A stretch of 64,000 bases of DNA, taken from assembly GCA_902806085.1 (NCBI GenBank), contig CADCVH010000102.1:62001-126000 (forward strand), written 5' to 3'. Positions 1 through 64,000 of this stretch are shown piece by piece. The stretch comes from an uncultured Rubrobacteraceae bacterium. GTDB taxonomy: Bacteria; Actinomycetota; Rubrobacteria; Rubrobacterales; Rubrobacteraceae. Within the stretch, counting starts at the first letter, position 1; every line of letters starts with the position of its first letter. Position numbers and translations under genes: made by a program. The notes beneath the pieces are model-generated. The model was not told the origin of the DNA. It saw only the letters and a list, made by a program, of their open reading frames with translations, and searched no databases.

Positions 1-1
1 G

Positions 2-472
2 CCGCAGTACTCCCTGATCGAGCGCAACGTAGAGTACGAGATCCTGCCCGCCTGCCTGGAGGAGGGCCTCGGCGTGATCCCCTGGAGCCCGCTCGGCGGT
101 GGCTTCCTCTCGGGCAAGTACCGTCGCGGCGAGGCGCCGCCGCGGGGCTCTCGCATCTCCGAAGCCGAGGAATCCATGGAGGAGTACTGGGACCGCCGTG
201 CCACCGAACGCAACTGGGCGGTCCTCGACGTCGTCGGCGAGATAGGCGAGGCCACGGGCAAGTCCTACGCCCAGATCGCCCTGAACTGGCTGCTCCGCCA
301 GCCGGCGGTCACGGCCCCCATCGTCGGGGCGCGCACCCTCGAACAACTCGAGGACAACCTTGGCGCCGCCGGCTGGGAGCTCGACGAGGACCAGGTGGAC
401 AGGATCTCGGAGGCCGGCGCGCCCGAGGACACCTACCCGCACCGCTTTATCCGGAACGCGCAGCGGGTTTAG
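2..472 (+). CDS. Aldo/keto reductase, C-terminal part (truncated by window start)
   Basis: Frame is open from base 2 ([44 protein letters not shown]...), with typical AKR motifs and C-terminal '[20 protein letters not shown]'. Confidence 0.9.
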
Positions 473-521
473 GGGGCCTCCGGTTTTAGGGGGCCTCCGG
501 TTTTAGGGGGCCTCCGGTTTC
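471..521. repeat. 17-bp tandem repeat (AGGGGGCCTCCGGTTTT), 3 copies
   Basis: Read directly: gtttagggggcctccggttttagggggcctccggttttagggggcctccggtttc. The first copy overlaps the stop codon of the AKR gene. Confidence 0.9.
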
Positions 522-560
522 GGGAAGGCGGGGCGGCGGACCGTTTGGTAGGATCGTGGC

Positions 561-920
561 GTGGACCGGTACTCCTTTAGCGTGCGCTTGACTCCCGGGG
601 CGCGGGGGCTTCTGCGTCCGGGCGAGGCGCTGGTGCTGGACTGGCACCGGATGGCGATCTGCTGCGCCGGGGCCGGGGAGATGAGCCTCTACGCGACGGG
701 AGAGGAGGGGGCCCGTCGGCGCAAGGGGCTCGTCCGTATAAAGGGGGACGATCCCGTCTACGCCGCCCGCGCCATCTTTCCCCACCTCGCCGGTCGGGAG
801 GTGACGCTCGACGCCCGAAAGACCTTCGGGCTTCGGCGCTTCACCTCAGATCTGCCGCGCGATTTCGGGCTGCGCGCCGTGATGGGCTACCTGCCCGCGC
901 CCGAGAAGAGGACGGGCTAG
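561..920 (+). CDS. Small conserved-type hypothetical protein
   Basis: 119-aa ORF with plausible composition; no family recognised. Confidence 0.5.
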   Translation: MDRYSFSVRLTPGARGLLRPGEALVLDWHRMAICCAGAGEMSLYATGEEGARRRKGLVRIKGDDPVYAARAIFPHLAGREVTLDARKTFGLRRFTSDLPRDFGLRAVMGYLPAPEKRTG

Positions 921-1135
921 CCGGAGGGCCCGGCGTCGCTTGCCGGCCGCGCCGCCCATAGGAAAAGGCGATCGCTGCGCCCAAAGCTTCTATGCGGCCG
1001 TTATTGACACGGCAATATCTCCTGCCTATGATCCTTGGCGGGTGGTGGGATCCGTGGGGTATATAGACACCCTTTCGGTGGACGCGAGCGTCTGCGGGGT
1101 CGCGAGCCGGTTCCGGGCGGGATAGGAGGAGGCCG

Positions 1136-2488
1136 GTGGAGGGTGTCGAGAAGCTCGGCGGCGAGAACATGGGCGAGAGGGTTTCCCCGGCGAGGGTGGC
1201 GCTTGCAAGCTCCATAGGCGCGACCATCGAATGGTACGACTTCTTTATCTACGGCACGGCGGCTGGGCTCGTCTTTCCGGCGCTGTTCTTTACGAACCTG
1301 GACCCGGTCGTCGGGGGCATAGTCGCGTTCGCGACGTTCGCGGTGGGTTATCTGGCCCGTCCTATCGGGAGCGTGATCTTCGGCCACTACGGGGACAAGA
1401 TCGGGCGCAAGACCATGCTGATCCTGACGCTCTTCATCATGGGTGCCGCGACCTTCGCCATAGGCCTCCTGCCTACCTACGGCCAGATCGGCAGCTGGGC
1501 CGCGGTCTTGCTGGTGGCGATGCGCGTCCTGCAGGGCATCGCCGTCGGCGGCGAGTACGGCGGGGCCGTCCTCATGGCGGTCGAGTACGCCCCGGAAGGC
1601 CGGCGGGGCTTCTACGGGAGTTGGCCGCAGGTCGGGGTGCCGGCGGGGCTTTTGCTTGCCTCCGGGATGTTCGGGTTGCTCTCGCTCCTGCCCGAGGAGG
1701 CCTTCCTCACCTGGGGCTGGCGGGTGGCGTTCCTCGCGAGCATCGCGCTGGTCGTGGTCGGGCTGTACATCCGGCTGCAGATACTCGAGACCCCGGCCTT
1801 TACGCGCGTCAGGGAGACGCAGGAGGAGGCGAGGATACCTTTCGTGGAGCTGCTTCGCACCCAGCCGAGGGAGCTTGTCCTCGGGATGGGCGTGCGCTGG
1901 GTCGAGGGGTTGGCGTTCAACGCGTACGGGGTCTTCCTGATCTCCTACGCCGTCAACCAGCTCGAGCTGCCGCAGCTCACCGCCCTTATCGGGGTGACCA
2001 TCGCGGCGGCATTCGGGGTGGTCCTCGTACCGGTCTACGGCGGGCTCTCGGACCGCTTCGGCAGGAAGGCGGTCTACGGCGCCGGAGCGGTTGCCTTCGG
2101 GCTCTTCGCCTTCCCCTCTTTCCTGCTCATAAACACGGGGCAGCGGCTCTGGATGTGGCTCGCCACCGTGGTCGCGCTCGGGATCATCTACCCCGCCATC
2201 TACGCCCCGCTGGCCGCGTTCTGGTCCGAGCTTTTCCACACCCGCATCCGCTACACGGGTGTCGGGGCCGTCTACCAGTTCTCCGGGGTCTTCGCGAGCG
2301 GGCTGACGCCGGTCATCGGCGCCGCGCTCGTGGCGTACTCGGGCGGCTCCCCGTGGCTTTTCGTGGGGTACATGGTCGTGGTGACCCTCATCAGCCTCGC
2401 GGCCCTCTCCCTGGCGCCCGAGACGTACCGCAGGGACATCTACCCGGTGGCCGAGGAACGGCCGGCCCGGCCGGTCGCGAAGAGCTAG
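1136..2488 (+). CDS. MFS transporter, metabolite:H+ symporter (MHS) type
   Basis: ASSIGATIEWYDFFIYGTAAGLVFPALFF...GHYGDKIGRKTMLILTLFIMG is the MHS signature; multiple hydrophobic segments. True start may be the internal ATG (MGERVSPARV). Confidence 0.9.
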   Translation: MEGVEKLGGENMGERVSPARVALASSIGATIEWYDFFIYGTAAGLVFPALFFTNLDPVVGGIVAFATFAVGYLARPIGSVIFGHYGDKIGRKTMLILTLFIMGAATFAIGLLPTYGQIGSWAAVLLVAMRVLQGIAVGGEYGGAVLMAVEYAPEGRRGFYGSWPQVGVPAGLLLASGMFGLLSLLPEEAFLTWGWRVAFLASIALVVVGLYIRLQILETPAFTRVRETQEEARIPFVELLRTQPRELVLGMGVRWVEGLAFNAYGVFLISYAVNQLELPQLTALIGVTIAAAFGVVLVPVYGGLSDRFGRKAVYGAGAVAFGLFAFPSFLLINTGQRLWMWLATVVALGIIYPAIYAPLAAFWSELFHTRIRYTGVGAVYQFSGVFASGLTPVIGAALVAYSGGSPWLFVGYMVVVTLISLAALSLAPETYRRDIYPVAEERPARPVAKS

Positions 2489-2504
2489 GCGAAAGGACTC
2501 CTTT

Positions 2505-3779
2505 ATGACGGACGCGGGCCGCGAGAGCCGCTTCAAGCTAGAGGCCACCCCCATAACCTTCGGGCCGGGATCTTCCGAGGAGGCCGGCTGGGAACTGAAG
2601 CAACTCGGGGTGAGTCGGGCCCTGATCCTGACGGACCCCGGCGTGGCCCGGTCCGGGATACCGGACAGAATCCGCGGCATCATAGAGGCCGAGGGCATAG
2701 GGTGCGAGGTCTTCGACCGGGTAAAGGTCGAGCCCTCGCTCGCCTCGATGCAGGAGGCGGCGGACTTTGCCGCGGAGGGCGGCTTCGACGGCTTCGTCGG
2801 CGTCGGCGGCGGGTCCAGCCTGGACACGGCGAAGGTGGCGAACCTTATCGCCACGCACCCGGCCCCCGTCATGGACTACATCTTCCCGCCGGTGGGAGCG
2901 GGCCGCAGGCCGCCGTCCCCCCTCAAGCCGTTCCTGGCGGTGCCGACCACGGCCGGGACGGGTTCGGAGGCGACCACCATCGCCGTGATGGACCTGCCGG
3001 ACCTCAGGACCAAGGCCGCCATCTCGCACCGCTTCCTGCGCCCCGACCACGGGATAGTGGACCCCCTGCTCACCTCGTCCATGCCCTCCGACGTTACGGC
3101 CGCCTGCGGCCTCGACGTCGCCTGCCACGCCGTCGAGTCGTTCACCGCCAAACCCTTCCACACGCGCCCGGCACCGGGCTCGCCGGACAAGAGGCCGCCG
3201 TTCCAGGGGGCCAACCCCGTCTCGGACCTCTGGGCCTCGACGGCGCTCGAGTACGCCGGGGAGTACCTGCGGCGGGCCGTGGCCGACGGCGGGGACGTCG
3301 AGGCGCGCGGGCGCATGATGCTAGGTGCCTCCATCGCGGGGATAGGGTTCGGCTCGGCGGGGACCGCGATCCCGCACGCCTGCGCCTACCCCATAGCGAG
3401 CCTCAAGCACGCCTTCCGGTCGCCCGGCTACCCGGAGGAGCCGTTCGTCCCGCACGGGTTCGCCGTCATCGTAACGGCGCCCGCCGCCTTCAGGTTCACC
3501 TACCCCGCCGACCCAGACAAGCACCGCCGCGCCGCCGAGCTGATCGCCGGAAAGCCTTTCCCCGACGCCGACGAAGACACGCTGCCGAACGTCCTGATCT
3601 CGCTGATGAAGGACGTCGGGGCCCCGGGCGGCCTGCTGGAGCTGGGCTACGACGAGGGGGACGTGGAGGGGCTCGTGGAGGGCGCGATCAAGCAGCAGCG
3701 CCAGCTCACCATCGCCCCCAAAGAGGCCGGACGCGACGACCTGGCCGAGATCTTCCGCGGGTCGATGCAAAACTGGTAA
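2505..3779 (+). CDS. Iron-containing alcohol dehydrogenase, hydroxyacid-oxoacid transhydrogenase-like
   Basis: GVGGGSSLDTAKVANL, VPTTAGTGSEAT and CGLDVACHAVESFTAKP...ANPVSDLWA motifs of Fe-ADH/HOT proteins. Confidence 0.85.
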   Translation: MTDAGRESRFKLEATPITFGPGSSEEAGWELKQLGVSRALILTDPGVARSGIPDRIRGIIEAEGIGCEVFDRVKVEPSLASMQEAADFAAEGGFDGFVGVGGGSSLDTAKVANLIATHPAPVMDYIFPPVGAGRRPPSPLKPFLAVPTTAGTGSEATTIAVMDLPDLRTKAAISHRFLRPDHGIVDPLLTSSMPSDVTAACGLDVACHAVESFTAKPFHTRPAPGSPDKRPPFQGANPVSDLWASTALEYAGEYLRRAVADGGDVEARGRMMLGASIAGIGFGSAGTAIPHACAYPIASLKHAFRSPGYPEEPFVPHGFAVIVTAPAAFRFTYPADPDKHRRAAELIAGKPFPDADEDTLPNVLISLMKDVGAPGGLLELGYDEGDVEGLVEGAIKQQRQLTIAPKEAGRDDLAEIFRGSMQNW

Positions 3780-3801
3780 GGATGCCCTCGGGCGCCGGGC
3801 C

Positions 3802-5526
3802 TCAAGAAGGCTGGAGGGGTTCGGCCGGTTCGCTTCTTGGCGGGCGCCGTTCGAGGAGGCCTATGTCGCGTAGCGCGTCCCGCGTGGTGGGGTAGAGGAG
3901 GTCGCCGAACTTGTCGGGCCAGCCGGCGCTCTCCAGGCGTTCGCGGACCTGCAGCTTTGCGTGGGTGAGTACGACGCGTATGCCGTCGGAGCGGTAGCCG
4001 GAGACGAGGCTTTCGAGGCCTTCTACGGCGGTGACGTCTATGCCGTTCACGCCGCGGCAGTCGATGACGATCCAGCGCAGGCGGGGACGGTCGGCCACCG
4101 CCTCTATCAGCCACTCCTCTAGAAAGGGCACGTTGGCGTAGTAGAGCCTGGCGTCGAACCGGACGATGATGGCCTCGGGGTAGGTCCGGGCCTCGGAATA
4201 GCTTCTCAGGCCCAAAAAGGCGTTCTTGCGCGGCACGTAGCCGAGTTCGGTCACCTCAGGGTAGGCCGTGCGCCGCACGAAGGCGAGGAGGGCGAAGAGG
4301 GAGCCCGCGATGATGCCCTCCTCCACGCCCACGAGCAGCGTCAAGGCGAAGGTGAGCAGCATGGCGTAGCCGTCGGTCCGGCTCACGCCGAAGACGCGTC
4401 TGGCCTCCCCGAAGTCGAGCAGCCCGTACACGGCGACCACCACGATGGCGGCGAGCGCTGCGTCCGGCAGGTAGTAGAAGAGGGGCGTCAGGAAGAGGAG
4501 GGTCAGCAGGATCCCCGCCGCCGAGACGACAGAAGCCATCTGCGTCCTCGCCCCCGACTGGTACTGGACGGCGGTCCGCGAGAACGACCCCGCGACCGGC
4601 ATACCGGACAAGAAGCCTGCGCAGACGTTGGCGAGGCCGAGCGCCCGGAGCTCCGCGTCGGAGTCGATCTTGTACTTCTCCCTGGCGGCTACCGCCCGCG
4701 CCACGGAGATCGACTCCACGAACCCCACGAGGGCCACCGCCACCGCCGCCGGCGCCAGCGCCCGGAGGGCCCCCGGGTCGAGGGGCGGCACCGAGAACCC
4801 CGGCAGCCCGCCCGGCACCCCGCCCACGACCTCAACGCCCCGACCGTCGAGGCCTAGCCCGTAAACGGCGACGGCGCACCCGGCCGCCACCAGGAGGGAG
4901 CCGGGCAGCCGCGGGAACTTCTTCGCGAGAAGGACGAGCGCCACGACGCCCGTCGCCCCGATCGCCAGCGCGAAGGGGTTCGTCTCCCCGACGCTGCCCG
5001 AGAGCTCGGCCACGGTGCCAAGAGGGGACTCCTCGCCTGAGACCGGGATGCCGAGAAAGCTCCCGGCCTGCGCGAGCACGATGATGATCGCCGAGGCGTA
5101 CACGAAGCCGCTGAGAACCGGCCGCGGGATAAAGTTGGTGACGAACCCCATCCGCAGGAGCCCTAGGGCCAACTGCAGCGCGCCCGCCATGAGGGCGAGC
5201 AGCAGGGCGTAGGCAATGTACTCGCCGGACCCCGGCTCCGCGACAGCCGAGACCCCGGTAAAGGTGAGGAGCGCCATCAACGCCGGTGGGCCGACCGGCA
5301 TGTGCCGGGAGGTGCCGAACAGCGCGTAGACGACGGCCGGCCCGGTCGAGGCGTAGAGGCCGTGGACGGGCGGCAGGCCCGCGAGCACGGCGTACGCCAT
5401 GCCCTGCGGCACCAGCACGACCACCACCGCCAGCCCCGCCGAGAGGTCCCTGCGCAGGTCCTCCCGCCTGTAGGCCCCGAGCCAGCCGTAGGCCGGGACG
5501 AGCGCCTCCAGGGACCAGTGGTTCAA
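3802..5526 (-). CDS. SulP family sulfate permease with C-terminal STAS domain
   Basis: LSAGLAVVVVLVPQGMAYAVLAGLPPVHGLYAS...; STAS-like C-terminus (RWIVIDCRGVNGIDVTAVEGLESLV). Confidence 0.92.
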   Translation of the reverse strand: MNHWSLEALVPAYGWLGAYRREDLRRDLSAGLAVVVVLVPQGMAYAVLAGLPPVHGLYASTGPAVVYALFGTSRHMPVGPPALMALLTFTGVSAVAEPGSGEYIAYALLLALMAGALQLALGLLRMGFVTNFIPRPVLSGFVYASAIIIVLAQAGSFLGIPVSGEESPLGTVAELSGSVGETNPFALAIGATGVVALVLLAKKFPRLPGSLLVAAGCAVAVYGLGLDGRGVEVVGGVPGGLPGFSVPPLDPGALRALAPAAVAVALVGFVESISVARAVAAREKYKIDSDAELRALGLANVCAGFLSGMPVAGSFSRTAVQYQSGARTQMASVVSAAGILLTLLFLTPLFYYLPDAALAAIVVVAVYGLLDFGEARRVFGVSRTDGYAMLLTFALTLLVGVEEGIIAGSLFALLAFVRRTAYPEVTELGYVPRKNAFLGLRSYSEARTYPEAIIVRFDARLYYANVPFLEEWLIEAVADRPRLRWIVIDCRGVNGIDVTAVEGLESLVSGYRSDGIRVVLTHAKLQVRERLESAGWPDKFGDLLYPTTRDALRDIGLLERRPPRSEPAEPLQPS

Positions 5527-5542
5527 CGGCGTCCCGCCGTCC

Positions 5543-8437
5543 CTAGCCCCCGCCCTCGTAAAACGCCTCTCGGGCTGGCCTGTATGGCCTGTCGAACACC
5601 TCCGGGCGGCGGAGGCCGTCCTCCCGCGGGCCGGGGCGGGTCATGGCGAGCCAGCGGCGGTAGACCTCGCGGCTCTTGGCCGTGTCCACGAAGACGTCGC
5701 CGTAGCGGTCCTCCGGCCTCGCGGTCTCCACGTAGACGGCGTTGTGCCAGCAGTGCATCCCGCTTATGGGGTCGGGGTGGACGGGGAAGGTGAGGTTCTG
5801 GTGGACCCCTCCGTCGCTCCAGAAGATGCGGCTCGTGTCGGGGTCCGCGCTCTCGTAGGGGCCGGGGGCCTCGAGCTGGCGCAGGCGCCAGCCGCGCCCG
5901 TCGCGGCTGATGTCCACGAGGGAGTTGGTCCAGCGGTCGGCGCCGTCCTGCCGGCGGCGCCAGCGGCCGAGGTGGTGGGAGCAGGCGACGACGCCGGGAG
6001 CTATCGCTTCCGTCACCCAGGCATGGTTGACGGAGAAGCCGATCTCGGTCGTCACCCGCACGAGGTCGCCGGTCTCGATGCCCCGCCCTCTCGCGTCTTT
6101 CGGGTGGATCCACAAGGGGTTCTTGTTGGAGATCTCGTTAAGCCACTTGGAGTTGCCGGTCCTGGTGTGGATGAGGGTCGGCAACCGGAAGGTGGCGTTC
6201 AGGACGAGCTGCCCCTCTTCCAAATTCTCCGGGTGGACGTGGCTCTTTATGTAACCCGGCGCCGCGTGCTCGGGCCAGCCCCACGCGTCCATCGTGGGCG
6301 ACCAGATCTCCAGCTTGCCCGAGAGCGTCGGGAAACCCTCCCGCGCCTCCCCCCCAACCTCGACGCCGACGTGGGGCACGAGCCGGTTTGCCCGGATGAC
6401 GCCCCCCGTCCGGCTCTCTTCCGTGGTGACGGTGCCGTCGGCTTCGACCCTGCTCCCTTCGAGCTCCGCATCGGAGAGCTCCCTCATGTTCCGCTCGTAG
6501 ACCTCGTTCTGAACCTCGAAGGCGGCGTACTTTCGCATGTATTCGAGGGGCGTGAGGCCCTCCTCGGCGGCCTTTTCGGGGAGGCCGGGGACGGCGTTCT
6601 CGAAGAGCCAGCGGTAGTACTCCTCGACCGTAAGCTTCTCGCCCGGATGGTAGGGGCTCTCGAAGTGGCGCCGGATGCCCATCTCCCCGTCCGGGTCGAT
6701 GTGCCAGGAGAGGTCGATCCAGAACTCGTCGTCCTCCCACACCTCGCCCGGGTTGACCTCGTGGGTGCGCTCTACCGTCTCGCCCCGTCGCCGCGCCGCC
6801 TCCCGCAGGACGGGCTGGCGGAAGGAGAGCCACTTGCCCGAATGGGTCTCCTGGCTCATCAGGTCGTGGCGCTCGGGACCGTGGCCCAAAGGGAGCACGT
6901 AGTCCGCGAAGTACGCCGTCTCGCTCCAGGTCGGCGTGAGCGCCACGTGGCAGCCGATGGCCTCCTCGTCCTGGAGCGCCTCCATCCAGGCGAAGCCGTC
7001 CGGGAAGGTCCACACCGGGTTGAGGACGCGGCTGAAGTAGACGTCGAGCTTGCCCCTGCCCTCCATGAGGAAGTACGGAAGCAGTATGCTCATCTCGTAC
7101 TGGGCGAGCGGGTACTCGTCTGGGTAGAGGAGCCCGCTCCACACGTCCTGGGGGGGCGCCTCTTCCCAGTATGTGGGGAGCCACTTGTTCCACCCGTTCG
7201 GGCTCGTGCCGCCCTTGCGCCCCCAGCTTCCGGTCAAGACGTTCAGGAAGACCAAACAGCGCGAGACCTGCCAGCCGCCCAGGTTCCCCGCGGCGGCCGC
7301 CCGCCAGTTGTGCGCCGCCACCGCGGGGCCGGCCGCCCCGATGGTCCGCGCGGCCTCGACGATCCTCTCCGCCGGGACCCCGCTCTCCTCTTCCGCGTAC
7401 TCGAGCGTGTAGCCGGCGTAGTCCTCCTTCAGCGCCCCGACGAACGCCTCGAAGGAGCCTTTCGGGTCGTCCGGGTGCAGGTGCTCCAGGTACTGTTGCC
7501 AGTTCGTCCAGTCGCGCAGGAAGTCCCCGTCGAAGAGGTTTTCGTCCAGGATCACCTTCGCCATCGCGAGCAGGACGGCGGGTTCGGAGCCGGGGCGGGT
7601 GGGGAGCCAGTGGTCGGCCATGGCGGCGGAGTTGGAGAGCCGTGGGTCCATGACGATGAGCTTGGCGCCCTTCATCTTGCCCTCGATGATCCTCTGGGCG
7701 TGCGGGTTGAAGTAGTGGCCGCTCTCCAGGTGGGCGCTTATGAGGACTATGGCCTTGGCGTTGGCGTAGTCCGGCGAGGGCCGGTCGAAGCCGCCCCAGA
7801 GCTGGTAGCCGAACCTGCCGCCGCTTGAGCAGACGTTCGTGTGGGAGTTGTGGGCGTCGACACCCCAGGCGCGGAAGATCCTCTCCATGTGCTGGTGCTC
7901 GTGCCCGGGCCTGCCTACGTGGTACATGACCCCGTCCCTGCGGTCCTCGGATATGGCCTTGCGTATCCGGCCGCCGATGTCCGCGAGCGCCTCCTCCCAG
8001 GAGACGCGCTCCCACCGGCCGCTCCCGCGCGGGCCCGCGCGCTTTTGCGGGTAGAGGATGCGTTCCGGGTCCTTTACCTGGTTGATGGTGGCAGGACCCT
8101 TGGCGCAGTTGCGCCCGCGGCTGCCGGGGTGCAAAGGGTGGCCCTCGAACTTGCGGATCTCGCCGTTCTCTTTGTCCACGTAGGAGAGCAGGCCGCAGGC
8201 CGCCTCGCAGTTGAAGCAGACGGTTGGCACGATCTGGTAGCTCTTCTTCTCTTTGCGCGTCCAGCCCCGCGCCTCGTACTCGGTCCAGTCGTCCCACCGC
8301 TCCGGGGGCGGGAAGTCCACCAGCCCGGAGCCGGGGACAAGCCGATCCGGCCGGTCCTCCGGTTTGTCCACGCCGGCGAGGAGGCCAAGCCTCGTCGCCG
8401 CCCTCTCCACGAACGACCTCTCGGGCTCTTTGCGCAT
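5543..8437 (-). CDS. Molybdopterin oxidoreductase catalytic subunit (CISM family; candidate SoeA-like sulfite dehydrogenase)
   Basis: N-terminal FeS motif CFNCEAACG...GRNCAKG; VMDPRLSNSAAMADHWLPTRPGSEPAVLLAM; C-terminal MoCo-binding domain. N-terminus (MRKEPERSFVERAATRLGLL) lacks a twin-arginine signal followed by a hydrophobic segment. Substrate is not determinable from sequence alone. Confidence 0.85.
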   Translation of the reverse strand: MRKEPERSFVERAATRLGLLAGVDKPEDRPDRLVPGSGLVDFPPPERWDDWTEYEARGWTRKEKKSYQIVPTVCFNCEAACGLLSYVDKENGEIRKFEGHPLHPGSRGRNCAKGPATINQVKDPERILYPQKRAGPRGSGRWERVSWEEALADIGGRIRKAISEDRRDGVMYHVGRPGHEHQHMERIFRAWGVDAHNSHTNVCSSGGRFGYQLWGGFDRPSPDYANAKAIVLISAHLESGHYFNPHAQRIIEGKMKGAKLIVMDPRLSNSAAMADHWLPTRPGSEPAVLLAMAKVILDENLFDGDFLRDWTNWQQYLEHLHPDDPKGSFEAFVGALKEDYAGYTLEYAEEESGVPAERIVEAARTIGAAGPAVAAHNWRAAAAGNLGGWQVSRCLVFLNVLTGSWGRKGGTSPNGWNKWLPTYWEEAPPQDVWSGLLYPDEYPLAQYEMSILLPYFLMEGRGKLDVYFSRVLNPVWTFPDGFAWMEALQDEEAIGCHVALTPTWSETAYFADYVLPLGHGPERHDLMSQETHSGKWLSFRQPVLREAARRRGETVERTHEVNPGEVWEDDEFWIDLSWHIDPDGEMGIRRHFESPYHPGEKLTVEEYYRWLFENAVPGLPEKAAEEGLTPLEYMRKYAAFEVQNEVYERNMRELSDAELEGSRVEADGTVTTEESRTGGVIRANRLVPHVGVEVGGEAREGFPTLSGKLEIWSPTMDAWGWPEHAAPGYIKSHVHPENLEEGQLVLNATFRLPTLIHTRTGNSKWLNEISNKNPLWIHPKDARGRGIETGDLVRVTTEIGFSVNHAWVTEAIAPGVVACSHHLGRWRRRQDGADRWTNSLVDISRDGRGWRLRQLEAPGPYESADPDTSRIFWSDGGVHQNLTFPVHPDPISGMHCWHNAVYVETARPEDRYGDVFVDTAKSREVYRRWLAMTRPGPREDGLRRPEVFDRPYRPAREAFYEGGG

Positions 8438-8451
8438 CTTGACCTTTCCTT

Positions 8452-10038
8452 CTAGGCGAGCGGGACGAGTTGGGGGGCTTCGATCCAGGCGTGCTCGGTG
8501 ACGAGTATCCCCGCCAGGGCGAGCACCGCCGCGGCCCCCACGAGCGCCGGCGCGCCGCTCGCCAGCAGGACGAGCGGAACCAGCGTCCCGAGCACGACCG
8601 AGCCCCCCCAGAAGAGCACCCTGTAGCGGCCCGCGTAGATCATGCGCGCCGCCCGCCCGGCGTCCCGGTCCGGGTGCTCCATCCCGAGCTCGGCCCCCAG
8701 CACGAGCCCGCCCACGACGAGGCCGAGCGCGAGCGTGACCTCAAGCGCCCCCCGCAGCGGCCCGATGCCCCCGACAAAGAACGAGGCCAGGTACAGCGCC
8801 GCCGCCCCCGCGACGGCCGCGTGGGCGAGCATGTGCAGCGGCAGCGCCGGGCTCTGCCAGAAGCTGCGCCCCTTGGACTGCCCGAACAGGAACGCCGTGT
8901 ACACCGCCGTCGCGAGCGCGAGGATTACCAGAGGCCAGGCCAGGACCGCCGTCGCCCGGGGGACGCCGAGCAGTTCCAAGAGGACCCAGAGGGAGAGCGC
9001 GCCGCCGAAGGCGGTGATGATGTAGGCGCCCCTGGTGAGCCAGCTTCTCCACTGCGGGCGCAGGAGCACGTAGTGGAAGCGATCGGGGCGGTCGAGGTCG
9101 AGGATGAGCAGGCCGCCCGTCGCGGCCATGAAGACGAGGCCCAGGATCGCGCCGGCCCACAAAGCCGCCCCCGGAACCCCGAAGCCCAGCCCCGCCGCGA
9201 GGAAAGGCACGGCGACCGACCCGGTGGCGATGGCCTTGGTCCACACGTAGGCCGGCACCTCCTTGCCCCACTGCACGCCCTTGTTCGGCTCGTCGTAGGT
9301 GCGCCGCGCCTTCTCGGGCTGCCGTTCGGGTTGGGGGTTGCCCCCGCCCGGCTTCTTGCCCAGGGGTATGACGCCGCCGGCGAGGGAGGCCTTGGTCCCC
9401 TTGCCGTCTGGCGCGTGGTGCCCGACGCCGCGGCGCTGGTTGGACCACATGTAGTCCGAGGAGACGGGGGCGTCGTCGGGGGTAAGGGCGGCCTCGTCGC
9501 CGTTTATGTAGAAGAGCTTCGGTTTCGTGCCCTTCTCCGGGCGGCGGGTCGTCACCTTCTCGCGGGCGAGGAGCTTGCTTATCGGGGTCTCGGGGTCGTC
9601 CATGTCCCCGCTGATGATCGCCTCTTCGGGGCAGACGTTCACGCACGCCGGTTCCAGGCCCACGTCGACCCTGTGGGCGCAGTAGTTGCACTTGGCGGCC
9701 GTGTGCGAATCGGGGTCGATGTAGAGGGCGTCGTAGGGGCACGCCTGCATGCAGGCCTTGCAACCGATGCACCGGTCCCAGTTGAAGTCCACGATCCCGT
9801 CGTCCCTGATGTAGAGCGCCGTCACCGGGCACGCCTCCACGCAGGGCGCGTCCTCGCAGTGCATGCACCGCATCACGTGGAAGGCCCGCTGGGTGTCGGG
9901 GAACTCGCCCTTCTCGATGTACTTGACCCAGGTGCGGTTTACGCCGACGGGGACCTCGTGCTCGGCCTTGCAGGCAACCGTGCAGGCGTGGCACCCGATG
10001 CACTTGCGGTTGTCGATGATGAAACCGTAGTTGGTCAC
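8452..10038 (-). CDS. Fusion protein: 4Fe-4S ferredoxin-type electron-transfer subunit + NrfD/DmsC-like membrane anchor
   Basis: First ~180 aa carry multiple CxxCxxC clusters (CIGCHACTVACKAEHEV, CMHCEDAPCVEACPV, CIGCKACMQACPYDAL, CNYCAHRV...CVNVCPEEAI). A linker is followed by ~290 aa of hydrophobic helices typical of NrfD. Confidence 0.9.
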   Translation of the reverse strand: MTNYGFIIDNRKCIGCHACTVACKAEHEVPVGVNRTWVKYIEKGEFPDTQRAFHVMRCMHCEDAPCVEACPVTALYIRDDGIVDFNWDRCIGCKACMQACPYDALYIDPDSHTAAKCNYCAHRVDVGLEPACVNVCPEEAIISGDMDDPETPISKLLAREKVTTRRPEKGTKPKLFYINGDEAALTPDDAPVSSDYMWSNQRRGVGHHAPDGKGTKASLAGGVIPLGKKPGGGNPQPERQPEKARRTYDEPNKGVQWGKEVPAYVWTKAIATGSVAVPFLAAGLGFGVPGAALWAGAILGLVFMAATGGLLILDLDRPDRFHYVLLRPQWRSWLTRGAYIITAFGGALSLWVLLELLGVPRATAVLAWPLVILALATAVYTAFLFGQSKGRSFWQSPALPLHMLAHAAVAGAAALYLASFFVGGIGPLRGALEVTLALGLVVGGLVLGAELGMEHPDRDAGRAARMIYAGRYRVLFWGGSVVLGTLVPLVLLASGAPALVGAAAVLALAGILVTEHAWIEAPQLVPLA

Positions 10039-10140
10039 CCCGCCGCCTCTCCCGTAGAAGCTCCTGCCCCGTCACGGCGATCATAGACGCGCCGGCGTTC
10101 TGGCGACAATAGCTTCTTCCTATGGCGGTAGAGGCCCCCT

Positions 10141-11055
10141 CTATCGGGCCTGGTCCGGAACCCGCCCCGGCCCCTGGCCCATCTCGCCGACCAGGTTCAT
10201 GAAGGCCGCGGCGGTGCCGGTGAGGGGCACGTCCTTGCGGCGCAGGGCCACGATGGTCCTCCCGAGCTTCGGGCAGGCGTCTATCCTCACCGTGGCGAGC
10301 CTGCCCGCGGCGACCGCCCGGAGGACCGCCGGTTCGGGCAGGAACGCGACCCCGAGCCCCTGCTCGACCATCCTCTTGGCCGCCTCGATGTTGTCCAGCT
10401 CCACCACGTCCGGCCCGGCGACGCCGGCGTCCCGGAAGAGGGACTTCGTTAGCTCGTAGCTCGTCGAGGCGCGGTCGAAGAGGATCAGGCGCTCCCCCCC
10501 GAGCTCCGCAAGCCCCACGTCCCGCCTCCCCGCGAAGGCGTGCCCCTTGCCCACCGCGAGGACGAGCTCCTCTTCGTAGAGCGGCAGGCTCTCGACCTCG
10601 GGGTGGCGCATGGAGCGCGCGAGGCCGAGCTGCACCTCCTCGCTAAGGACCATCTCCAGGATGTCCTCGGAGTGCCCGGTCTTTACCGAGAGGACGACGC
10701 CGGGGTGGGCGAGCGAGAAGCCCTCCAGAAAGCCCGGCAGGGCGTAGGTGCTGACCCGCGGCAGCGCGCCGAGCCTGAGGTGCCCCCCCGTGCCCTTTCG
10801 CAGCTCCTCCAGGTGCTGCTTGCCGTTCGCGACGCTCGTGACGGCGCGCTCGGCGTAGGGGAGAAACTGCCGCCCGGCCTCCGTGAGCCGCATCCCCGAG
10901 CGCGTGCGCACGAAGAGTTGGTCGCCGACCTCGTGCTCCAGCGCCTTGAGCCTCGCCGTGAGCGACGGTTGGGCGAGGAACATCTCCTCCGCGGCCCGGC
11001 TCATGCTGCCGGCCCGCGCCACCGCCAGAAAACACTCCAACTGCCCGAACAACAT
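10141..11055 (-). CDS. LysR-family transcriptional regulator
   Basis: MLFGQLECFLAVARAGSMSRAAEEMFLAQPSLTARLKALEHEVGDQLFVRTRSGMRLTEAGRQFLPYA is the LysR HTH. Start placed at 11055 rather than the longer ORF start. Confidence 0.92.
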   Translation of the reverse strand: MLFGQLECFLAVARAGSMSRAAEEMFLAQPSLTARLKALEHEVGDQLFVRTRSGMRLTEAGRQFLPYAERAVTSVANGKQHLEELRKGTGGHLRLGALPRVSTYALPGFLEGFSLAHPGVVLSVKTGHSEDILEMVLSEEVQLGLARSMRHPEVESLPLYEEELVLAVGKGHAFAGRRDVGLAELGGERLILFDRASTSYELTKSLFRDAGVAGPDVVELDNIEAAKRMVEQGLGVAFLPEPAVLRAVAAGRLATVRIDACPKLGRTIVALRRKDVPLTGTAAAFMNLVGEMGQGPGRVPDQAR

Positions 11056-11148
11056 CCCCGGTCTCCTCACTCTCCGCCACCACGGTAGCAAAGTCTGGCG
11101 GCAGCGGCAATCGTCTTGACGGCCCACCGGCCGTTCTGCTAGCGTGCG

Positions 11149-11171
11149 TTGTGCACGTTCGGTGTGAACAA
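11149..11171. promoter_or_regulatory. Candidate LysR operator dyad in the divergent intergenic region
   Basis: TTGTGCAC-N7-GTGAACAA (7 of 8 positions symmetric), between the divergent lysR and xsc genes and downstream of a TTGAC element at about 11115. Confidence 0.4.
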
Positions 11172-11352
11172 TGAACCCGTGCGAGGGTGCCCGGTCCCAT
11201 TGTGTGAGGTTATAACTGTGGCCGATGGCGACCCACAAAAAGCCGATGAATGTAGCTCTTGACACAAAAACCCCCGCGGACGATGATGATTTTTGGGCCG
11301 TACCGGGGGGGACCGGTCGGGTACCGGGTTCGAGACAGGAGGAGGATCGAAA

Positions 11353-13113
11353 GTGGCCAAGGTGAGAATGACGCCCAGTGAGGCGATAGTAGAGACGCTG
11401 GTGGCCGAGGGCGTGGACCACGTCTCCGGGATAGTGGGGTCGGCGTTCATGGACGCGCTCGACCTGTTCCCAGACGCGGGCATAGACTTCGTGCCGGTGC
11501 GCCACGAGCAGAGTGCCGCGCACATGGAGGACGCGTGGGGCCGGATCACCGGGCGGGCCGGGGTGGTCGTTGGGCAGAACGGGCCCGGCATCACCAACAT
11601 GGTGACCTCCGTGGCCGCGGCCAACATGGCGCACACGCCGATGGTCGTGATCTCGCCGTCGGCCGGCACCGGCACCATCGGCTGGGACGGCTTCCAGGAG
11701 AGCGACCAGGTGAGCATCTTCAAGGCCATCACCAAGGCGACCGTCGAGGTCACCCACCCCAGGAGGGCCGCCGACGTTCTACGCACCGCCTTCCGCATCG
11801 CCTACGCCGAGCGCGGGCCCGTCCTCTACGACATACCCCGCGACTACTTCTACGGGGAGCTCGAAGAAGAGATCCTGCGCCCCGACCAGTACCGCGCCGA
11901 CATGCGCAGCAAGGGCTCCCCCGAGTCCCTGGACAAGGCGGCGGAACTCCTCGCGAACGCCAAAAACCCCGTCATCATCGCCGGCAAGGGCGTGGTGGAC
12001 GGTGGCGCCGTCGCGACCGTGAAGGCCCTGGCCGAGTACCTGACCGCCCCCGTGGCGGCATCCTACCTGCACAACGACGCCTTCCCGGCCGACCACCACC
12101 TGGCCGTCGGGCCGCTCGGGTACATGGGCTCCAAGGCGGCGATGAAGCTTGCTTCGGAGGCCGACGTGGTGCTGGCGCTCGGGTGCCGGCTCTCGGTGTT
12201 CGGGACCGTGCCGCAGTACGACGTGGACTGGTTCCCCAAAGGGGCGAAGATCGTTCAGGTGGACATCAACCCGAAGCAGATCGGGCGCACCCACCCCATC
12301 GAGGTCGGCATCGTGGGCGACGCGAGGGAGGCGGGGGAGGAGATCTTCGTCCGCCTCAAGACGAAGTCCAAAAACGGCGGCCCGAACCGGGAGCGGATCT
12401 CGAGGATCGAGGCCGAGAAGAGGGCCTGGAAGGAGGAACAGGTCTCGCTGGCGATGGAGGACGGGGACCCGATCCACCCGCGCCGGGCCTTGCTCGAGAT
12501 GTCCCGCGTCCTCCCCGAGAACGCGATCGTGACCACGGACATCGGCAACGTCTGCTCCACCTCCAACGGCTACTTCGAGTTCACGCAGCCGCGCAAGTTC
12601 ATAGCCGCCCTTACGTTCGGCAACTGCGGCTTCGCGTACCCGGCGGCGCTCGGGGCCCAGATCGCGCGCCCCGAAGACCCCGTGCTTGCCGTCGTGGGCG
12701 ACGGGGCGTGGGGCATGAGCCTGCACGAGGTCTCGACGGCCGTCGAGCAGAACCTCCCCGTCGTGGCGTGCGTCTTCAACAACAAGAAGTGGGGGGCCGA
12801 GCAGCGCAACCAGGTGGACTTCTACAACAACCGCTTCGTCGGCTCGGAGATAGACGGCCCCAACTTTGCCGAGGTCGGCCGGGCCATGGGCGCCGACGGC
12901 GTGCTCGTGGAGGACCCGAACGATGTCGGCGACGCGGTCGCGGAGGCCATAAGCTCCCGCCGGCCCACCGTGCTGGACATCCGGGTGGACGGGACGCAAC
13001 TGGCGCCCCCGTTCCGGCGCGACGCCCTCAAGATGCCCGAGCGCTTCCTGGAGAAGTACGCCGGCACCGACCACCGCAACTGGGCGAAGGAGCCGGCCGG
13101 GGCCTCTTCGTAA
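11353..13113 (+). CDS. xsc: Sulfoacetaldehyde acetyltransferase (ThDP-dependent)
   Basis: Strong resemblance to Xsc: [38 protein letters not shown]...[10 protein letters not shown]...[10 protein letters not shown]; ThDP motif [34 protein letters not shown] start at 11353. Confidence 0.85.
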
Positions 13114-13146
13114 AAAACGTCCCGGCCGGAGAGGGATCGGAGGACG

Positions 13147-14535
13147 ATGCAGGACACCAGGGAGCTTCTGGAGAGGGATCGCCGCTACGTCTGGCACGCG
13201 ATGACGGGGCACAACCCCAAGGCGGCGACGATGGTGGTGACGGAGGCCGACGGGGCGTGGGTGACGGACTCGAACGGCAACCGCTACCTGGACGGCATGG
13301 CCGGGCAGTGGTCGGTCAACGCGGGGTACGGCCGCGAGGAGCTCGCGCGGGCGGCCTACGACCAGCTCAAGGTCATGCCCTTCTACCCCATGATCCAGGG
13401 CCATTTGCCGGCCATCGAGCTCGGCGAGAAGCTGAACGAGTGGCTCGACGACGAGTACGTGTTCTTCTACTCCAACTCCGGCTCAGAGGCGAACGACGTG
13501 GCGTTCAAGATCGCCCGCCAGTACCACCAGCAGAACGGCGACCCGGGCCGCTGGAAGTTCGTCGCCCGCTACCGGGGCTACCACGGCAACACGCTGGGTT
13601 CGCTCGCCGCCACCGGGCACGCGCAGCGCAAGTACAGCTACGAGCCGCTGGCCCCCGGCTTCCTGCACGTCTCGCCCCCCGACGGATACCGCTGCATCTA
13701 CTGCGACGGCGGGGGGACTTGCGGCAGGGCGTGCGCCCTAAAGTACGCGCAGGAGATAGGGCGCGTCATCAACTGGGAGCTCGCGGAGACGGTGGCGGGC
13801 GTCATCATAGAGCCCATCATCACCGGCGGCGGCGTCCTCGTCCCACCCGAGGGATACGTGGAGGAGGTCGCCAGGATCTGCGAGGAGAGCGGCGTCCTGC
13901 TCATCGTCGACGAGGTCATCTGCGGCTTCGGCAGGACCGGCAAAAAGTTCGGCCACCAGCACTACGGCATAAAGCCGGACATCGTCACGATGGCCAAAGG
14001 GATAACGTCTTCCTACATGCCGCTCTCGGCCACGGCCGTCAAGCGCGAGCTCTTCGAGAAGTTCGGGGGCACCGAGGAGTACGGGCGCCTGCGCCACATA
14101 AACACCTTCGGCGGCCACCCCGCCGCCTGCGCCGTCGCGGTAAGGAACCTGCGGATCTTGGAAGAAGAGGGGTTGGTCGGGCGCTCCGCCGAGATGGGCG
14201 AGAAGCTGGGGTCGGGGCTGGCCGGGCTCGAAGGTAACCCGCACGTCGGGCAGGTTCGGGGGAAGGGCCTCCTGTTCGGCATCGAGGTGGTGGAGGACAA
14301 GGAGGGCCGCCAGCCCGCGACCGCCGAGAGGATGGGCAGCATCATCTCGGGCTGCAAGGAACGGGGGCTTATCGTCGGCAAGAACGGCGACACCACGCCG
14401 GGCTTGGGCAACGTGGTCACGATCTGCCCCCCGTTGAACCTGACAGACGACGACCTGGCGTTCATGACCGGCACCTTGAAGGAGGTTTTCGCGGGTTCCG
14501 GCGGCGAGAGGCCGGTGAGGCCGCCCGTCGCCTGA
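13147..14535 (+). CDS. tpa: Class III aminotransferase, taurine:pyruvate aminotransferase-like
   Basis: DSNGNRYLDGMAGQWSVNAGYGREELA, SNSGSEANDVAFKIARQYH, IVDEVICGFGRTGKKFGHQHYGIKPDIVTMAKGITSSYMPLSA. Specificity assigned partly from adjacency to xsc. Confidence 0.8.
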   Translation: MQDTRELLERDRRYVWHAMTGHNPKAATMVVTEADGAWVTDSNGNRYLDGMAGQWSVNAGYGREELARAAYDQLKVMPFYPMIQGHLPAIELGEKLNEWLDDEYVFFYSNSGSEANDVAFKIARQYHQQNGDPGRWKFVARYRGYHGNTLGSLAATGHAQRKYSYEPLAPGFLHVSPPDGYRCIYCDGGGTCGRACALKYAQEIGRVINWELAETVAGVIIEPIITGGGVLVPPEGYVEEVARICEESGVLLIVDEVICGFGRTGKKFGHQHYGIKPDIVTMAKGITSSYMPLSATAVKRELFEKFGGTEEYGRLRHINTFGGHPAACAVAVRNLRILEEEGLVGRSAEMGEKLGSGLAGLEGNPHVGQVRGKGLLFGIEVVEDKEGRQPATAERMGSIISGCKERGLIVGKNGDTTPGLGNVVTICPPLNLTDDDLAFMTGTLKEVFAGSGGERPVRPPVA

Positions 14536-14669
14536 GGGGAGAAGGGACGAATTCTTGTACCTCCGGCCGAAGATTCGGAGCCGGCGATGGTCTAAAACTC
14601 GCGTGGGCAAGACGGTCCGCGGTTTCGTAATCTCTACTGGTGGAGTAGACAGATAGCCTGGGAGGTGGC

Positions 14670-16070
14670 ATGGAGGGTCAGGGACCGCAAGGGAGTGGGC
14701 TTCAGCACAGCCTGAAGCGCAGGCACATGTCCATGATCGCGCTTGGGGGTGTGATCGGGGCCGGCCTGTTCGTCGGCAGCGGGGTGGTGATGAGCCAGAC
14801 GGGCCCGGCGGCGGTGGTCTCCTTCATCATAACGGGTGTGCTCGTGATCCTGGTGATGCGGATGCTGGGCGAGATGGCCGTGGCCTACCCGGCCATCGGC
14901 GGGTTCTACGAGTACAGCCGCCTCTCGATGGGCAACCTGGCCGGTTTCCTGACCGGCTGGATGTACTGGTACTTCTGGGTGATAGTCGTGGCACTTGAGG
15001 CGGTCGCAGGGGCGACCTTGTTGCAGTACTGGTTACCCGACGTGCCGTCCTGGATTTTTGCCCTGGTGCTCATGGTGATCTTCACCATCACGAACCTACT
15101 CTCGGTGCGCAACTACGGCGAGTTCGAGTTCTGGTTCGCCTCCATCAAGGTCGCGGCGATCGTCGTGTTCCTCTTCCTGGGCGCCCTGTTCGTGCTCGGC
15201 CTGTGGCCCGACGCGAACGTCGGGTTCTCCAACCTGGCCGGCAACGGCGGCTTCGCGCCCAACGGCCTCGCGCCGATACTGACGGGCGCGGTGGCGGCGA
15301 CGGGCTTCTACTTCGGCGCGGAGATAGTCACCATCGCCGCGGCCGAGTCGGCGGAGCCAGAGAACGCCGTGGCGAAGGCCACGAACTCCGTGATCACGCG
15401 CGTCCTGATCTTCTACGTCGGCTCCGTCTTCCTCGTCGTCTGCATCATCCCCTGGAACTCGAGCGCCATCGAGACGCCCTACGTGAGCGCGCTCGAGGCG
15501 CTAGGCATTCCCGCCGCCGCCAACATCATGAACGCGGTCGTGCTTACCGCCGTGCTCTCGGCCCTGAACTCGGGCCTCTACGCCTCATCGAGGATGCTGA
15601 TGGCGCTGGCGAGGAAGGGCGACGCCCCCGCGTTGTTCTCCAGGCTGAGCGGCAACGGCGTTCCGGTGCTGGCGATACTCGCCGGCACGGTCTTCGGGTA
15701 CGTCGCGGTCTTTATGTCCTACATCTCTCCGGAGACCGTGTTCGCTTTTCTCGTCAGCTCCTACGGGACGGTCGCCATCTTCGTCTACGTCCTGATCGCC
15801 ATCAGCCAGCTCTTCCTACGCCGCAGGCTGGAGCGGGAGAGCCCCGAACGCCTGCGCGTGAAGATGTGGGCCTTCCCGTACCTGACGATCCTCGCGATCC
15901 TCGGCATGGTCTCCATCGTCGTGGCGATGGCGTTTATCCCGGACCAACAGAGGCCCCTGCTCTTCGGCGTCATCAGCCTCGCCGTGCTCCTCGTGGCCTA
16001 CGTGCCGCGCTATTTCCTGGGACCCAAGCAGACGCCGGCCACCACGTCGCCGGCCAACGACCGCGGGTAG
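14670..16070 (+). CDS. APC-superfamily amino acid permease
   Basis: LKRRHMSMIALGGVIGAGLFVGSGVVMSQTGPAAVVSFIITGVLVILVMRMLGEMAVAYP. Confidence 0.92.
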   Translation: MEGQGPQGSGLQHSLKRRHMSMIALGGVIGAGLFVGSGVVMSQTGPAAVVSFIITGVLVILVMRMLGEMAVAYPAIGGFYEYSRLSMGNLAGFLTGWMYWYFWVIVVALEAVAGATLLQYWLPDVPSWIFALVLMVIFTITNLLSVRNYGEFEFWFASIKVAAIVVFLFLGALFVLGLWPDANVGFSNLAGNGGFAPNGLAPILTGAVAATGFYFGAEIVTIAAAESAEPENAVAKATNSVITRVLIFYVGSVFLVVCIIPWNSSAIETPYVSALEALGIPAAANIMNAVVLTAVLSALNSGLYASSRMLMALARKGDAPALFSRLSGNGVPVLAILAGTVFGYVAVFMSYISPETVFAFLVSSYGTVAIFVYVLIAISQLFLRRRLERESPERLRVKMWAFPYLTILAILGMVSIVVAMAFIPDQQRPLLFGVISLAVLLVAYVPRYFLGPKQTPATTSPANDRG

Positions 16071-16250
16071 GGCGCTGCAACCGAAGGGCGCAACCGCCGG
16101 CATACGGCCCGCCGAAGCACCGGAGGCCGGGCCCGTCAGCGACCGCGTCCGCGCGTCCTACGCGAAGTACGTGGGGCGCACCGGCAGGGAACCGGCGCCC
16201 ATGTTGGTGGACTGCGCCGCCGCCATCGAGGCCGGCGGGGCGCGGGTGCC

Positions 16251-16295
16251 GGTGGGCTACCTGGTGGGCTACCTGGTGGGCTACCTGGTGGGCTA
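16251..16295. repeat. 12-bp tandem repeat (GGTGGGCTACCT), ~3.8 copies
   Basis: ggtgggctacctggtgggctacctggtgggctacctggtgggctac; translates as VGYLVGYLVGYLVGY in the small ORF 16171-16368. Confidence 0.9.
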
Positions 16296-16364
16296 CCGGC
16301 GCGTCTTTACGAGGAAGTGGCTGGGGTTGCCTCATAAAAGCGGGACCGGAGAGGGGGCTGGCGC

Positions 16365-16589
16365 GTGAGGTATTTCAACCCGTGGAGCGTCGTGGTCGGG
16401 CTGGTGGTTCCGTTCCTCGCCGTCGTGGGCGGGGTTGCGGTCCTGGGCCGGTCTCAGGCGCTGGTCCTCGGGATGCCGGTGGCGTTTCTCTGGATCTTCG
16501 TGTGGTTCCTGCTCACCTCGGTGTGCCTCGCGGTCAGCTGGTACGTCTTCGACAGTCGGTACTACGAGGACGAGGAGGACGATAGATGA
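16365..16589 (+). CDS. Small membrane protein preceding the sodium:solute symporter (DUF3311/DUF485-like)
   Basis: 74 aa, two hydrophobic segments; stop overlaps the start of the SSS transporter. Confidence 0.65.
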   Translation: MRYFNPWSVVVGLVVPFLAVVGGVAVLGRSQALVLGMPVAFLWIFVWFLLTSVCLAVSWYVFDSRYYEDEEDDR

Positions 16590-18031
16590 CCGTCGTCATA
16601 TTCGGCGCGATCATCGCGCTCTCGCTCTTCGTTGCGTTCATGGCGAGCCGCGGCAAGGACGTGCTCCAGATCGAGGAGTACCTGGTCGGGGGCAGGTCGT
16701 TCTCCGGGATGCTGCTCTTCTTCCTGGCGGTCGGGGAGATCTACAGCATCGGCACGATGGTGGGGCTCCCCGGGGGCATCTACGCGGAGGGCGCGGCCTA
16801 CGGGGTCTGGTTTCTCGGCTACATCGTGCTCGCCTACCCGGTGGGTTACTTTCTGGGGCCGCTAATGTGGCGGGCGGGCAAGCGCTACGGGGCCATGACC
16901 GTCCCGGACGTGTTCAAGGGGCACTACCGGAGCCGCGTGCTGGAGGTCGTCGCGGCGGTGAGCGCTCTGGTCTTCCTGATCCCCTGGGGACAGCTCCAGT
17001 TCACGGGCTTGCAGGTAGCACTCGGGGCTCTTGGGTTCGAGATCTCGCCCTCCGTGGCCGTGATGATCGCGGCGGTGATAGCCTTCGCCTACATCGTCGT
17101 CTCGGGGGTGAGGGCCCCGGCGAACGTCTCCATCCTCAAGGACATCTTGCTCTTCGGGGCCATCGTGATCGTCGGCGTCGCGGCGGCCTCCGCCGCGGGC
17201 GGCGTGGGCAACGTCTTCGAGAGGGCCGGGGAGGCGAACCCCGCCACGCTCTCGGTCGGCGGGGGCGAGGCGATGACGTTCGCGTTGACGACCATCGTGT
17301 TTCAGGCTCTCGGGTTCTACGTGACGCCGCTCACGGTGCCGTTCCTGTTCACCGGGCGCTCGGAGGGGACGGTCAGGCGGACCCTGATCCCGATGCCCCT
17401 CTACATGCTGATGTTCCCGTTCCTCGTGATCGCCGCGTACTACGCCATAGGCGCCTCGCCGAACCTGGAGGAGCCTAACGCCGCGCTCTTCGTGACGGCG
17501 GTCGAGGTGCTGCCGGGCTGGCTGCTGGGGCTCGTGGCCGGGGCCGCGGCCCTCTCGGGCCTCTTGGTGCTCGCGGGCTTGAGCCTCGTCGTCGGCGCCG
17601 TCGTCTCGCGCAACTTCGCGCCGAACATGCCTGGCTCCTCCCAGAGGCGGCTCGTGCAGGTGGTCGTTGCCCTGTACCTCATCCTCTCCGCCGGCCTCAC
17701 CATCCTCGCCCCTACCCTGATGCTGGCCCTCGTCAACACGGCGTACTACGGCTTTACGCAGTTCCTCCCGGCGTTTGTCGGGGTCTTTTTCGTCCGCCGG
17801 TTCACCGCCACGGGCATCGCGGTTGGCCTTATCGTCGGCGACGTTTCCGTGCTCGCGCTGTACGGCCTCGGGGTGAGCCTCGGCGGCGTCAACATCGGGC
17901 TGGTGGCGCTCCTGATCAACTTCGCCGTGGTCTTTGCCGTGAGCGCCGCGACCAAGGGCACCGCGTCTCTCTCCCCCATAGCCGCCTCCAGGCAACCGGG
18001 AAACCCGCCCACCGAAGGGAGCACCCCATGA
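16586..18031 (+). CDS. Sodium:solute symporter (SSS) family transporter
   Basis: IEEYLVGGRSFSGMLLFFLAVGEIYSIGTMVGLPGGIYAEGAAYGVWFLGY and many hydrophobic helices. Confidence 0.88.
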   Translation: MTVVIFGAIIALSLFVAFMASRGKDVLQIEEYLVGGRSFSGMLLFFLAVGEIYSIGTMVGLPGGIYAEGAAYGVWFLGYIVLAYPVGYFLGPLMWRAGKRYGAMTVPDVFKGHYRSRVLEVVAAVSALVFLIPWGQLQFTGLQVALGALGFEISPSVAVMIAAVIAFAYIVVSGVRAPANVSILKDILLFGAIVIVGVAAASAAGGVGNVFERAGEANPATLSVGGGEAMTFALTTIVFQALGFYVTPLTVPFLFTGRSEGTVRRTLIPMPLYMLMFPFLVIAAYYAIGASPNLEEPNAALFVTAVEVLPGWLLGLVAGAAALSGLLVLAGLSLVVGAVVSRNFAPNMPGSSQRRLVQVVVALYLILSAGLTILAPTLMLALVNTAYYGFTQFLPAFVGVFFVRRFTATGIAVGLIVGDVSVLALYGLGVSLGGVNIGLVALLINFAVVFAVSAATKGTASLSPIAASRQPGNPPTEGSTP

Positions 18032-19638
18032 ACGGCGACTGCGTGCTTGTAGGCAAGATCCACACCCTCGACCCCTCGAACCCCACAGCCGAAGCCCTCG
18101 CCATCCGCGACGGCAAGATCTCCTACGTCGGGGACGCCGACGGGGCGAGACGGCAGGCCGGGCCGAACGCCGAGACGATAGACCTCGGGAACCGGGTGGC
18201 CCTTCCCGGCTTCGTCGAGTCCCACAGCCACCCCATCTACTACGGGCGCTACCTGGAAGAGGTGGACTGCCGCTACGCCACGTCGCTCGACGACATAGTC
18301 GGGTTGCTGGGGGAACGGGCGAGGGAGACCCCGCCGGGACAGTGGGTCGTGGGCAACGGCTACGACCACACCCTCTTGAAAGAGTCGCGCCACCCCACCC
18401 GCCTGGAGCTCGACCGGGCGAGCGGGAACCACCCCGTAATGCTCAGGAACATCACCGGGCACTGCACGGTCGTAAACTCCCGTTCGCTCGAACTCGCCGG
18501 TATCACCCACAAGACGCCCGACCCCGTGGGCGGGCGCATAGGCCGGGAGGCTGGCGGGGGGCCCGACGGCGTCCTCTGGGAGTGGGCGCGGATGCTCCTC
18601 CAGGAGCACCTCCCCGAGCCCGCCACGGAGGACATCGTGCGCTACCTGCACAACGCGAGCGGGCGGTACCTGGCAGCCGGCGTCACGTCCGTGGTCGACG
18701 CGGCCATAGGCTTCAACTACGGGATTCGGGACGCCGAGGTGTACGCGAAGGTCGCGGGCGACGGGGGGCTGCCGCTGCGGTACGGAGCGGCGATCATGTA
18801 CGACGTGTGGAAGGAGCTTCAGGGAGGGGCCGGACCGGGCCTCGATTGGCCGGGGGATCCCGACAGGGTCCGCCCCCTCGCCGTCAAGTTCTTCCAGGAC
18901 GGGTCCATCCAGATAAAGACCGCGGCGCTGCGCGAGCCGTATCTCGGGGAGACGGAGCCGGCCGACCATCACGTGATCTGGCCCCAGGAAGAGCTCGACC
19001 GGATGTTCGCCGACGCGCACGCGGCCGGGTGGCAGATCTGGACGCACGGCAACGGCGACGCCGCCATAGGCTCGATCATCGACGCCTACGAGAAGGCCAT
19101 CTCCGGCGTCCCACGCACGGACCACCGGCACCGCGTCGAGCACTGCCAGACCGCGGGCGAGGACCAGCTCGACCGCATGAGGGACCTCGGGGTAACGGCC
19201 TCCTTTTTTGCCCCGCACGTCTGGCACTGGGGGGACCGCCACCGCGAGCTCTTCCTCGGAGAGGAGCGGGCCTCCCGCATGGACCCGCTTGCCTCCGCCG
19301 CGCGCCGCGGCATGAGGTTCGGCCTCCACAACGACAGCCCGGTCACCCCGGTCAGCGCCCTCCTCTCCGTCGGCACCGCCGCCAGCCGCCGCACGAGCGG
19401 GGGCGAGGTGCTCGGCATCGAGCAGGCCATCCCGGTCGAAGCCGCCCTGCGCTCGATGACGGTGGACGCGGCCTACCTCGCCTTCGAGGAGGGCCGGAAA
19501 GGAACGCTCTCTGAGGGCAAGCTCGGGGACGTCGTGGTCCTCGAGGCGGACCCGTTCGAGGTGGGGCCGGAGGAGATCAAAGACGTCCCCGTCGCCATGA
19601 CCATCGTCGGCGGCGAGGTGGCCCACGTCGCGGACTAG
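18028..19638 (+). CDS. Amidohydrolase (YtcJ-like, amidohydrolase family 3)
   Basis: ALPGFVESHSHPIYYG, TVVNSRSLELAGIT, HGNGDAAIGSIIDAYEKA, RVEHCQTA, FGLHNDSPVTPVSALLSV. Confidence 0.88.
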   Translation: MNGDCVLVGKIHTLDPSNPTAEALAIRDGKISYVGDADGARRQAGPNAETIDLGNRVALPGFVESHSHPIYYGRYLEEVDCRYATSLDDIVGLLGERARETPPGQWVVGNGYDHTLLKESRHPTRLELDRASGNHPVMLRNITGHCTVVNSRSLELAGITHKTPDPVGGRIGREAGGGPDGVLWEWARMLLQEHLPEPATEDIVRYLHNASGRYLAAGVTSVVDAAIGFNYGIRDAEVYAKVAGDGGLPLRYGAAIMYDVWKELQGGAGPGLDWPGDPDRVRPLAVKFFQDGSIQIKTAALREPYLGETEPADHHVIWPQEELDRMFADAHAAGWQIWTHGNGDAAIGSIIDAYEKAISGVPRTDHRHRVEHCQTAGEDQLDRMRDLGVTASFFAPHVWHWGDRHRELFLGEERASRMDPLASAARRGMRFGLHNDSPVTPVSALLSVGTAASRRTSGGEVLGIEQAIPVEAALRSMTVDAAYLAFEEGRKGTLSEGKLGDVVVLEADPFEVGPEEIKDVPVAMTIVGGEVAHVAD

Positions 19639-19644
19639 CGCCCG

Positions 19645-20883
19645 TTGAGGGTCCTCTCGGTCAACTGCGGCTCCTCGACGCTGAAGTTCAAGCTCGTCGA
19701 TGTGGGGGAGAACGCCCGGGAATTGGCCGGCGGCGTCGTCGAGCGGATAGGGGGCGAGGGGCCTTCCCTGCTCTTTCGCACAAACGGCGTCGCGACGCGG
19801 GAACCCGTGGCGCGGGAGCCCGTGGCGGCCCCCGACCACGAGGCCGCGATCCGTCGGGTCCTGGACCGTCTCTCTTCCGCCGGCTTTACGGGCCGCGACG
19901 GGCCGGACGCCATCGGCCATCGCGTCGTCCATGGCGGGGAGCATTTCGCGGGGCCCGCCCTTATAGACGAGGGGGTGATGTCCGCCATCCACCGGCTCGG
20001 CGAGCTTGCGCCGCTCCACAACGGTCCGGCGGTCGCGGCCATACGGGCCGCCCGCGAGACGGCCGGGCCCGGCGTCCCGATGGTGGCGGTCTTCGACACC
20101 GCCTTCCACCGGACCATGCCCGAGCGCGCCGCCCGCTACGCCATCCCCCGGGAGCTCGCGGAGAGGCACCGCATCCGGCGCTACGGCTTCCACGGCACCG
20201 CCCACCGTTGCATGGTCCGGCGCTACGCCGGCCTCACGGGGAGGCCGGTCGAGGACGTCAGGCTCGTCACGTTGCAGCTAGGGAACGGCTGTTCGGCGGC
20301 GGCCGTTGAGGGCGGGCGCTCGGTCGATACCTCGATGGGTTTCACGCCGCTTGAGGGGTTGGTGATGGGGACGCGCTCGGGGAGCGTGGACCCGGCCCTG
20401 ATCCCCTACCTCGCCCGCCGCGAGGGCGTGGACGCGGCGGAGGTCGAGGGCTGGCTCAACAGGCGCTCCGGCCTCCTCGGCGTCTCCGGGACTTCCCGCG
20501 ACGTGCGGGAGCTGCTGGAGGCCGAGGCGGGGGGCGACGCGGACGCGGCCCTGGCTCTCGAGATGTTCTGCTACGGGGTTCGCAAGCAGGTCGGGGCCTA
20601 CCTGGCCGCGCTGGATGGTGCTGACGCCGTGGTCTTCGGCGGCGGCATCGGGGAGAACGCGCCGTCGATACGGGCGCGCGTCTGCGCCGGCATGGGCTGG
20701 TGCGGGCTCGTCCTGGACGGGGGGCGCAACGACCGCGCCGTGGGCGTCGCCGTGGGCGTCGGCGCCAGGATCAGCGCGGACCACTCGGGGATCGACGCCT
20801 ACGTCATCCCGGTGGACGAGGAGACGGCCATCGCGGAGGACACCGCCCGCTGCCTGCGCCCCCGCGAGGGAGACGCAGGGTGA
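19645..20883 (+). CDS. ackA: Acetate kinase
   Basis: VNCGSSTLKFKLVD, GHRVVHGGEHF, FDTAFHRTMP, RYGFHGTAH, LQLGNGCSAAAVEGGRSVDTSMGFTPLEGLVMGTRSG, VFGGGIGENAPSIR. Confidence 0.92.
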   Translation: MRVLSVNCGSSTLKFKLVDVGENARELAGGVVERIGGEGPSLLFRTNGVATREPVAREPVAAPDHEAAIRRVLDRLSSAGFTGRDGPDAIGHRVVHGGEHFAGPALIDEGVMSAIHRLGELAPLHNGPAVAAIRAARETAGPGVPMVAVFDTAFHRTMPERAARYAIPRELAERHRIRRYGFHGTAHRCMVRRYAGLTGRPVEDVRLVTLQLGNGCSAAAVEGGRSVDTSMGFTPLEGLVMGTRSGSVDPALIPYLARREGVDAAEVEGWLNRRSGLLGVSGTSRDVRELLEAEAGGDADAALALEMFCYGVRKQVGAYLAALDGADAVVFGGGIGENAPSIRARVCAGMGWCGLVLDGGRNDRAVGVAVGVGARISADHSGIDAYVIPVDEETAIAEDTARCLRPREGDAG

Positions 20884-20902
20884 GACGGCCCCAGGGTGCC
20901 GT

Positions 20903-21166
20903 TCAGGCGCGGTCCTGCACGCCGCCCGCCCCGGCCATGCCCGCGCAGTGGGCGCAGCAGAAGAACCGTCCGCCGGCCTCGACGCCGTGCCCGATCACCT
21001 TCACGCCGCAGTGCTCGCAGGCGGGGGCGAGAGCGTGGATCGCGCACTCGAAGCTGTCGAACGTACGCGCATCTTGTCCTGGCAGGGTTACCTGAAAGGC
21101 TTTGTCGTACTCGTTTCCGCACACCTCGCACTGGGCCACGCCAATCTCCTTTACGAAGAGGGCCAA
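20903..21166 (-). CDS. Small cysteine-rich putative zinc-binding protein
   Basis: CEVCGNEYDKAF...CAIHALAPACEHCGVKVIGHGVEAGGRFFCCAHCAGM; several CxxC motifs. Confidence 0.7.
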   Translation of the reverse strand: MALFVKEIGVAQCEVCGNEYDKAFQVTLPGQDARTFDSFECAIHALAPACEHCGVKVIGHGVEAGGRFFCCAHCAGMAGAGGVQDRA

Positions 21167-21591
21167 TTCCCGATCTTTACAGTAACTACCCCGGCCCTAT
21201 TGAGGACAAACGCTCGATCGACGCCGTAACAGGAGTCGTATGCGCGCCGCAGCAGGGCTGGCAGCAGGGAGGCGCGGACCGCTTGCCAGGGTCGAAAGCA
21301 CACGCCTCGCATCGATCGTGAATGTAGCGGACCCCAGATATTGCGCTGAGGGAGGAGGTGCGTTCACGCCCCCTCCTCCCGGCGGCAGGCCCGCGCGGTG
21401 GGCCGCCCCGGGTCGCGGTACCGGCACACACAGCTAGCATCGGAGACGGCCCAGTACATCTCGTGGGTCCCGTAAGCTTCCGGAACGGTCCCCCCGGCGC
21501 CGGCCGGGTTTCTGCGCTTCGGATTCCTCGCGCCATCCTCTTACGTCTCTACGGGCCGCGTCGTCTCTCTTGCCTCCTCTTGCGCCGCTCC

Positions 21592-22560
21592 TCAATCCTC
21601 CACAGGGGGATCGTAGGCCACGGTGCGATTGCGACCCGCCCTCTTCGCACGGTAGAGCGCGGCGTCGACGTTCTTCAACGGCGCCACAACCTCGGCCTCT
21701 TTGTGCGGCGTCAGCACGGCCACCCCCGCGCTGACCGTGAGTACCCCGGGCGGGGTCTTCGCCTCGTGCGGGATTCCGAGGTTCTCGACGGCCCGGCGTA
21801 CGCGGTCCGCGACGACGCTCGCCGATGCGGGGGACTGTTCGGGCAGGACGATCAGGAACTCTTCTCCGCCGTAGCGGTAAGCCGCATCACCGCTGCGAAG
21901 GTGCCCCTTCACGGCGTCCGCCACCTTCATTAGCACCTCGTCTCCCGCCAAGTGGCCGTAAAAGTCGTTGTACCGCTTGAAAAAGTCGATGTCGCAGAGC
22001 GCCGCCGAGTATTCGTGTCCGTAGCGCTCCACCCGACCGCGTATCGTCTCCAAGTCCTCCTGCAGCAGGAGGCGATTGCCGAGCCCCGTCAAGGGGTCCG
22101 TGCGCGCCTGCTCGAACAGCCGATGATTCGACCGCTCCAATCGGCGGTTCAACTGCTCCAGGACCGCCGTCTTCTCGGCCAGTTGCCGGTGCAAGGACGT
22201 GACCCGAGAAGCCGAGATCAGCCTGACCTTCAACTCCTCGACGTCGAGCGGCTTGGTCAGATAGTCGTCGGCGCCCGCGTCCACGCCCGTCAACACGTGC
22301 TCCCTCTCCCCGCGCGCCGATAACAGGATGAAGTACGTGTAAGCGTCCCGCTTCTCCCCGCGGACCCTGCGACAAAGCTCCAGCCCGTCGACGTTAGGCA
22401 TCATCCAGTTGCTGAGAACGACGTCCACCTCGGAATTGTGGAAGATTTCCCACGCCTCCTCGCCGTCCTTTGCCACAAGGCACTCGTAGCCGCACTTCTC
22501 GACGGTCATCTGGTGGATCAGCCGGGAGGGCGGATCGTCTTCGGCGATCAAGACTCTCAT
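21592..22560 (-). CDS. Response regulator with GGDEF output domain (diguanylate cyclase, PleD-like)
   Basis: REC (MRVLIAEDDPPSRLIHQMTVEKCGYE...) + YGGEEFLIVLPE. Confidence 0.92.
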   Translation of the reverse strand: MRVLIAEDDPPSRLIHQMTVEKCGYECLVAKDGEEAWEIFHNSEVDVVLSNWMMPNVDGLELCRRVRGEKRDAYTYFILLSARGEREHVLTGVDAGADDYLTKPLDVEELKVRLISASRVTSLHRQLAEKTAVLEQLNRRLERSNHRLFEQARTDPLTGLGNRLLLQEDLETIRGRVERYGHEYSAALCDIDFFKRYNDFYGHLAGDEVLMKVADAVKGHLRSGDAAYRYGGEEFLIVLPEQSPASASVVADRVRRAVENLGIPHEAKTPPGVLTVSAGVAVLTPHKEAEVVAPLKNVDAALYRAKRAGRNRTVAYDPPVED

Positions 22561-22561
22561 G

Positions 22562-26596
<4,035 letters not shown>

Positions 26597-26939
26597 CTGG
26601 ACTGTTTTTCCCCTACAGTTTTGCTAACAACGCCTTCCGGCCACCGGTCCAAGGATACACAATGCTCGCACCGTTCGCCTACCGAGGGCGAGGGCGCACC
26701 TGCATCGCCCGCGAGGCCTTTCGCGCGATCCTGCCAAACCTACCGAGCACCTGGACCGGACTACCCCAGATCGGCAAGCGAAAGGGCGTCGAGGCTGCTA
26801 CGTCCGGTCCTTTTGGGTGCCTAAGTGTCGCCCAGCTATCCCGTCCCCGCAAATCACGGCCGGTCTCCACGCCCCAGGGGTAGGGATTGCAAATCTCCCG
26901 GGTCAACTGCGTTACGCCGTTGAAGGTGTCGAAGCACCG

Positions 26940-27608
26940 CTATTGGGCGATGTCTATACCCACAAAGTCCATCGAACCCTCAAACACGTCGTCGAGTGGG
27001 ACTGCCGTTTTGGCTCCCACCAGGACCTCTTTGCCGTTGGCGATCGAGCCGGCCGTGCCCGTCTTCGAGTAGGACTCTCCGTCTACCATCGCCACGACCG
27101 AGTTGCTCGTTTTCGTGCACTCGAGCGTGTGCCGATTTCCGTCCACGATGTCGACATTTGCCACCCTGTTGACTCTTCCGATGTTTCCCCTGAACAAGCA
27201 GTTGAGCGTGCCGACCGTAGGGTCGCTCGTCCTCTTTATCTCCATCTTGTAGTCGCCGCCGGTGGTCCCGGAAAGGCCCTTGCGGACGATGTCGTAGCTG
27301 TCGTCGTTCATCGCCCCGCTGGGTACCGTGACGGAGGCCCTGAGCGTGATCTCCTTGTCTACTGGGTCGAGGCTGTTGTTGTCCGGCACGGCTACGCGCG
27401 AGGTCGAGCCGTCGAAGACGTAGGTCGACCCCGTTCGGACCACGTCCGTCGGGTTCCCGTCGTTGCCGTTGCCGGACGAGTCGATCATCTGCCCGGACGT
27501 CTCGTTCATTTGCCAGTCCGCCGCCTTCGGCAGCACGGCCCACGCCGGCGAAGCTACGAGCAAGAGAGCAACAACGAGTGTTCCGAAGACGAGCTTTCCG
27601 TGTTCCAT
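26940..27608 (-). CDS. Secreted LamG/concanavalin A-like domain protein
   Basis: Signal peptide MEHGKLVFGTLVVALLLVASPAWA; DWQMNETSGQMIDSSGNGNDG...YVFDGSTSRVAVPDNNSLDP typical of LamG folds. Confidence 0.82.
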   Translation of the reverse strand: MEHGKLVFGTLVVALLLVASPAWAVLPKAADWQMNETSGQMIDSSGNGNDGNPTDVVRTGSTYVFDGSTSRVAVPDNNSLDPVDKEITLRASVTVPSGAMNDDSYDIVRKGLSGTTGGDYKMEIKRTSDPTVGTLNCLFRGNIGRVNRVANVDIVDGNRHTLECTKTSNSVVAMVDGESYSKTGTAGSIANGKEVLVGAKTAVPLDDVFEGSMDFVGIDIAQ

Positions 27609-27745
27609 CTTCTATCCTCCTTTAGATGCCTTTTACGGTCGGAGAAGAGGCCTCTCGCTTCACGTAGACAACCTGCGTACTTTCGGAACCATTGTAACAA
27701 GCGGTAGACAGAGTTGGTAGAACTCGTGTACCCGCCATCGGGTAA

Positions 27746-27777
27746 AGGGGGCGGGGTCCGTGCTGGCCCCGCCCCCT
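27746..27777 (-). terminator. Strong hairpin downstream of the NlpC/P60 gene (putative terminator)
   Basis: AGGGGGCGGGG-tccgtgctgg-CCCCGCCCCCT, 11-bp perfect stem; lies 3' of the minus-strand nlpC gene. Confidence 0.55.
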
Positions 27778-27798
27778 AAGCCCTAGTACCCCGCCACC

Positions 27799-28230
27799 CT
27801 AGTAGACGTCCACCGCGCCGACGTAGCCGGGAACGTACTCTATGGGCGTCTCCACCACCGCCCCGAAGTAGGTCGAGGCGTGGATGACCGTCCCGTAACC
27901 CGTGGCTATGCCGACGTGGGAGACGCCGTAGCCCGCCTCGTCGAAGAACACGAGGTCCCCGGCCTCGCCCCCCGAGGGGTATCCGTAGGAGTATTGGGCC
28001 GCCGGGTCGTCGGGCAGGTAGACGCCGAGGTCCGCGAACACGGCCGAGGTGAACCCCGAGCAGTCGGCCCCGTAGGCGCCGTAGGGCGTCCCGAGCCAGG
28101 CGCGGGCCTCCGCGACCGCCGCCTCCCCGGACCCGTAGGCCGTCTGGGCTTCGGCCTCGGCCGGAGACCAGACGACGAGGCCCGCCAAAAGCAGGGCACA
28201 GCAGGACAGAACAGCGGTGAGATACCGCAT
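27799..28230 (-). CDS. NlpC/P60 family secreted peptidase
   Basis: Signal peptide MRYLTAVLSCCALLLAGLVVWSPAEAEA; ARAWLGTPYGAYGADCSGFTSAVFADLGVYLPDD...GDLVFFDEAGYGVSHVGIATGYGTVIHAS. Confidence 0.9.
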   Translation of the reverse strand: MRYLTAVLSCCALLLAGLVVWSPAEAEAQTAYGSGEAAVAEARAWLGTPYGAYGADCSGFTSAVFADLGVYLPDDPAAQYSYGYPSGGEAGDLVFFDEAGYGVSHVGIATGYGTVIHASTYFGAVVETPIEYVPGYVGAVDVY

Positions 28231-28404
28231 AGAGATCAACCCCCTCCAGAGTCGCTCGCTTTGCTTACTGACCGTGGACCTTAGCACGGTGCGGAAAGGC
28301 CCCGCATAGGCCGGATGGCACATTCCTCATCGCCCCAATCTCCCTCGTCCCTTGCGATGGTAAAGGCTGGGCCCCGCGTGGGTCCGGGATCCCGATCCTA
28401 CGAG

Positions 28405-28855
28405 ATAGGCGCCGGGCGACACTTGCCCGGCCTCCCCACCACGAGACCCGGCCATGGGTGGGGGCGAGGAACCCCGTCCCGACGAAGCGGGCGCCCGAGG
28501 GACGGGGCGAGCCAGCGGCGCGACCGGCCACGCGGGGGCTTCGGCACCCCGTGGCCGGTTGCGTGTTGGGAAAGGGACCCGATGCGCAGGGGGAGCGGTG
28601 GCGGGGAGGACGACGGCGGGGGAGGCGCACGGGCAGGGCAAGCTGGGCCTCCCCCCGGCTACGGGCCGGGGCGCGTACCGTGCACGGAGATCGGCAAGCA
28701 CCGGCGCGTGAAGCGCGGGGAGATGGAGGGCTCTCTGGAGGGGGCTGCGGTTTTCGAAGGTGTGGGAGGACTACGGGTAGCCGCGTCTCCCCTGAACGAT
28801 CCGCTAAAGTTCGGGCCCCACGCAGGCAATAGGTAACGAACGCGGGGCCCGGTAT
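28405..28855 (+). ncRNA. Candidate structured non-coding RNA (multi-stem), unidentified family
   Basis: No convincing ORF. Read by eye: 28411-28417/28425-28431; 28434-28440/28457-28463; 28472-28480/28499-28507; 28523-28532/28550-28559 (UUCG loop); 28560-28570/28578-28588; 28618-28626/28647-28655; 28717-28725/28784-28792; 28812-28819/28844-28851. Plus-strand assignment is tentative (purine-rich apparent loops). Confidence 0.35.
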
Positions 28856-29313
28856 GAGAGAAGACACGGGACGGACTCGAGGGGGGCATGAACCCAATTC
28901 CCGATCTTCGAGAGTACTTTACGGGATAGGCCCGTCGCGGCGCATCGGCCGAAAGGACCGTATTCGGGCCGATCCTCGGCTAGCCCCAGGGTACTAGTCC
29001 CACCCCAGAACTTCCTATAATCTCCACCTCTCCGCCGTTGGGAGAATAAAAGAATGGGCCGGGTTGGCGCTTCCGGGTTCGGTCGGATTGGCTCAAGCTT
29101 GTACGTGACCCCGTCTTGCAACGCGATTACAAACTATGGTGGGTTTTTCTCGTAACTCGAGACCGAGGTCGCCGCGAAAACCGAGTACAGGCGGCTCCCG
29201 GGCATGAACGGGGGAGAGGGAACGGGGGGAGGCATCCGCGATAAAGTAATGGTAGACGGTCGTCTTGCCCGCTCCCGCAGCCTCTTGCCCTGAAGATCTA
29301 CTACAATCGGCAC

Positions 29314-31146
29314 GTGAGAGAGGACTTCAGAGAGGAACCCGCCGAGGGTCCCCGGCGGACGTACGAGGAGCTGCTCGCCTTGGAGGTCCGCTACCGAACC
29401 GTAATCGAGCAGTCCCCGCTCTCCATACACGTCTTCTCCCCCGACGGCACCTCGCTGCTCGCGAACGCCTCCTGGGACGAGTTGTGGAACCTGGAGGAGG
29501 GCGAGGAGCCAGAGGGCTACAACATCTTCGATGACGAGCAGCTTCATGCCACGGGGCTGATCCCCCACATCGAGGAGGGCGTGGCCGGTGAGGCCGTCAC
29601 CCCGCGGCCCCTCTTGTACGATCCGGCCGAGACCGGGCGCGGGGGAGAACCGAGGTGGCTGCAGCCTTTCGTCTACCCGGTCAAGGACGAGGGGCAACGG
29701 GTGCGCGAGGTGACCCTCATCATCGAGGACGTCACCGAGCGCAAGAGGCTCGAAGAGGAGCTCGCTTACCGGGCCAACCACGACCCCCTCACCGGCCTGC
29801 CCAACCGCATCCTTTTCTTGGAGCGCCTGGGAGCGGCGCTCGAGCGCGCCGGGCGGCGGGACGAAGCCGGCAATGGAGCCGGCAATGGAGCCGGCAATGG
29901 AGCCGACAAGGTTGCGGTGCTCTTCACCGACCTGGACAACTTCAAGTACGTCAACGACTCTTTGGGCCACAGGGCCGGCGACGAGCTGCTGATCCAAGTC
30001 GCCGGGCGCCTGCGCGGTTGCTCGAGGTCCGGGGACACGGTGGCCCGCCTCGGGGGGGACGAGTTCGTCGTCCTGCTGGAGGAGGTCGGGAGCCTCGCCG
30101 ACGCGGTCGCCGCCGCCGAGGGGCTGGCGCGGGAGCTGGACGCCCCCTTCGACCTGGACGGACGCGAGGTCTTTGCGACGACCAGTACCGGCATAGTTTT
30201 CGGCGGTCCCGGCGAGGCCGGCGGGTCGGAAGCCGAGGGGCTCCTTAGCAGCGCCGACACGGCGATGTACCGCGCCAAGGAAGGCGGCAAGGACCGCCAT
30301 GCGGCGTATGAGGTGGGCATGCGCGCCAGGGCTTCGGAGCGCCTGGGGCTGGAGGCCGACCTCAGGCGGGCGCTGGAGCGGGAGGAGTTCGTGCTTCGCT
30401 ACCAGCCCGAGGTTGACCTTAGGAGCGGCAGGACGGTCGGCGTGGAGGCGCTCGTCAGGTGGCAACACCCGGAGCGTGGCCTAGTGCCCCCCTCGGAGTT
30501 CGTCCCGCTCGCGGAGGAGACGGGCCTCATCGTCCCCATCGGGCGTTGGGTGCTAGGCGAGGCCTGCCACAAGGCGCGGGCCTTGCGAGGACGGCTTCCC
30601 GGGGGTGTCGGCGGGGCCGGGGAGGTGCCCCCGACGATCTTCGTCAACCTCTCCGCCAGGCAGTTCCGCCACCGCGGGCTGGTCGAGGAGGTGACCGAGG
30701 CCCTTCGGGAGGCCGGGTTGGAGCCCGAGGCGCTGGCCCTCGAGATCACCGAGAGTGCGGTTATGGGGGACCCCCCCGAGGCCGTGGTGACCCTGAGGGG
30801 GCTCAAGGCCCTGGGCGTCGGGCTCGCCGTGGACGATTTCGGCACGGGCTACTCGTCCATGAACTACCTCAAGCGCTTCCCCGTCGACCACCTCAAGGTC
30901 GACCGCTCCTTTGTGGCCGGGCTCGGACGAAGCCGGGAGGATGAGGCCATCGTATCCGGCGTGGTTGGCCTGGCGCACGCCCTGGGCTTGGGCGTGATCG
31001 CCGAAGGAGTCGAGACCGAAAGCCAGCTCGCCCGACTGCAGGAAATGGGGTGCGAGACGGCGCAAGGCTACCACTTCGCAGAGCCCCTGCCGGGCGAGGC
31101 GTTGCTCGAGTGGCTGGCCACCGACCGCGAACGATTGCGTTCCTGA
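29314..31146 (+). CDS. PAS-GGDEF-EAL protein (diguanylate cyclase/phosphodiesterase)
   Basis: ARLGGDEFVVLLEE; VEALVRWQHPERGLVPP; LALEITES; VDDFGTGYSSMNYLKRFP; LKVDRSF; IAEGVET; QGYHF. Confidence 0.93.
   Translation: MREDFREEPAEGPRRTYEELLALEVRYRTVIEQSPLSIHVFSPDGTSLLANASWDELWNLEEGEEPEGYNIFDDEQLHATGLIPHIEEGVAGEAVTPRPLLYDPAETGRGGEPRWLQPFVYPVKDEGQRVREVTLIIEDVTERKRLEEELAYRANHDPLTGLPNRILFLERLGAALERAGRRDEAGNGAGNGAGNGADKVAVLFTDLDNFKYVNDSLGHRAGDELLIQVAGRLRGCSRSGDTVARLGGDEFVVLLEEVGSLADAVAAAEGLARELDAPFDLDGREVFATTSTGIVFGGPGEAGGSEAEGLLSSADTAMYRAKEGGKDRHAAYEVGMRARASERLGLEADLRRALEREEFVLRYQPEVDLRSGRTVGVEALVRWQHPERGLVPPSEFVPLAEETGLIVPIGRWVLGEACHKARALRGRLPGGVGGAGEVPPTIFVNLSARQFRHRGLVEEVTEALREAGLEPEALALEITESAVMGDPPEAVVTLRGLKALGVGLAVDDFGTGYSSMNYLKRFPVDHLKVDRSFVAGLGRSREDEAIVSGVVGLAHALGLGVIAEGVETESQLARLQEMGCETAQGYHFAEPLPGEALLEWLATDRERLRS
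29866..29907. repeat. 12-bp tandem repeat (GCCGGCAATGGA), ~3.5 copies, in frame within the GGDEF region
   Basis: Encodes AGNGAGNGAGNGAD just before VAVLFTDLDNFK. Confidence 0.9.
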
Positions 31147-31540
31147 GCCCCCAAGACCTTCGAGCGCGCAAACGATCCGAAGCCCCCGAACGTCCGCAAA
31201 AGCGGACGGCTCAAAAGTCGGGAACATCGACCTCCGGGATTCGGACCTCCGAAGGCTCGACCGGGTCGTCGCAGCGGGGCTCCTCCGGCGAGGTGCCGGG
31301 CGGTGCCGATCCGGGCGCGGAGGCCATACGCCCCAGGCCGAACACAGCCGGTTGGACGCTCCGGCCGGCGCGTTCCACGAAGCCGCTGAAGGCCAGGTAG
31401 GCCAGCTCCGCGCTCCGAAGCCTCCTGCTCGCCTAAACCGGCCTCCAGGAAGAGCCCCGCACGAGGCCGACCGCCTGAGCTCCGAAGGGGCATCGCATGG
31501 TTCCGGGAGGATTTTACGGCATGGGGAGACGGCGTCCTTA

Positions 31541-34500
31541 TTAGCTTCTTCCTTCGATCAGGGAGGCGGCCTCTTCGGCTTCCAGGGGCTTACTAAAGAG
31601 GTGCCCCTGCGCGAGGTCACACCCCGCCCGGCGCAGGGCCCCGAGCTCCCCCTCGGTTTCGATCCCCTCGGCGACGACCGCCATACCGGTGGCGTGGGCC
31701 AGGGCGACGACGGCGCGGACCACCGCGTACTTCTTTGGCGACGACCCAAGATTCTCGACAAAGGCGCGGTCGAGTTTGAGAAGGTCGGTGGGCAGACGCT
31801 CCAGGTAAGAAAGCGAGGAGTAGCCTGTTCCGAAGTCGTCGAGCGCCAGTTTCGTCCCGAGGTTTTTCAGCTCGCCGAGAGCGGCCTCGGCTTTGCCGAC
31901 CTCCACCACGGCGTCCTCGGTGACCTCTACGACTAGGCGCGCGGGGTCCGCGCCGGCCGCCCGTAGTGCGTCCGCGACCACCCGCGCGAACCCGGGCTCG
32001 CGCAGCCTTCGGGGGGAGACGTTCACGCTGACCCACGGCGGCGTCCCTCCGCTCCGGCCGCGGACGGCCAGGAGCCGGCAGGCTCCCTCGAGCGCCACCT
32101 CGTCCAGATCCGCGGCGAGGCCGGCCTCGCCGGCCGCGGCCAGAAACTCAGCGGGGGCTAGCACGCCCCTCTCGGGGTGCTCCCAACGCAGAAGGGCCTC
32201 AAGGCCGACCACCTCCCCGCCGACCACCGAGACGACCGGCTGGTAGCGCAAGGAGAACCGGTCCTGTTCGAGCCCCTGCCTCAGGGCGTTCTCCAGGCCG
32301 AGGCGTTCGAGGGCGTCGGCGTCCGCCTCGGGATCGAAGACGGCGTGGGACCCCTTGTCGCTCCGCTTGGCACGGTACATGGCCACGTCGGCCTCCTTCA
32401 GGAGCTCGCTCGGACCGGCCTCGCGCCCCGCTTCGCGCCCCGCTTCGCGCCCTTTCGTTCCGCCCAGGGCGATGCCGACGCTTGCCGAGGCGTGCACCTC
32501 ACGCCCGTCCACCGAGAACGGTGCCGAGAGCACCGCGGCGATCCTTCGGGCCACCCGGTGCGCCCTATCGAGACCCGCGTCTTCCAGCAGGATGACGAAC
32601 TCGTCGCCGCCCAAGCGGGAGACCAAGTCGGAGGGTCTGACGGACCCCTTGAGCCTCTCGGCAGCCGCGGCGATCAGCCGGTCGCCCACCTCGTGTCCCA
32701 GGGAGTCGTTGACGACCTTGAAGTCGTCGAGGTCCAAGAAGAGGAGCGCGACCCGGCTCGCGGGCCGCTTCAGGGCGCGCGAGAGGCGTCCGACGAGGAG
32801 CCTGCGGTTCGCCAGGTCCGTTAGAGGGTCGTGGAGGGCCTGCCGCTCGAGCTCCTCCTCTAGGGCCTTGCGCTCGGTAACGTCGGTCGCCACCCCGATC
32901 ACGCCTGCCACAACGCCCATCCCGTCCTTGACCGGCGAGTAGCGGGCCTCGTAGGCCTGCGCCCCGATCTCCACCTGCGCTGCCACCTCCTCCCCGGAGA
33001 GCGCCCGCCGGACGCACGCGAGAACCTGGGGCAGCTCCCGGTACGCTTCGAAGACCGAGAGGCCAACGCCCTCGCCGGCCTCAAGGCCCAACGACCGCAT
33101 GCCTTTGCCCTCCGAGAGGGTGATGACCCCCTCGGCGTCGAGCGCGAACAGGATCACCGGCGCCCCCTCGGTGACGGCCCTTAGTCGCGCCTCGCTCTGC
33201 TGGAGCGCCTGCTCGGTCTTCTTGCGGGCCGTGATGTCCTGGAAGTGGGTGACGAAGTGGGAGGGGCTACCCTCCGAGTCGCGAACCAGGGAGGCGTCGG
33301 ATATCGTCCACACCACCGACCCGTCTCCACGTAGATAGCGCTTCTCGAGGCTGATCGCCTCCGCCTCCCCGCGGAGTATCCGTTCGGTGCGCTCGCTGCT
33401 CTTTTGCTGGTCGTCGGGGTGGGTGATATCCGACGACCGTTTCTCGAGCAATTCACCCTCTTCGTAGCCGAACATCTCGCACAGGGCGCGATTTGCCCGC
33501 AGGTAGCGGCGATCCAGCCCGACCAACGCGACGCCAGTCGAGGCGTTCTCGAAGGCGGTCCTGAAGCGTTCTTCGGCCTGCCGCAACCGCTCGTGCAGGC
33601 GCGCCCGGCCGAGCGCCACACCGGCGTGCTCGCCGACCTCCTCCAGCAGCCTCAGGTCGTCCTCGTCGAGGTACGTCTCCCACGCGCTCTCCACGTTGAG
33701 GGTGCCGACCACTTGACCCCCGTCAACGAGGGGTACGCAGATCTCGGAGACTATGCCCTGGATGGCGTCCAGGAACCCGGGATCGGCGTGGGCGTCCTTC
33801 AGCAGGACGGGCTTCCCGCTCCGGACGCTTCGCCACATGACGCCACGGCCGGCGGGGATGTGTCTCAGTTCCGCGCGGTAACCCACCTGGTGCTGCAAGG
33901 TCAACTGCTCGCCGTCCACAAGGTAGGCGCTCACCAGAACGTAGCCGTATGCATCGGCCACGGCCTCCACCACCGCGCGGCAAACGCCTTCGGGGTCGGG
34001 CTCGCGCGAGAGGGCGCTTCTCACCTCGTGCAAGAGCAAGAGCTCCCGCGCCCGGCGGCGCTGCTCCTCCTCGCTACGCCTCAGCGCTTTCTCGGCGCGC
34101 CTGCGCTCCGTGACGTCCCTCACGATCGCCTGAACGGCGGGCTTGCCGGCGTACACTATGGGCTGGCTGGCGACCTCCACGTCCACGACGGAGCCGTCGA
34201 GGCGTAGGTGCCTCATCTCCAAAAGTGGCGCCTCCTCGCCCTTCTCGAGGATCGCCCACGTGCGCGAGGCGACCACCCGGCGGTGGTCCGGGTGGACGAA
34301 ATCGACCACATCCTTGCCGATGAGCTCCTCGGGGGCGTCCGCGCCGAAGAGCCTGGCGGCTGCGGGGTTGGCATAGAGGACCCTGCGCCCATCGTGCACG
34401 GCTATGGCCTCGGGTGAAGACTCGACCAGGCGGCGGTAACGCTCCTCGCTCCGTTTGAGCGCCTCCTCGGCCCGCCTCTTCTCGGTAACGTCTCGGGCGT

Positions 34501-34921
34501 TCATGACCAATCCGCCCACGGATCCGTCCGAGATCAGGTTGTTGGATACGACCTCCAGGCGCACCCACGAGCCGTTCTTGTGGCGCGCCGAGAACTCCAC
34601 GTCTTCGTGGACGCCGGGGACCAACAACGTCTCGGAGATCTCCCGCGCTTCCTCCGGGCGAAGGTAGGAGAAGATCTTGGTCCCCTCCATCTCTGCGGGC
34701 TCGTAGCCGAGGACGCGCTCTACCGAAGGGCTCGCGTAGCGGATGGACCCGTCAGCCCCCACCACGGCTGTAACGTCGGAGCCGTGGCTGACCAGGGAGC
34801 GGAGATGCTCCTCGCTCTCGAACGGCGCCCCCTCCTGCCGCCCGCGCTCGCTCACGTCCCGATAGCGCCAGTGGCGTGGCCGCGGCGCTCGTCGCCGACG
34901 AACACGGGCACGTGGTCGCAC
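31541..34921 (-). CDS. PAS/GAF/PAS-GGDEF-EAL protein, apparently the 3' part of a gene split by a frameshift near 34870
   Basis: SRLGGDEFVILLED; GLEALLRWEHPERGVLAP; VVEVTED; DDFGTGYSSLSYLERLP; LLKLDRAF; VAEGIET. N-terminal residues (MRPRARVRRRRAPR) look out of frame until HWRYRDVSERGRQE. Confidence 0.85.
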   Translation of the reverse strand: MRPRARVRRRRAPRPRHWRYRDVSERGRQEGAPFESEEHLRSLVSHGSDVTAVVGADGSIRYASPSVERVLGYEPAEMEGTKIFSYLRPEEAREISETLLVPGVHEDVEFSARHKNGSWVRLEVVSNNLISDGSVGGLVMNARDVTEKRRAEEALKRSEERYRRLVESSPEAIAVHDGRRVLYANPAAARLFGADAPEELIGKDVVDFVHPDHRRVVASRTWAILEKGEEAPLLEMRHLRLDGSVVDVEVASQPIVYAGKPAVQAIVRDVTERRRAEKALRRSEEEQRRRARELLLLHEVRSALSREPDPEGVCRAVVEAVADAYGYVLVSAYLVDGEQLTLQHQVGYRAELRHIPAGRGVMWRSVRSGKPVLLKDAHADPGFLDAIQGIVSEICVPLVDGGQVVGTLNVESAWETYLDEDDLRLLEEVGEHAGVALGRARLHERLRQAEERFRTAFENASTGVALVGLDRRYLRANRALCEMFGYEEGELLEKRSSDITHPDDQQKSSERTERILRGEAEAISLEKRYLRGDGSVVWTISDASLVRDSEGSPSHFVTHFQDITARKKTEQALQQSEARLRAVTEGAPVILFALDAEGVITLSEGKGMRSLGLEAGEGVGLSVFEAYRELPQVLACVRRALSGEEVAAQVEIGAQAYEARYSPVKDGMGVVAGVIGVATDVTERKALEEELERQALHDPLTDLANRRLLVGRLSRALKRPASRVALLFLDLDDFKVVNDSLGHEVGDRLIAAAAERLKGSVRPSDLVSRLGGDEFVILLEDAGLDRAHRVARRIAAVLSAPFSVDGREVHASASVGIALGGTKGREAGREAGREAGPSELLKEADVAMYRAKRSDKGSHAVFDPEADADALERLGLENALRQGLEQDRFSLRYQPVVSVVGGEVVGLEALLRWEHPERGVLAPAEFLAAAGEAGLAADLDEVALEGACRLLAVRGRSGGTPPWVSVNVSPRRLREPGFARVVADALRAAGADPARLVVEVTEDAVVEVGKAEAALGELKNLGTKLALDDFGTGYSSLSYLERLPTDLLKLDRAFVENLGSSPKKYAVVRAVVALAHATGMAVVAEGIETEGELGALRRAGCDLAQGHLFSKPLEAEEAASLIEGRS
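32421..32456. repeat. 12-bp tandem repeat (TCGCGCCCCGCT), ~3 copies, in frame
   Basis: Encodes KGREAGREAGREAGP (minus strand) between the 'SVGIALGG' and 'ADVAMYRAK' GGDEF elements. Confidence 0.85.
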
Positions 34922-35460
34922 CCGAAGACACGCCCGTCGGTAAAAGGAAACCCGTTCCCGGTAACCGGGCGCCTTTCGGTCAATTCTTCCTCTGTGAGCC
35001 CGACGAAACCCCCAGGATCCGAGAATAGGATACCCGCATCTCCGAGAGCCTCATCGCGGTTGGAGCCGACCAACTTCTCTCCGTGTAGGAGCTGGGCAAA
35101 CACCCCGCAAAAGACTTCGTTGGCGTACAGGATACGCTTCTCCTCGTCTTCCGCTAGAAGCCCAAAGGGGATGCTTCCAACCAGCATAGAGAGAAGCGCC
35201 TCCCCCCCGGCCGGCTCCTCCTCCGCTGCCTCCGACGGGGACACTTTCCTCGCCGCCCCCGCTCCGTCGCTTTGCGCGTTTTCTGGCATGCGAGAAGTCC
35301 TTCCCGGCCGTCGTGCCCACGTTGTCGAAGTCGCTTTGGCAGCACGTCCATTGTACCGAAGGTCGCGCCTGCGGGTCCCACTTTTGTATACCTCTCGACG
35401 CTCTTGGTCTCGCGCTGGCCCACGTCTGGGTGCGATCGGGCCTTCGCGTTGATTCGTCAT
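34852..35460 (-). CDS. N-terminal PAS domain fragment of the same split GGDEF-EAL gene
   Basis: PAS-like LLSMLVGSIPFGLLAEDEEKRILYANEVFCGVFAQLLHGEKLVG...VFGCDHVPVFVGDERRGH; stops shortly after overlapping the downstream ORF, which continues the expected motif (WRYRDVSER). Confidence 0.75.
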   Translation of the reverse strand: MTNQREGPIAPRRGPARDQERREVYKSGTRRRDLRYNGRAAKATSTTWARRPGRTSRMPENAQSDGAGAARKVSPSEAAEEEPAGGEALLSMLVGSIPFGLLAEDEEKRILYANEVFCGVFAQLLHGEKLVGSNRDEALGDAGILFSDPGGFVGLTEEELTERRPVTGNGFPFTDGRVFGCDHVPVFVGDERRGHATGAIGT

Positions 35461-38400
35461 CTAGCGAGCCAAAAACCCTGGCACCTCTTCGGGGCGCAGC
35501 GGCCTGGCGAAGTGATAGCCCTGGGCCATGTCGCAGCCCATTTCGCGCAGGCTCGCCGCCTGCTCCTCGCTCTCTACACCCTCGGCCACGACCTTCATAC
35601 TGAAGGTGTGGGCAAGCTCGATGACCATCCGCACGATCGCCGTATCCTCGATGTCTTCCCCGAGGCCTGCGGTGAACGACCTGTCTATCTTCAAAATGTC
35701 GGCCGGCAGGCGCTTGAGGTAGGAGAGAGAGGAGTAACCCACCCCAAAATCATCTACGGAGATGCGCACCCCCGCCTTCTTCAGCCCATCCAACGCGGGC
35801 GTGTTGCCCTCCAATGCCTTGATGTAGACGGTCTCCGTAACGTCTAGGGTCAAGCAACCCGCATCCAGTCCGGTCTCTCGCAAAATATACTCCGTAGTCT
35901 CCGCCAGTTCGGGCCGCCGAAGCTGCTTGGCCGACAGGTTCACGGACAAGATGAGCGGGGGCGTTCGGGGGTATCTATCCTGCCACCCTTTCGTCCGGCG
36001 ACACGCTTCCTCGAGCACCCTGTTCCCTATAGGGATTATGAGGCCGCTCTCCTCGGCGACAGGCACAAACTCGGAGGGATCGAGCAGGCCCCGCCGGGGG
36101 TGGTCCCACCTGGCCAGGGCTTCCAGGCCCCAGGTCTCGCCGGTTTCGAGGCGCACTATGGGCTGGTAGAGGACGGCGAACTCACCCGACTCTACGGCCT
36201 TTCTGAGGTCGTTCTCGAGCTCCAAGCGCCGGACGGCACGCTCGTACATCTTCGGGTCGAACATACAATAACCGGAGCGCTCTTCCTTGGCCCGGTACAT
36301 GGCCGTGTCCGCGTCCCTGAGCAAATCCTCCGTGCCCTTCGTGGCGGACTCCCCCAGGGCGATGCCGATGCTCGCGGAGGCAAAAAGCTCCCTGCCCTCC
36401 AAGACGAACGGCCTCCGGAGTTCGGCCGTGATCCGCTCGGCCACCTGGACGGCGTCCGCAGGGTCGTAGATGTCTTCGACGAGCACGGTGAACTCGTCGC
36501 CGCCGAAGCGGGCCAGGGTGTCCCCCGGGCGCAAAGACCACCGCACACGCTCGGCCAATACCGCGAGAAGCGAATCGCCCACCTTGTGACCCAAGGAGTC
36601 GTTGACGACCTTGAAATTGTCCAGGTCGACGAACAACACCGCGACCTTGCGCCCCCGTTGGCGCCGGGCGCGCCTGAGGGCCTGTTCGAGGCGGTCGACG
36701 AAAAGCGTGCGATTGGGCAGGTCGGTCAGCGGATCGTGGAGGGCCCGGTGCTCGAGTTGCCCCTCAAGCGTCTTGCGCTCTGTGACGTCGTGGACGGTGC
36801 CCACCATTCTGAGCGGCTCGCCCCCCTCTCCTCGAACCACCCCGGCCTGGCGGTGCACCACCCGAACCTCCCCGCCGGGCCTGACGATGCGGTGCTCCAC
36901 GTCGTACGCTCGGTGGCCGTCTAGGGCGCCGTTAATAACCCCTTCTAGGAGCTCCCTGTCGTCCGGGTGTACGATCTCCATGAACCTTTCGAAGCTCGGG
37001 ACAAGCTCCTGGGGCGAGAGGCCGTAGATGCGGTAGGCCTCGTCCGACCAGGAGATCTCCCCCGTCCGTATGTCCCACTCCCAACCCCCAAGGTGGGCCA
37101 GGCGCTGTGCCTCCGCCAGGCGGGTCGCGCTTCTCTGCACGGCCTCCTCGGCCTCTTTACGCTCCGTCATGTCGAAGAGGACGCCCTGCCAGTAGAGCGG
37201 CTCTCCCGCCTCGTCCTTTACCAGCACGGCTTGCTCGCGCACCCACACTACCGACCCGTCCCTGGCCAGCAGCCGGTACTCTTCGTCGAACCGCCCGCCC
37301 CCCGCCTCGAAGCGCTCGTCGGCGGCCAGGATCCGCTCACGGTCCCCGGGGTGCAGCCGCTGCGTCCACAACCTGCCTTCCAGCCACTCTTCCGGCGTGT
37401 AGCCGAGCATCTCTTCTATCTGCGGACTGGTGTACAGGGGCCTATCGGAGCCATCGGCCCAGTCTATGTAGCTCACGGCCGGGATCTGCTCGACCAGGGT
37501 GCGGTAGCGTTCCTCGGCTTCGCGTAAGGCCTCTTCGGCCTCTTTGCGTTCGGTGATATCCCTGCCGTTGAGCACGATCGCCCCGACGCTCGGGTCGTCG
37601 AGCAGGTTGGTGCCCACGGCCTGCAGGTGCCGCCAGGAGCCGTCGCGGTGGCGCGCCCGTACCTCCACCGCCACCGACTGGTTCGGTCCACGCAGGATGT
37701 CGGCGAACGCTTCCCTCGCCCTGGCGACGTCGTCGGGATGGATCAACTCGAAGGAGAGGGCGCCTACCCTTTCCGCCGGTTCGTAACCCAACACCCTTTC
37801 GAGCGCCGGGCTGGCGTACCGGACGGTCCCGTCGGCCTCGTAGAGGGTGACTATGTCCGAGGCGTTGCGGATCAGGGAACGAAAATGCTCCTCGCTTCTC
37901 CTTAGCGCCTCTTCCGCCCGCCTTCGCTCGGTGACGTCGCGGAAGGTCACCACGGCCCCGATCACCTCGCCGCCCTCTTGTATGGGGGTACTCGTGTACT
38001 CGACCGGGAAGCCCATCCCGTCCTTGCGCCAGAAGGTCTCCCCGTCCACGTGGTGGACCTTCCCGTCAGCGAGGGCCTCGTAGATCGGGCACTCCTCCTT
38101 CGGGTATGGGGTCCCGTCGGGGCGAGTGTGGTGGATGATCTCGTGCTGGGACCGGCCGACGAGCTCCTTCGCGTCCCATCCCAACATGCGCGCGGCGGCC
38201 GGGTTGGCGAAGGTGGTGTTGCCCCGCGCGTCTAACCCGAAGATGCCCTCCCCGGCCGAGTCGAGGATCAGCTCGTTCTGGCGGCCTAGGCGCTCGAACT
38301 CTTCCTGGGCCCATTTGCGCTCGGTGATGTCCACCATCACACCGAACAGTTGCGAGGGGACGCCGTCTTCGAAGCCCACACGCACGATGTCCCGCAGCCA

Positions 38401-39165
38401 CACGACGCGGCCGTCGGCGGAGATCATACGGTACTCAAAATCGTGGTCCTTCTTCTCCGCCACCGCCTTGCGGCAGAAAGAGACCGCCCACTCCCGGTCC
38501 TCGGGATGGATGTGATCCTGCCAGAACGAGGGTTCCCGCGTCCAACGTTGCGTCGCGTAGCCGAGGATGGCCTCGGCCTGGTCGCTCACGAAGGTGAAAC
38601 GCAGGGTCCGGGCCTCCCCCTTCCAGATGATTGCCTCGACGGAGCCGACCAGTTCCTCGTACTCTCGCCTCAAGGCGTAGATCTCTTCCTCGGCCCTCTT
38701 GCGTCGGGTGATATCGCGGGAACTGACCACCACCCCCCCGACCGCCGGGTCGCCGAGGAGGTAGGTACCTACGCTCTCTATCCACCGCCAGGAGCCGTCC
38801 TTGTGCCTGAAGCGGTACTCGACCCTGTTCCTGACCACGCCTACCTCCGACAGAGCCTTTTCGGTCTCTTCGAGGACGTGAGAAAGGTCGTCGGGGTGCA
38901 CGTGGACGAGGACGTTCGTGCCGACTATCTCCTCGGGATCGTAGCCAAGGACCCGACCCCAAGCCAGGTTGGCGTAACGCAGGGTGCCGTCCGGGTCGAC
39001 GATGCTCACGATCTCGGAAGAGTTTTCCACGGCAGCGCGCGCCCACCCATCATCCCACGGCGCACCGTTCGCATGCCCGGGTTCGACGGCATGGCTGGAG
39101 GCATCATTCGGGAGATCTTCTCGGTTCCGCTTCAAGGGTTCCAATGCTCCATCTCCGGCCCCCAT
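35461..39165 (-). CDS. Multi-PAS GGDEF-EAL protein
   Basis: Several PAS/PAC modules; ARFGGDEFTVLVED; LEALARWDHPRRGLLDP; LDVTET; VDDFGVGYSSLSYLKRLP; ILKIDRSF; VAEGVES; MAQGYHF. Confidence 0.93.
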   Translation of the reverse strand: MGAGDGALEPLKRNREDLPNDASSHAVEPGHANGAPWDDGWARAAVENSSEIVSIVDPDGTLRYANLAWGRVLGYDPEEIVGTNVLVHVHPDDLSHVLEETEKALSEVGVVRNRVEYRFRHKDGSWRWIESVGTYLLGDPAVGGVVVSSRDITRRKRAEEEIYALRREYEELVGSVEAIIWKGEARTLRFTFVSDQAEAILGYATQRWTREPSFWQDHIHPEDREWAVSFCRKAVAEKKDHDFEYRMISADGRVVWLRDIVRVGFEDGVPSQLFGVMVDITERKWAQEEFERLGRQNELILDSAGEGIFGLDARGNTTFANPAAARMLGWDAKELVGRSQHEIIHHTRPDGTPYPKEECPIYEALADGKVHHVDGETFWRKDGMGFPVEYTSTPIQEGGEVIGAVVTFRDVTERRRAEEALRRSEEHFRSLIRNASDIVTLYEADGTVRYASPALERVLGYEPAERVGALSFELIHPDDVARAREAFADILRGPNQSVAVEVRARHRDGSWRHLQAVGTNLLDDPSVGAIVLNGRDITERKEAEEALREAEERYRTLVEQIPAVSYIDWADGSDRPLYTSPQIEEMLGYTPEEWLEGRLWTQRLHPGDRERILAADERFEAGGGRFDEEYRLLARDGSVVWVREQAVLVKDEAGEPLYWQGVLFDMTERKEAEEAVQRSATRLAEAQRLAHLGGWEWDIRTGEISWSDEAYRIYGLSPQELVPSFERFMEIVHPDDRELLEGVINGALDGHRAYDVEHRIVRPGGEVRVVHRQAGVVRGEGGEPLRMVGTVHDVTERKTLEGQLEHRALHDPLTDLPNRTLFVDRLEQALRRARRQRGRKVAVLFVDLDNFKVVNDSLGHKVGDSLLAVLAERVRWSLRPGDTLARFGGDEFTVLVEDIYDPADAVQVAERITAELRRPFVLEGRELFASASIGIALGESATKGTEDLLRDADTAMYRAKEERSGYCMFDPKMYERAVRRLELENDLRKAVESGEFAVLYQPIVRLETGETWGLEALARWDHPRRGLLDPSEFVPVAEESGLIIPIGNRVLEEACRRTKGWQDRYPRTPPLILSVNLSAKQLRRPELAETTEYILRETGLDAGCLTLDVTETVYIKALEGNTPALDGLKKAGVRISVDDFGVGYSSLSYLKRLPADILKIDRSFTAGLGEDIEDTAIVRMVIELAHTFSMKVVAEGVESEEQAASLREMGCDMAQGYHFARPLRPEEVPGFLAR

Positions 39166-39376
39166 CCTACTAGCGGCAAGTATACATCCCGTTTGCGGAA
39201 GTCCCGATCGACCGACCCTCGCGGACCTGGTACGTTACTAACTCCAGAAGGCGCCTCACGCTGGATCAAGCCGTATCCTCGCTCTTTGCCACGACACGTT
39301 GCCGGCGACTCCATTTTTGTGGGACCGTGGCCAACCTATCGGGGTCAGCGCGACCTCCGATGCCGGTCAACGAACG

Positions 39377-41482
39377 TCACTTGGATGCGGCTCGCCCTCG
39401 CACGGCGAGGTCGTCTGCGTGCGGGTCGTAGGGCCTCAGGGCCACCCGAGACAGCGCCTCCGCAACGTTCGGGTCGAACTGAGTACCGGCTTGGCGCACG
39501 ATCTCCTCCAGGGCCGCCCTGACGGACATTCGGCTGCCGTACGGGCGCTCGCGCCTCATCGAGTCGAAGGCGTCGGCCACGGCGACCACCCGCGCGACGA
39601 GCGGGATCTCCTCGGCGCGCAGACCGTTGGGGTAGCCTAGGCCGTCGAAGCGCTCGTGGTGATGAAGGATCGCGGGCGACGCGGGCGAAAGTTCGGGGAT
39701 AGGTGCCACTATCTCAGCGCCGATCGTGGGGTGCCGCTTTATGACGGCGTACTCCTCGTCGGTTAGAGCGCCCGGCTTGTGCAAGATCCGGTCGGGCATA
39801 CCGATCTTACCGACATCGTGGAGCAGGGCCCCGACCGCGAGCGCGTCGAGTTGCTCTTGGTCGAACGACAGGGCGCGTCCGATGCGGTCGGCGGTTCGGG
39901 AAACGCCCGCCGAGTGGCCTGCCAGGTACGGGTCGCGCGCCGACATGGCCTTGACAAACCCCTGGACGAAGGGCAGGCTCGCGTCTGCGGGGCCTCCTCC
40001 GAAAGGTTCTCGGGCGCCGACGGCGGCACCGGCCACGGCACCGGCCACCTTCTCTTTTTTGCCGCACGCGTCCTCCAGCGCGAGAAGCGCCGTTGCTACG
40101 AGCGCATCGGCGCCTTTCGCCCCCGCCCCCGGCAGCACGAAGGCCACCGCCGCTTCCGCGCGAGGCCCGGCCAGTCCCTTAGATTCTTGGTCGACGAGCC
40201 GCTTTAGTGCGCGGGCCTTTCCAGCTGCCTCCGCCTCTCCGCTGGATTTCGCCAAGACGACGAGCGTGGCCTCCCCGTATCGGAAGGCCCGACGTCCGCC
40301 GATCCTGAGCCTTCCCCCGAGGCGAACTAGTAGGTCCTCCACCGAGGACGACGCCCCAGCAGCCAGCCTTACGGCCAACACTGCCGGCGCACTACCCGCG
40401 GAGAGCTCCTGGCGCAGGACGCGGCCTAGCGAAGCCGAGTTCGGCAGGCCAGACGACACATCTAGCCCGCCCGCGGCGTCCGGGCTTCGCTCCAGCGCGG
40501 GTCGGATGCCGGCCGCGAGCCGCAGTAGGTCACGTTCCCCTTGCGCACCCACCCGACCGCCCCCGACGACTATGGCTCCCCAACTCTCCTCTCCGGCCAC
40601 GCCCACCGGCACCGCCACGAAGCCTTCCACGCCGTGGACCGCTTCCTCCAGCCGCACGGCGCCACCCTCGCGACAACTCCAGAGCACGAGGCGCTGCACG
40701 TAAGGGTGCCACCAACTGGGACAGGCGTCGAAATTCCCTCGCATGACCGTGCGGTGCAGGTTGCCCCTGAGTGAGGTCACGTGCCCGTAGGAGGCCCCTG
40801 CGACCGCACACGCGGCCTCCGCCGCATACTCGAGGGCTGACTCGATGCCCAACGCGCCGAGGGCCGGACCCAAGGCGTCTGCCTGCGCGGCGACCCTGCC
40901 GGCTCGGCTCCTCTCTGTCGCGGCGGCGGCCGAGCTTTCGGCCGCGCTTGCACGAAGCGCGCGTACGTTGAAGCCCACGAGAAGCACCGAAGCGCAGAAC
41001 ATCGTCAGAAGCGTCATCCTGAAAGCGAACAACGTCGAGCCTAGCCCGTCCCATCCTTCCGCGACGAGTGTCGCTAGCAGACACCCCCCGATCAGAACCA
41101 CCGCCCCGCCGGCGCCCTCGATCCGGGCCCGCCCGTGGCTACCCGATCGGCGCGCGAGGTTCATCAGCGAGAGCGCCGCCAGGAAATACAACGGGAAGAA
41201 GGCGGAGCCGCCTCCGCCGGTCTCTGCGACGAGGACGCTCACGACCGAGGCGTCCGCGGTGACGCCAACGATCCTCCACCGGCAAAGGACCTCCGGCCGG
41301 AAGGTCGCCAACAGCCCGGAGAGCGCGGCGAAGAGCGCCGCCAAGTAAGCCCACATGGTGTCCTCGAACGTCCACGATAGACCCAGGGAAAAGAGCACCG
41401 TAGCCGCGAGCGCGGTGCGGATCAGGCCCTCCCACGACCCCGGGATAGCCCGCGACGATGCTTTGGTGCGCCCGTCGATCAC
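39377..41482 (-). CDS. HD-GYP domain protein with N-terminal membrane region, GAF-like and degenerate GGDEF-like regions
   Basis: ALLHDVGKIGMPDRILHKPGALTDEEYAVIKRHPTIGAEIV...HHHERFDGLGYPNGL. GTG start at 41482 overlaps the upstream HD-GYP stop. Confidence 0.88.
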   Translation of the reverse strand: MIDGRTKASSRAIPGSWEGLIRTALAATVLFSLGLSWTFEDTMWAYLAALFAALSGLLATFRPEVLCRWRIVGVTADASVVSVLVAETGGGGSAFFPLYFLAALSLMNLARRSGSHGRARIEGAGGAVVLIGGCLLATLVAEGWDGLGSTLFAFRMTLLTMFCASVLLVGFNVRALRASAAESSAAAATERSRAGRVAAQADALGPALGALGIESALEYAAEAACAVAGASYGHVTSLRGNLHRTVMRGNFDACPSWWHPYVQRLVLWSCREGGAVRLEEAVHGVEGFVAVPVGVAGEESWGAIVVGGGRVGAQGERDLLRLAAGIRPALERSPDAAGGLDVSSGLPNSASLGRVLRQELSAGSAPAVLAVRLAAGASSSVEDLLVRLGGRLRIGGRRAFRYGEATLVVLAKSSGEAEAAGKARALKRLVDQESKGLAGPRAEAAVAFVLPGAGAKGADALVATALLALEDACGKKEKVAGAVAGAAVGAREPFGGGPADASLPFVQGFVKAMSARDPYLAGHSAGVSRTADRIGRALSFDQEQLDALAVGALLHDVGKIGMPDRILHKPGALTDEEYAVIKRHPTIGAEIVAPIPELSPASPAILHHHERFDGLGYPNGLRAEEIPLVARVVAVADAFDSMRRERPYGSRMSVRAALEEIVRQAGTQFDPNVAEALSRVALRPYDPHADDLAVRGRAASK

Positions 41483-42936
41483 CGCGCCTCCACCGCGCTC
41501 CCGAAGCTTCCGCTTGGCCCATGGCGCCTCCGCTTTCCCTGGGACGGGAAAGCGAATCGATGGTCGTCGGCCATCCTGTAGCCTTCGGTTTCCATGTCGA
41601 GTATCCGCAAGAACGCCCGGACCACCATCCCATCCAGCTGTGTATCCGCGCCCTTGCACAGTTCCCCCCTCGCTTCTGGAGGACTCTTCCCAGGATGTCG
41701 CGGTCCATCGAGCACCATCGCGGCGTAGGCCTGCGCGACGGCGAGTACTTTGGCTTCGAGGGGGATCCAGGATCCCCTGAGCTTGTCCGGGTAGCCGCGC
41801 CCGTCGGGCCTCTCGTGGTGCCACCTCACCCACGAGGCCATCTCCGCGTACTCGGGTACGGCGGCTAAGACCTTCTCCCCGCGGGTCGGGTGCTCGGCGA
41901 TCTGATGCTTTGCGACGGAGTTGAGCTTGCCCGCGCTCAACAACAGTTCTTCCGGCAGCCCGAACATGCCTATGTTGTGCAGGAGCCCGGCCAAACGCAG
42001 GCGTCCCACACAGACCTCGTCGAGCTTCAACTCGCTGGCCAGGTCGGCGGCGTACACAGAGGTGGCCGCCGCGTGCCGGTGCGTGTAACCGTCTCTGCGT
42101 CCGAGTTCCTGAACCATCATGGTCCCGAACGCCGCGTTAGAAGTCGCGAGGGCCGCTTCCAGGGAGGCGTTCCGTCGCTGCAACTGTCCTACCTTCTCTG
42201 TCTGCTGCCGCGAATGGTGCACGAGCGCCCGGCTTCCCAAAGAGCCCACGAACACAAGCAAGATGCCGAGCGGCCCGTAGGTTGCCAGGGCCATCACCCC
42301 GAAGGCGGCCGTGAGTATATCTATGGCATTAGAGGCAAGGTAAGGTTGCGTACTCTCTCGCCAACTCCGGTAGAGGGATTGGCCGTACTTCGCCTTTAGC
42401 AAAGCGCTGTCCAACGTCGCGTTCGCCGCCACCAGCGTCGTTCCGGCCACCAGCGCCCCGTAAAAGAGGTCCGCAGAAGGTTTCAGGTCGCCGGTCAACC
42501 AGGGATCGGCGACGAACGAAAAGACCACACCCGAAAGGAAGACGAGGATGACCGTGTGACTCACCTCGTAGATCGTCCTAAGCCAACTACCTCTTCCGAC
42601 GAAAAGGTCGGCGGGGAGGGCTGCCAGGGCGGCCCACAAGGGGCCCAAGACGGCAACCGCCGCTATAAGCCCGATGTCCGTGGGGCTCACGGTGACGCGA
42701 TTGCTGACGCGATTGCTGACGCGATTGCTGACGCGATTGCTGACGCGATTGCTGACGCGATCGCTGACGCGCGTCGAAAACGCTTCGCCAAACAGGATAA
42801 AACCGGTGAAGATCGCGACTCCCAGAAGCAGGCGCCGGTCGAACATCTCCCCGTAGGTGTAGATCCACGAAGCGCACAGCGCTGTGGCGAGCACGGCCAA
42901 GGCTCCTACAAGAGCTTTAAGGCGAGCTTCGTTCAC
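41479..42936 (-). CDS. Membrane-bound HD-GYP-like protein with degenerate HD motif
   Basis: GTG start VNEARLKALVGALAVLATALCASWIY; hydrophobic N-terminus; LAGLLHNIGMFGLPEEL and WHHERPDGRGYPDKL. Confidence 0.85.
   Translation of the reverse strand: MNEARLKALVGALAVLATALCASWIYTYGEMFDRRLLLGVAIFTGFILFGEAFSTRVSDRVSNRVSNRVSNRVSNRVSNRVTVSPTDIGLIAAVAVLGPLWAALAALPADLFVGRGSWLRTIYEVSHTVILVFLSGVVFSFVADPWLTGDLKPSADLFYGALVAGTTLVAANATLDSALLKAKYGQSLYRSWRESTQPYLASNAIDILTAAFGVMALATYGPLGILLVFVGSLGSRALVHHSRQQTEKVGQLQRRNASLEAALATSNAAFGTMMVQELGRRDGYTHRHAAATSVYAADLASELKLDEVCVGRLRLAGLLHNIGMFGLPEELLLSAGKLNSVAKHQIAEHPTRGEKVLAAVPEYAEMASWVRWHHERPDGRGYPDKLRGSWIPLEAKVLAVAQAYAAMVLDGPRHPGKSPPEARGELCKGADTQLDGMVVRAFLRILDMETEGYRMADDHRFAFPSQGKRRRHGPSGSFGSAVEAR
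42694..42771. repeat. 12-bp tandem repeat (GACGCGATTGCT), 6.5 copies, in frame
   Basis: Encodes VSDRVSNRVSNRVSNRVSNRVSNRVTVSP in the HD-GYP-like protein. Confidence 0.95.
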
Positions 42937-43240
42937 AGCACAAACTCCTCTTGCCAACCGTGGTTTCCGTCGCCATCGCCCCGTATTGTGGCAGGACAGG
43001 CTAGTACACTGCAAGGAACACGAAAAACCCGGGGTGATCCGCGCGGTTACCGGGCCCTGTGACGGAAAAGCACGATCTAACCTCCCCCCGATCGTCCATA
43101 CCTTGATGCCACGGTTCGCCCCGTGCACGCTGCGAACCGCTGCCGGCAACGGCGGGGCCCCCGGCGGGCCCCCGGCGGGTCCCTTCACCCCATGCTGCCG
43201 AATAAGGCACCGCTCGTGGGCGCCTAGACGCTACCACTTC

Positions 43241-43272
43241 TCGCGGGACACACTCCTCGCGGGACACACTCT
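43241..43272. repeat. 16-bp direct repeat, 2 copies, intergenic
   Basis: tcgcgggacacactcc tcgcgggacacactct. Confidence 0.85.
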
Positions 43273-43381
43273 ACCCCTTTCAGGCTTTATCGTGCCCGTG
43301 TCGTTGCCGCAGTTCGTAGCCTTTTGGCCGTAACGTCTCGCCCCGGCGATCACGGAGACCAACGGTGGCGGTCTACGGTCG

Positions 43382-44575
43382 TTACGTTTCTCGGGCCTGC
43401 TTGCCCGTTGCCGCGATCACGAACAACAGAACGAGCAGGCCGGCTCCGGCTGTTGCGAGCCCGGAGAGGAGGTACGTCTGGCGCGCTCCGAAGGCGTCCA
43501 CGAGGAGTCCCCCCGTGGGGTAGGCCAGAGCCTCAGCCGCGCTAAAGCCTGTGAAACGCACGGAGAAGACACGGCCGAGGAAGGCATCCGGCACCCGAGT
43601 TTGTAGGACCGTGTCCGTAACGACGTTGTCTATGCCGTTGGCTACCCCGGCGATCGCTAGCGCGCCGAGCGCCACGGCGAAGGCTGGTGAGAGCCCCACC
43701 CCGCCCAAGGCGAGGGCCCACGCGAAGACACCCACGAAGTAGACTGGCAGCAGGGGCACCCTGTCGCCCAAGATGCCCATGCCCGCGCTGCCGATCACCA
43801 TACCTGCACCCCAGATACCCACGAGCAGGCCGTAGCCGGCGTCGCCGGTGCCGAAGGTTTGCTTGGCGAGGAACACCTCCGCGGGCGTCGCCAAGTCGGT
43901 CGCCAGCACGGTGAAAAACGCGCCGGTGACCATTGCTAGGGGCACGCGTGCTCCCGCGAGGTAGCCGAGCCCGGACCTGAGCTCGAAGAGGAATCCTTCG
44001 CCTGGCTCCGCCTCCGCACGTGGGAGGGGTATGCGGGAGAGGAGCGCGGCGGAGAACAGGAAAGTCGCAGCGTCCAGTAGGAAGGCGGCGCGCACGCCTA
44101 TGCCCGCCACAAGGAGGCCGCCCAACGCGGGTCCAACGGTTATAGAGATGCTGAAGGTGGCGCTGATGAGGGCGTTCGCCCGCGTGAGGTCCCCCTCACC
44201 GACCACGCCCGGGAACGCGGCTCGCACGGTAGGGTTGAAGAGCGCGCGGGCGGCTCCCATAAGGAAGATCAGGGCGTAGAGGAAGGCGAGGTCTCGGACG
44301 AAGATCAGCCCCACGGCCAGGAGCGCGCGGACGAGGTCGCTCGCCACCAGGATGGCCCGCCTGTCGAGCCGGTCTGCCAATACACCTAAGAAAGGACTGG
44401 CGAGGGTCGGCAGCAGGCGGGCGACGAGTGCCCCCCCCACCGCCGACGCGCTGCCCGTGGTCTGGACGATCAGAACGACGAGCGCGACCATCGACACGGC
44501 GTCGCCGACGAACGAGGCGGCTTGGCCGACCCAGAGTTGCACGAAACGGCTGTTCGAAAGCAATGGGCCGTTCAA
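43382..44575 (-). CDS. MFS transporter
   Basis: MNGPLLSNSRFVQLWVGQAASFVGDAVSMVALVVLIVQTTGSASAVGGALVARLLPTLASPFLGVLADRLDRRAILVASDLVRA. Confidence 0.9.
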   Translation of the reverse strand: MNGPLLSNSRFVQLWVGQAASFVGDAVSMVALVVLIVQTTGSASAVGGALVARLLPTLASPFLGVLADRLDRRAILVASDLVRALLAVGLIFVRDLAFLYALIFLMGAARALFNPTVRAAFPGVVGEGDLTRANALISATFSISITVGPALGGLLVAGIGVRAAFLLDAATFLFSAALLSRIPLPRAEAEPGEGFLFELRSGLGYLAGARVPLAMVTGAFFTVLATDLATPAEVFLAKQTFGTGDAGYGLLVGIWGAGMVIGSAGMGILGDRVPLLPVYFVGVFAWALALGGVGLSPAFAVALGALAIAGVANGIDNVVTDTVLQTRVPDAFLGRVFSVRFTGFSAAEALAYPTGGLLVDAFGARQTYLLSGLATAGAGLLVLLFVIAATGKQARET

Positions 44576-45078
44576 CGCCGTCTTCCCTCCTTCGATGGGC
44601 CGTCACAGCGGGTCGACCATAGCCTCCTTCGTTCCTTACGTTTTCCAGAGGCTGGTCGCGAAGGTCTCCTTGCGCCGCCTCCCCGATCGCCCTCCTGGAC
44701 GCTCCCAAGCCGCCGAAGACGGCTGCCTGGGAGCCATCCGGCCTTATCAAGAACACGAAATCGGGCTGCCCCTCGTAAAGCCGGTACCCGCACGGCAGAT
44801 TCGGTTTGTTCGCTTCGCCCGTTCGCTGCCCCCTCGCTCCTTCGAGCATCATGGTACACGGTTCGCGGTGCTCCTCCCGACCGCGTGGATCGTGACCGTG
44901 TGTAACCAGACCCGCCGGGCCGATGGAGCTCATGGTGAACGGAACGTCCCTGGCGCGTAACCGAGCGCTAAGGCATGATCTGATGGGTGGTCCGAGGCGG
45001 TTAGAAACCTTTCCCGGCCGGGTCGTCGAAAGGCACCCTGCTAGCGGGTTCACCTAATGTTCAAGGCTTTGCTCCGTT

Positions 45079-47922
45079 TTGCACAGATGGCTTCCGGACG
45101 GGGACGCGGCCGTGCTCGCTGGGTCCGGTCCGCGCCTTTCTGCTATCATCGTGCCGGTGTGGGTTGCCCCGAGTAAACGTCGACCGCGCGGTACGATCGC
45201 GGCAGGGGCGGCGAGAAGAAAGGTAACTCTCTTGACGGCTCCCGGCCAACGGGATTTCACGTACAGACCCTTCTTCGAAGACGCGCCCGACGGCATGCTG
45301 ATGGTTTCCGAGGGGGGAAGGTTGCTGGACGCCAACCCGCTGGCGTGCGCGCTTCTCGGTCGGACCCGGGAGGAGCTCTTGAGGGCCGACCTCCGCGCTG
45401 TCGCGGATCCCACCGACCGCGCGTGGGAAGAAGCTCTATCCGAACGCGGGGTGGGGGGGGCACGACAGCTCCGGTTCGTGGGGCGCGGAGGCGGCGCTTT
45501 CGAAGCCTGGGTCGCGTTTACGCGGCCGGCGCGGGCCAGCGACAGGCAGTTCGGCTTGATCTTCCGGAAACTCGCGGGAGACGGGGCCGGATCCGAGGCA
45601 CGAAACAACGCTGCCCGGGTAGACGGGGTTCTCTTCGAAAACGGTCCCAACCCGATTATCCTCTACGAGGCGGGCGACACCATCTGCTATGCGAGCCCCT
45701 CGGTTGAGCGACTCCTGGGCTACGAGCCGGATGAGCTCACCGGGGTCTCCATCTCTGATGTCGTGCATCCCGATGATCTCGGGCTAGCCGCCCGGGAGAC
45801 GCAGAAGACGGCCAGCGTCCCGGGCAGGCAGCCCCTGACGCTGCGCTACCGGCACAAGGACAGCTCTTGGGTCCGAATGGATAGCATGGCAACCGACGTG
45901 CTCCACGACCCGGACGTCGAGGGCATGGTAATCGACGGCCACGACGTGGCGGAGCGTGGGCAAGAAGAAGAGGCGCCACGCCGGGGCGAAAGACGCAACC
46001 TCATGCTCGTCAGCGACCCCACGCGGGCTATGACCGTCCTGGAGCCGGATGCGACCTTCAGGTACGTCAGCCCTGCAGCCCAAAGGGCGCTCGGCTACGC
46101 CCCCGAAGAACTCGTCGGGCGAGACGCCCTGGGCTACGTACACCAGGAGGACAGGAGGCAAGCCCGAGAGATCCTCGAAACGGCCATTAGGCAGGGCAGC
46201 GCGGCCGAAGTCTCTGCGGAATTGCGACTAGAACATGGGGACGGGTCCTGGCACCATTTCCGGATGAAGATAGTCGACTCCCCTGACGGGCCAGGTGTCG
46301 GCGCTTTGGTGGCCGAACTCAAGGACGTTACGGAGCAAAAGGAGACCGAGGAGGCACTGCGCCAGAGCGAAGGGCGCTACCGCGCGGTGGTCGATCAGAC
46401 CAACGAGGGCGTCTACCTCGCGGACGCGGGAACGATGCGAGTCCTCGAGGCCAACAAGGCCTTACAGGAGACCTTAGGGTACACGGAAGAGGAACTGCGG
46501 CGGTTGACGCTCTACGACCTCGTGGCCGACGACCGGGCCGGCGTGGACGAGTACGTGCGCCGCACGCTTCAGGAGAAGCGCAGCCACATCGATGAGAGGA
46601 AATACCGCCGTAAGGATGGCTCCCTAGCCTGCGTCGAGGAGTACGCGGGAATCGTACCCCACGAAGGAACTGAAGTGCTGTGTGTGGTCGTCGACGACGT
46701 CACCGAGCGCAAGCGCACGGAGGAAAACCTCAGGCGCAGCCTCGGTGTGCTGCTAGCTTTGCGCGAGGCCGGCCAGGTACTGGGCTCGACCCTGGAGGCG
46801 GAGGAGATAGTCACCCGGCTGCTGATGATCATGCGCGGCGTCTCCGGCTTGACGGCAGCGGTCATAAGCGTCGAGAACGAACTTGGCCAGCCCCGTATCT
46901 GGCGTGAGGTGGGGCTGGAGGGACTGTGGCGCCGGGCCCGTTACGCCCCGCAGGCCGAGGAGGCCCGGCGTGCGGTGCTGGACGCCGGCGAGCACCAGCT
47001 CTTCCGCTTGCGGGGTCCAGAAAGCTCGGGCCAGCTCGTGGGATTGTGCCTGCCGCTGCGGATGAAAGACCGGATCGCCGGCGTGCTCGAGGCGTACGGC
47101 CCGGAGTCTTTAGCCGGCGAGGACGCCGTCGAGATCCTGCGCAGCCTGGCCGCCCAGGCCGCTAGCGCGCTGGAGAACGCCAGGCTCTACGGGGAGCTCG
47201 CCGAGCGCGAGAGACGGCTCGCGGACCTGATCGGTCAACTCTTCACCGCCCAGGAGGAGGAGCGTCGCCGCGTCGCCTACGAGGTGCACGACGGCCTCGC
47301 CCAGGTCGCCGCCGCCGCCCACCAGCACCTGCAGGGCTTCGCCAGGTTTTACCCTCCGGGCTCCGAAGACGGCCGGGCGCTGCTGTCGCAGGCCTTGGAG
47401 CTCGTCCAGCGTACGGTGGGGGAGGCGCGACGGGTGATCGCCAACCTCCGACCGACCGCGCTCGACGACTTTGGACTCGGGACCGCGCTCCGCATCGAGG
47501 CGGACCGTCTGCGTGCCGAGGGCTACCGGATCGACTATGAGAACAACCTCGGCGAGGACGAGAGGCTGCCGGTGGCCGTCGAGACGGCGCTCTTCCGCAT
47601 CACCCAGGAGGCGCTCACGAACGTCCGCAGGCACGCCAACACGCGGCGCGTGCGCGTGACGCTCGACCGGCTAAGGGGTCGGGTCCACCTGAACATCCGC
47701 GACTGGGGACGGGGCTTCGACCCTGAGGTTCCCCGGGTTGGGGACGGCCCGGGGGAGAGGGTGGGCTTGAACAGCATGCAAGAGCGGGTGGCTCTTCTCG
47801 GCGGCAGCTTCTTGGTGCAGAGCCGTCCCGGCGGTGGCGTCCTGGTGACGGTCGAAGTCCCTCTGTCCCCGGAGGATCCAGACAGGGAAGGCGATCCAAT
47901 CGCTTCGAGAGACCGTATGTAG
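45079..47922 (+). CDS. PAS/GAF sensor histidine kinase (HisKA_3, NarL-type)
   Basis: Multiple PAS; GAF; ERRRVAYEVHDGLAQVAAAAHQHLQGF; HATPase (ITQEALTNVRRHANTRRVRV...GVGLNSMQER-like). Start uncertain. Confidence 0.9.
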   Translation: MHRWLPDGDAAVLAGSGPRLSAIIVPVWVAPSKRRPRGTIAAGAARRKVTLLTAPGQRDFTYRPFFEDAPDGMLMVSEGGRLLDANPLACALLGRTREELLRADLRAVADPTDRAWEEALSERGVGGARQLRFVGRGGGAFEAWVAFTRPARASDRQFGLIFRKLAGDGAGSEARNNAARVDGVLFENGPNPIILYEAGDTICYASPSVERLLGYEPDELTGVSISDVVHPDDLGLAARETQKTASVPGRQPLTLRYRHKDSSWVRMDSMATDVLHDPDVEGMVIDGHDVAERGQEEEAPRRGERRNLMLVSDPTRAMTVLEPDATFRYVSPAAQRALGYAPEELVGRDALGYVHQEDRRQAREILETAIRQGSAAEVSAELRLEHGDGSWHHFRMKIVDSPDGPGVGALVAELKDVTEQKETEEALRQSEGRYRAVVDQTNEGVYLADAGTMRVLEANKALQETLGYTEEELRRLTLYDLVADDRAGVDEYVRRTLQEKRSHIDERKYRRKDGSLACVEEYAGIVPHEGTEVLCVVVDDVTERKRTEENLRRSLGVLLALREAGQVLGSTLEAEEIVTRLLMIMRGVSGLTAAVISVENELGQPRIWREVGLEGLWRRARYAPQAEEARRAVLDAGEHQLFRLRGPESSGQLVGLCLPLRMKDRIAGVLEAYGPESLAGEDAVEILRSLAAQAASALENARLYGELAERERRLADLIGQLFTAQEEERRRVAYEVHDGLAQVAAAAHQHLQGFARFYPPGSEDGRALLSQALELVQRTVGEARRVIANLRPTALDDFGLGTALRIEADRLRAEGYRIDYENNLGEDERLPVAVETALFRITQEALTNVRRHANTRRVRVTLDRLRGRVHLNIRDWGRGFDPEVPRVGDGPGERVGLNSMQERVALLGGSFLVQSRPGGGVLVTVEVPLSPEDPDREGDPIASRDRM

Positions 47923-47926
47923 AGGC

Positions 47927-48631
47927 GTGGAAACCCGTCTAAAGAGAGAAGAGCCGGCACGGCTCGTCATCGCCGACGACCACGCCTTCGTCCGGTCCGG
48001 GATAAAGGTGATGCTCTCCGGGGAGGCCGGCCTGCGGATCGTGGGCGAGGCGGCCGACGGGCAGGAGGCGCTGGATATCTGCGGTCGCGAGCGGCCGGAC
48101 CTCCTCCTCATGGACGTGCGTATGCCCCGAATGGACGGGCTGACGGCGACCCGCTCGATAAAGCGCAGCTTCCCGGAGATCAGCGTCCTCATCCTCACGA
48201 TGCACGAGAACGAGGACTACCTGCTGGAGGCCGTGAAGGCCGGCGCCGCAGGCTACGTGTTGAAAGACGCCCCGCAAGACGAGCTCGTCACCGCCATCCG
48301 CAAGGTGCTCGAAGGCGAAACCACGCTGAACCGCAGGCTCGCCACCAGGCTGTTAAAGCGGCTGGCCAACGACGCCCGCGGCGCCGCGGCGCCGCGCACC
48401 GGGGTCGAGCGTATCGCTCCCGCGCAGGCGCTGACGGCGCGGGAGCTCGAGGTGCTGGAGCACGTCGCGCTTGGGCAGACCAACCGGGAGATCGCCGAGG
48501 AGTTCGTCATAAGCGTGGGCACCGTAAAGAACCACGTCGAGCACATAATCGCCAAGCTTGAGGCCTCGGACCGCACCCAGGCGGTCGTGCGCGCGCTCGA
48601 GCTGCGCCTCATCGACTTCCCGCGCCGCTAG
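47927..48631 (+). CDS. NarL/LuxR family response regulator
   Basis: LLLMDVRMPRMDGLTATRSIKR; LTARELEVLEHVALGQTNREIAEEFVISVGTVKNHVEHIIAKLEASDRTQAV. Confidence 0.93.
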   Translation: METRLKREEPARLVIADDHAFVRSGIKVMLSGEAGLRIVGEAADGQEALDICGRERPDLLLMDVRMPRMDGLTATRSIKRSFPEISVLILTMHENEDYLLEAVKAGAAGYVLKDAPQDELVTAIRKVLEGETTLNRRLATRLLKRLANDARGAAAPRTGVERIAPAQALTARELEVLEHVALGQTNREIAEEFVISVGTVKNHVEHIIAKLEASDRTQAVVRALELRLIDFPRR

Positions 48632-48655
48632 CCTGCCGCCCGCCGGCGACCAACA

Positions 48656-49168
48656 ATGTGCTACCCGGCGGGTAGGCAAAGACCCGAGCCTGACGCATCA
48701 TCCTTCTACGTGATGGAGAAGTGTCGTGCTGTTCCGACGAATAGGGCGGCGATTGGTGCTGTCCCCGCCGCGGCAGTGGTCGTAGTGGGCGAGGACTCCA
48801 TCGTCGGCCGCGCTCTGGAGCTGTTACTTCGCGGCTCGGGGTACGATGTGAGATTCGAGGTCTTGCACGCCTTCGACGCAAGGCGGGTTCTCCGAAAGCC
48901 CGGCCTGGTCTTGGTTGCCCCGGGGCTCGATGCGTGGGACCGCGAGACGGTCCTGTCCTCCGTCGTGCCCGCGTGCCACAACCGCGACCTGCCCGTCCTG
49001 GAGCTCGTGCCCGTCACCGCCTCCCGCTCCCGGCCTGGTGAGGGGCATACCCTCATCCTATGGCCCTGCAAGACTGAGTACCTGGAGCGCGAGATAGAGG
49101 TCGCCCTGCTCAAAGCAGAGGGCTGCGTCGGTGAGGCAACAACCGCCCGAGAGGAGGATCGCACATGA
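48656..49168 (+). CDS. Receiver-like protein lacking the phosphoacceptor Asp (pseudo-receiver)
   Basis: AAVVVVGEDSIVGRALELLLRGSGYDVRFEV...RKPGLVLVAPGLDAW; ATG at 48713 may be the true start. Confidence 0.6.
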   Translation: MCYPAGRQRPEPDASSFYVMEKCRAVPTNRAAIGAVPAAAVVVVGEDSIVGRALELLLRGSGYDVRFEVLHAFDARRVLRKPGLVLVAPGLDAWDRETVLSSVVPACHNRDLPVLELVPVTASRSRPGEGHTLILWPCKTEYLEREIEVALLKAEGCVGEATTAREEDRT

Positions 49169-49435
49169 TCGATGTCACCGCCCATCGTCCTCATTTGTAA
49201 ACAAGGGGCTGGCGTCGCAGCGGCGATCTCCGTGGCGAGCATCCGGGTGGCGTACCCGATCGGCCCCTAGACCTTTTTGTACGGGAAGCGTTCTCGCAAA
49301 GCCGAACGCCCCAGATAACGCCTCGCCCACGGACGGCCGACTAACCCACCAGAACCAGGCAGAGCGCGTCTAAACCGCTAAATTGGCATCCTCTAGTTCG
49401 GTCGGCGGGCGCGGCGCCGCCCGTTACCGGCCCGT

Positions 49436-49774
49436 TCAGCCTGTTCTTCTTGGCCTCCGTTCGGCCTCGTCGACGATCTCAAGTAGCACGTTCAAGGTCG
49501 GGTTGCTCTGCTCGAAACTGCGCCCGTCGAAGCTCACGACCGTCGGCCGGGAGGGGTCCGTGGGCAGTTCGATCCAGGTTACCCATTTCCCGGTGTCCGC
49601 GGAGCCCGGCCTGCTGGAAATGATCACCTGCGGATCGAAGCGCACCATCTCCTCTTCTAGGCCGGAGGGCACGGTCGTAGAGACCCGGGTGCCAGGACGT
49701 AGAGCCTGGAAGCCGGCTGCCAGCACCTCCCGGTAGGCGCGATATTCGTCTTCCAGAGCGACCAGAACCCTCAT
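49436..49774 (-). CDS. Receiver-like small protein (pseudo-receiver)
   Basis: MRVLVALEDEYRAYREVLAAGFQALRPGTRVSTTVPSGLEEEMVRFDPQVIISSRPGSAD; start at 49774 preferred over the longer ORF. Confidence 0.6.
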   Translation of the reverse strand: MRVLVALEDEYRAYREVLAAGFQALRPGTRVSTTVPSGLEEEMVRFDPQVIISSRPGSADTGKWVTWIELPTDPSRPTVVSFDGRSFEQSNPTLNVLLEIVDEAERRPRRTG

Positions 49775-50499
49775 TTGCACCGACTCTCCTAGAACTACCC
49801 AAAAGTACCAACACGCTGCCAGACGCGCGTGTGCCGTTTGGCACATTAGTAACCGGTCATCGGAAATAGCAGCTGGCCCCTCATGGGGGGGGCGTTGCAG
49901 CGCTTTCGCGTCCACCGGTCGAGAAGTGTCCGGCCGCGCATCGAAGTACGATCGGCCTCGGATACGCGCCAGGTAGCCCATGTGCTCCAACGCCCCTAGG
50001 CAGCCGGCGTAGGTGTTGGTCGTCTGCTCGACGTCTTCGAGGAAGAAATCCGGCTTTCCCCGGGCCGACCTTAGCCTGGTCCCCGCCCGCGGTCCCGCCT
50101 GCCGGATCCCCACGCCCACCATAGGCCTCCGCTTACCACTGGAGGCTTGTGGTTATCTCGCCTCTAAGGACGCCTGCCGCCCATCGCGCGGTCTGCTCTC
50201 CCGCGCGATCGTCGCGTCGCCTCCCTTATACGACGTGCTCCTCCGCAACGCTCGTCCCACCGACGTCGGCCACTGATGGTAAGAGCGGTCATCGCCACCC
50301 CGCCAAACGCATGGGCCAGGTTTTGGGTGTTTGCCGCTGCTTCGCCGTAGCATGCGGTCGCAGCGCCGGTGGCCCAGGGAAAGGACATGCCGGGGTTGAA
50401 ACATCGTGGGCCGAGAGGGATTGAAATACCCTGCGGCAGGTCTCGCCCCAGCCAAATGTGCCACATGGCTGATGCGTCCGGTGGGGCTAATTTTTTAAC

Positions 50500-52056
50500 A
50501 TGCTTTTAATGCGGAAAGAGGTGGATACCGAGCTGAGTAGATCCGAAGGACGGCGGGATGCCTTGAGCGTAGCCCACGCCGAAAAGGACCACTTGGCTTG
50601 GTCTGTGGGGGCGGAGCGGGCCGTCGGTTCCGTGCCGGGGCGGCGGACGCAGGCTTGGAGGCAGAAGACCACGAACCTCGTTCTGGGCTTTTCCGACGTC
50701 GTGCTCGCGCTCGTAGTATGGGAGGCGGCGATCCTGATCCGGGCCGTCTGGACCACCGGGCCGGTCTCGGGCACCACGATCCTCGCTGGTGTCCTCCCCG
50801 GCGTGGCGGTGTGGATGGTACTGCGGGCCTTTTCGGGGCTGTACCCAGGGTACGGCCTTAACGCGGTAGACGAGTTGCGCCGTCAGACTTACGCGACGCT
50901 GGGGGCCTTCATGATAACCGCCACCTTCGCCGTGTTGCTGCAGGCCGGCAATACCATGTCTCGTTTCGTGCTCGTCACGGGGTTCCTGGCGCTCTCGCTG
51001 TTCGCCCCCCTCGTTCGACAGTTCACAAAATGGTGGCTTATGCGGGCGGGGCTGTGGGGCAAGCCGGTGGTGGTCTTTAGCTCAGGAGAACGGGGAAATC
51101 GGGTCGCCGCGCTGCTCTCGCGGGAATGGGGACTAGGGTACAAGCCACTCGCCGTATTCGGCAGCCATCCGGGTCAGAACAGAAGGCACTACGAGGCCAC
51201 ACCCGACGAGCAGAGCTTGGAGAGCGCGACCCTGCTGGCCCGAAGGTTCGGGGTGGACACCGTCATCTTCGCGATGCCGCACACCCGTCGGGAGCATTTG
51301 GCTAGGTTGGTCAACTGGGCAAGCTTCGACTTCCGGCACGTTACGGTGGTGCCTAACCTGGACGGTGTGGCGAACTCGGGGGTAGTCGCCAGGGACCTGG
51401 CCGGGGTCTTCGGGGTAGAGATCCGCTACAACCTGCTCGACCCTTGGGTCCGGCGCATCAAGAGGGCCCTGGATCTTCTGGCTACGGCCACGGGCGGGAT
51501 CCTTGTCTTGCCCCTGCTGTTGGTGCTCTGCATGCTGGTACGCTTGGAGTCGGGCGGGCCGGTTTTCTACGCGGATAAGCGGATGGGCCGCAACGGGGAA
51601 CCCTTCTCTTGCCTCAAGTTCCGGACCATGGTCCCCGACGCGGAGGGTGCGCTGCGCCGTATACTGGCGGAGGACCCGGAGGCCAGGGCGGAATACGCCA
51701 GGTATCACAAGCTGCGCGAGGACCCGCGTGTCACCCGAGTAGGCCGGTTCCTCAGGAAGACGAGCCTGGACGAGCTGCCGCAGCTGTGGAACGTTCTCAG
51801 GGGCGAGATGAGCCTGGTCGGTCCGAGGCCTTACTTGCCGCGGGAGTCCGAGGATATAGGGGTGACCCAGAGCGACATACTGCGCGTCTACCCCGGGATG
51901 ACCGGCCCGTGGCAGGTGGGCGGGCGGAGCAACACCTCTTTTGAGGACAGGGTGCGGATGGACGCCCACTACGTGCGGGACTGGTCGATATGGCTGGATC
52001 TGGTGCTGCTGGCCCGCACGGTCAAGACGCTCATGTCCGACCGGAGCGCGTTCTAG
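50500..52056 (+). CDS. Exopolysaccharide biosynthesis polyprenyl glycosylphosphotransferase (WbaP/bacterial sugar transferase)
   Basis: [60 protein letters not shown]...[29 protein letters not shown]...[12 protein letters not shown]. Confidence 0.95.
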
Positions 52057-52093
52057 AGAGGCGCCCGCGACGGGGAGGGATCCTTAGGGCGTA

Positions 52094-53821
52094 GTGACAT
52101 TGAGCGACACCGAGTGGAACGACAGAGGAGCGGAGATCCGCTACCGGCGGCTCGTGGAGGAGGCCCCCGAGATCGTGGTGGTGCTGGACCCGGACCTCGT
52201 GGTGCGCTACGCGAGCCCCGCGGTCGGGCGGCTCCTGGGTCTCGACCCTCGCGGCGTCGCCGGCAATGCGCTCTCCGTGTTCCTGCACCCGGAAGACGGC
52301 GCCAGGGCACAGGACGTGTTCGCGGCTTCGGGCAGCCCGGGGTGCGGGCCAGGGCGCCCATCGTCCCCCTGCGAGTTGCGTGTCCGCCACGCCGACGGCT
52401 CGTGGCGCTGGTTCGAGGCGGTCGCGGCCGACCTGCTCGACGACGCGGGCGTCAGGGGCGTGGCGGTGTACTTGCACGACGTTACGGGGAGGCGGAAGTT
52501 GGGGGACCAGCTCGCGTACAGGGCGTTCCACGACCTGCTCACCGGCCTTCCGAACCGCGCGCTCTTCGAGGATCGCCTCGACCATGCCCTGGCCCGGGCC
52601 GAGAGGTACCGCGAGCCCGTGACGGTACTGTTCGTCGATCTCGACGACTTCAAGGCCGTCAACGACACTTTCGGCCACGGGGTCGGGGACGCGCTGCTTG
52701 TCGCCGTCGGCCGGCGGCTTGAGGCCGCCCTGAGGCCCGGTGACACGGTGTCCCGCCTCAGTGGAGACGAGTTCGCGGTGCTGCTCGAAGGCAGCGACGA
52801 ACCTATGGGGGTGGCCCGGACCATGGAGCGCCTCGCGCGTGCCCTGAAAGAGCCCGTCGCGGTGGGGGACCACACCTTGTTCGTGACCTCGAGCATCGGC
52901 GGGGTCACCGGAGAGCCCGGTGCTGATGGGGTGGAGGACCTGATCCGGAAGGCGGACGCGGCCATGTACAGGGCGAAGAGGGCCGGCAAGGACCGTTTCG
53001 AGCTTTTCCGCGAGGAAGCCTTGGAAGACGTTCGCGGTCGCATCTGGTTCGAGCAGGACCTCAAAGGCGCCCTAGAGAGAGGGGAGCTTGAGGTCCATTT
53101 CCAGCCCGGCGTGGACCTTAGCAGCGGCAAGATAGTTGGCATGGAGGCACTTCTCAGATGGGAGTACCCGTGGCGCGGTCAGGTCTCGCCCGCGGAGATC
53201 GTCGCCCGCGCGGAGATGAGCGGGCTCATCGGGGCGGTCGGGCGCCAGGTGCTGGAGAAGGCCTGTCGTCAGGGATCCTTCTGGCAGCAACGCTACCCCG
53301 AAGACCCGCCGCTCGTAAGCGTGAACCTCTCGGCGAAGCAGCTGCGCCAGCCTGGCCTGGCCGACGATGTCACCGTCGCGCTGCGAAACTCGGGCCTCGA
53401 CCCCGCCAACCTCGCGCTTGAGGCCGAGGAGGACTTCTCGGTGGGTGACGCGCCGCACGTGGCCCTCACGATCGAGAGGCTCAAAGGGCTTGGCGTCAGG
53501 CTCGTCGCCGACGACTTCGGGCGGGGTCGCTCCTCCCTCTCGTACCTCGGCCGGTTCCCGGTGGACCTGCTCAAGATTGGGCGCTCCTTCGTTGCGCAGC
53601 TCGGACGGGACGAGGACGGCGTGGCGAAGCTGGTCGGCGCGATGATAGGCTTCGCCCGGGCCATGGGCATCCGCACGGTTGCGGCGGGGGTCGAGACCGC
53701 GGAGCAGACGGCAAGCCTGCACGAGATGGGCTGCGAGCAAGCCCAGGGCTTCTATTTTTTCGAGCCGGCCCCGGCCGAGGCGGCGACCAACCTCCTCGAC
53801 AGCGACCGAGGGCTGGCGTAG
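52094..53821 (+). CDS. PAS-GGDEF-EAL protein with degenerate signatures (SGDEF; AAGVET)
   Basis: SRLSGDEFAVLLEG; GMEALLRWEYPWRG; LALEAEED; ADDFGRGRSSLSYLGRFP; LLKIGRSF; VAAGVET; AQGFYF. Confidence 0.9.
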   Translation: MTLSDTEWNDRGAEIRYRRLVEEAPEIVVVLDPDLVVRYASPAVGRLLGLDPRGVAGNALSVFLHPEDGARAQDVFAASGSPGCGPGRPSSPCELRVRHADGSWRWFEAVAADLLDDAGVRGVAVYLHDVTGRRKLGDQLAYRAFHDLLTGLPNRALFEDRLDHALARAERYREPVTVLFVDLDDFKAVNDTFGHGVGDALLVAVGRRLEAALRPGDTVSRLSGDEFAVLLEGSDEPMGVARTMERLARALKEPVAVGDHTLFVTSSIGGVTGEPGADGVEDLIRKADAAMYRAKRAGKDRFELFREEALEDVRGRIWFEQDLKGALERGELEVHFQPGVDLSSGKIVGMEALLRWEYPWRGQVSPAEIVARAEMSGLIGAVGRQVLEKACRQGSFWQQRYPEDPPLVSVNLSAKQLRQPGLADDVTVALRNSGLDPANLALEAEEDFSVGDAPHVALTIERLKGLGVRLVADDFGRGRSSLSYLGRFPVDLLKIGRSFVAQLGRDEDGVAKLVGAMIGFARAMGIRTVAAGVETAEQTASLHEMGCEQAQGFYFFEPAPAEAATNLLDSDRGLA

Positions 53822-54244
53822 ATGCCGCCGACCGCGGGGCGTGGGTATCCGACGGAACGCGATATCGTCCGTCGCGAGAAACCCTGGGGCAGGTTCGAGC
53901 AGTACACGCACAACCTGCCCTCCACGGTCAAGATCATCACGGTCGCCCCCGGCGGCACGCTCTCGCGCCAGTACCACCACCACCGCGACGAGCTCTGGGT
54001 GGTGCTCGACCCGGGGGCGCGGGTGGAGATGGACGGGAAGCGCCTCTCGCCGGGGCCCGGGGAGAAGCTCTACATCCCCCGCGGGACGGTCCACAGGCTG
54101 TCGGCGGGGGGGGAGGGGCCGGTGCGGGTGCTAGAGATCTCCTTCGGCGAGTTCGAGGAGGAGGACATCGTGCGCCTCGAAGACGCCTACGGCCGCGCGG
54201 AGACGGATGCTCGGGACCCTCAGGACGCCGCCAGGCGTACGTAG
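53822..54244 (+). CDS. Cupin, mannose-6-phosphate isomerase type II-like
   Basis: REKPWGRFEQYTHNLPSTVKIITVAPGGTLSRQYHHHRDELWVVLDPGARVEMDG...GEKLYIPRGTVHRLSAG. Confidence 0.85.
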   Translation: MPPTAGRGYPTERDIVRREKPWGRFEQYTHNLPSTVKIITVAPGGTLSRQYHHHRDELWVVLDPGARVEMDGKRLSPGPGEKLYIPRGTVHRLSAGGEGPVRVLEISFGEFEEEDIVRLEDAYGRAETDARDPQDAARRT

Positions 54245-54289
54245 CGGCAGCGTGATGCCCTCCTCGCGTGCAAAGCCGACGCGCCTCTG

Positions 54290-54475
54290 GCGCCTCCGCC
54301 GCGGTGGTCGCGTCCCTGTCGCGAAGGGCCGGCTTCGCTTACCGGCGGATACCCCGCAGGGATGGCCTGACGACCGCGCGGTCGATCAAGCGACCTTCCC
54401 GAGATCAGCGCTCATGCTTACCGTGCGCGAGAAGGAAGATTATCCGCTGGATGCGATAACAACCCTCAGGTAGCC
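54290..54475 (+). pseudogene. Decayed fragment of a NarL-type response regulator receiver domain
   Basis: RRDGLTTARSIKR (one frame) then FPRSALMLTVREKEDYPLDAI (another frame) matches PRMDGLTATRSIKRSFPEISVLILTMHENEDYLLEAV of the intact regulator at 47927-48631. Confidence 0.7.
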
Positions 54476-54515
54476 GAAGCGTGGCGCCGGTGTCTCGACG
54501 CCGCGCTTCGGTGCC

Positions 54516-55694
54516 TCACGGGTGCGTTCGCAGCGTCTTCCGGTAACAGGCTGCGGTTGCGCGGCCGACCTCACCCCAATCGTGGCGCTTTTCCGCGAGA
54601 GAGCGGGCCCTCTCCCCGACCAGCCGTAACTCCTCGGGGTCGGAGAGGGCTCCCACGAGCTTGGCGGCTAGGGCCTCGGCGTCGCCGGCCGGGAACGAAT
54701 AACCCTCGACCCCGTCCGTTACCACCTCGGTCATGCCGGCAAGATCCGAAACCACCGTTGCCTTGGCGTGGCTCATGGCCATGAGCAGAACGCCGCTCTG
54801 GTAGATTCTTCGGTAGGGCAGCACGACCGCGTCCGCCGCAGCGTAGTAGCGCGACACCTCTGCGTCGGGTATGTAGCGAATGTGCGAGACGCAACTGCCC
54901 CGTATGCCCAGATCCTCCATCATGCGCTCGTATCGTGCAAAGTCGTCCTTCCATACCTTGCCCGCGATCAGCAGGGTCACGTCCGGGTAAGCCCTAAGGA
55001 CCCCCGGCATGGCCCGGAGCAACACGTCTAGCCCTTTGACCTCTTTGATCTGCCCGAAAAAGAGCAACACGCGGCCTCCGATCGGCAACCCGAGTCTCGC
55101 CCTGGCCTCCTCCCGCGACGGCACGTTCCCTATGGCGTGCAGGTAGTTGCCGTGGGGTATCACGTCCAGTCTTTCGGGGGAGCCACGAAGCACCGCCCTG
55201 AGCTCCTCCTCGCTAACCTTGCTCTGGGCGATAACCCGGTCCGCGGCCCGGTAGACGCGCTCGACCATCCACGGCACCGAGAGGCTCTCCACGAACGACT
55301 GCACGTCGTGGGCCGTGATCACGACCTTGAGGCCCAGCATCTTGGCCGCGATCACGTTGAACAGCTCCAGCGGGCCGACGTGGAAAAAATGGAAGTGCGC
55401 GATGCGCGCCCGGCGAAAGCGGGCATTCGTCAGCGCCCGGACGCTGCCCGACACGTAACGAAGCCCGCGCAGCCATGCGGGGTCCTCGCCGTATATGCGC
55501 CGGTAGGGGAGAGCGACGGCGTAGGCGTCGGACGCCTTGCTCGGTGACGTCTCGTCGCAGGTATACAGGGTGACCTCTACCCCGGCCTCCGCCAGGCCCC
55601 CGCACAGACCAAAATCGTAGTAGTCCATGCCGCCGTGGCCGCCCACGGGCTCGACAACCGCCGCCCTCAGCCGGAGGGGGTTACGGGCTCGCAT
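54516..55694 (-). CDS. Glycosyltransferase family 4
   Basis: LFFGQIKEVKGLDVLLRAMPGVLRAYPDVTLLIAGKVW...YYAAADAVVLPYRRIYQSGVLLMAMSHAKATVVSDLAGMTEVV. Confidence 0.92.
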   Translation of the reverse strand: MRARNPLRLRAAVVEPVGGHGGMDYYDFGLCGGLAEAGVEVTLYTCDETSPSKASDAYAVALPYRRIYGEDPAWLRGLRYVSGSVRALTNARFRRARIAHFHFFHVGPLELFNVIAAKMLGLKVVITAHDVQSFVESLSVPWMVERVYRAADRVIAQSKVSEEELRAVLRGSPERLDVIPHGNYLHAIGNVPSREEARARLGLPIGGRVLLFFGQIKEVKGLDVLLRAMPGVLRAYPDVTLLIAGKVWKDDFARYERMMEDLGIRGSCVSHIRYIPDAEVSRYYAAADAVVLPYRRIYQSGVLLMAMSHAKATVVSDLAGMTEVVTDGVEGYSFPAGDAEALAAKLVGALSDPEELRLVGERARSLAEKRHDWGEVGRATAACYRKTLRTHP

Positions 55695-56688
55695 GTTGAT
55701 AACCCAGCAGCCGCATCGTCTCCTCGAATGGAGAACGGATCGCGGGGTGCAGATCGAAGGGCCCGCCGCTCGGAACCGGAGACACCTTCTGCTCTGCGAA
55801 ACGGAAGAACACCTCGTCGTGAGGAAGCTCGCAGAAGTCCAGGAGCGAAGAGAGCTCCCGACGAGGATGGTCCACGAGCGACTCGTAGCGGATCAGATGG
55901 ATACCGCTCCCATTCGACCGCTGCTGACGCAGCCCCTCCCGCATGGTGATGATCCACTCCACCGCCGCCATGTCGACGTGCCGGTCGAGCCCCCGCACCT
56001 CCCGTTCGACGTGCGCGAGGGATTCTTCCCTCGGCACCAGTTGTTCGAGCATCAGGCGCCACTTGCGGTTGTCGGTCCCCCACCAGTCGTGGGTCTCCCC
56101 ATTCTCCTGCGTACCCTTCCGCTTGGACCACCCATCGATGGACCGGCAGGTATCCCAGCCGTTGCGGACCAGGAAAACGAAGCGCGCGTCGGGGAAGATA
56201 GCCCGCACAAACGGTATCCTGAAGACCAACTCAGGGTGCTTGTCCACCACCCTCTTGGCCGCCACCGCGCGCGAGTACGCGCCGAATAACCGCCGCATCC
56301 GTTGGCGGACCTCTTTTGAGGCGTCTTCCTCGCCCAGGGGGTAGCGTGCCGGCCCCTTCCAGTGCTGGCCGAAAACGTCCGCCCGTGGGTAGGCTGCGTG
56401 CCACATCGCCTTGGGCTCGTTGAGAAAGCCCACGTCGCGGTGCATGGACATCAGCACGCCCAGGATCGTGGAACCGCTACGACCCGTTCCGACGACGAAG
56501 ATGGGCTTCTCGATCCGTTTGAGCTGGGGCAGCCGCATCTCGAGGGCGAAATGTGCGAAGACGAGGGGGTTGATCCATTGCCCTCTCGTGGTGATGGGAC
56601 GGCCCTCGAAGAGGGCGTAGCTGACGAGGCGAGACACCGCCTTGGCCGGCCTTGTCTTCAAGTAGAGGGGGTCTAGCTGCGCGATCAC
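55681..56688 (-). CDS. Sulfotransferase
   Basis: PIFVVGTGRSGSTILGVLMSMHRDVGFLNEP (PAPS-binding loop); FVFLVRNGWDTCRSIDGW. GTG start at 56688 overlaps the upstream stop. Confidence 0.88.
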   Translation of the reverse strand: MIAQLDPLYLKTRPAKAVSRLVSYALFEGRPITTRGQWINPLVFAHFALEMRLPQLKRIEKPIFVVGTGRSGSTILGVLMSMHRDVGFLNEPKAMWHAAYPRADVFGQHWKGPARYPLGEEDASKEVRQRMRRLFGAYSRAVAAKRVVDKHPELVFRIPFVRAIFPDARFVFLVRNGWDTCRSIDGWSKRKGTQENGETHDWWGTDNRKWRLMLEQLVPREESLAHVEREVRGLDRHVDMAAVEWIITMREGLRQQRSNGSGIHLIRYESLVDHPRRELSSLLDFCELPHDEVFFRFAEQKVSPVPSGGPFDLHPAIRSPFEETMRLLGYQHASP

Positions 56689-57731
56689 GTCAGCCTTCTC
56701 TTGATGGTCTCTCTGATGTTCCGCACCCTTCCGAGGTTGAGGAGCAAGGCGAGCGCCAATTTTACCGGAAGCGACAGGACGCTCCAAACCGTCCGCACGG
56801 GAGAGGGCGCGACCGGAACCGGGGCGTAACGGTGGCTTTTCATTAGGCGTCCGGTGACCTTCTGGCACAGGAACACCTCCGTCGGGCTCAAGCCTCCCCT
56901 TCGCCAACTTCCGGCCCTGTCGGCGTTCACCCCCGCCTGTTCGGGGTGGTCCCGCCCGCTGGAGGAGCCGACCTGCGGAACAGCGAGCATGTCCGCGCTG
57001 AAGGGAAGGCCGACAAAGTCGCAGACTTCCCTGACCGTGCCGTCCGGGTCCGCCAACAAATCTTCGAACCTGAGGCTGCGCACCCGGTCCTCGCCAGCGA
57101 CGCCGGCCGCGGCCGCGACGGAGGAGTTCCACAGCTTGCTGATAGTGATCGGGTGGTAGTTTACCCACGAACGCAGCGCCTCCCTCAGCGGTATACCCTT
57201 CGCCCCGAGGAACCGGCGCTTCCATTTCCCCTTTTGGGAGAGCAAGACATCCCTCGGATCCCGGACCATGTTCACGATCCGCGCCCCCGGATAGAGTTCG
57301 AGTATTTCCTTGGTGTATAGGACGTTACGCGGGGTCTGGTCGCAAGGGACCGTCTTGTCGTTGCGTGCGGCCTCGTAGGAGAGAAAGACCCCGAACGCTT
57401 CCGCCGGGGTCAACGCCCCCGACCGCGCCGAGGCGACGACTTCCTCGGCCTCGCGCACGAAGGGAGCCGGGTCGCCCTTGCGCAGGTAGCCCCGCCGCTG
57501 GATGTCGAGCAAGCGGGCTACCAGCTCGACGGCCTCGGGTTCTGCGAGGTGACGATCCTTGTCCGCCGTCGTCCACAGTTGCTCAAAAAAATGCATCTCG
57601 CCCAGGGTATAAACAGACGGGTTCGCCCCCAGCATGCGGCCCATCATCGTAGTGCCGCTGCGGCTGTTGCCCACCACGAAAACGTAGCGCCCCGATGGGC
57701 CGCGGCCCGATGAGGACAGGACGTGGTTCAT
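56685..57731 (-). CDS. Sulfotransferase
   Basis: YVFVVGNSRSGTTMMGRMLGANPSVYTLGEMHFFE; ARIVNMVRDPRDVLLSQK. Confidence 0.88.
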   Translation of the reverse strand: MNHVLSSSGRGPSGRYVFVVGNSRSGTTMMGRMLGANPSVYTLGEMHFFEQLWTTADKDRHLAEPEAVELVARLLDIQRRGYLRKGDPAPFVREAEEVVASARSGALTPAEAFGVFLSYEAARNDKTVPCDQTPRNVLYTKEILELYPGARIVNMVRDPRDVLLSQKGKWKRRFLGAKGIPLREALRSWVNYHPITISKLWNSSVAAAAGVAGEDRVRSLRFEDLLADPDGTVREVCDFVGLPFSADMLAVPQVGSSSGRDHPEQAGVNADRAGSWRRGGLSPTEVFLCQKVTGRLMKSHRYAPVPVAPSPVRTVWSVLSLPVKLALALLLNLGRVRNIRETIKRRLT

Positions 57732-57818
57732 CTAACCCGTCCCCCCTGCGACGATTCCGCGCCGTCCGTCGCGCGGGCGACGCTGGGCTTTTGCCTCTCG
57801 GTAGACTCCAAGGAGAGG

Positions 57819-58886
57819 CTACCCTTTCCTGTGTTCTGGCTGCAGCCAGTGCTCGAGGTCGCGACCTATAAGACCCTGAAGCTCCCGAATATCCTCACGG
57901 TACAGGTCCATCAAGAACCGCCTGGATTCCGGGTCCATCTCGGGTTTGGCGCCCTCCTTGAAGCGCAGGGACTGCCTTATCCTGAACCGGAGTTTGGCAT
58001 CCGGTATCAACCTTGCCCTAAGGGCCCTGAAGCGCGGGGACCTGAAGGTTCGGGATCTCAGAACCTTCTCCGTCATCAGCCCGAGAGGTCCCCCCTTGGG
58101 TATCGAGTACTTGTTGTACTGCACGCCCGTCTCGACGGAGCCCGCGTACTCGGGGTCGATGTCCAGGAACTCCAGCACCGACCTGAGCAACGCCCTGGGG
58201 TCCCGTTCGAGGTCCTCGTACAGGAAGATTCTGACCCGTGTCCTCTCGAACGCCTCGAGGTAACGCCTCACTTGCTCTGAGTAGAACCCGAGGTCCACGT
58301 ACAAGCGCGTGACCCCGTAGGTTTTTGGTTGGGCGTAATACCCTTGCTTTAGCGCCTCGAGGAGGGGGAGGGTCTCCCCTTCCCACCGGACGGTCTGCGC
58401 GTAGTCAGAGAGGGCACGTTCCACCGGGTGGCGCAGGATGGCGATGATCTTGGCCTCCGGAACAGCCTCCTTGATCCGCCAGGGGGCCTTCTCGTCCCAC
58501 AGGTACGAAGGGCTGGCCTCCCCCGCTACGGGCTCTCCACCGCGTCCCTCGAACAACCCCAAGTACTCCGCCTCCGAGGCGACGGAGCTTATACGTCCCG
58601 GGGCGTGCACCCTCGAGAACCAGTTCGGCTCTTTCATGGGCGACATGTACACCTCGGGATGCTGGTTCAGGTAGTGGTAGAGACTGGTCGTACCGGACTT
58701 CGCCGCCCCGACGATGAAGAAGTTGGGGTACGTGGCTTTCACGGGGTCCCACCCAGACGTCGAGAATTGGCGCACCGCCTTCGAAGGGACTCCGATGGCA
58801 ACCGCCGGGCCGGCAGCCTCTCTTCCGGTTTCGATATGTGTCCCCTGTGGTATACGACGAAGACCATAGCACCATTCACTGTACAC
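57819..58886 (-). CDS. Sulfotransferase (carbohydrate type)
   Basis: PNFFIVGAAKSGTTSLYHYLNQHPEVYMSPMKEPNWFS; KIIAILRHPVERALSDYAQTVRWEGE. Confidence 0.9.
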   Translation of the reverse strand: MYSEWCYGLRRIPQGTHIETGREAAGPAVAIGVPSKAVRQFSTSGWDPVKATYPNFFIVGAAKSGTTSLYHYLNQHPEVYMSPMKEPNWFSRVHAPGRISSVASEAEYLGLFEGRGGEPVAGEASPSYLWDEKAPWRIKEAVPEAKIIAILRHPVERALSDYAQTVRWEGETLPLLEALKQGYYAQPKTYGVTRLYVDLGFYSEQVRRYLEAFERTRVRIFLYEDLERDPRALLRSVLEFLDIDPEYAGSVETGVQYNKYSIPKGGPLGLMTEKVLRSRTFRSPRFRALRARLIPDAKLRFRIRQSLRFKEGAKPEMDPESRRFLMDLYREDIRELQGLIGRDLEHWLQPEHRKG

Positions 58887-59180
58887 GCGGACGCGGCATC
58901 CAGAGTATCCCCCAAACGGCCTTTTTTCGGTTAGTCCAAAGTACTAATCCGCATTGGTATCCGGCGATTTCGACTTTTGACGAGACACGACGAGCCGAAG
59001 TCGCATGCCTCACCCTAGGCCTATCCCTGGCGGCGTATGACGGATTCGAGCGCATCTTCGACGGAACCCACTGGCATCGATCCGGGCCCCATTTGCGTCT
59101 TGCGTGATCGGCCGTTAGGGCTTCGCCACCGTGTTAAGCTTCCGGGTGCGAGGCGGGATCTGGAAGGAAGTGGAACGAAG

Positions 59181-60344
59181 ATGCGGGACGGCCAAACGAC
59201 GGCGGAAAACCCTAGGGTAGGTTTCGCTTGCGCCTGGAAAGGGCGGCCCGAGCGGACCTGGTCCGGCACCCCGTGGGGGCTGCGTCTCGCCCTGGGACGG
59301 CAGGCGGAGGTCGTCGACCTCGGTGTGAAGTACTCGGCGGTGCAGACTGCCTCCAAGTACCTGTACACCCGTCGGCGCCACGGACGCTGGGGAAGCACGT
59401 ACCAATGGTCGTCGAGCCGGGACAGGATGATCGAGAGGAGGCTTCAGGCGGCCTCCAAGAAGACACCGGTCGACGCCGTGATAGAGGTGGGGGACCTCGG
59501 TAGGCTCGACGTGCCGTTCTACTGCTACAAAGATCTCAGCTTTGCCGTACTGGAGGAGCATTACGATGCTGTCACCGGCGCCCCCGGCTTCTACAACATC
59601 GATCTGGACACCATCAAGCGTCGTCGGGACCGCCAGCACGAGCTTTGGGAGTCGGCGGCCGGCGTGTTCGCCATGAGCGAGTGGCTGGCCGAGGTCTTGG
59701 TGGAGCGCAGCGGCGTCCCGCGAGAGAAGATCACCGTCGTCTACGCCGGGTTGAACGCCCTCGAAGAGGGCCCCGTACGTGAGCAACACGTTCGGTCCGG
59801 GGAGGCCCGCCGTCCCTTCCGGCTCTTGTTCGTCGGCCGTCACTTTTTCCGCAAGGGCGGAGACATCGTGGTGCGAGCCTTCGAGCAGTTGCGCCGCGAG
59901 CATTACCCGGGGCTGGGGCTCACGGTTGCGGGTCCCGCCGCCTGGCCGCTGGCTGGAGACGTTCCTGAGGGGGTCACCTTCCTGGGCGATCGCCCTACCA
60001 CGGAGGTGGCGCGCCTCTACCGCGAACACGACCTGCTCGCGATGCCCTCCCGTTTCGAGGCGTTCGGCATAGCCCACAGGGAGGCGCTGGCGAACGGTGT
60101 GCCGGTCATCGGCCGCTCGGCCTTCGCGATGCCGGAGGCCATCCACCCCGGTAAGAACGGGGCGCTCGTTGGCAGCGACGACCCGGCGGAACTCGCCGCC
60201 GCCATAGTCGACGTACTCGAGAACCCAGAGGTTCGGAGGTTCACGGCCGCAAGCGCGGCGGAGGTCAGGTCACACTACTCGTGGGACGCCGTGGCCGGGA
60301 GGATGCTCGACGCCGTGCGGGGGCGGCCCGCGCCGGCACCGTAG
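59181..60344 (+). CDS. Glycosyltransferase family 4
   Basis: RLLFVGRHFFRKGGDIVVRAFEQL...YREHDLLAMPSRFEAFGIAHREALANGVPVIGRSAFAMPEAI. Confidence 0.88.
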   Translation: MRDGQTTAENPRVGFACAWKGRPERTWSGTPWGLRLALGRQAEVVDLGVKYSAVQTASKYLYTRRRHGRWGSTYQWSSSRDRMIERRLQAASKKTPVDAVIEVGDLGRLDVPFYCYKDLSFAVLEEHYDAVTGAPGFYNIDLDTIKRRRDRQHELWESAAGVFAMSEWLAEVLVERSGVPREKITVVYAGLNALEEGPVREQHVRSGEARRPFRLLFVGRHFFRKGGDIVVRAFEQLRREHYPGLGLTVAGPAAWPLAGDVPEGVTFLGDRPTTEVARLYREHDLLAMPSRFEAFGIAHREALANGVPVIGRSAFAMPEAIHPGKNGALVGSDDPAELAAAIVDVLENPEVRRFTAASAAEVRSHYSWDAVAGRMLDAVRGRPAPAP

Positions 60345-60373
60345 ACCGTAGGGATCCCGTGGGCGCGATCCAC

Positions 60374-61297
60374 TTAGGGCTCCAACCACCCCTTCAGGTC
60401 ACGTTGAATAAGATCCTGCAACTTGAGCACGTCATCCCGGTAAGCCTCGGTAAGGCGCAGTCGCATCTCCGGCGAGAGCCGGGGAGGCTCGCGCAGGTTC
60501 TTGTTCCTGAGATCGGCCACCATCCGCTTGCGCAGCCGGGTCGGTATAAACCGCTTGAAAGGGGCTTTGAGAGGGCTGGACGTCATCAAGAACGAGTGGA
60601 TGGCCTTGCTCTTGGGGATCCCGCTGCGGTTGAACCTCACGGAGGTGTCGGGACGGAACTGCGGGTCCACGCCGAGCCGGCGGAAGATGTCCCCGGCCAC
60701 GTTCGCGGGATCCGACTTTAGATCCTCGTACAGGTAGACCGAGATCTGCTCTCTGTCAAAGGTGTCGAAGTACCTCTTTAACTGCTCGTGGTAGAAACCC
60801 ATACGCTTGTAGTGCCAGATCCAAGACCAGTGGTCCGCGACGCGCCTGTCCTCTTCCGCGAGCGCGCGGCCGAAATCGGCGTACGGCTCGAGGCCGTCGC
60901 GGACCAAGTGGGTAAAGGCAGAGTGCGCCCTCTCGGCCGGGTTCCTCAACACGGCTACAAGCTTCGCGCCCGGCACGTGGTGCCGGATCCGGCCCGGAGC
61001 CTGCGCGTCGTAGAGGTAAAGGGGCGACGCCTCGCCCAGAGCGATCTCGTCAGATACCCCGTCGAACAGCGCCTCGTAGTCCTCCAGCCGGGTCACGGAC
61101 CAGCTGTTTATCCTCTGCGGGGCGCTCGGGTCCCGGAAGTCCACCGTCTCGCCCTCGAGCGCGAAAAAGTTGGTCTCTTTGACGGGGCTCATGTACACCT
61201 GCGGATGCTGCTCCAGGTACCGGTACAGCGCGGTCGTCCCCGACTTTCCGGCGCCTATGATGATGAAGTTGGGCATCGTCATACGGTCTATCTCCAT
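60374..61297 (-). CDS. Sulfotransferase (carbohydrate type)
   Basis: PNFIIIGAGKSGTTALYRYLEQHPQVYMSPVKETNFFA; KLVAVLRNPAERAHSAFTHLVRDGLE. Confidence 0.9.
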   Translation of the reverse strand: MEIDRMTMPNFIIIGAGKSGTTALYRYLEQHPQVYMSPVKETNFFALEGETVDFRDPSAPQRINSWSVTRLEDYEALFDGVSDEIALGEASPLYLYDAQAPGRIRHHVPGAKLVAVLRNPAERAHSAFTHLVRDGLEPYADFGRALAEEDRRVADHWSWIWHYKRMGFYHEQLKRYFDTFDREQISVYLYEDLKSDPANVAGDIFRRLGVDPQFRPDTSVRFNRSGIPKSKAIHSFLMTSSPLKAPFKRFIPTRLRKRMVADLRNKNLREPPRLSPEMRLRLTEAYRDDVLKLQDLIQRDLKGWLEP

Positions 61298-61386
61298 CTA
61301 ACGGGATACCGCGATACTAACACCGGCGGAACGACGATGCGATTCGCCGTGACGCGGCCTACGCCTCGGCATCCGCGAGAGGCCGC

Positions 61387-62688
61387 CTAGACCGAGGTTG
61401 GGGTGGGGCTCAGGGGCAGGCTAACGTCTTGTGTGGCAGTGCGGGTAGAGATTAGGCCGTGCCTGTAAGCCATCAGCAATCCCCACGACACCGCGCCTAT
61501 GGGTAGCCCCTGGCCCTGCGGGATTATGTACCGGGCTTGCAACGGCGAGGCGACGAGGAACATGAAGCAGACGATGAAGAGCGTCCAGACGAAGAGGCGC
61601 TGTCTCGGGCTCACGTCGGCAGCGGCGTAGGCCCATACCAGCCTAAGCAAGTTCGTACACAACCACGCGACGAAGACCAGGTACAAGGCGAGGCCCACCA
61701 GCCCGAACTGGAATGTCACGCCCAGCAAGCCTATATCGGCCGGATAGAGGTGACCGAAGATGTCCTGGTAGGACAACGACTGGACGCTGTCCTGCCCGAA
61801 CCCGAGGAGCGGATACTCCCGGATAACCTGCCAGGCCTTTTGTACCTCGACTATCCTTACCTCGTAAGAGAGGTCCGTACTGAACGCGCCGATGAAGGCG
61901 GCGCGCAGGTCGGGGGTCAGGAGCGCGACGACAAAGATGTACAGCGGCAGCATGATCATCGTCAGGGCCGCGCGCCCGGGCCGCCGCAAGAAGATCACGT
62001 ACAGGATCAACGCTATAACGGCGGATGTCAGCAGCGCGCGGGGTATGGTGATAGCCAGCAACAAGGCGGATACCGCGACCACCAGCGATGCGAAAGGCAA
62101 CAGGCGGCGCGCCTGGAAGAGCCTCCCGCCGAAGTACAGCAGCAGAAAGAGGTTTACGGCGTTCAACCGGCGCAACTCACCGCCGGCTTCGAGATAGGAG
62201 GACCCCAACTGCAGCACGAAGAATTGCCCCGATAGGAGCGCGGACTTGGGGGCCAGGATGATGTCGTAGGCGGCGTACCCCGCGGTGGCCGTGAGCATCG
62301 CGAGGATAAAGACGCGCCGGAAGTCCGCCAGCTCCCATCCCCTCACGGATAGGAGATAGACGATGGGGCCCAGCAAGACGAACACGAAATACCTCTGGGC
62401 GAAGATGCTAGGGAGCAGGGGCGCACCGGTCCTGAGGGCGAAGACGTAGGCGTACAGCAGCACGAACGACACCAAACCGAGGGCCGGAAGGAAGACGTAA
62501 GGATTCCGGAAGGACGCCACTTTGGTGGAGGCGGCGAGCCACGCGAAAAGCAAGAGCGTGCACACCTCGGCGAACTCCTCGAAGCGCAAAGCGAGGAGTG
62601 TGGAGTACTCGAGGAACCCGAGAGCGCCCGTCAGGCTGATGAAGAGCAAGACCTGGGCAAGAAGCGGTTGGCGCAGGCGTACGGCCAT
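61387..62688 (-). CDS. O-antigen ligase/polymerase-like membrane protein (Wzy-type)
   Basis: About a dozen hydrophobic segments; ...VQKAWQVIREYPLLGFGQDSV... loop typical of O-antigen ligase/polymerase family. Confidence 0.75.
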   Translation of the reverse strand: MAVRLRQPLLAQVLLFISLTGALGFLEYSTLLALRFEEFAEVCTLLLFAWLAASTKVASFRNPYVFLPALGLVSFVLLYAYVFALRTGAPLLPSIFAQRYFVFVLLGPIVYLLSVRGWELADFRRVFILAMLTATAGYAAYDIILAPKSALLSGQFFVLQLGSSYLEAGGELRRLNAVNLFLLLYFGGRLFQARRLLPFASLVVAVSALLLAITIPRALLTSAVIALILYVIFLRRPGRAALTMIMLPLYIFVVALLTPDLRAAFIGAFSTDLSYEVRIVEVQKAWQVIREYPLLGFGQDSVQSLSYQDIFGHLYPADIGLLGVTFQFGLVGLALYLVFVAWLCTNLLRLVWAYAAADVSPRQRLFVWTLFIVCFMFLVASPLQARYIIPQGQGLPIGAVSWGLLMAYRHGLISTRTATQDVSLPLSPTPTSV

Positions 62689-63172
62689 TATCCTGATCCT
62701 TCTAATCGACGGTGGCTGCGAGACGGCTCGCAGCCAGGAAGGGAGGATCGACCACCGTGAATATCGTCCGGCGCAAGACACGACGAAGCCTGGGAACGTC
62801 TGTGGGGGCGGACGCAGTGGACGATGTCTCCTCCATATTTACGAGAAAGTTGAGGCCGCCATTGTACACCTACCAAAGGGGATTACGCCCGTGCGACGGT
62901 TGCGGACCTCGGCGGCTGCCTCGGCGGCTGTCCCGCCGCCCACGGCCGGCCACGCCTCGCTGATCCCCGTGCGAAGGCGGTGCTTTATGCCCGCCCCCGC
63001 GGCAGGACGAGCGACCCCTTGGGGGGGCGGTCCGTCGCCGGCGGCCGACGGCCATGCAGTGGTGCTAAACTACGCGTATGGAGGGATCTCGGTCCCGGTG
63101 GTGGATAAAAAATGCGTTCCGACCCGCGGCCGGCTCGCGCCGGGGTCGCAGGATTCGACAGCGGAGCCGGTC

Positions 63173-64000
63173 ATGAGTTCGACGAACACCCGCAGAAGCG
63201 GCGCCCCGGGGAGCCAGAAGGCGCGGCGGCTGCTCTCGAAGGCCTACAGGGGAATAACGAGCCCCATGCGCCTCCTGCCAGACTTTATAATCATCGGGGG
63301 GAAAAAGTGCGGTACTTCCTCCTTGTACAATTACCTTTTGGAGCACCCGAACGTGGCGGGGGCTTTCAGGAAAGAGGTGCATTTCTTCGACAACCGCGCC
63401 GGCGGGGACGGGACCCTGCGCTACCGGGCGTACTTCCCCACCTCGGCGTACAAACGCCACGTCAAGCGGAGCCGGGGCCTGGATCTCCTGACCGGTGAAG
63501 CGACCCCTTACTACCTCTTCTACCCGTTGGCGCCCGCACGGGTCCTAAAGACCGTCCCGAACGTCAAGCTGATAGCGCTATTCAGGGACCCTGTGGACCG
63601 CGCATACTCCCACTACCATCACGAGGTACGTAACGGGACGGAGACGCTGTCTTTCGAGGAAGCGATCGAACGAGAGGCCGAGCGCCTCAGCGGCGAGTGG
63701 GAGAAGATCGGCCACGGCGCCTACGATAGCCTCAGCCACCGGAGGTACTCTTACCTATCCCGGGGCGTCTACGTGGACCAGTTGAAAAACTGGAGGGCTT
63801 GCTTCCCCGAAGAGCAACTCCTGATCCTGAGAAGCGAAGACCTCTTTGCGGACACTTCGGCGGTCCTGGAGATGACGGCCGGCTTTCTGGGTCTACCGGC
63901 GATGGAACGCGAAAACCGCAGGAGGGTCAACAAGGGCGCTTACACGGAGGCTATGGACGAAGAGACGAGAGGGTACCTCATCGACTATTTCAGGCCCCAC
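63173..64000 (+). CDS. Sulfotransferase (truncated by window end)
   Basis: MSSTNTRRSG...PDFIIIGGKKCGTTSLYNYLLEHPNVAGAFRKEVHFFDN; KLIALFRDPVDRAYSHYHHEVRNGTETLSFEEAI. Confidence 0.92.
   Translation, partial: MSSTNTRRSGAPGSQKARRLLSKAYRGITSPMRLLPDFIIIGGKKCGTSSLYNYLLEHPNVAGAFRKEVHFFDNRAGGDGTLRYRAYFPTSAYKRHVKRSRGLDLLTGEATPYYLFYPLAPARVLKTVPNVKLIALFRDPVDRAYSHYHHEVRNGTETLSFEEAIEREAERLSGEWEKIGHGAYDSLSHRRYSYLSRGVYVDQLKNWRACFPEEQLLILRSEDLFADTSAVLEMTAGFLGLPAMERENRRRVNKGAYTEAMDEETRGYLIDYFRPH

Follow-up and report, generated by a model that had tools for sequence, protein, structure and literature searches.

A predicted taurine dissimilation locus of an uncultured Rubrobacteraceae bacterium with a candidate sulfite-oxidizing molybdoenzyme outside the SoeA clade

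Gene content of the locus

We analyzed a stretch of 64,000 nucleotides (hereafter, the window) from the genome of an uncultured Rubrobacteraceae bacterium, in which a preliminary description had recognized two divergent gene arms between positions 3802 and 20883, namely one encoding Xsc, an aminotransferase and AckA, and another encoding a LysR-family regulator, an FeS-NrfD fusion, a molybdoenzyme and a SulP-STAS permease. All these genes are intact open reading frames at the coordinates reported, with family matches far above chance, and the shared intergenic region, described as about 300 bp long, measures 291 bp. The interval between the aminotransferase and AckA holds additional genes that were missing from that description: an APC permease, a DUF3311 ORF with an SSS symporter, and an Amidohydro_3 hydrolase. 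The features of the locus are the following:

3802..5526, minus strand: SulP-STAS permease, probable sulfate/sulfite mover (TIGR00815, 448 bits, cut-off 380; PF00916 and PF01740)
5543..8437, minus strand: catalytic subunit of the MopB/DMSO reductase family, 964 aa, hereafter MoA (PF04879, PF00384, PF01568)
8452..10038, minus strand: FeS-NrfD fusion, 528 aa (PF13247 and PF03916)
10141..11055, minus strand: LysR-family regulator, 304 aa, first gene of the left arm (PF00126 and PF03466)
11056..11346, no strand: divergent control region, 291 bp, with the LysR start set at 11055
11347..13113, plus strand: Xsc, sulfoacetaldehyde acetyltransferase (TIGR03457, 835 bits, cut-off 676; core start at 11368)
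13147..14535, plus strand: class-III aminotransferase, probable Tpa (PRK07678, 713 bits, cut-off 488; the model is not substrate-specific)
14670..16070, plus strand: GABA-permease-like APC transporter, probable taurine uptake (TIGR01773, 545 bits, below the cut-off of 678)
16365..16589, plus strand: small DUF3311 membrane protein that probably acts with the SSS symporter (PF11755, 38.6 bits)
16586..18031, plus strand: sodium:solute symporter family (SSS) protein, MctP-like (PF00474; MctP model 164 bits, below cut-off)
18028..19638, plus strand: Amidohydro_3 (YtcJ-like) hydrolase (PF07969, 364 bits)
19645..20883, plus strand: AckA, acetate kinase family (TIGR00016, 408 bits, cut-off 293)

The divergent region contains a predicted sigma-70-like element directed toward Xsc (TTGACA-17-GATGAT, 11259-11287, recognized by consensus match) and an imperfect 15-nt inverted repeat at 11168-11203, a sequence pattern. 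In the gap after the APC permease, positions 16251-16297 comprise a perfect 12-bp tandem repeat of 3.9 copies. The locus is flanked on one side by plus-strand genes for an MHS-family MFS transporter and an iron-containing alcohol dehydrogenase (Fe-ADH) that converge on SulP (1136-3779); the top NCBIfam model for the latter (2505-3779) is the sulfoacetaldehyde reductase SarD, with a score far under the cut-off, and this pair is possibly an isethionate feeder. On the other side, beyond the end of AckA, the minus strand encodes a GGDEF response regulator and a 1344-aa hybrid histidine kinase (21592-26596).

The taurine arm and the carbon route

The assignment of the taurine arm (Tpa, Xsc and AckA) is well supported, and the locus is probably involved in the dissimilation of taurine to acetate. 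In a profile search, Xsc scores above the cut-off in only 3 of the 39 genomes of the window's family. In one of these, the same-genus genome G002, the gene order Xsc-Tpa-APC-amidohydrolase is retained, with 87, 81, 83 and 77% identity, respectively. G002 has no SSS symporter between the APC permease and the hydrolase, which overlap by 4 bp there, so that the DUF3311-SSS pair of the window appears as an insert relative to G002 (16071-16589 gap region).

The aminotransferase passes only the general PRK07678 model and shows 38-40% identity to its Roseobacter homologs; it is the probable taurine:pyruvate aminotransferase. The tested transporter models give no substrate-specific assignment for either the APC or the SSS protein, the former being a probable taurine uptake system. 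The Amidohydro_3 hydrolase we take to be of the COG1574/YtcJ type. Given that the Tpa assignment is not specific and that the operon includes an amidohydrolase and a second transporter, Xsc could serve another sulfonate, such as N-acyltaurine or isethionate (the latter via the Fe-ADH, with its best, albeit below cut-off, match to a sulfoacetaldehyde reductase), or another omega-amino compound. We consider this unlikely, because two genomes have the aminotransferase gene immediately after that of Xsc and the TauR taurine regulons of proteobacteria are reported to include GabP permeases and COG1574 proteins (PMC5320631).

A family search of the window's genome produced no match to Pta; two AlaDH proteins and Acs score above the respective cut-offs. 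In a genome with this complement, acetyl phosphate should leave via AckA, which fits the branch formed by AckA and an acetate-CoA ligase; according to a published account, no TauR regulon contains both Pta and AckA (PMC5320631). Taurine would thus enter through the APC permease and be converted by the class-III aminotransferase to sulfoacetaldehyde, with alanine recycled by AlaDH, as suggested by the family memberships; Xsc, identified with an equivalog model, would yield acetyl phosphate and sulfite, AckA would produce acetate and ATP, and Acs would activate the acetate. Of the complete pathway from taurine to acetate and sulfate that had been proposed initially, the supported part is this carbon route, linked with SulP and with a cytoplasm-facing molybdoenzyme that probably oxidizes sulfite; the sulfite step and the role of SulP are predictions.

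The molybdoenzyme and its membrane anchor

MoA contains a [4Fe-4S] motif (C74-x2-C77-x3-C81...C111 in the alignment) and a cysteine, Cys203, that is invariant in its clade, aligns with a cysteine of PsrA and ArrA, and is the probable Mo ligand. Full-length matches were obtained in Thermomicrobium roseum (62% identity), Rhodococcus jostii RHA1 (59%) and haloarchaea (52-56%) and, at a greater distance, in Sulfurovum mangrovi (38%) and Azoarcus KH32C (32%). The similarity to reference SoeA amounts to approximately 32% identity over residues 64-326 only.

The preliminary description had compared the enzyme with SoeABC, the cytoplasm-facing sulfite-oxidizing complex. Identity with SoeABC is not supported. 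We constructed a tree of 25 rows that included SoeA from Ruegeria pomeroyi, Roseovarius litoreus, Shimia thalassica, Gemmobacter aestuarii, Thiospirillum jenense and Aquifex. These references were retrieved with plasmid-protein queries of A. vinosum, R. pomeroyi and Aquifex (A. vinosum itself was not recovered), and R. pomeroyi was assigned from the arrangement of its genes relative to Xsc and from a published annotation that gives the order soeC-soeB-soeA-pta (PMC4334477). SoeA (6 rows, support 100/100) and the clade of the window protein (13 rows, 100/99) are separate in this tree, which has long branches and in which PsrA and ArrA are represented by the aligned portions of PDB chains and the Sulfurovum row joins two frames. 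Furthermore, the FeS-NrfD anchor is a fusion, unlike the SoeB and DmsC-type SoeC of R. pomeroyi. MoA is a member of an unnamed MopB clade, as delineated by sequence comparison, together with actinobacterial, Thermomicrobium, Rhodococcus and haloarchaeal proteins; among openly accessible papers, we found none that describes this clade.

With regard to the deeper relationships, the AU test did not reject a single clade of the MoA group and SoeA (p = 0.062) or the MoA group and ArrA (p = 0.35, with the ArrA row being a fragment). The possibility that the enzyme clusters with reductases, which had been raised at the outset, found no support for PsrA/PhsA, this grouping being rejected (p = 0.006), yet MoA lies outside SoeA as well. 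The scores with the PhsA (203 bits, cut-off 694), TtrA (99 bits, cut-off 1750) and ArrA (103 bits, cut-off 1600) models are all far below the respective cut-offs.

Two side observations pertain to individual members of the clade. One genome (G030:C1:1532893-1535778; L021 / L040) carries a MoA copy with frame breaks, the match being interrupted by 2 TGA and 1 TAA codons; it may be a pseudogene or result from an assembly error, and its neighbors are a broken dioxygenase-like gene and two copies of SulP. The gene that follows the MoA-clade gene of Rhodococcus RHA1 and Natrinema (L049, L050) encodes an FeS-carrier ATPase of the Mrp/NBP35 type, which may act as a maturation factor.

The lack of an evident Tat signal in the molybdoenzyme, noted previously, was borne out by a pattern test, which finds twin-arginine leaders in the Azoarcus and Sulfurovum proteins and in PhsA and misses the TtrA control; two weak, charged matches (L040, L041) were not counted as leaders. 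The fused subunit consists of a four-cluster ferredoxin domain (residues 1-200 contain 16 Cys) and an NrfD anchor with 8 TMs. The anchor loops located on the same side as the FeS domain contain 11 K/R residues vs 2 on the opposite side. The same bias is observed in 35 of 36 homologs (L132 is ambiguous), and it is reversed in the separate NrfD proteins of the Tat-bearing relatives (2 vs 10 in Azoarcus, 5 vs 15 in Sulfurovum). Together with the absence of a Tat leader, the positive-inside rule predicts a cytoplasmic location for the FeS/catalytic side, that is, where Xsc releases sulfite. We infer that the MoA complex faces the cytoplasm; SoeABC has been placed on the N-side as well (PMC8076601).

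Genomic context and the likely substrate

The FeSNrfD-MoA cassette is present in 42 of the 396 sampled genomes of the phylum and, in the window's own family, is usually accompanied by SulP. We examined 41 MoA loci outside the window, with a reach of approximately 9 kb, against 38 control regions (18 random regions and 20 neighborhoods of other MopB genes). A sulfite-forming enzyme is encoded near 23 of the 41 loci (persulfide dioxygenase-rhodanese type in 22, Xsc in 1) vs none of the controls, a count of loci rather than of independent events, although the loci span about ten families plus Rhodococcus. With exclusion of the three loci from which the probe sequences were taken, the ratio is 20/38 vs 0/38 (p = 6e-8). 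SulP is adjacent to MoA in 21 of the 41 relatives vs 0/38 controls; SQR was found at 9 and TusA/DsrE at 8 of the 41 loci, and neither in the controls. The dioxygenase-type neighbor matches the solved MBL-rhodanese proteins 3tp9 and 3r2u, the latter of the S. aureus CstB type.

In another member of the family (G035), the FeSNrfD-MoA-SulP cassette is followed by Xsc (80% identity) and SauS (683 bits, cut-off 600), along with genes for SucC- and SucD-like proteins, for a member of the Pta family and for a transporter of the MatC/CitMHS type; judging by the encoded families, this neighbor of the cassette is a sulfoacetate operon (SauS-Xsc-Pta). Persulfide dioxygenase, Xsc acting in taurine degradation and Xsc acting in sulfoacetate degradation share one product, sulfite, so that the context supports sulfite oxidation, and the MoA complex is likely a cytoplasm-facing sulfite dehydrogenase.

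Several observations go against this assignment: MoA lies outside the SoeA clade, the window's genome encodes a SUOX-type enzyme elsewhere, G002 carries Xsc without a MoA-type enzyme, and most of the MoA-clade loci contain sulfide/persulfide genes rather than Xsc. Accordingly, MoA might act on a different sulfur compound (thiosulfate, sulfane sulfur, polysulfide or tetrathionate), the adjacency to Xsc being secondary, as could be surmised from the proximity of most of its relatives to SQR, persulfide dioxygenase-rhodanese and TusA/DsrE, from PhsA/PsrA being the top-scoring models and structures, and from the existence of Tat-bearing relatives in Sulfurovum and Azoarcus. Nevertheless, the neighboring pathway in both the window and G035 gives only sulfite and no sulfane sulfur, and the rejected PsrA/PhsA grouping and the low model scores point in the same direction, so we view such an activity as rather improbable.

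The sulfite formed from taurine could also be oxidized by a SUOX-type enzyme or exported by a TauE-like neighbor of the latter, with MoA serving some other function: the same genome encodes a Mo-co dimer domain protein (L111, G000:C53; PF00174 and PF03404) that adjoins a TauE-like ORF. However, this gene is unlinked to the taurine genes, its product scores under the SorA and SorT cut-offs, and SUOX-type enzymes are absent from G002 and G035, the two other Xsc-bearing genomes of the family; we regard this scenario as improbable. Mutual exclusion of SUOX-type enzymes and MoA is not significant (p = 0.23); among the 39 family genomes, the two co-occur only in that of the window.

On the whole, we favor, with reasonable confidence, the reading that this is a taurine dissimilation locus in which a MopB enzyme other than SoeA oxidizes sulfite on the cytoplasmic side of the membrane. 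Sulfite would be oxidized in place by the Mo-bisPGD subunit, the four FeS clusters of the fused subunit would relay the electrons to quinone, which would be reduced at the NrfD domain, and SulP is predicted to move the resulting anion. More tentatively, and with somewhat less than even confidence, the MoA complexes of Actinobacteriota, Thermomicrobia and haloarchaea could be viewed as a second and independent sulfite:quinone dehydrogenase family that faces the cytoplasm and draws on several sources of sulfite (persulfide dioxygenase, taurine and sulfoacetate). Their ancestors might have been Tat-exported, periplasm-facing MopB enzymes in which the NrfD anchor later flipped within the membrane and became joined to the FeS subunit. 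Homology to soeA is a common basis for predicting sulfite oxidation, an approach that would miss the MoA clade. If active on sulfite, MoA would be the sulfite-oxidizing step for many actinobacterial oxidizers of sulfide and sulfonates, and there would be a pair of related complexes with apparently flipped membrane orientation.

Comparison with known systems

The relatives from Sulfurovum mangrovi and Azoarcus KH32C belong to the same clade as MoA (100/99) but carry a Tat leader, are accompanied by a TorD chaperone, have FeS and NrfD encoded by separate genes and show the reversed charge bias of NrfD. In Azoarcus (plasmid pAZKH; L052 5251-13142), the operon that encodes the Tat-bearing relative and TorD is located close to an arsenite efflux gene. 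The SoeABC complexes of Allochromatium, Aquifex and Ruegeria share several features with the predicted complex: a large MopB subunit of comparable length that lacks a Tat leader and has a probable Cys ligand of Mo, a four-cluster FeS protein, a membrane anchor and an inferred cytoplasmic side. The differences are the separate clade with sequence similarity confined to a portion of the catalytic subunit, and the fusion of FeS and NrfD as opposed to the separate SoeB and DmsC-type SoeC of R. pomeroyi.

A close parallel in gene content is with the taurine loci of Roseobacters (R. pomeroyi, Shimia, Gemmobacter), which combine Tpa/Xsc, AckA or Pta and a cytoplasmic sulfite dehydrogenase within a single neighborhood. 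In these, canonical SoeAB is encoded beside Xsc and AckA or Tpa, as indicated by our neighborhood comparison and by published data (PMC4334477); the taurine route described for Roseobacters, including Roseovarius sp. 217, involves the same gene combination (PMC5320631, PMC10356861), and bisC-dmsC-hybA is present in some TauR regulons (PMC5320631). The locus described here differs in that its Xsc is only about 41% identical, the regulator is LysR instead of the MocR-family TauR, and the sulfite enzyme is non-orthologous and accompanied by SulP. Thus, the logic of the pathway is known from Roseobacters, and MoA is likely, judging from sequence and gene context, a non-orthologous stand-in that works like SoeABC.
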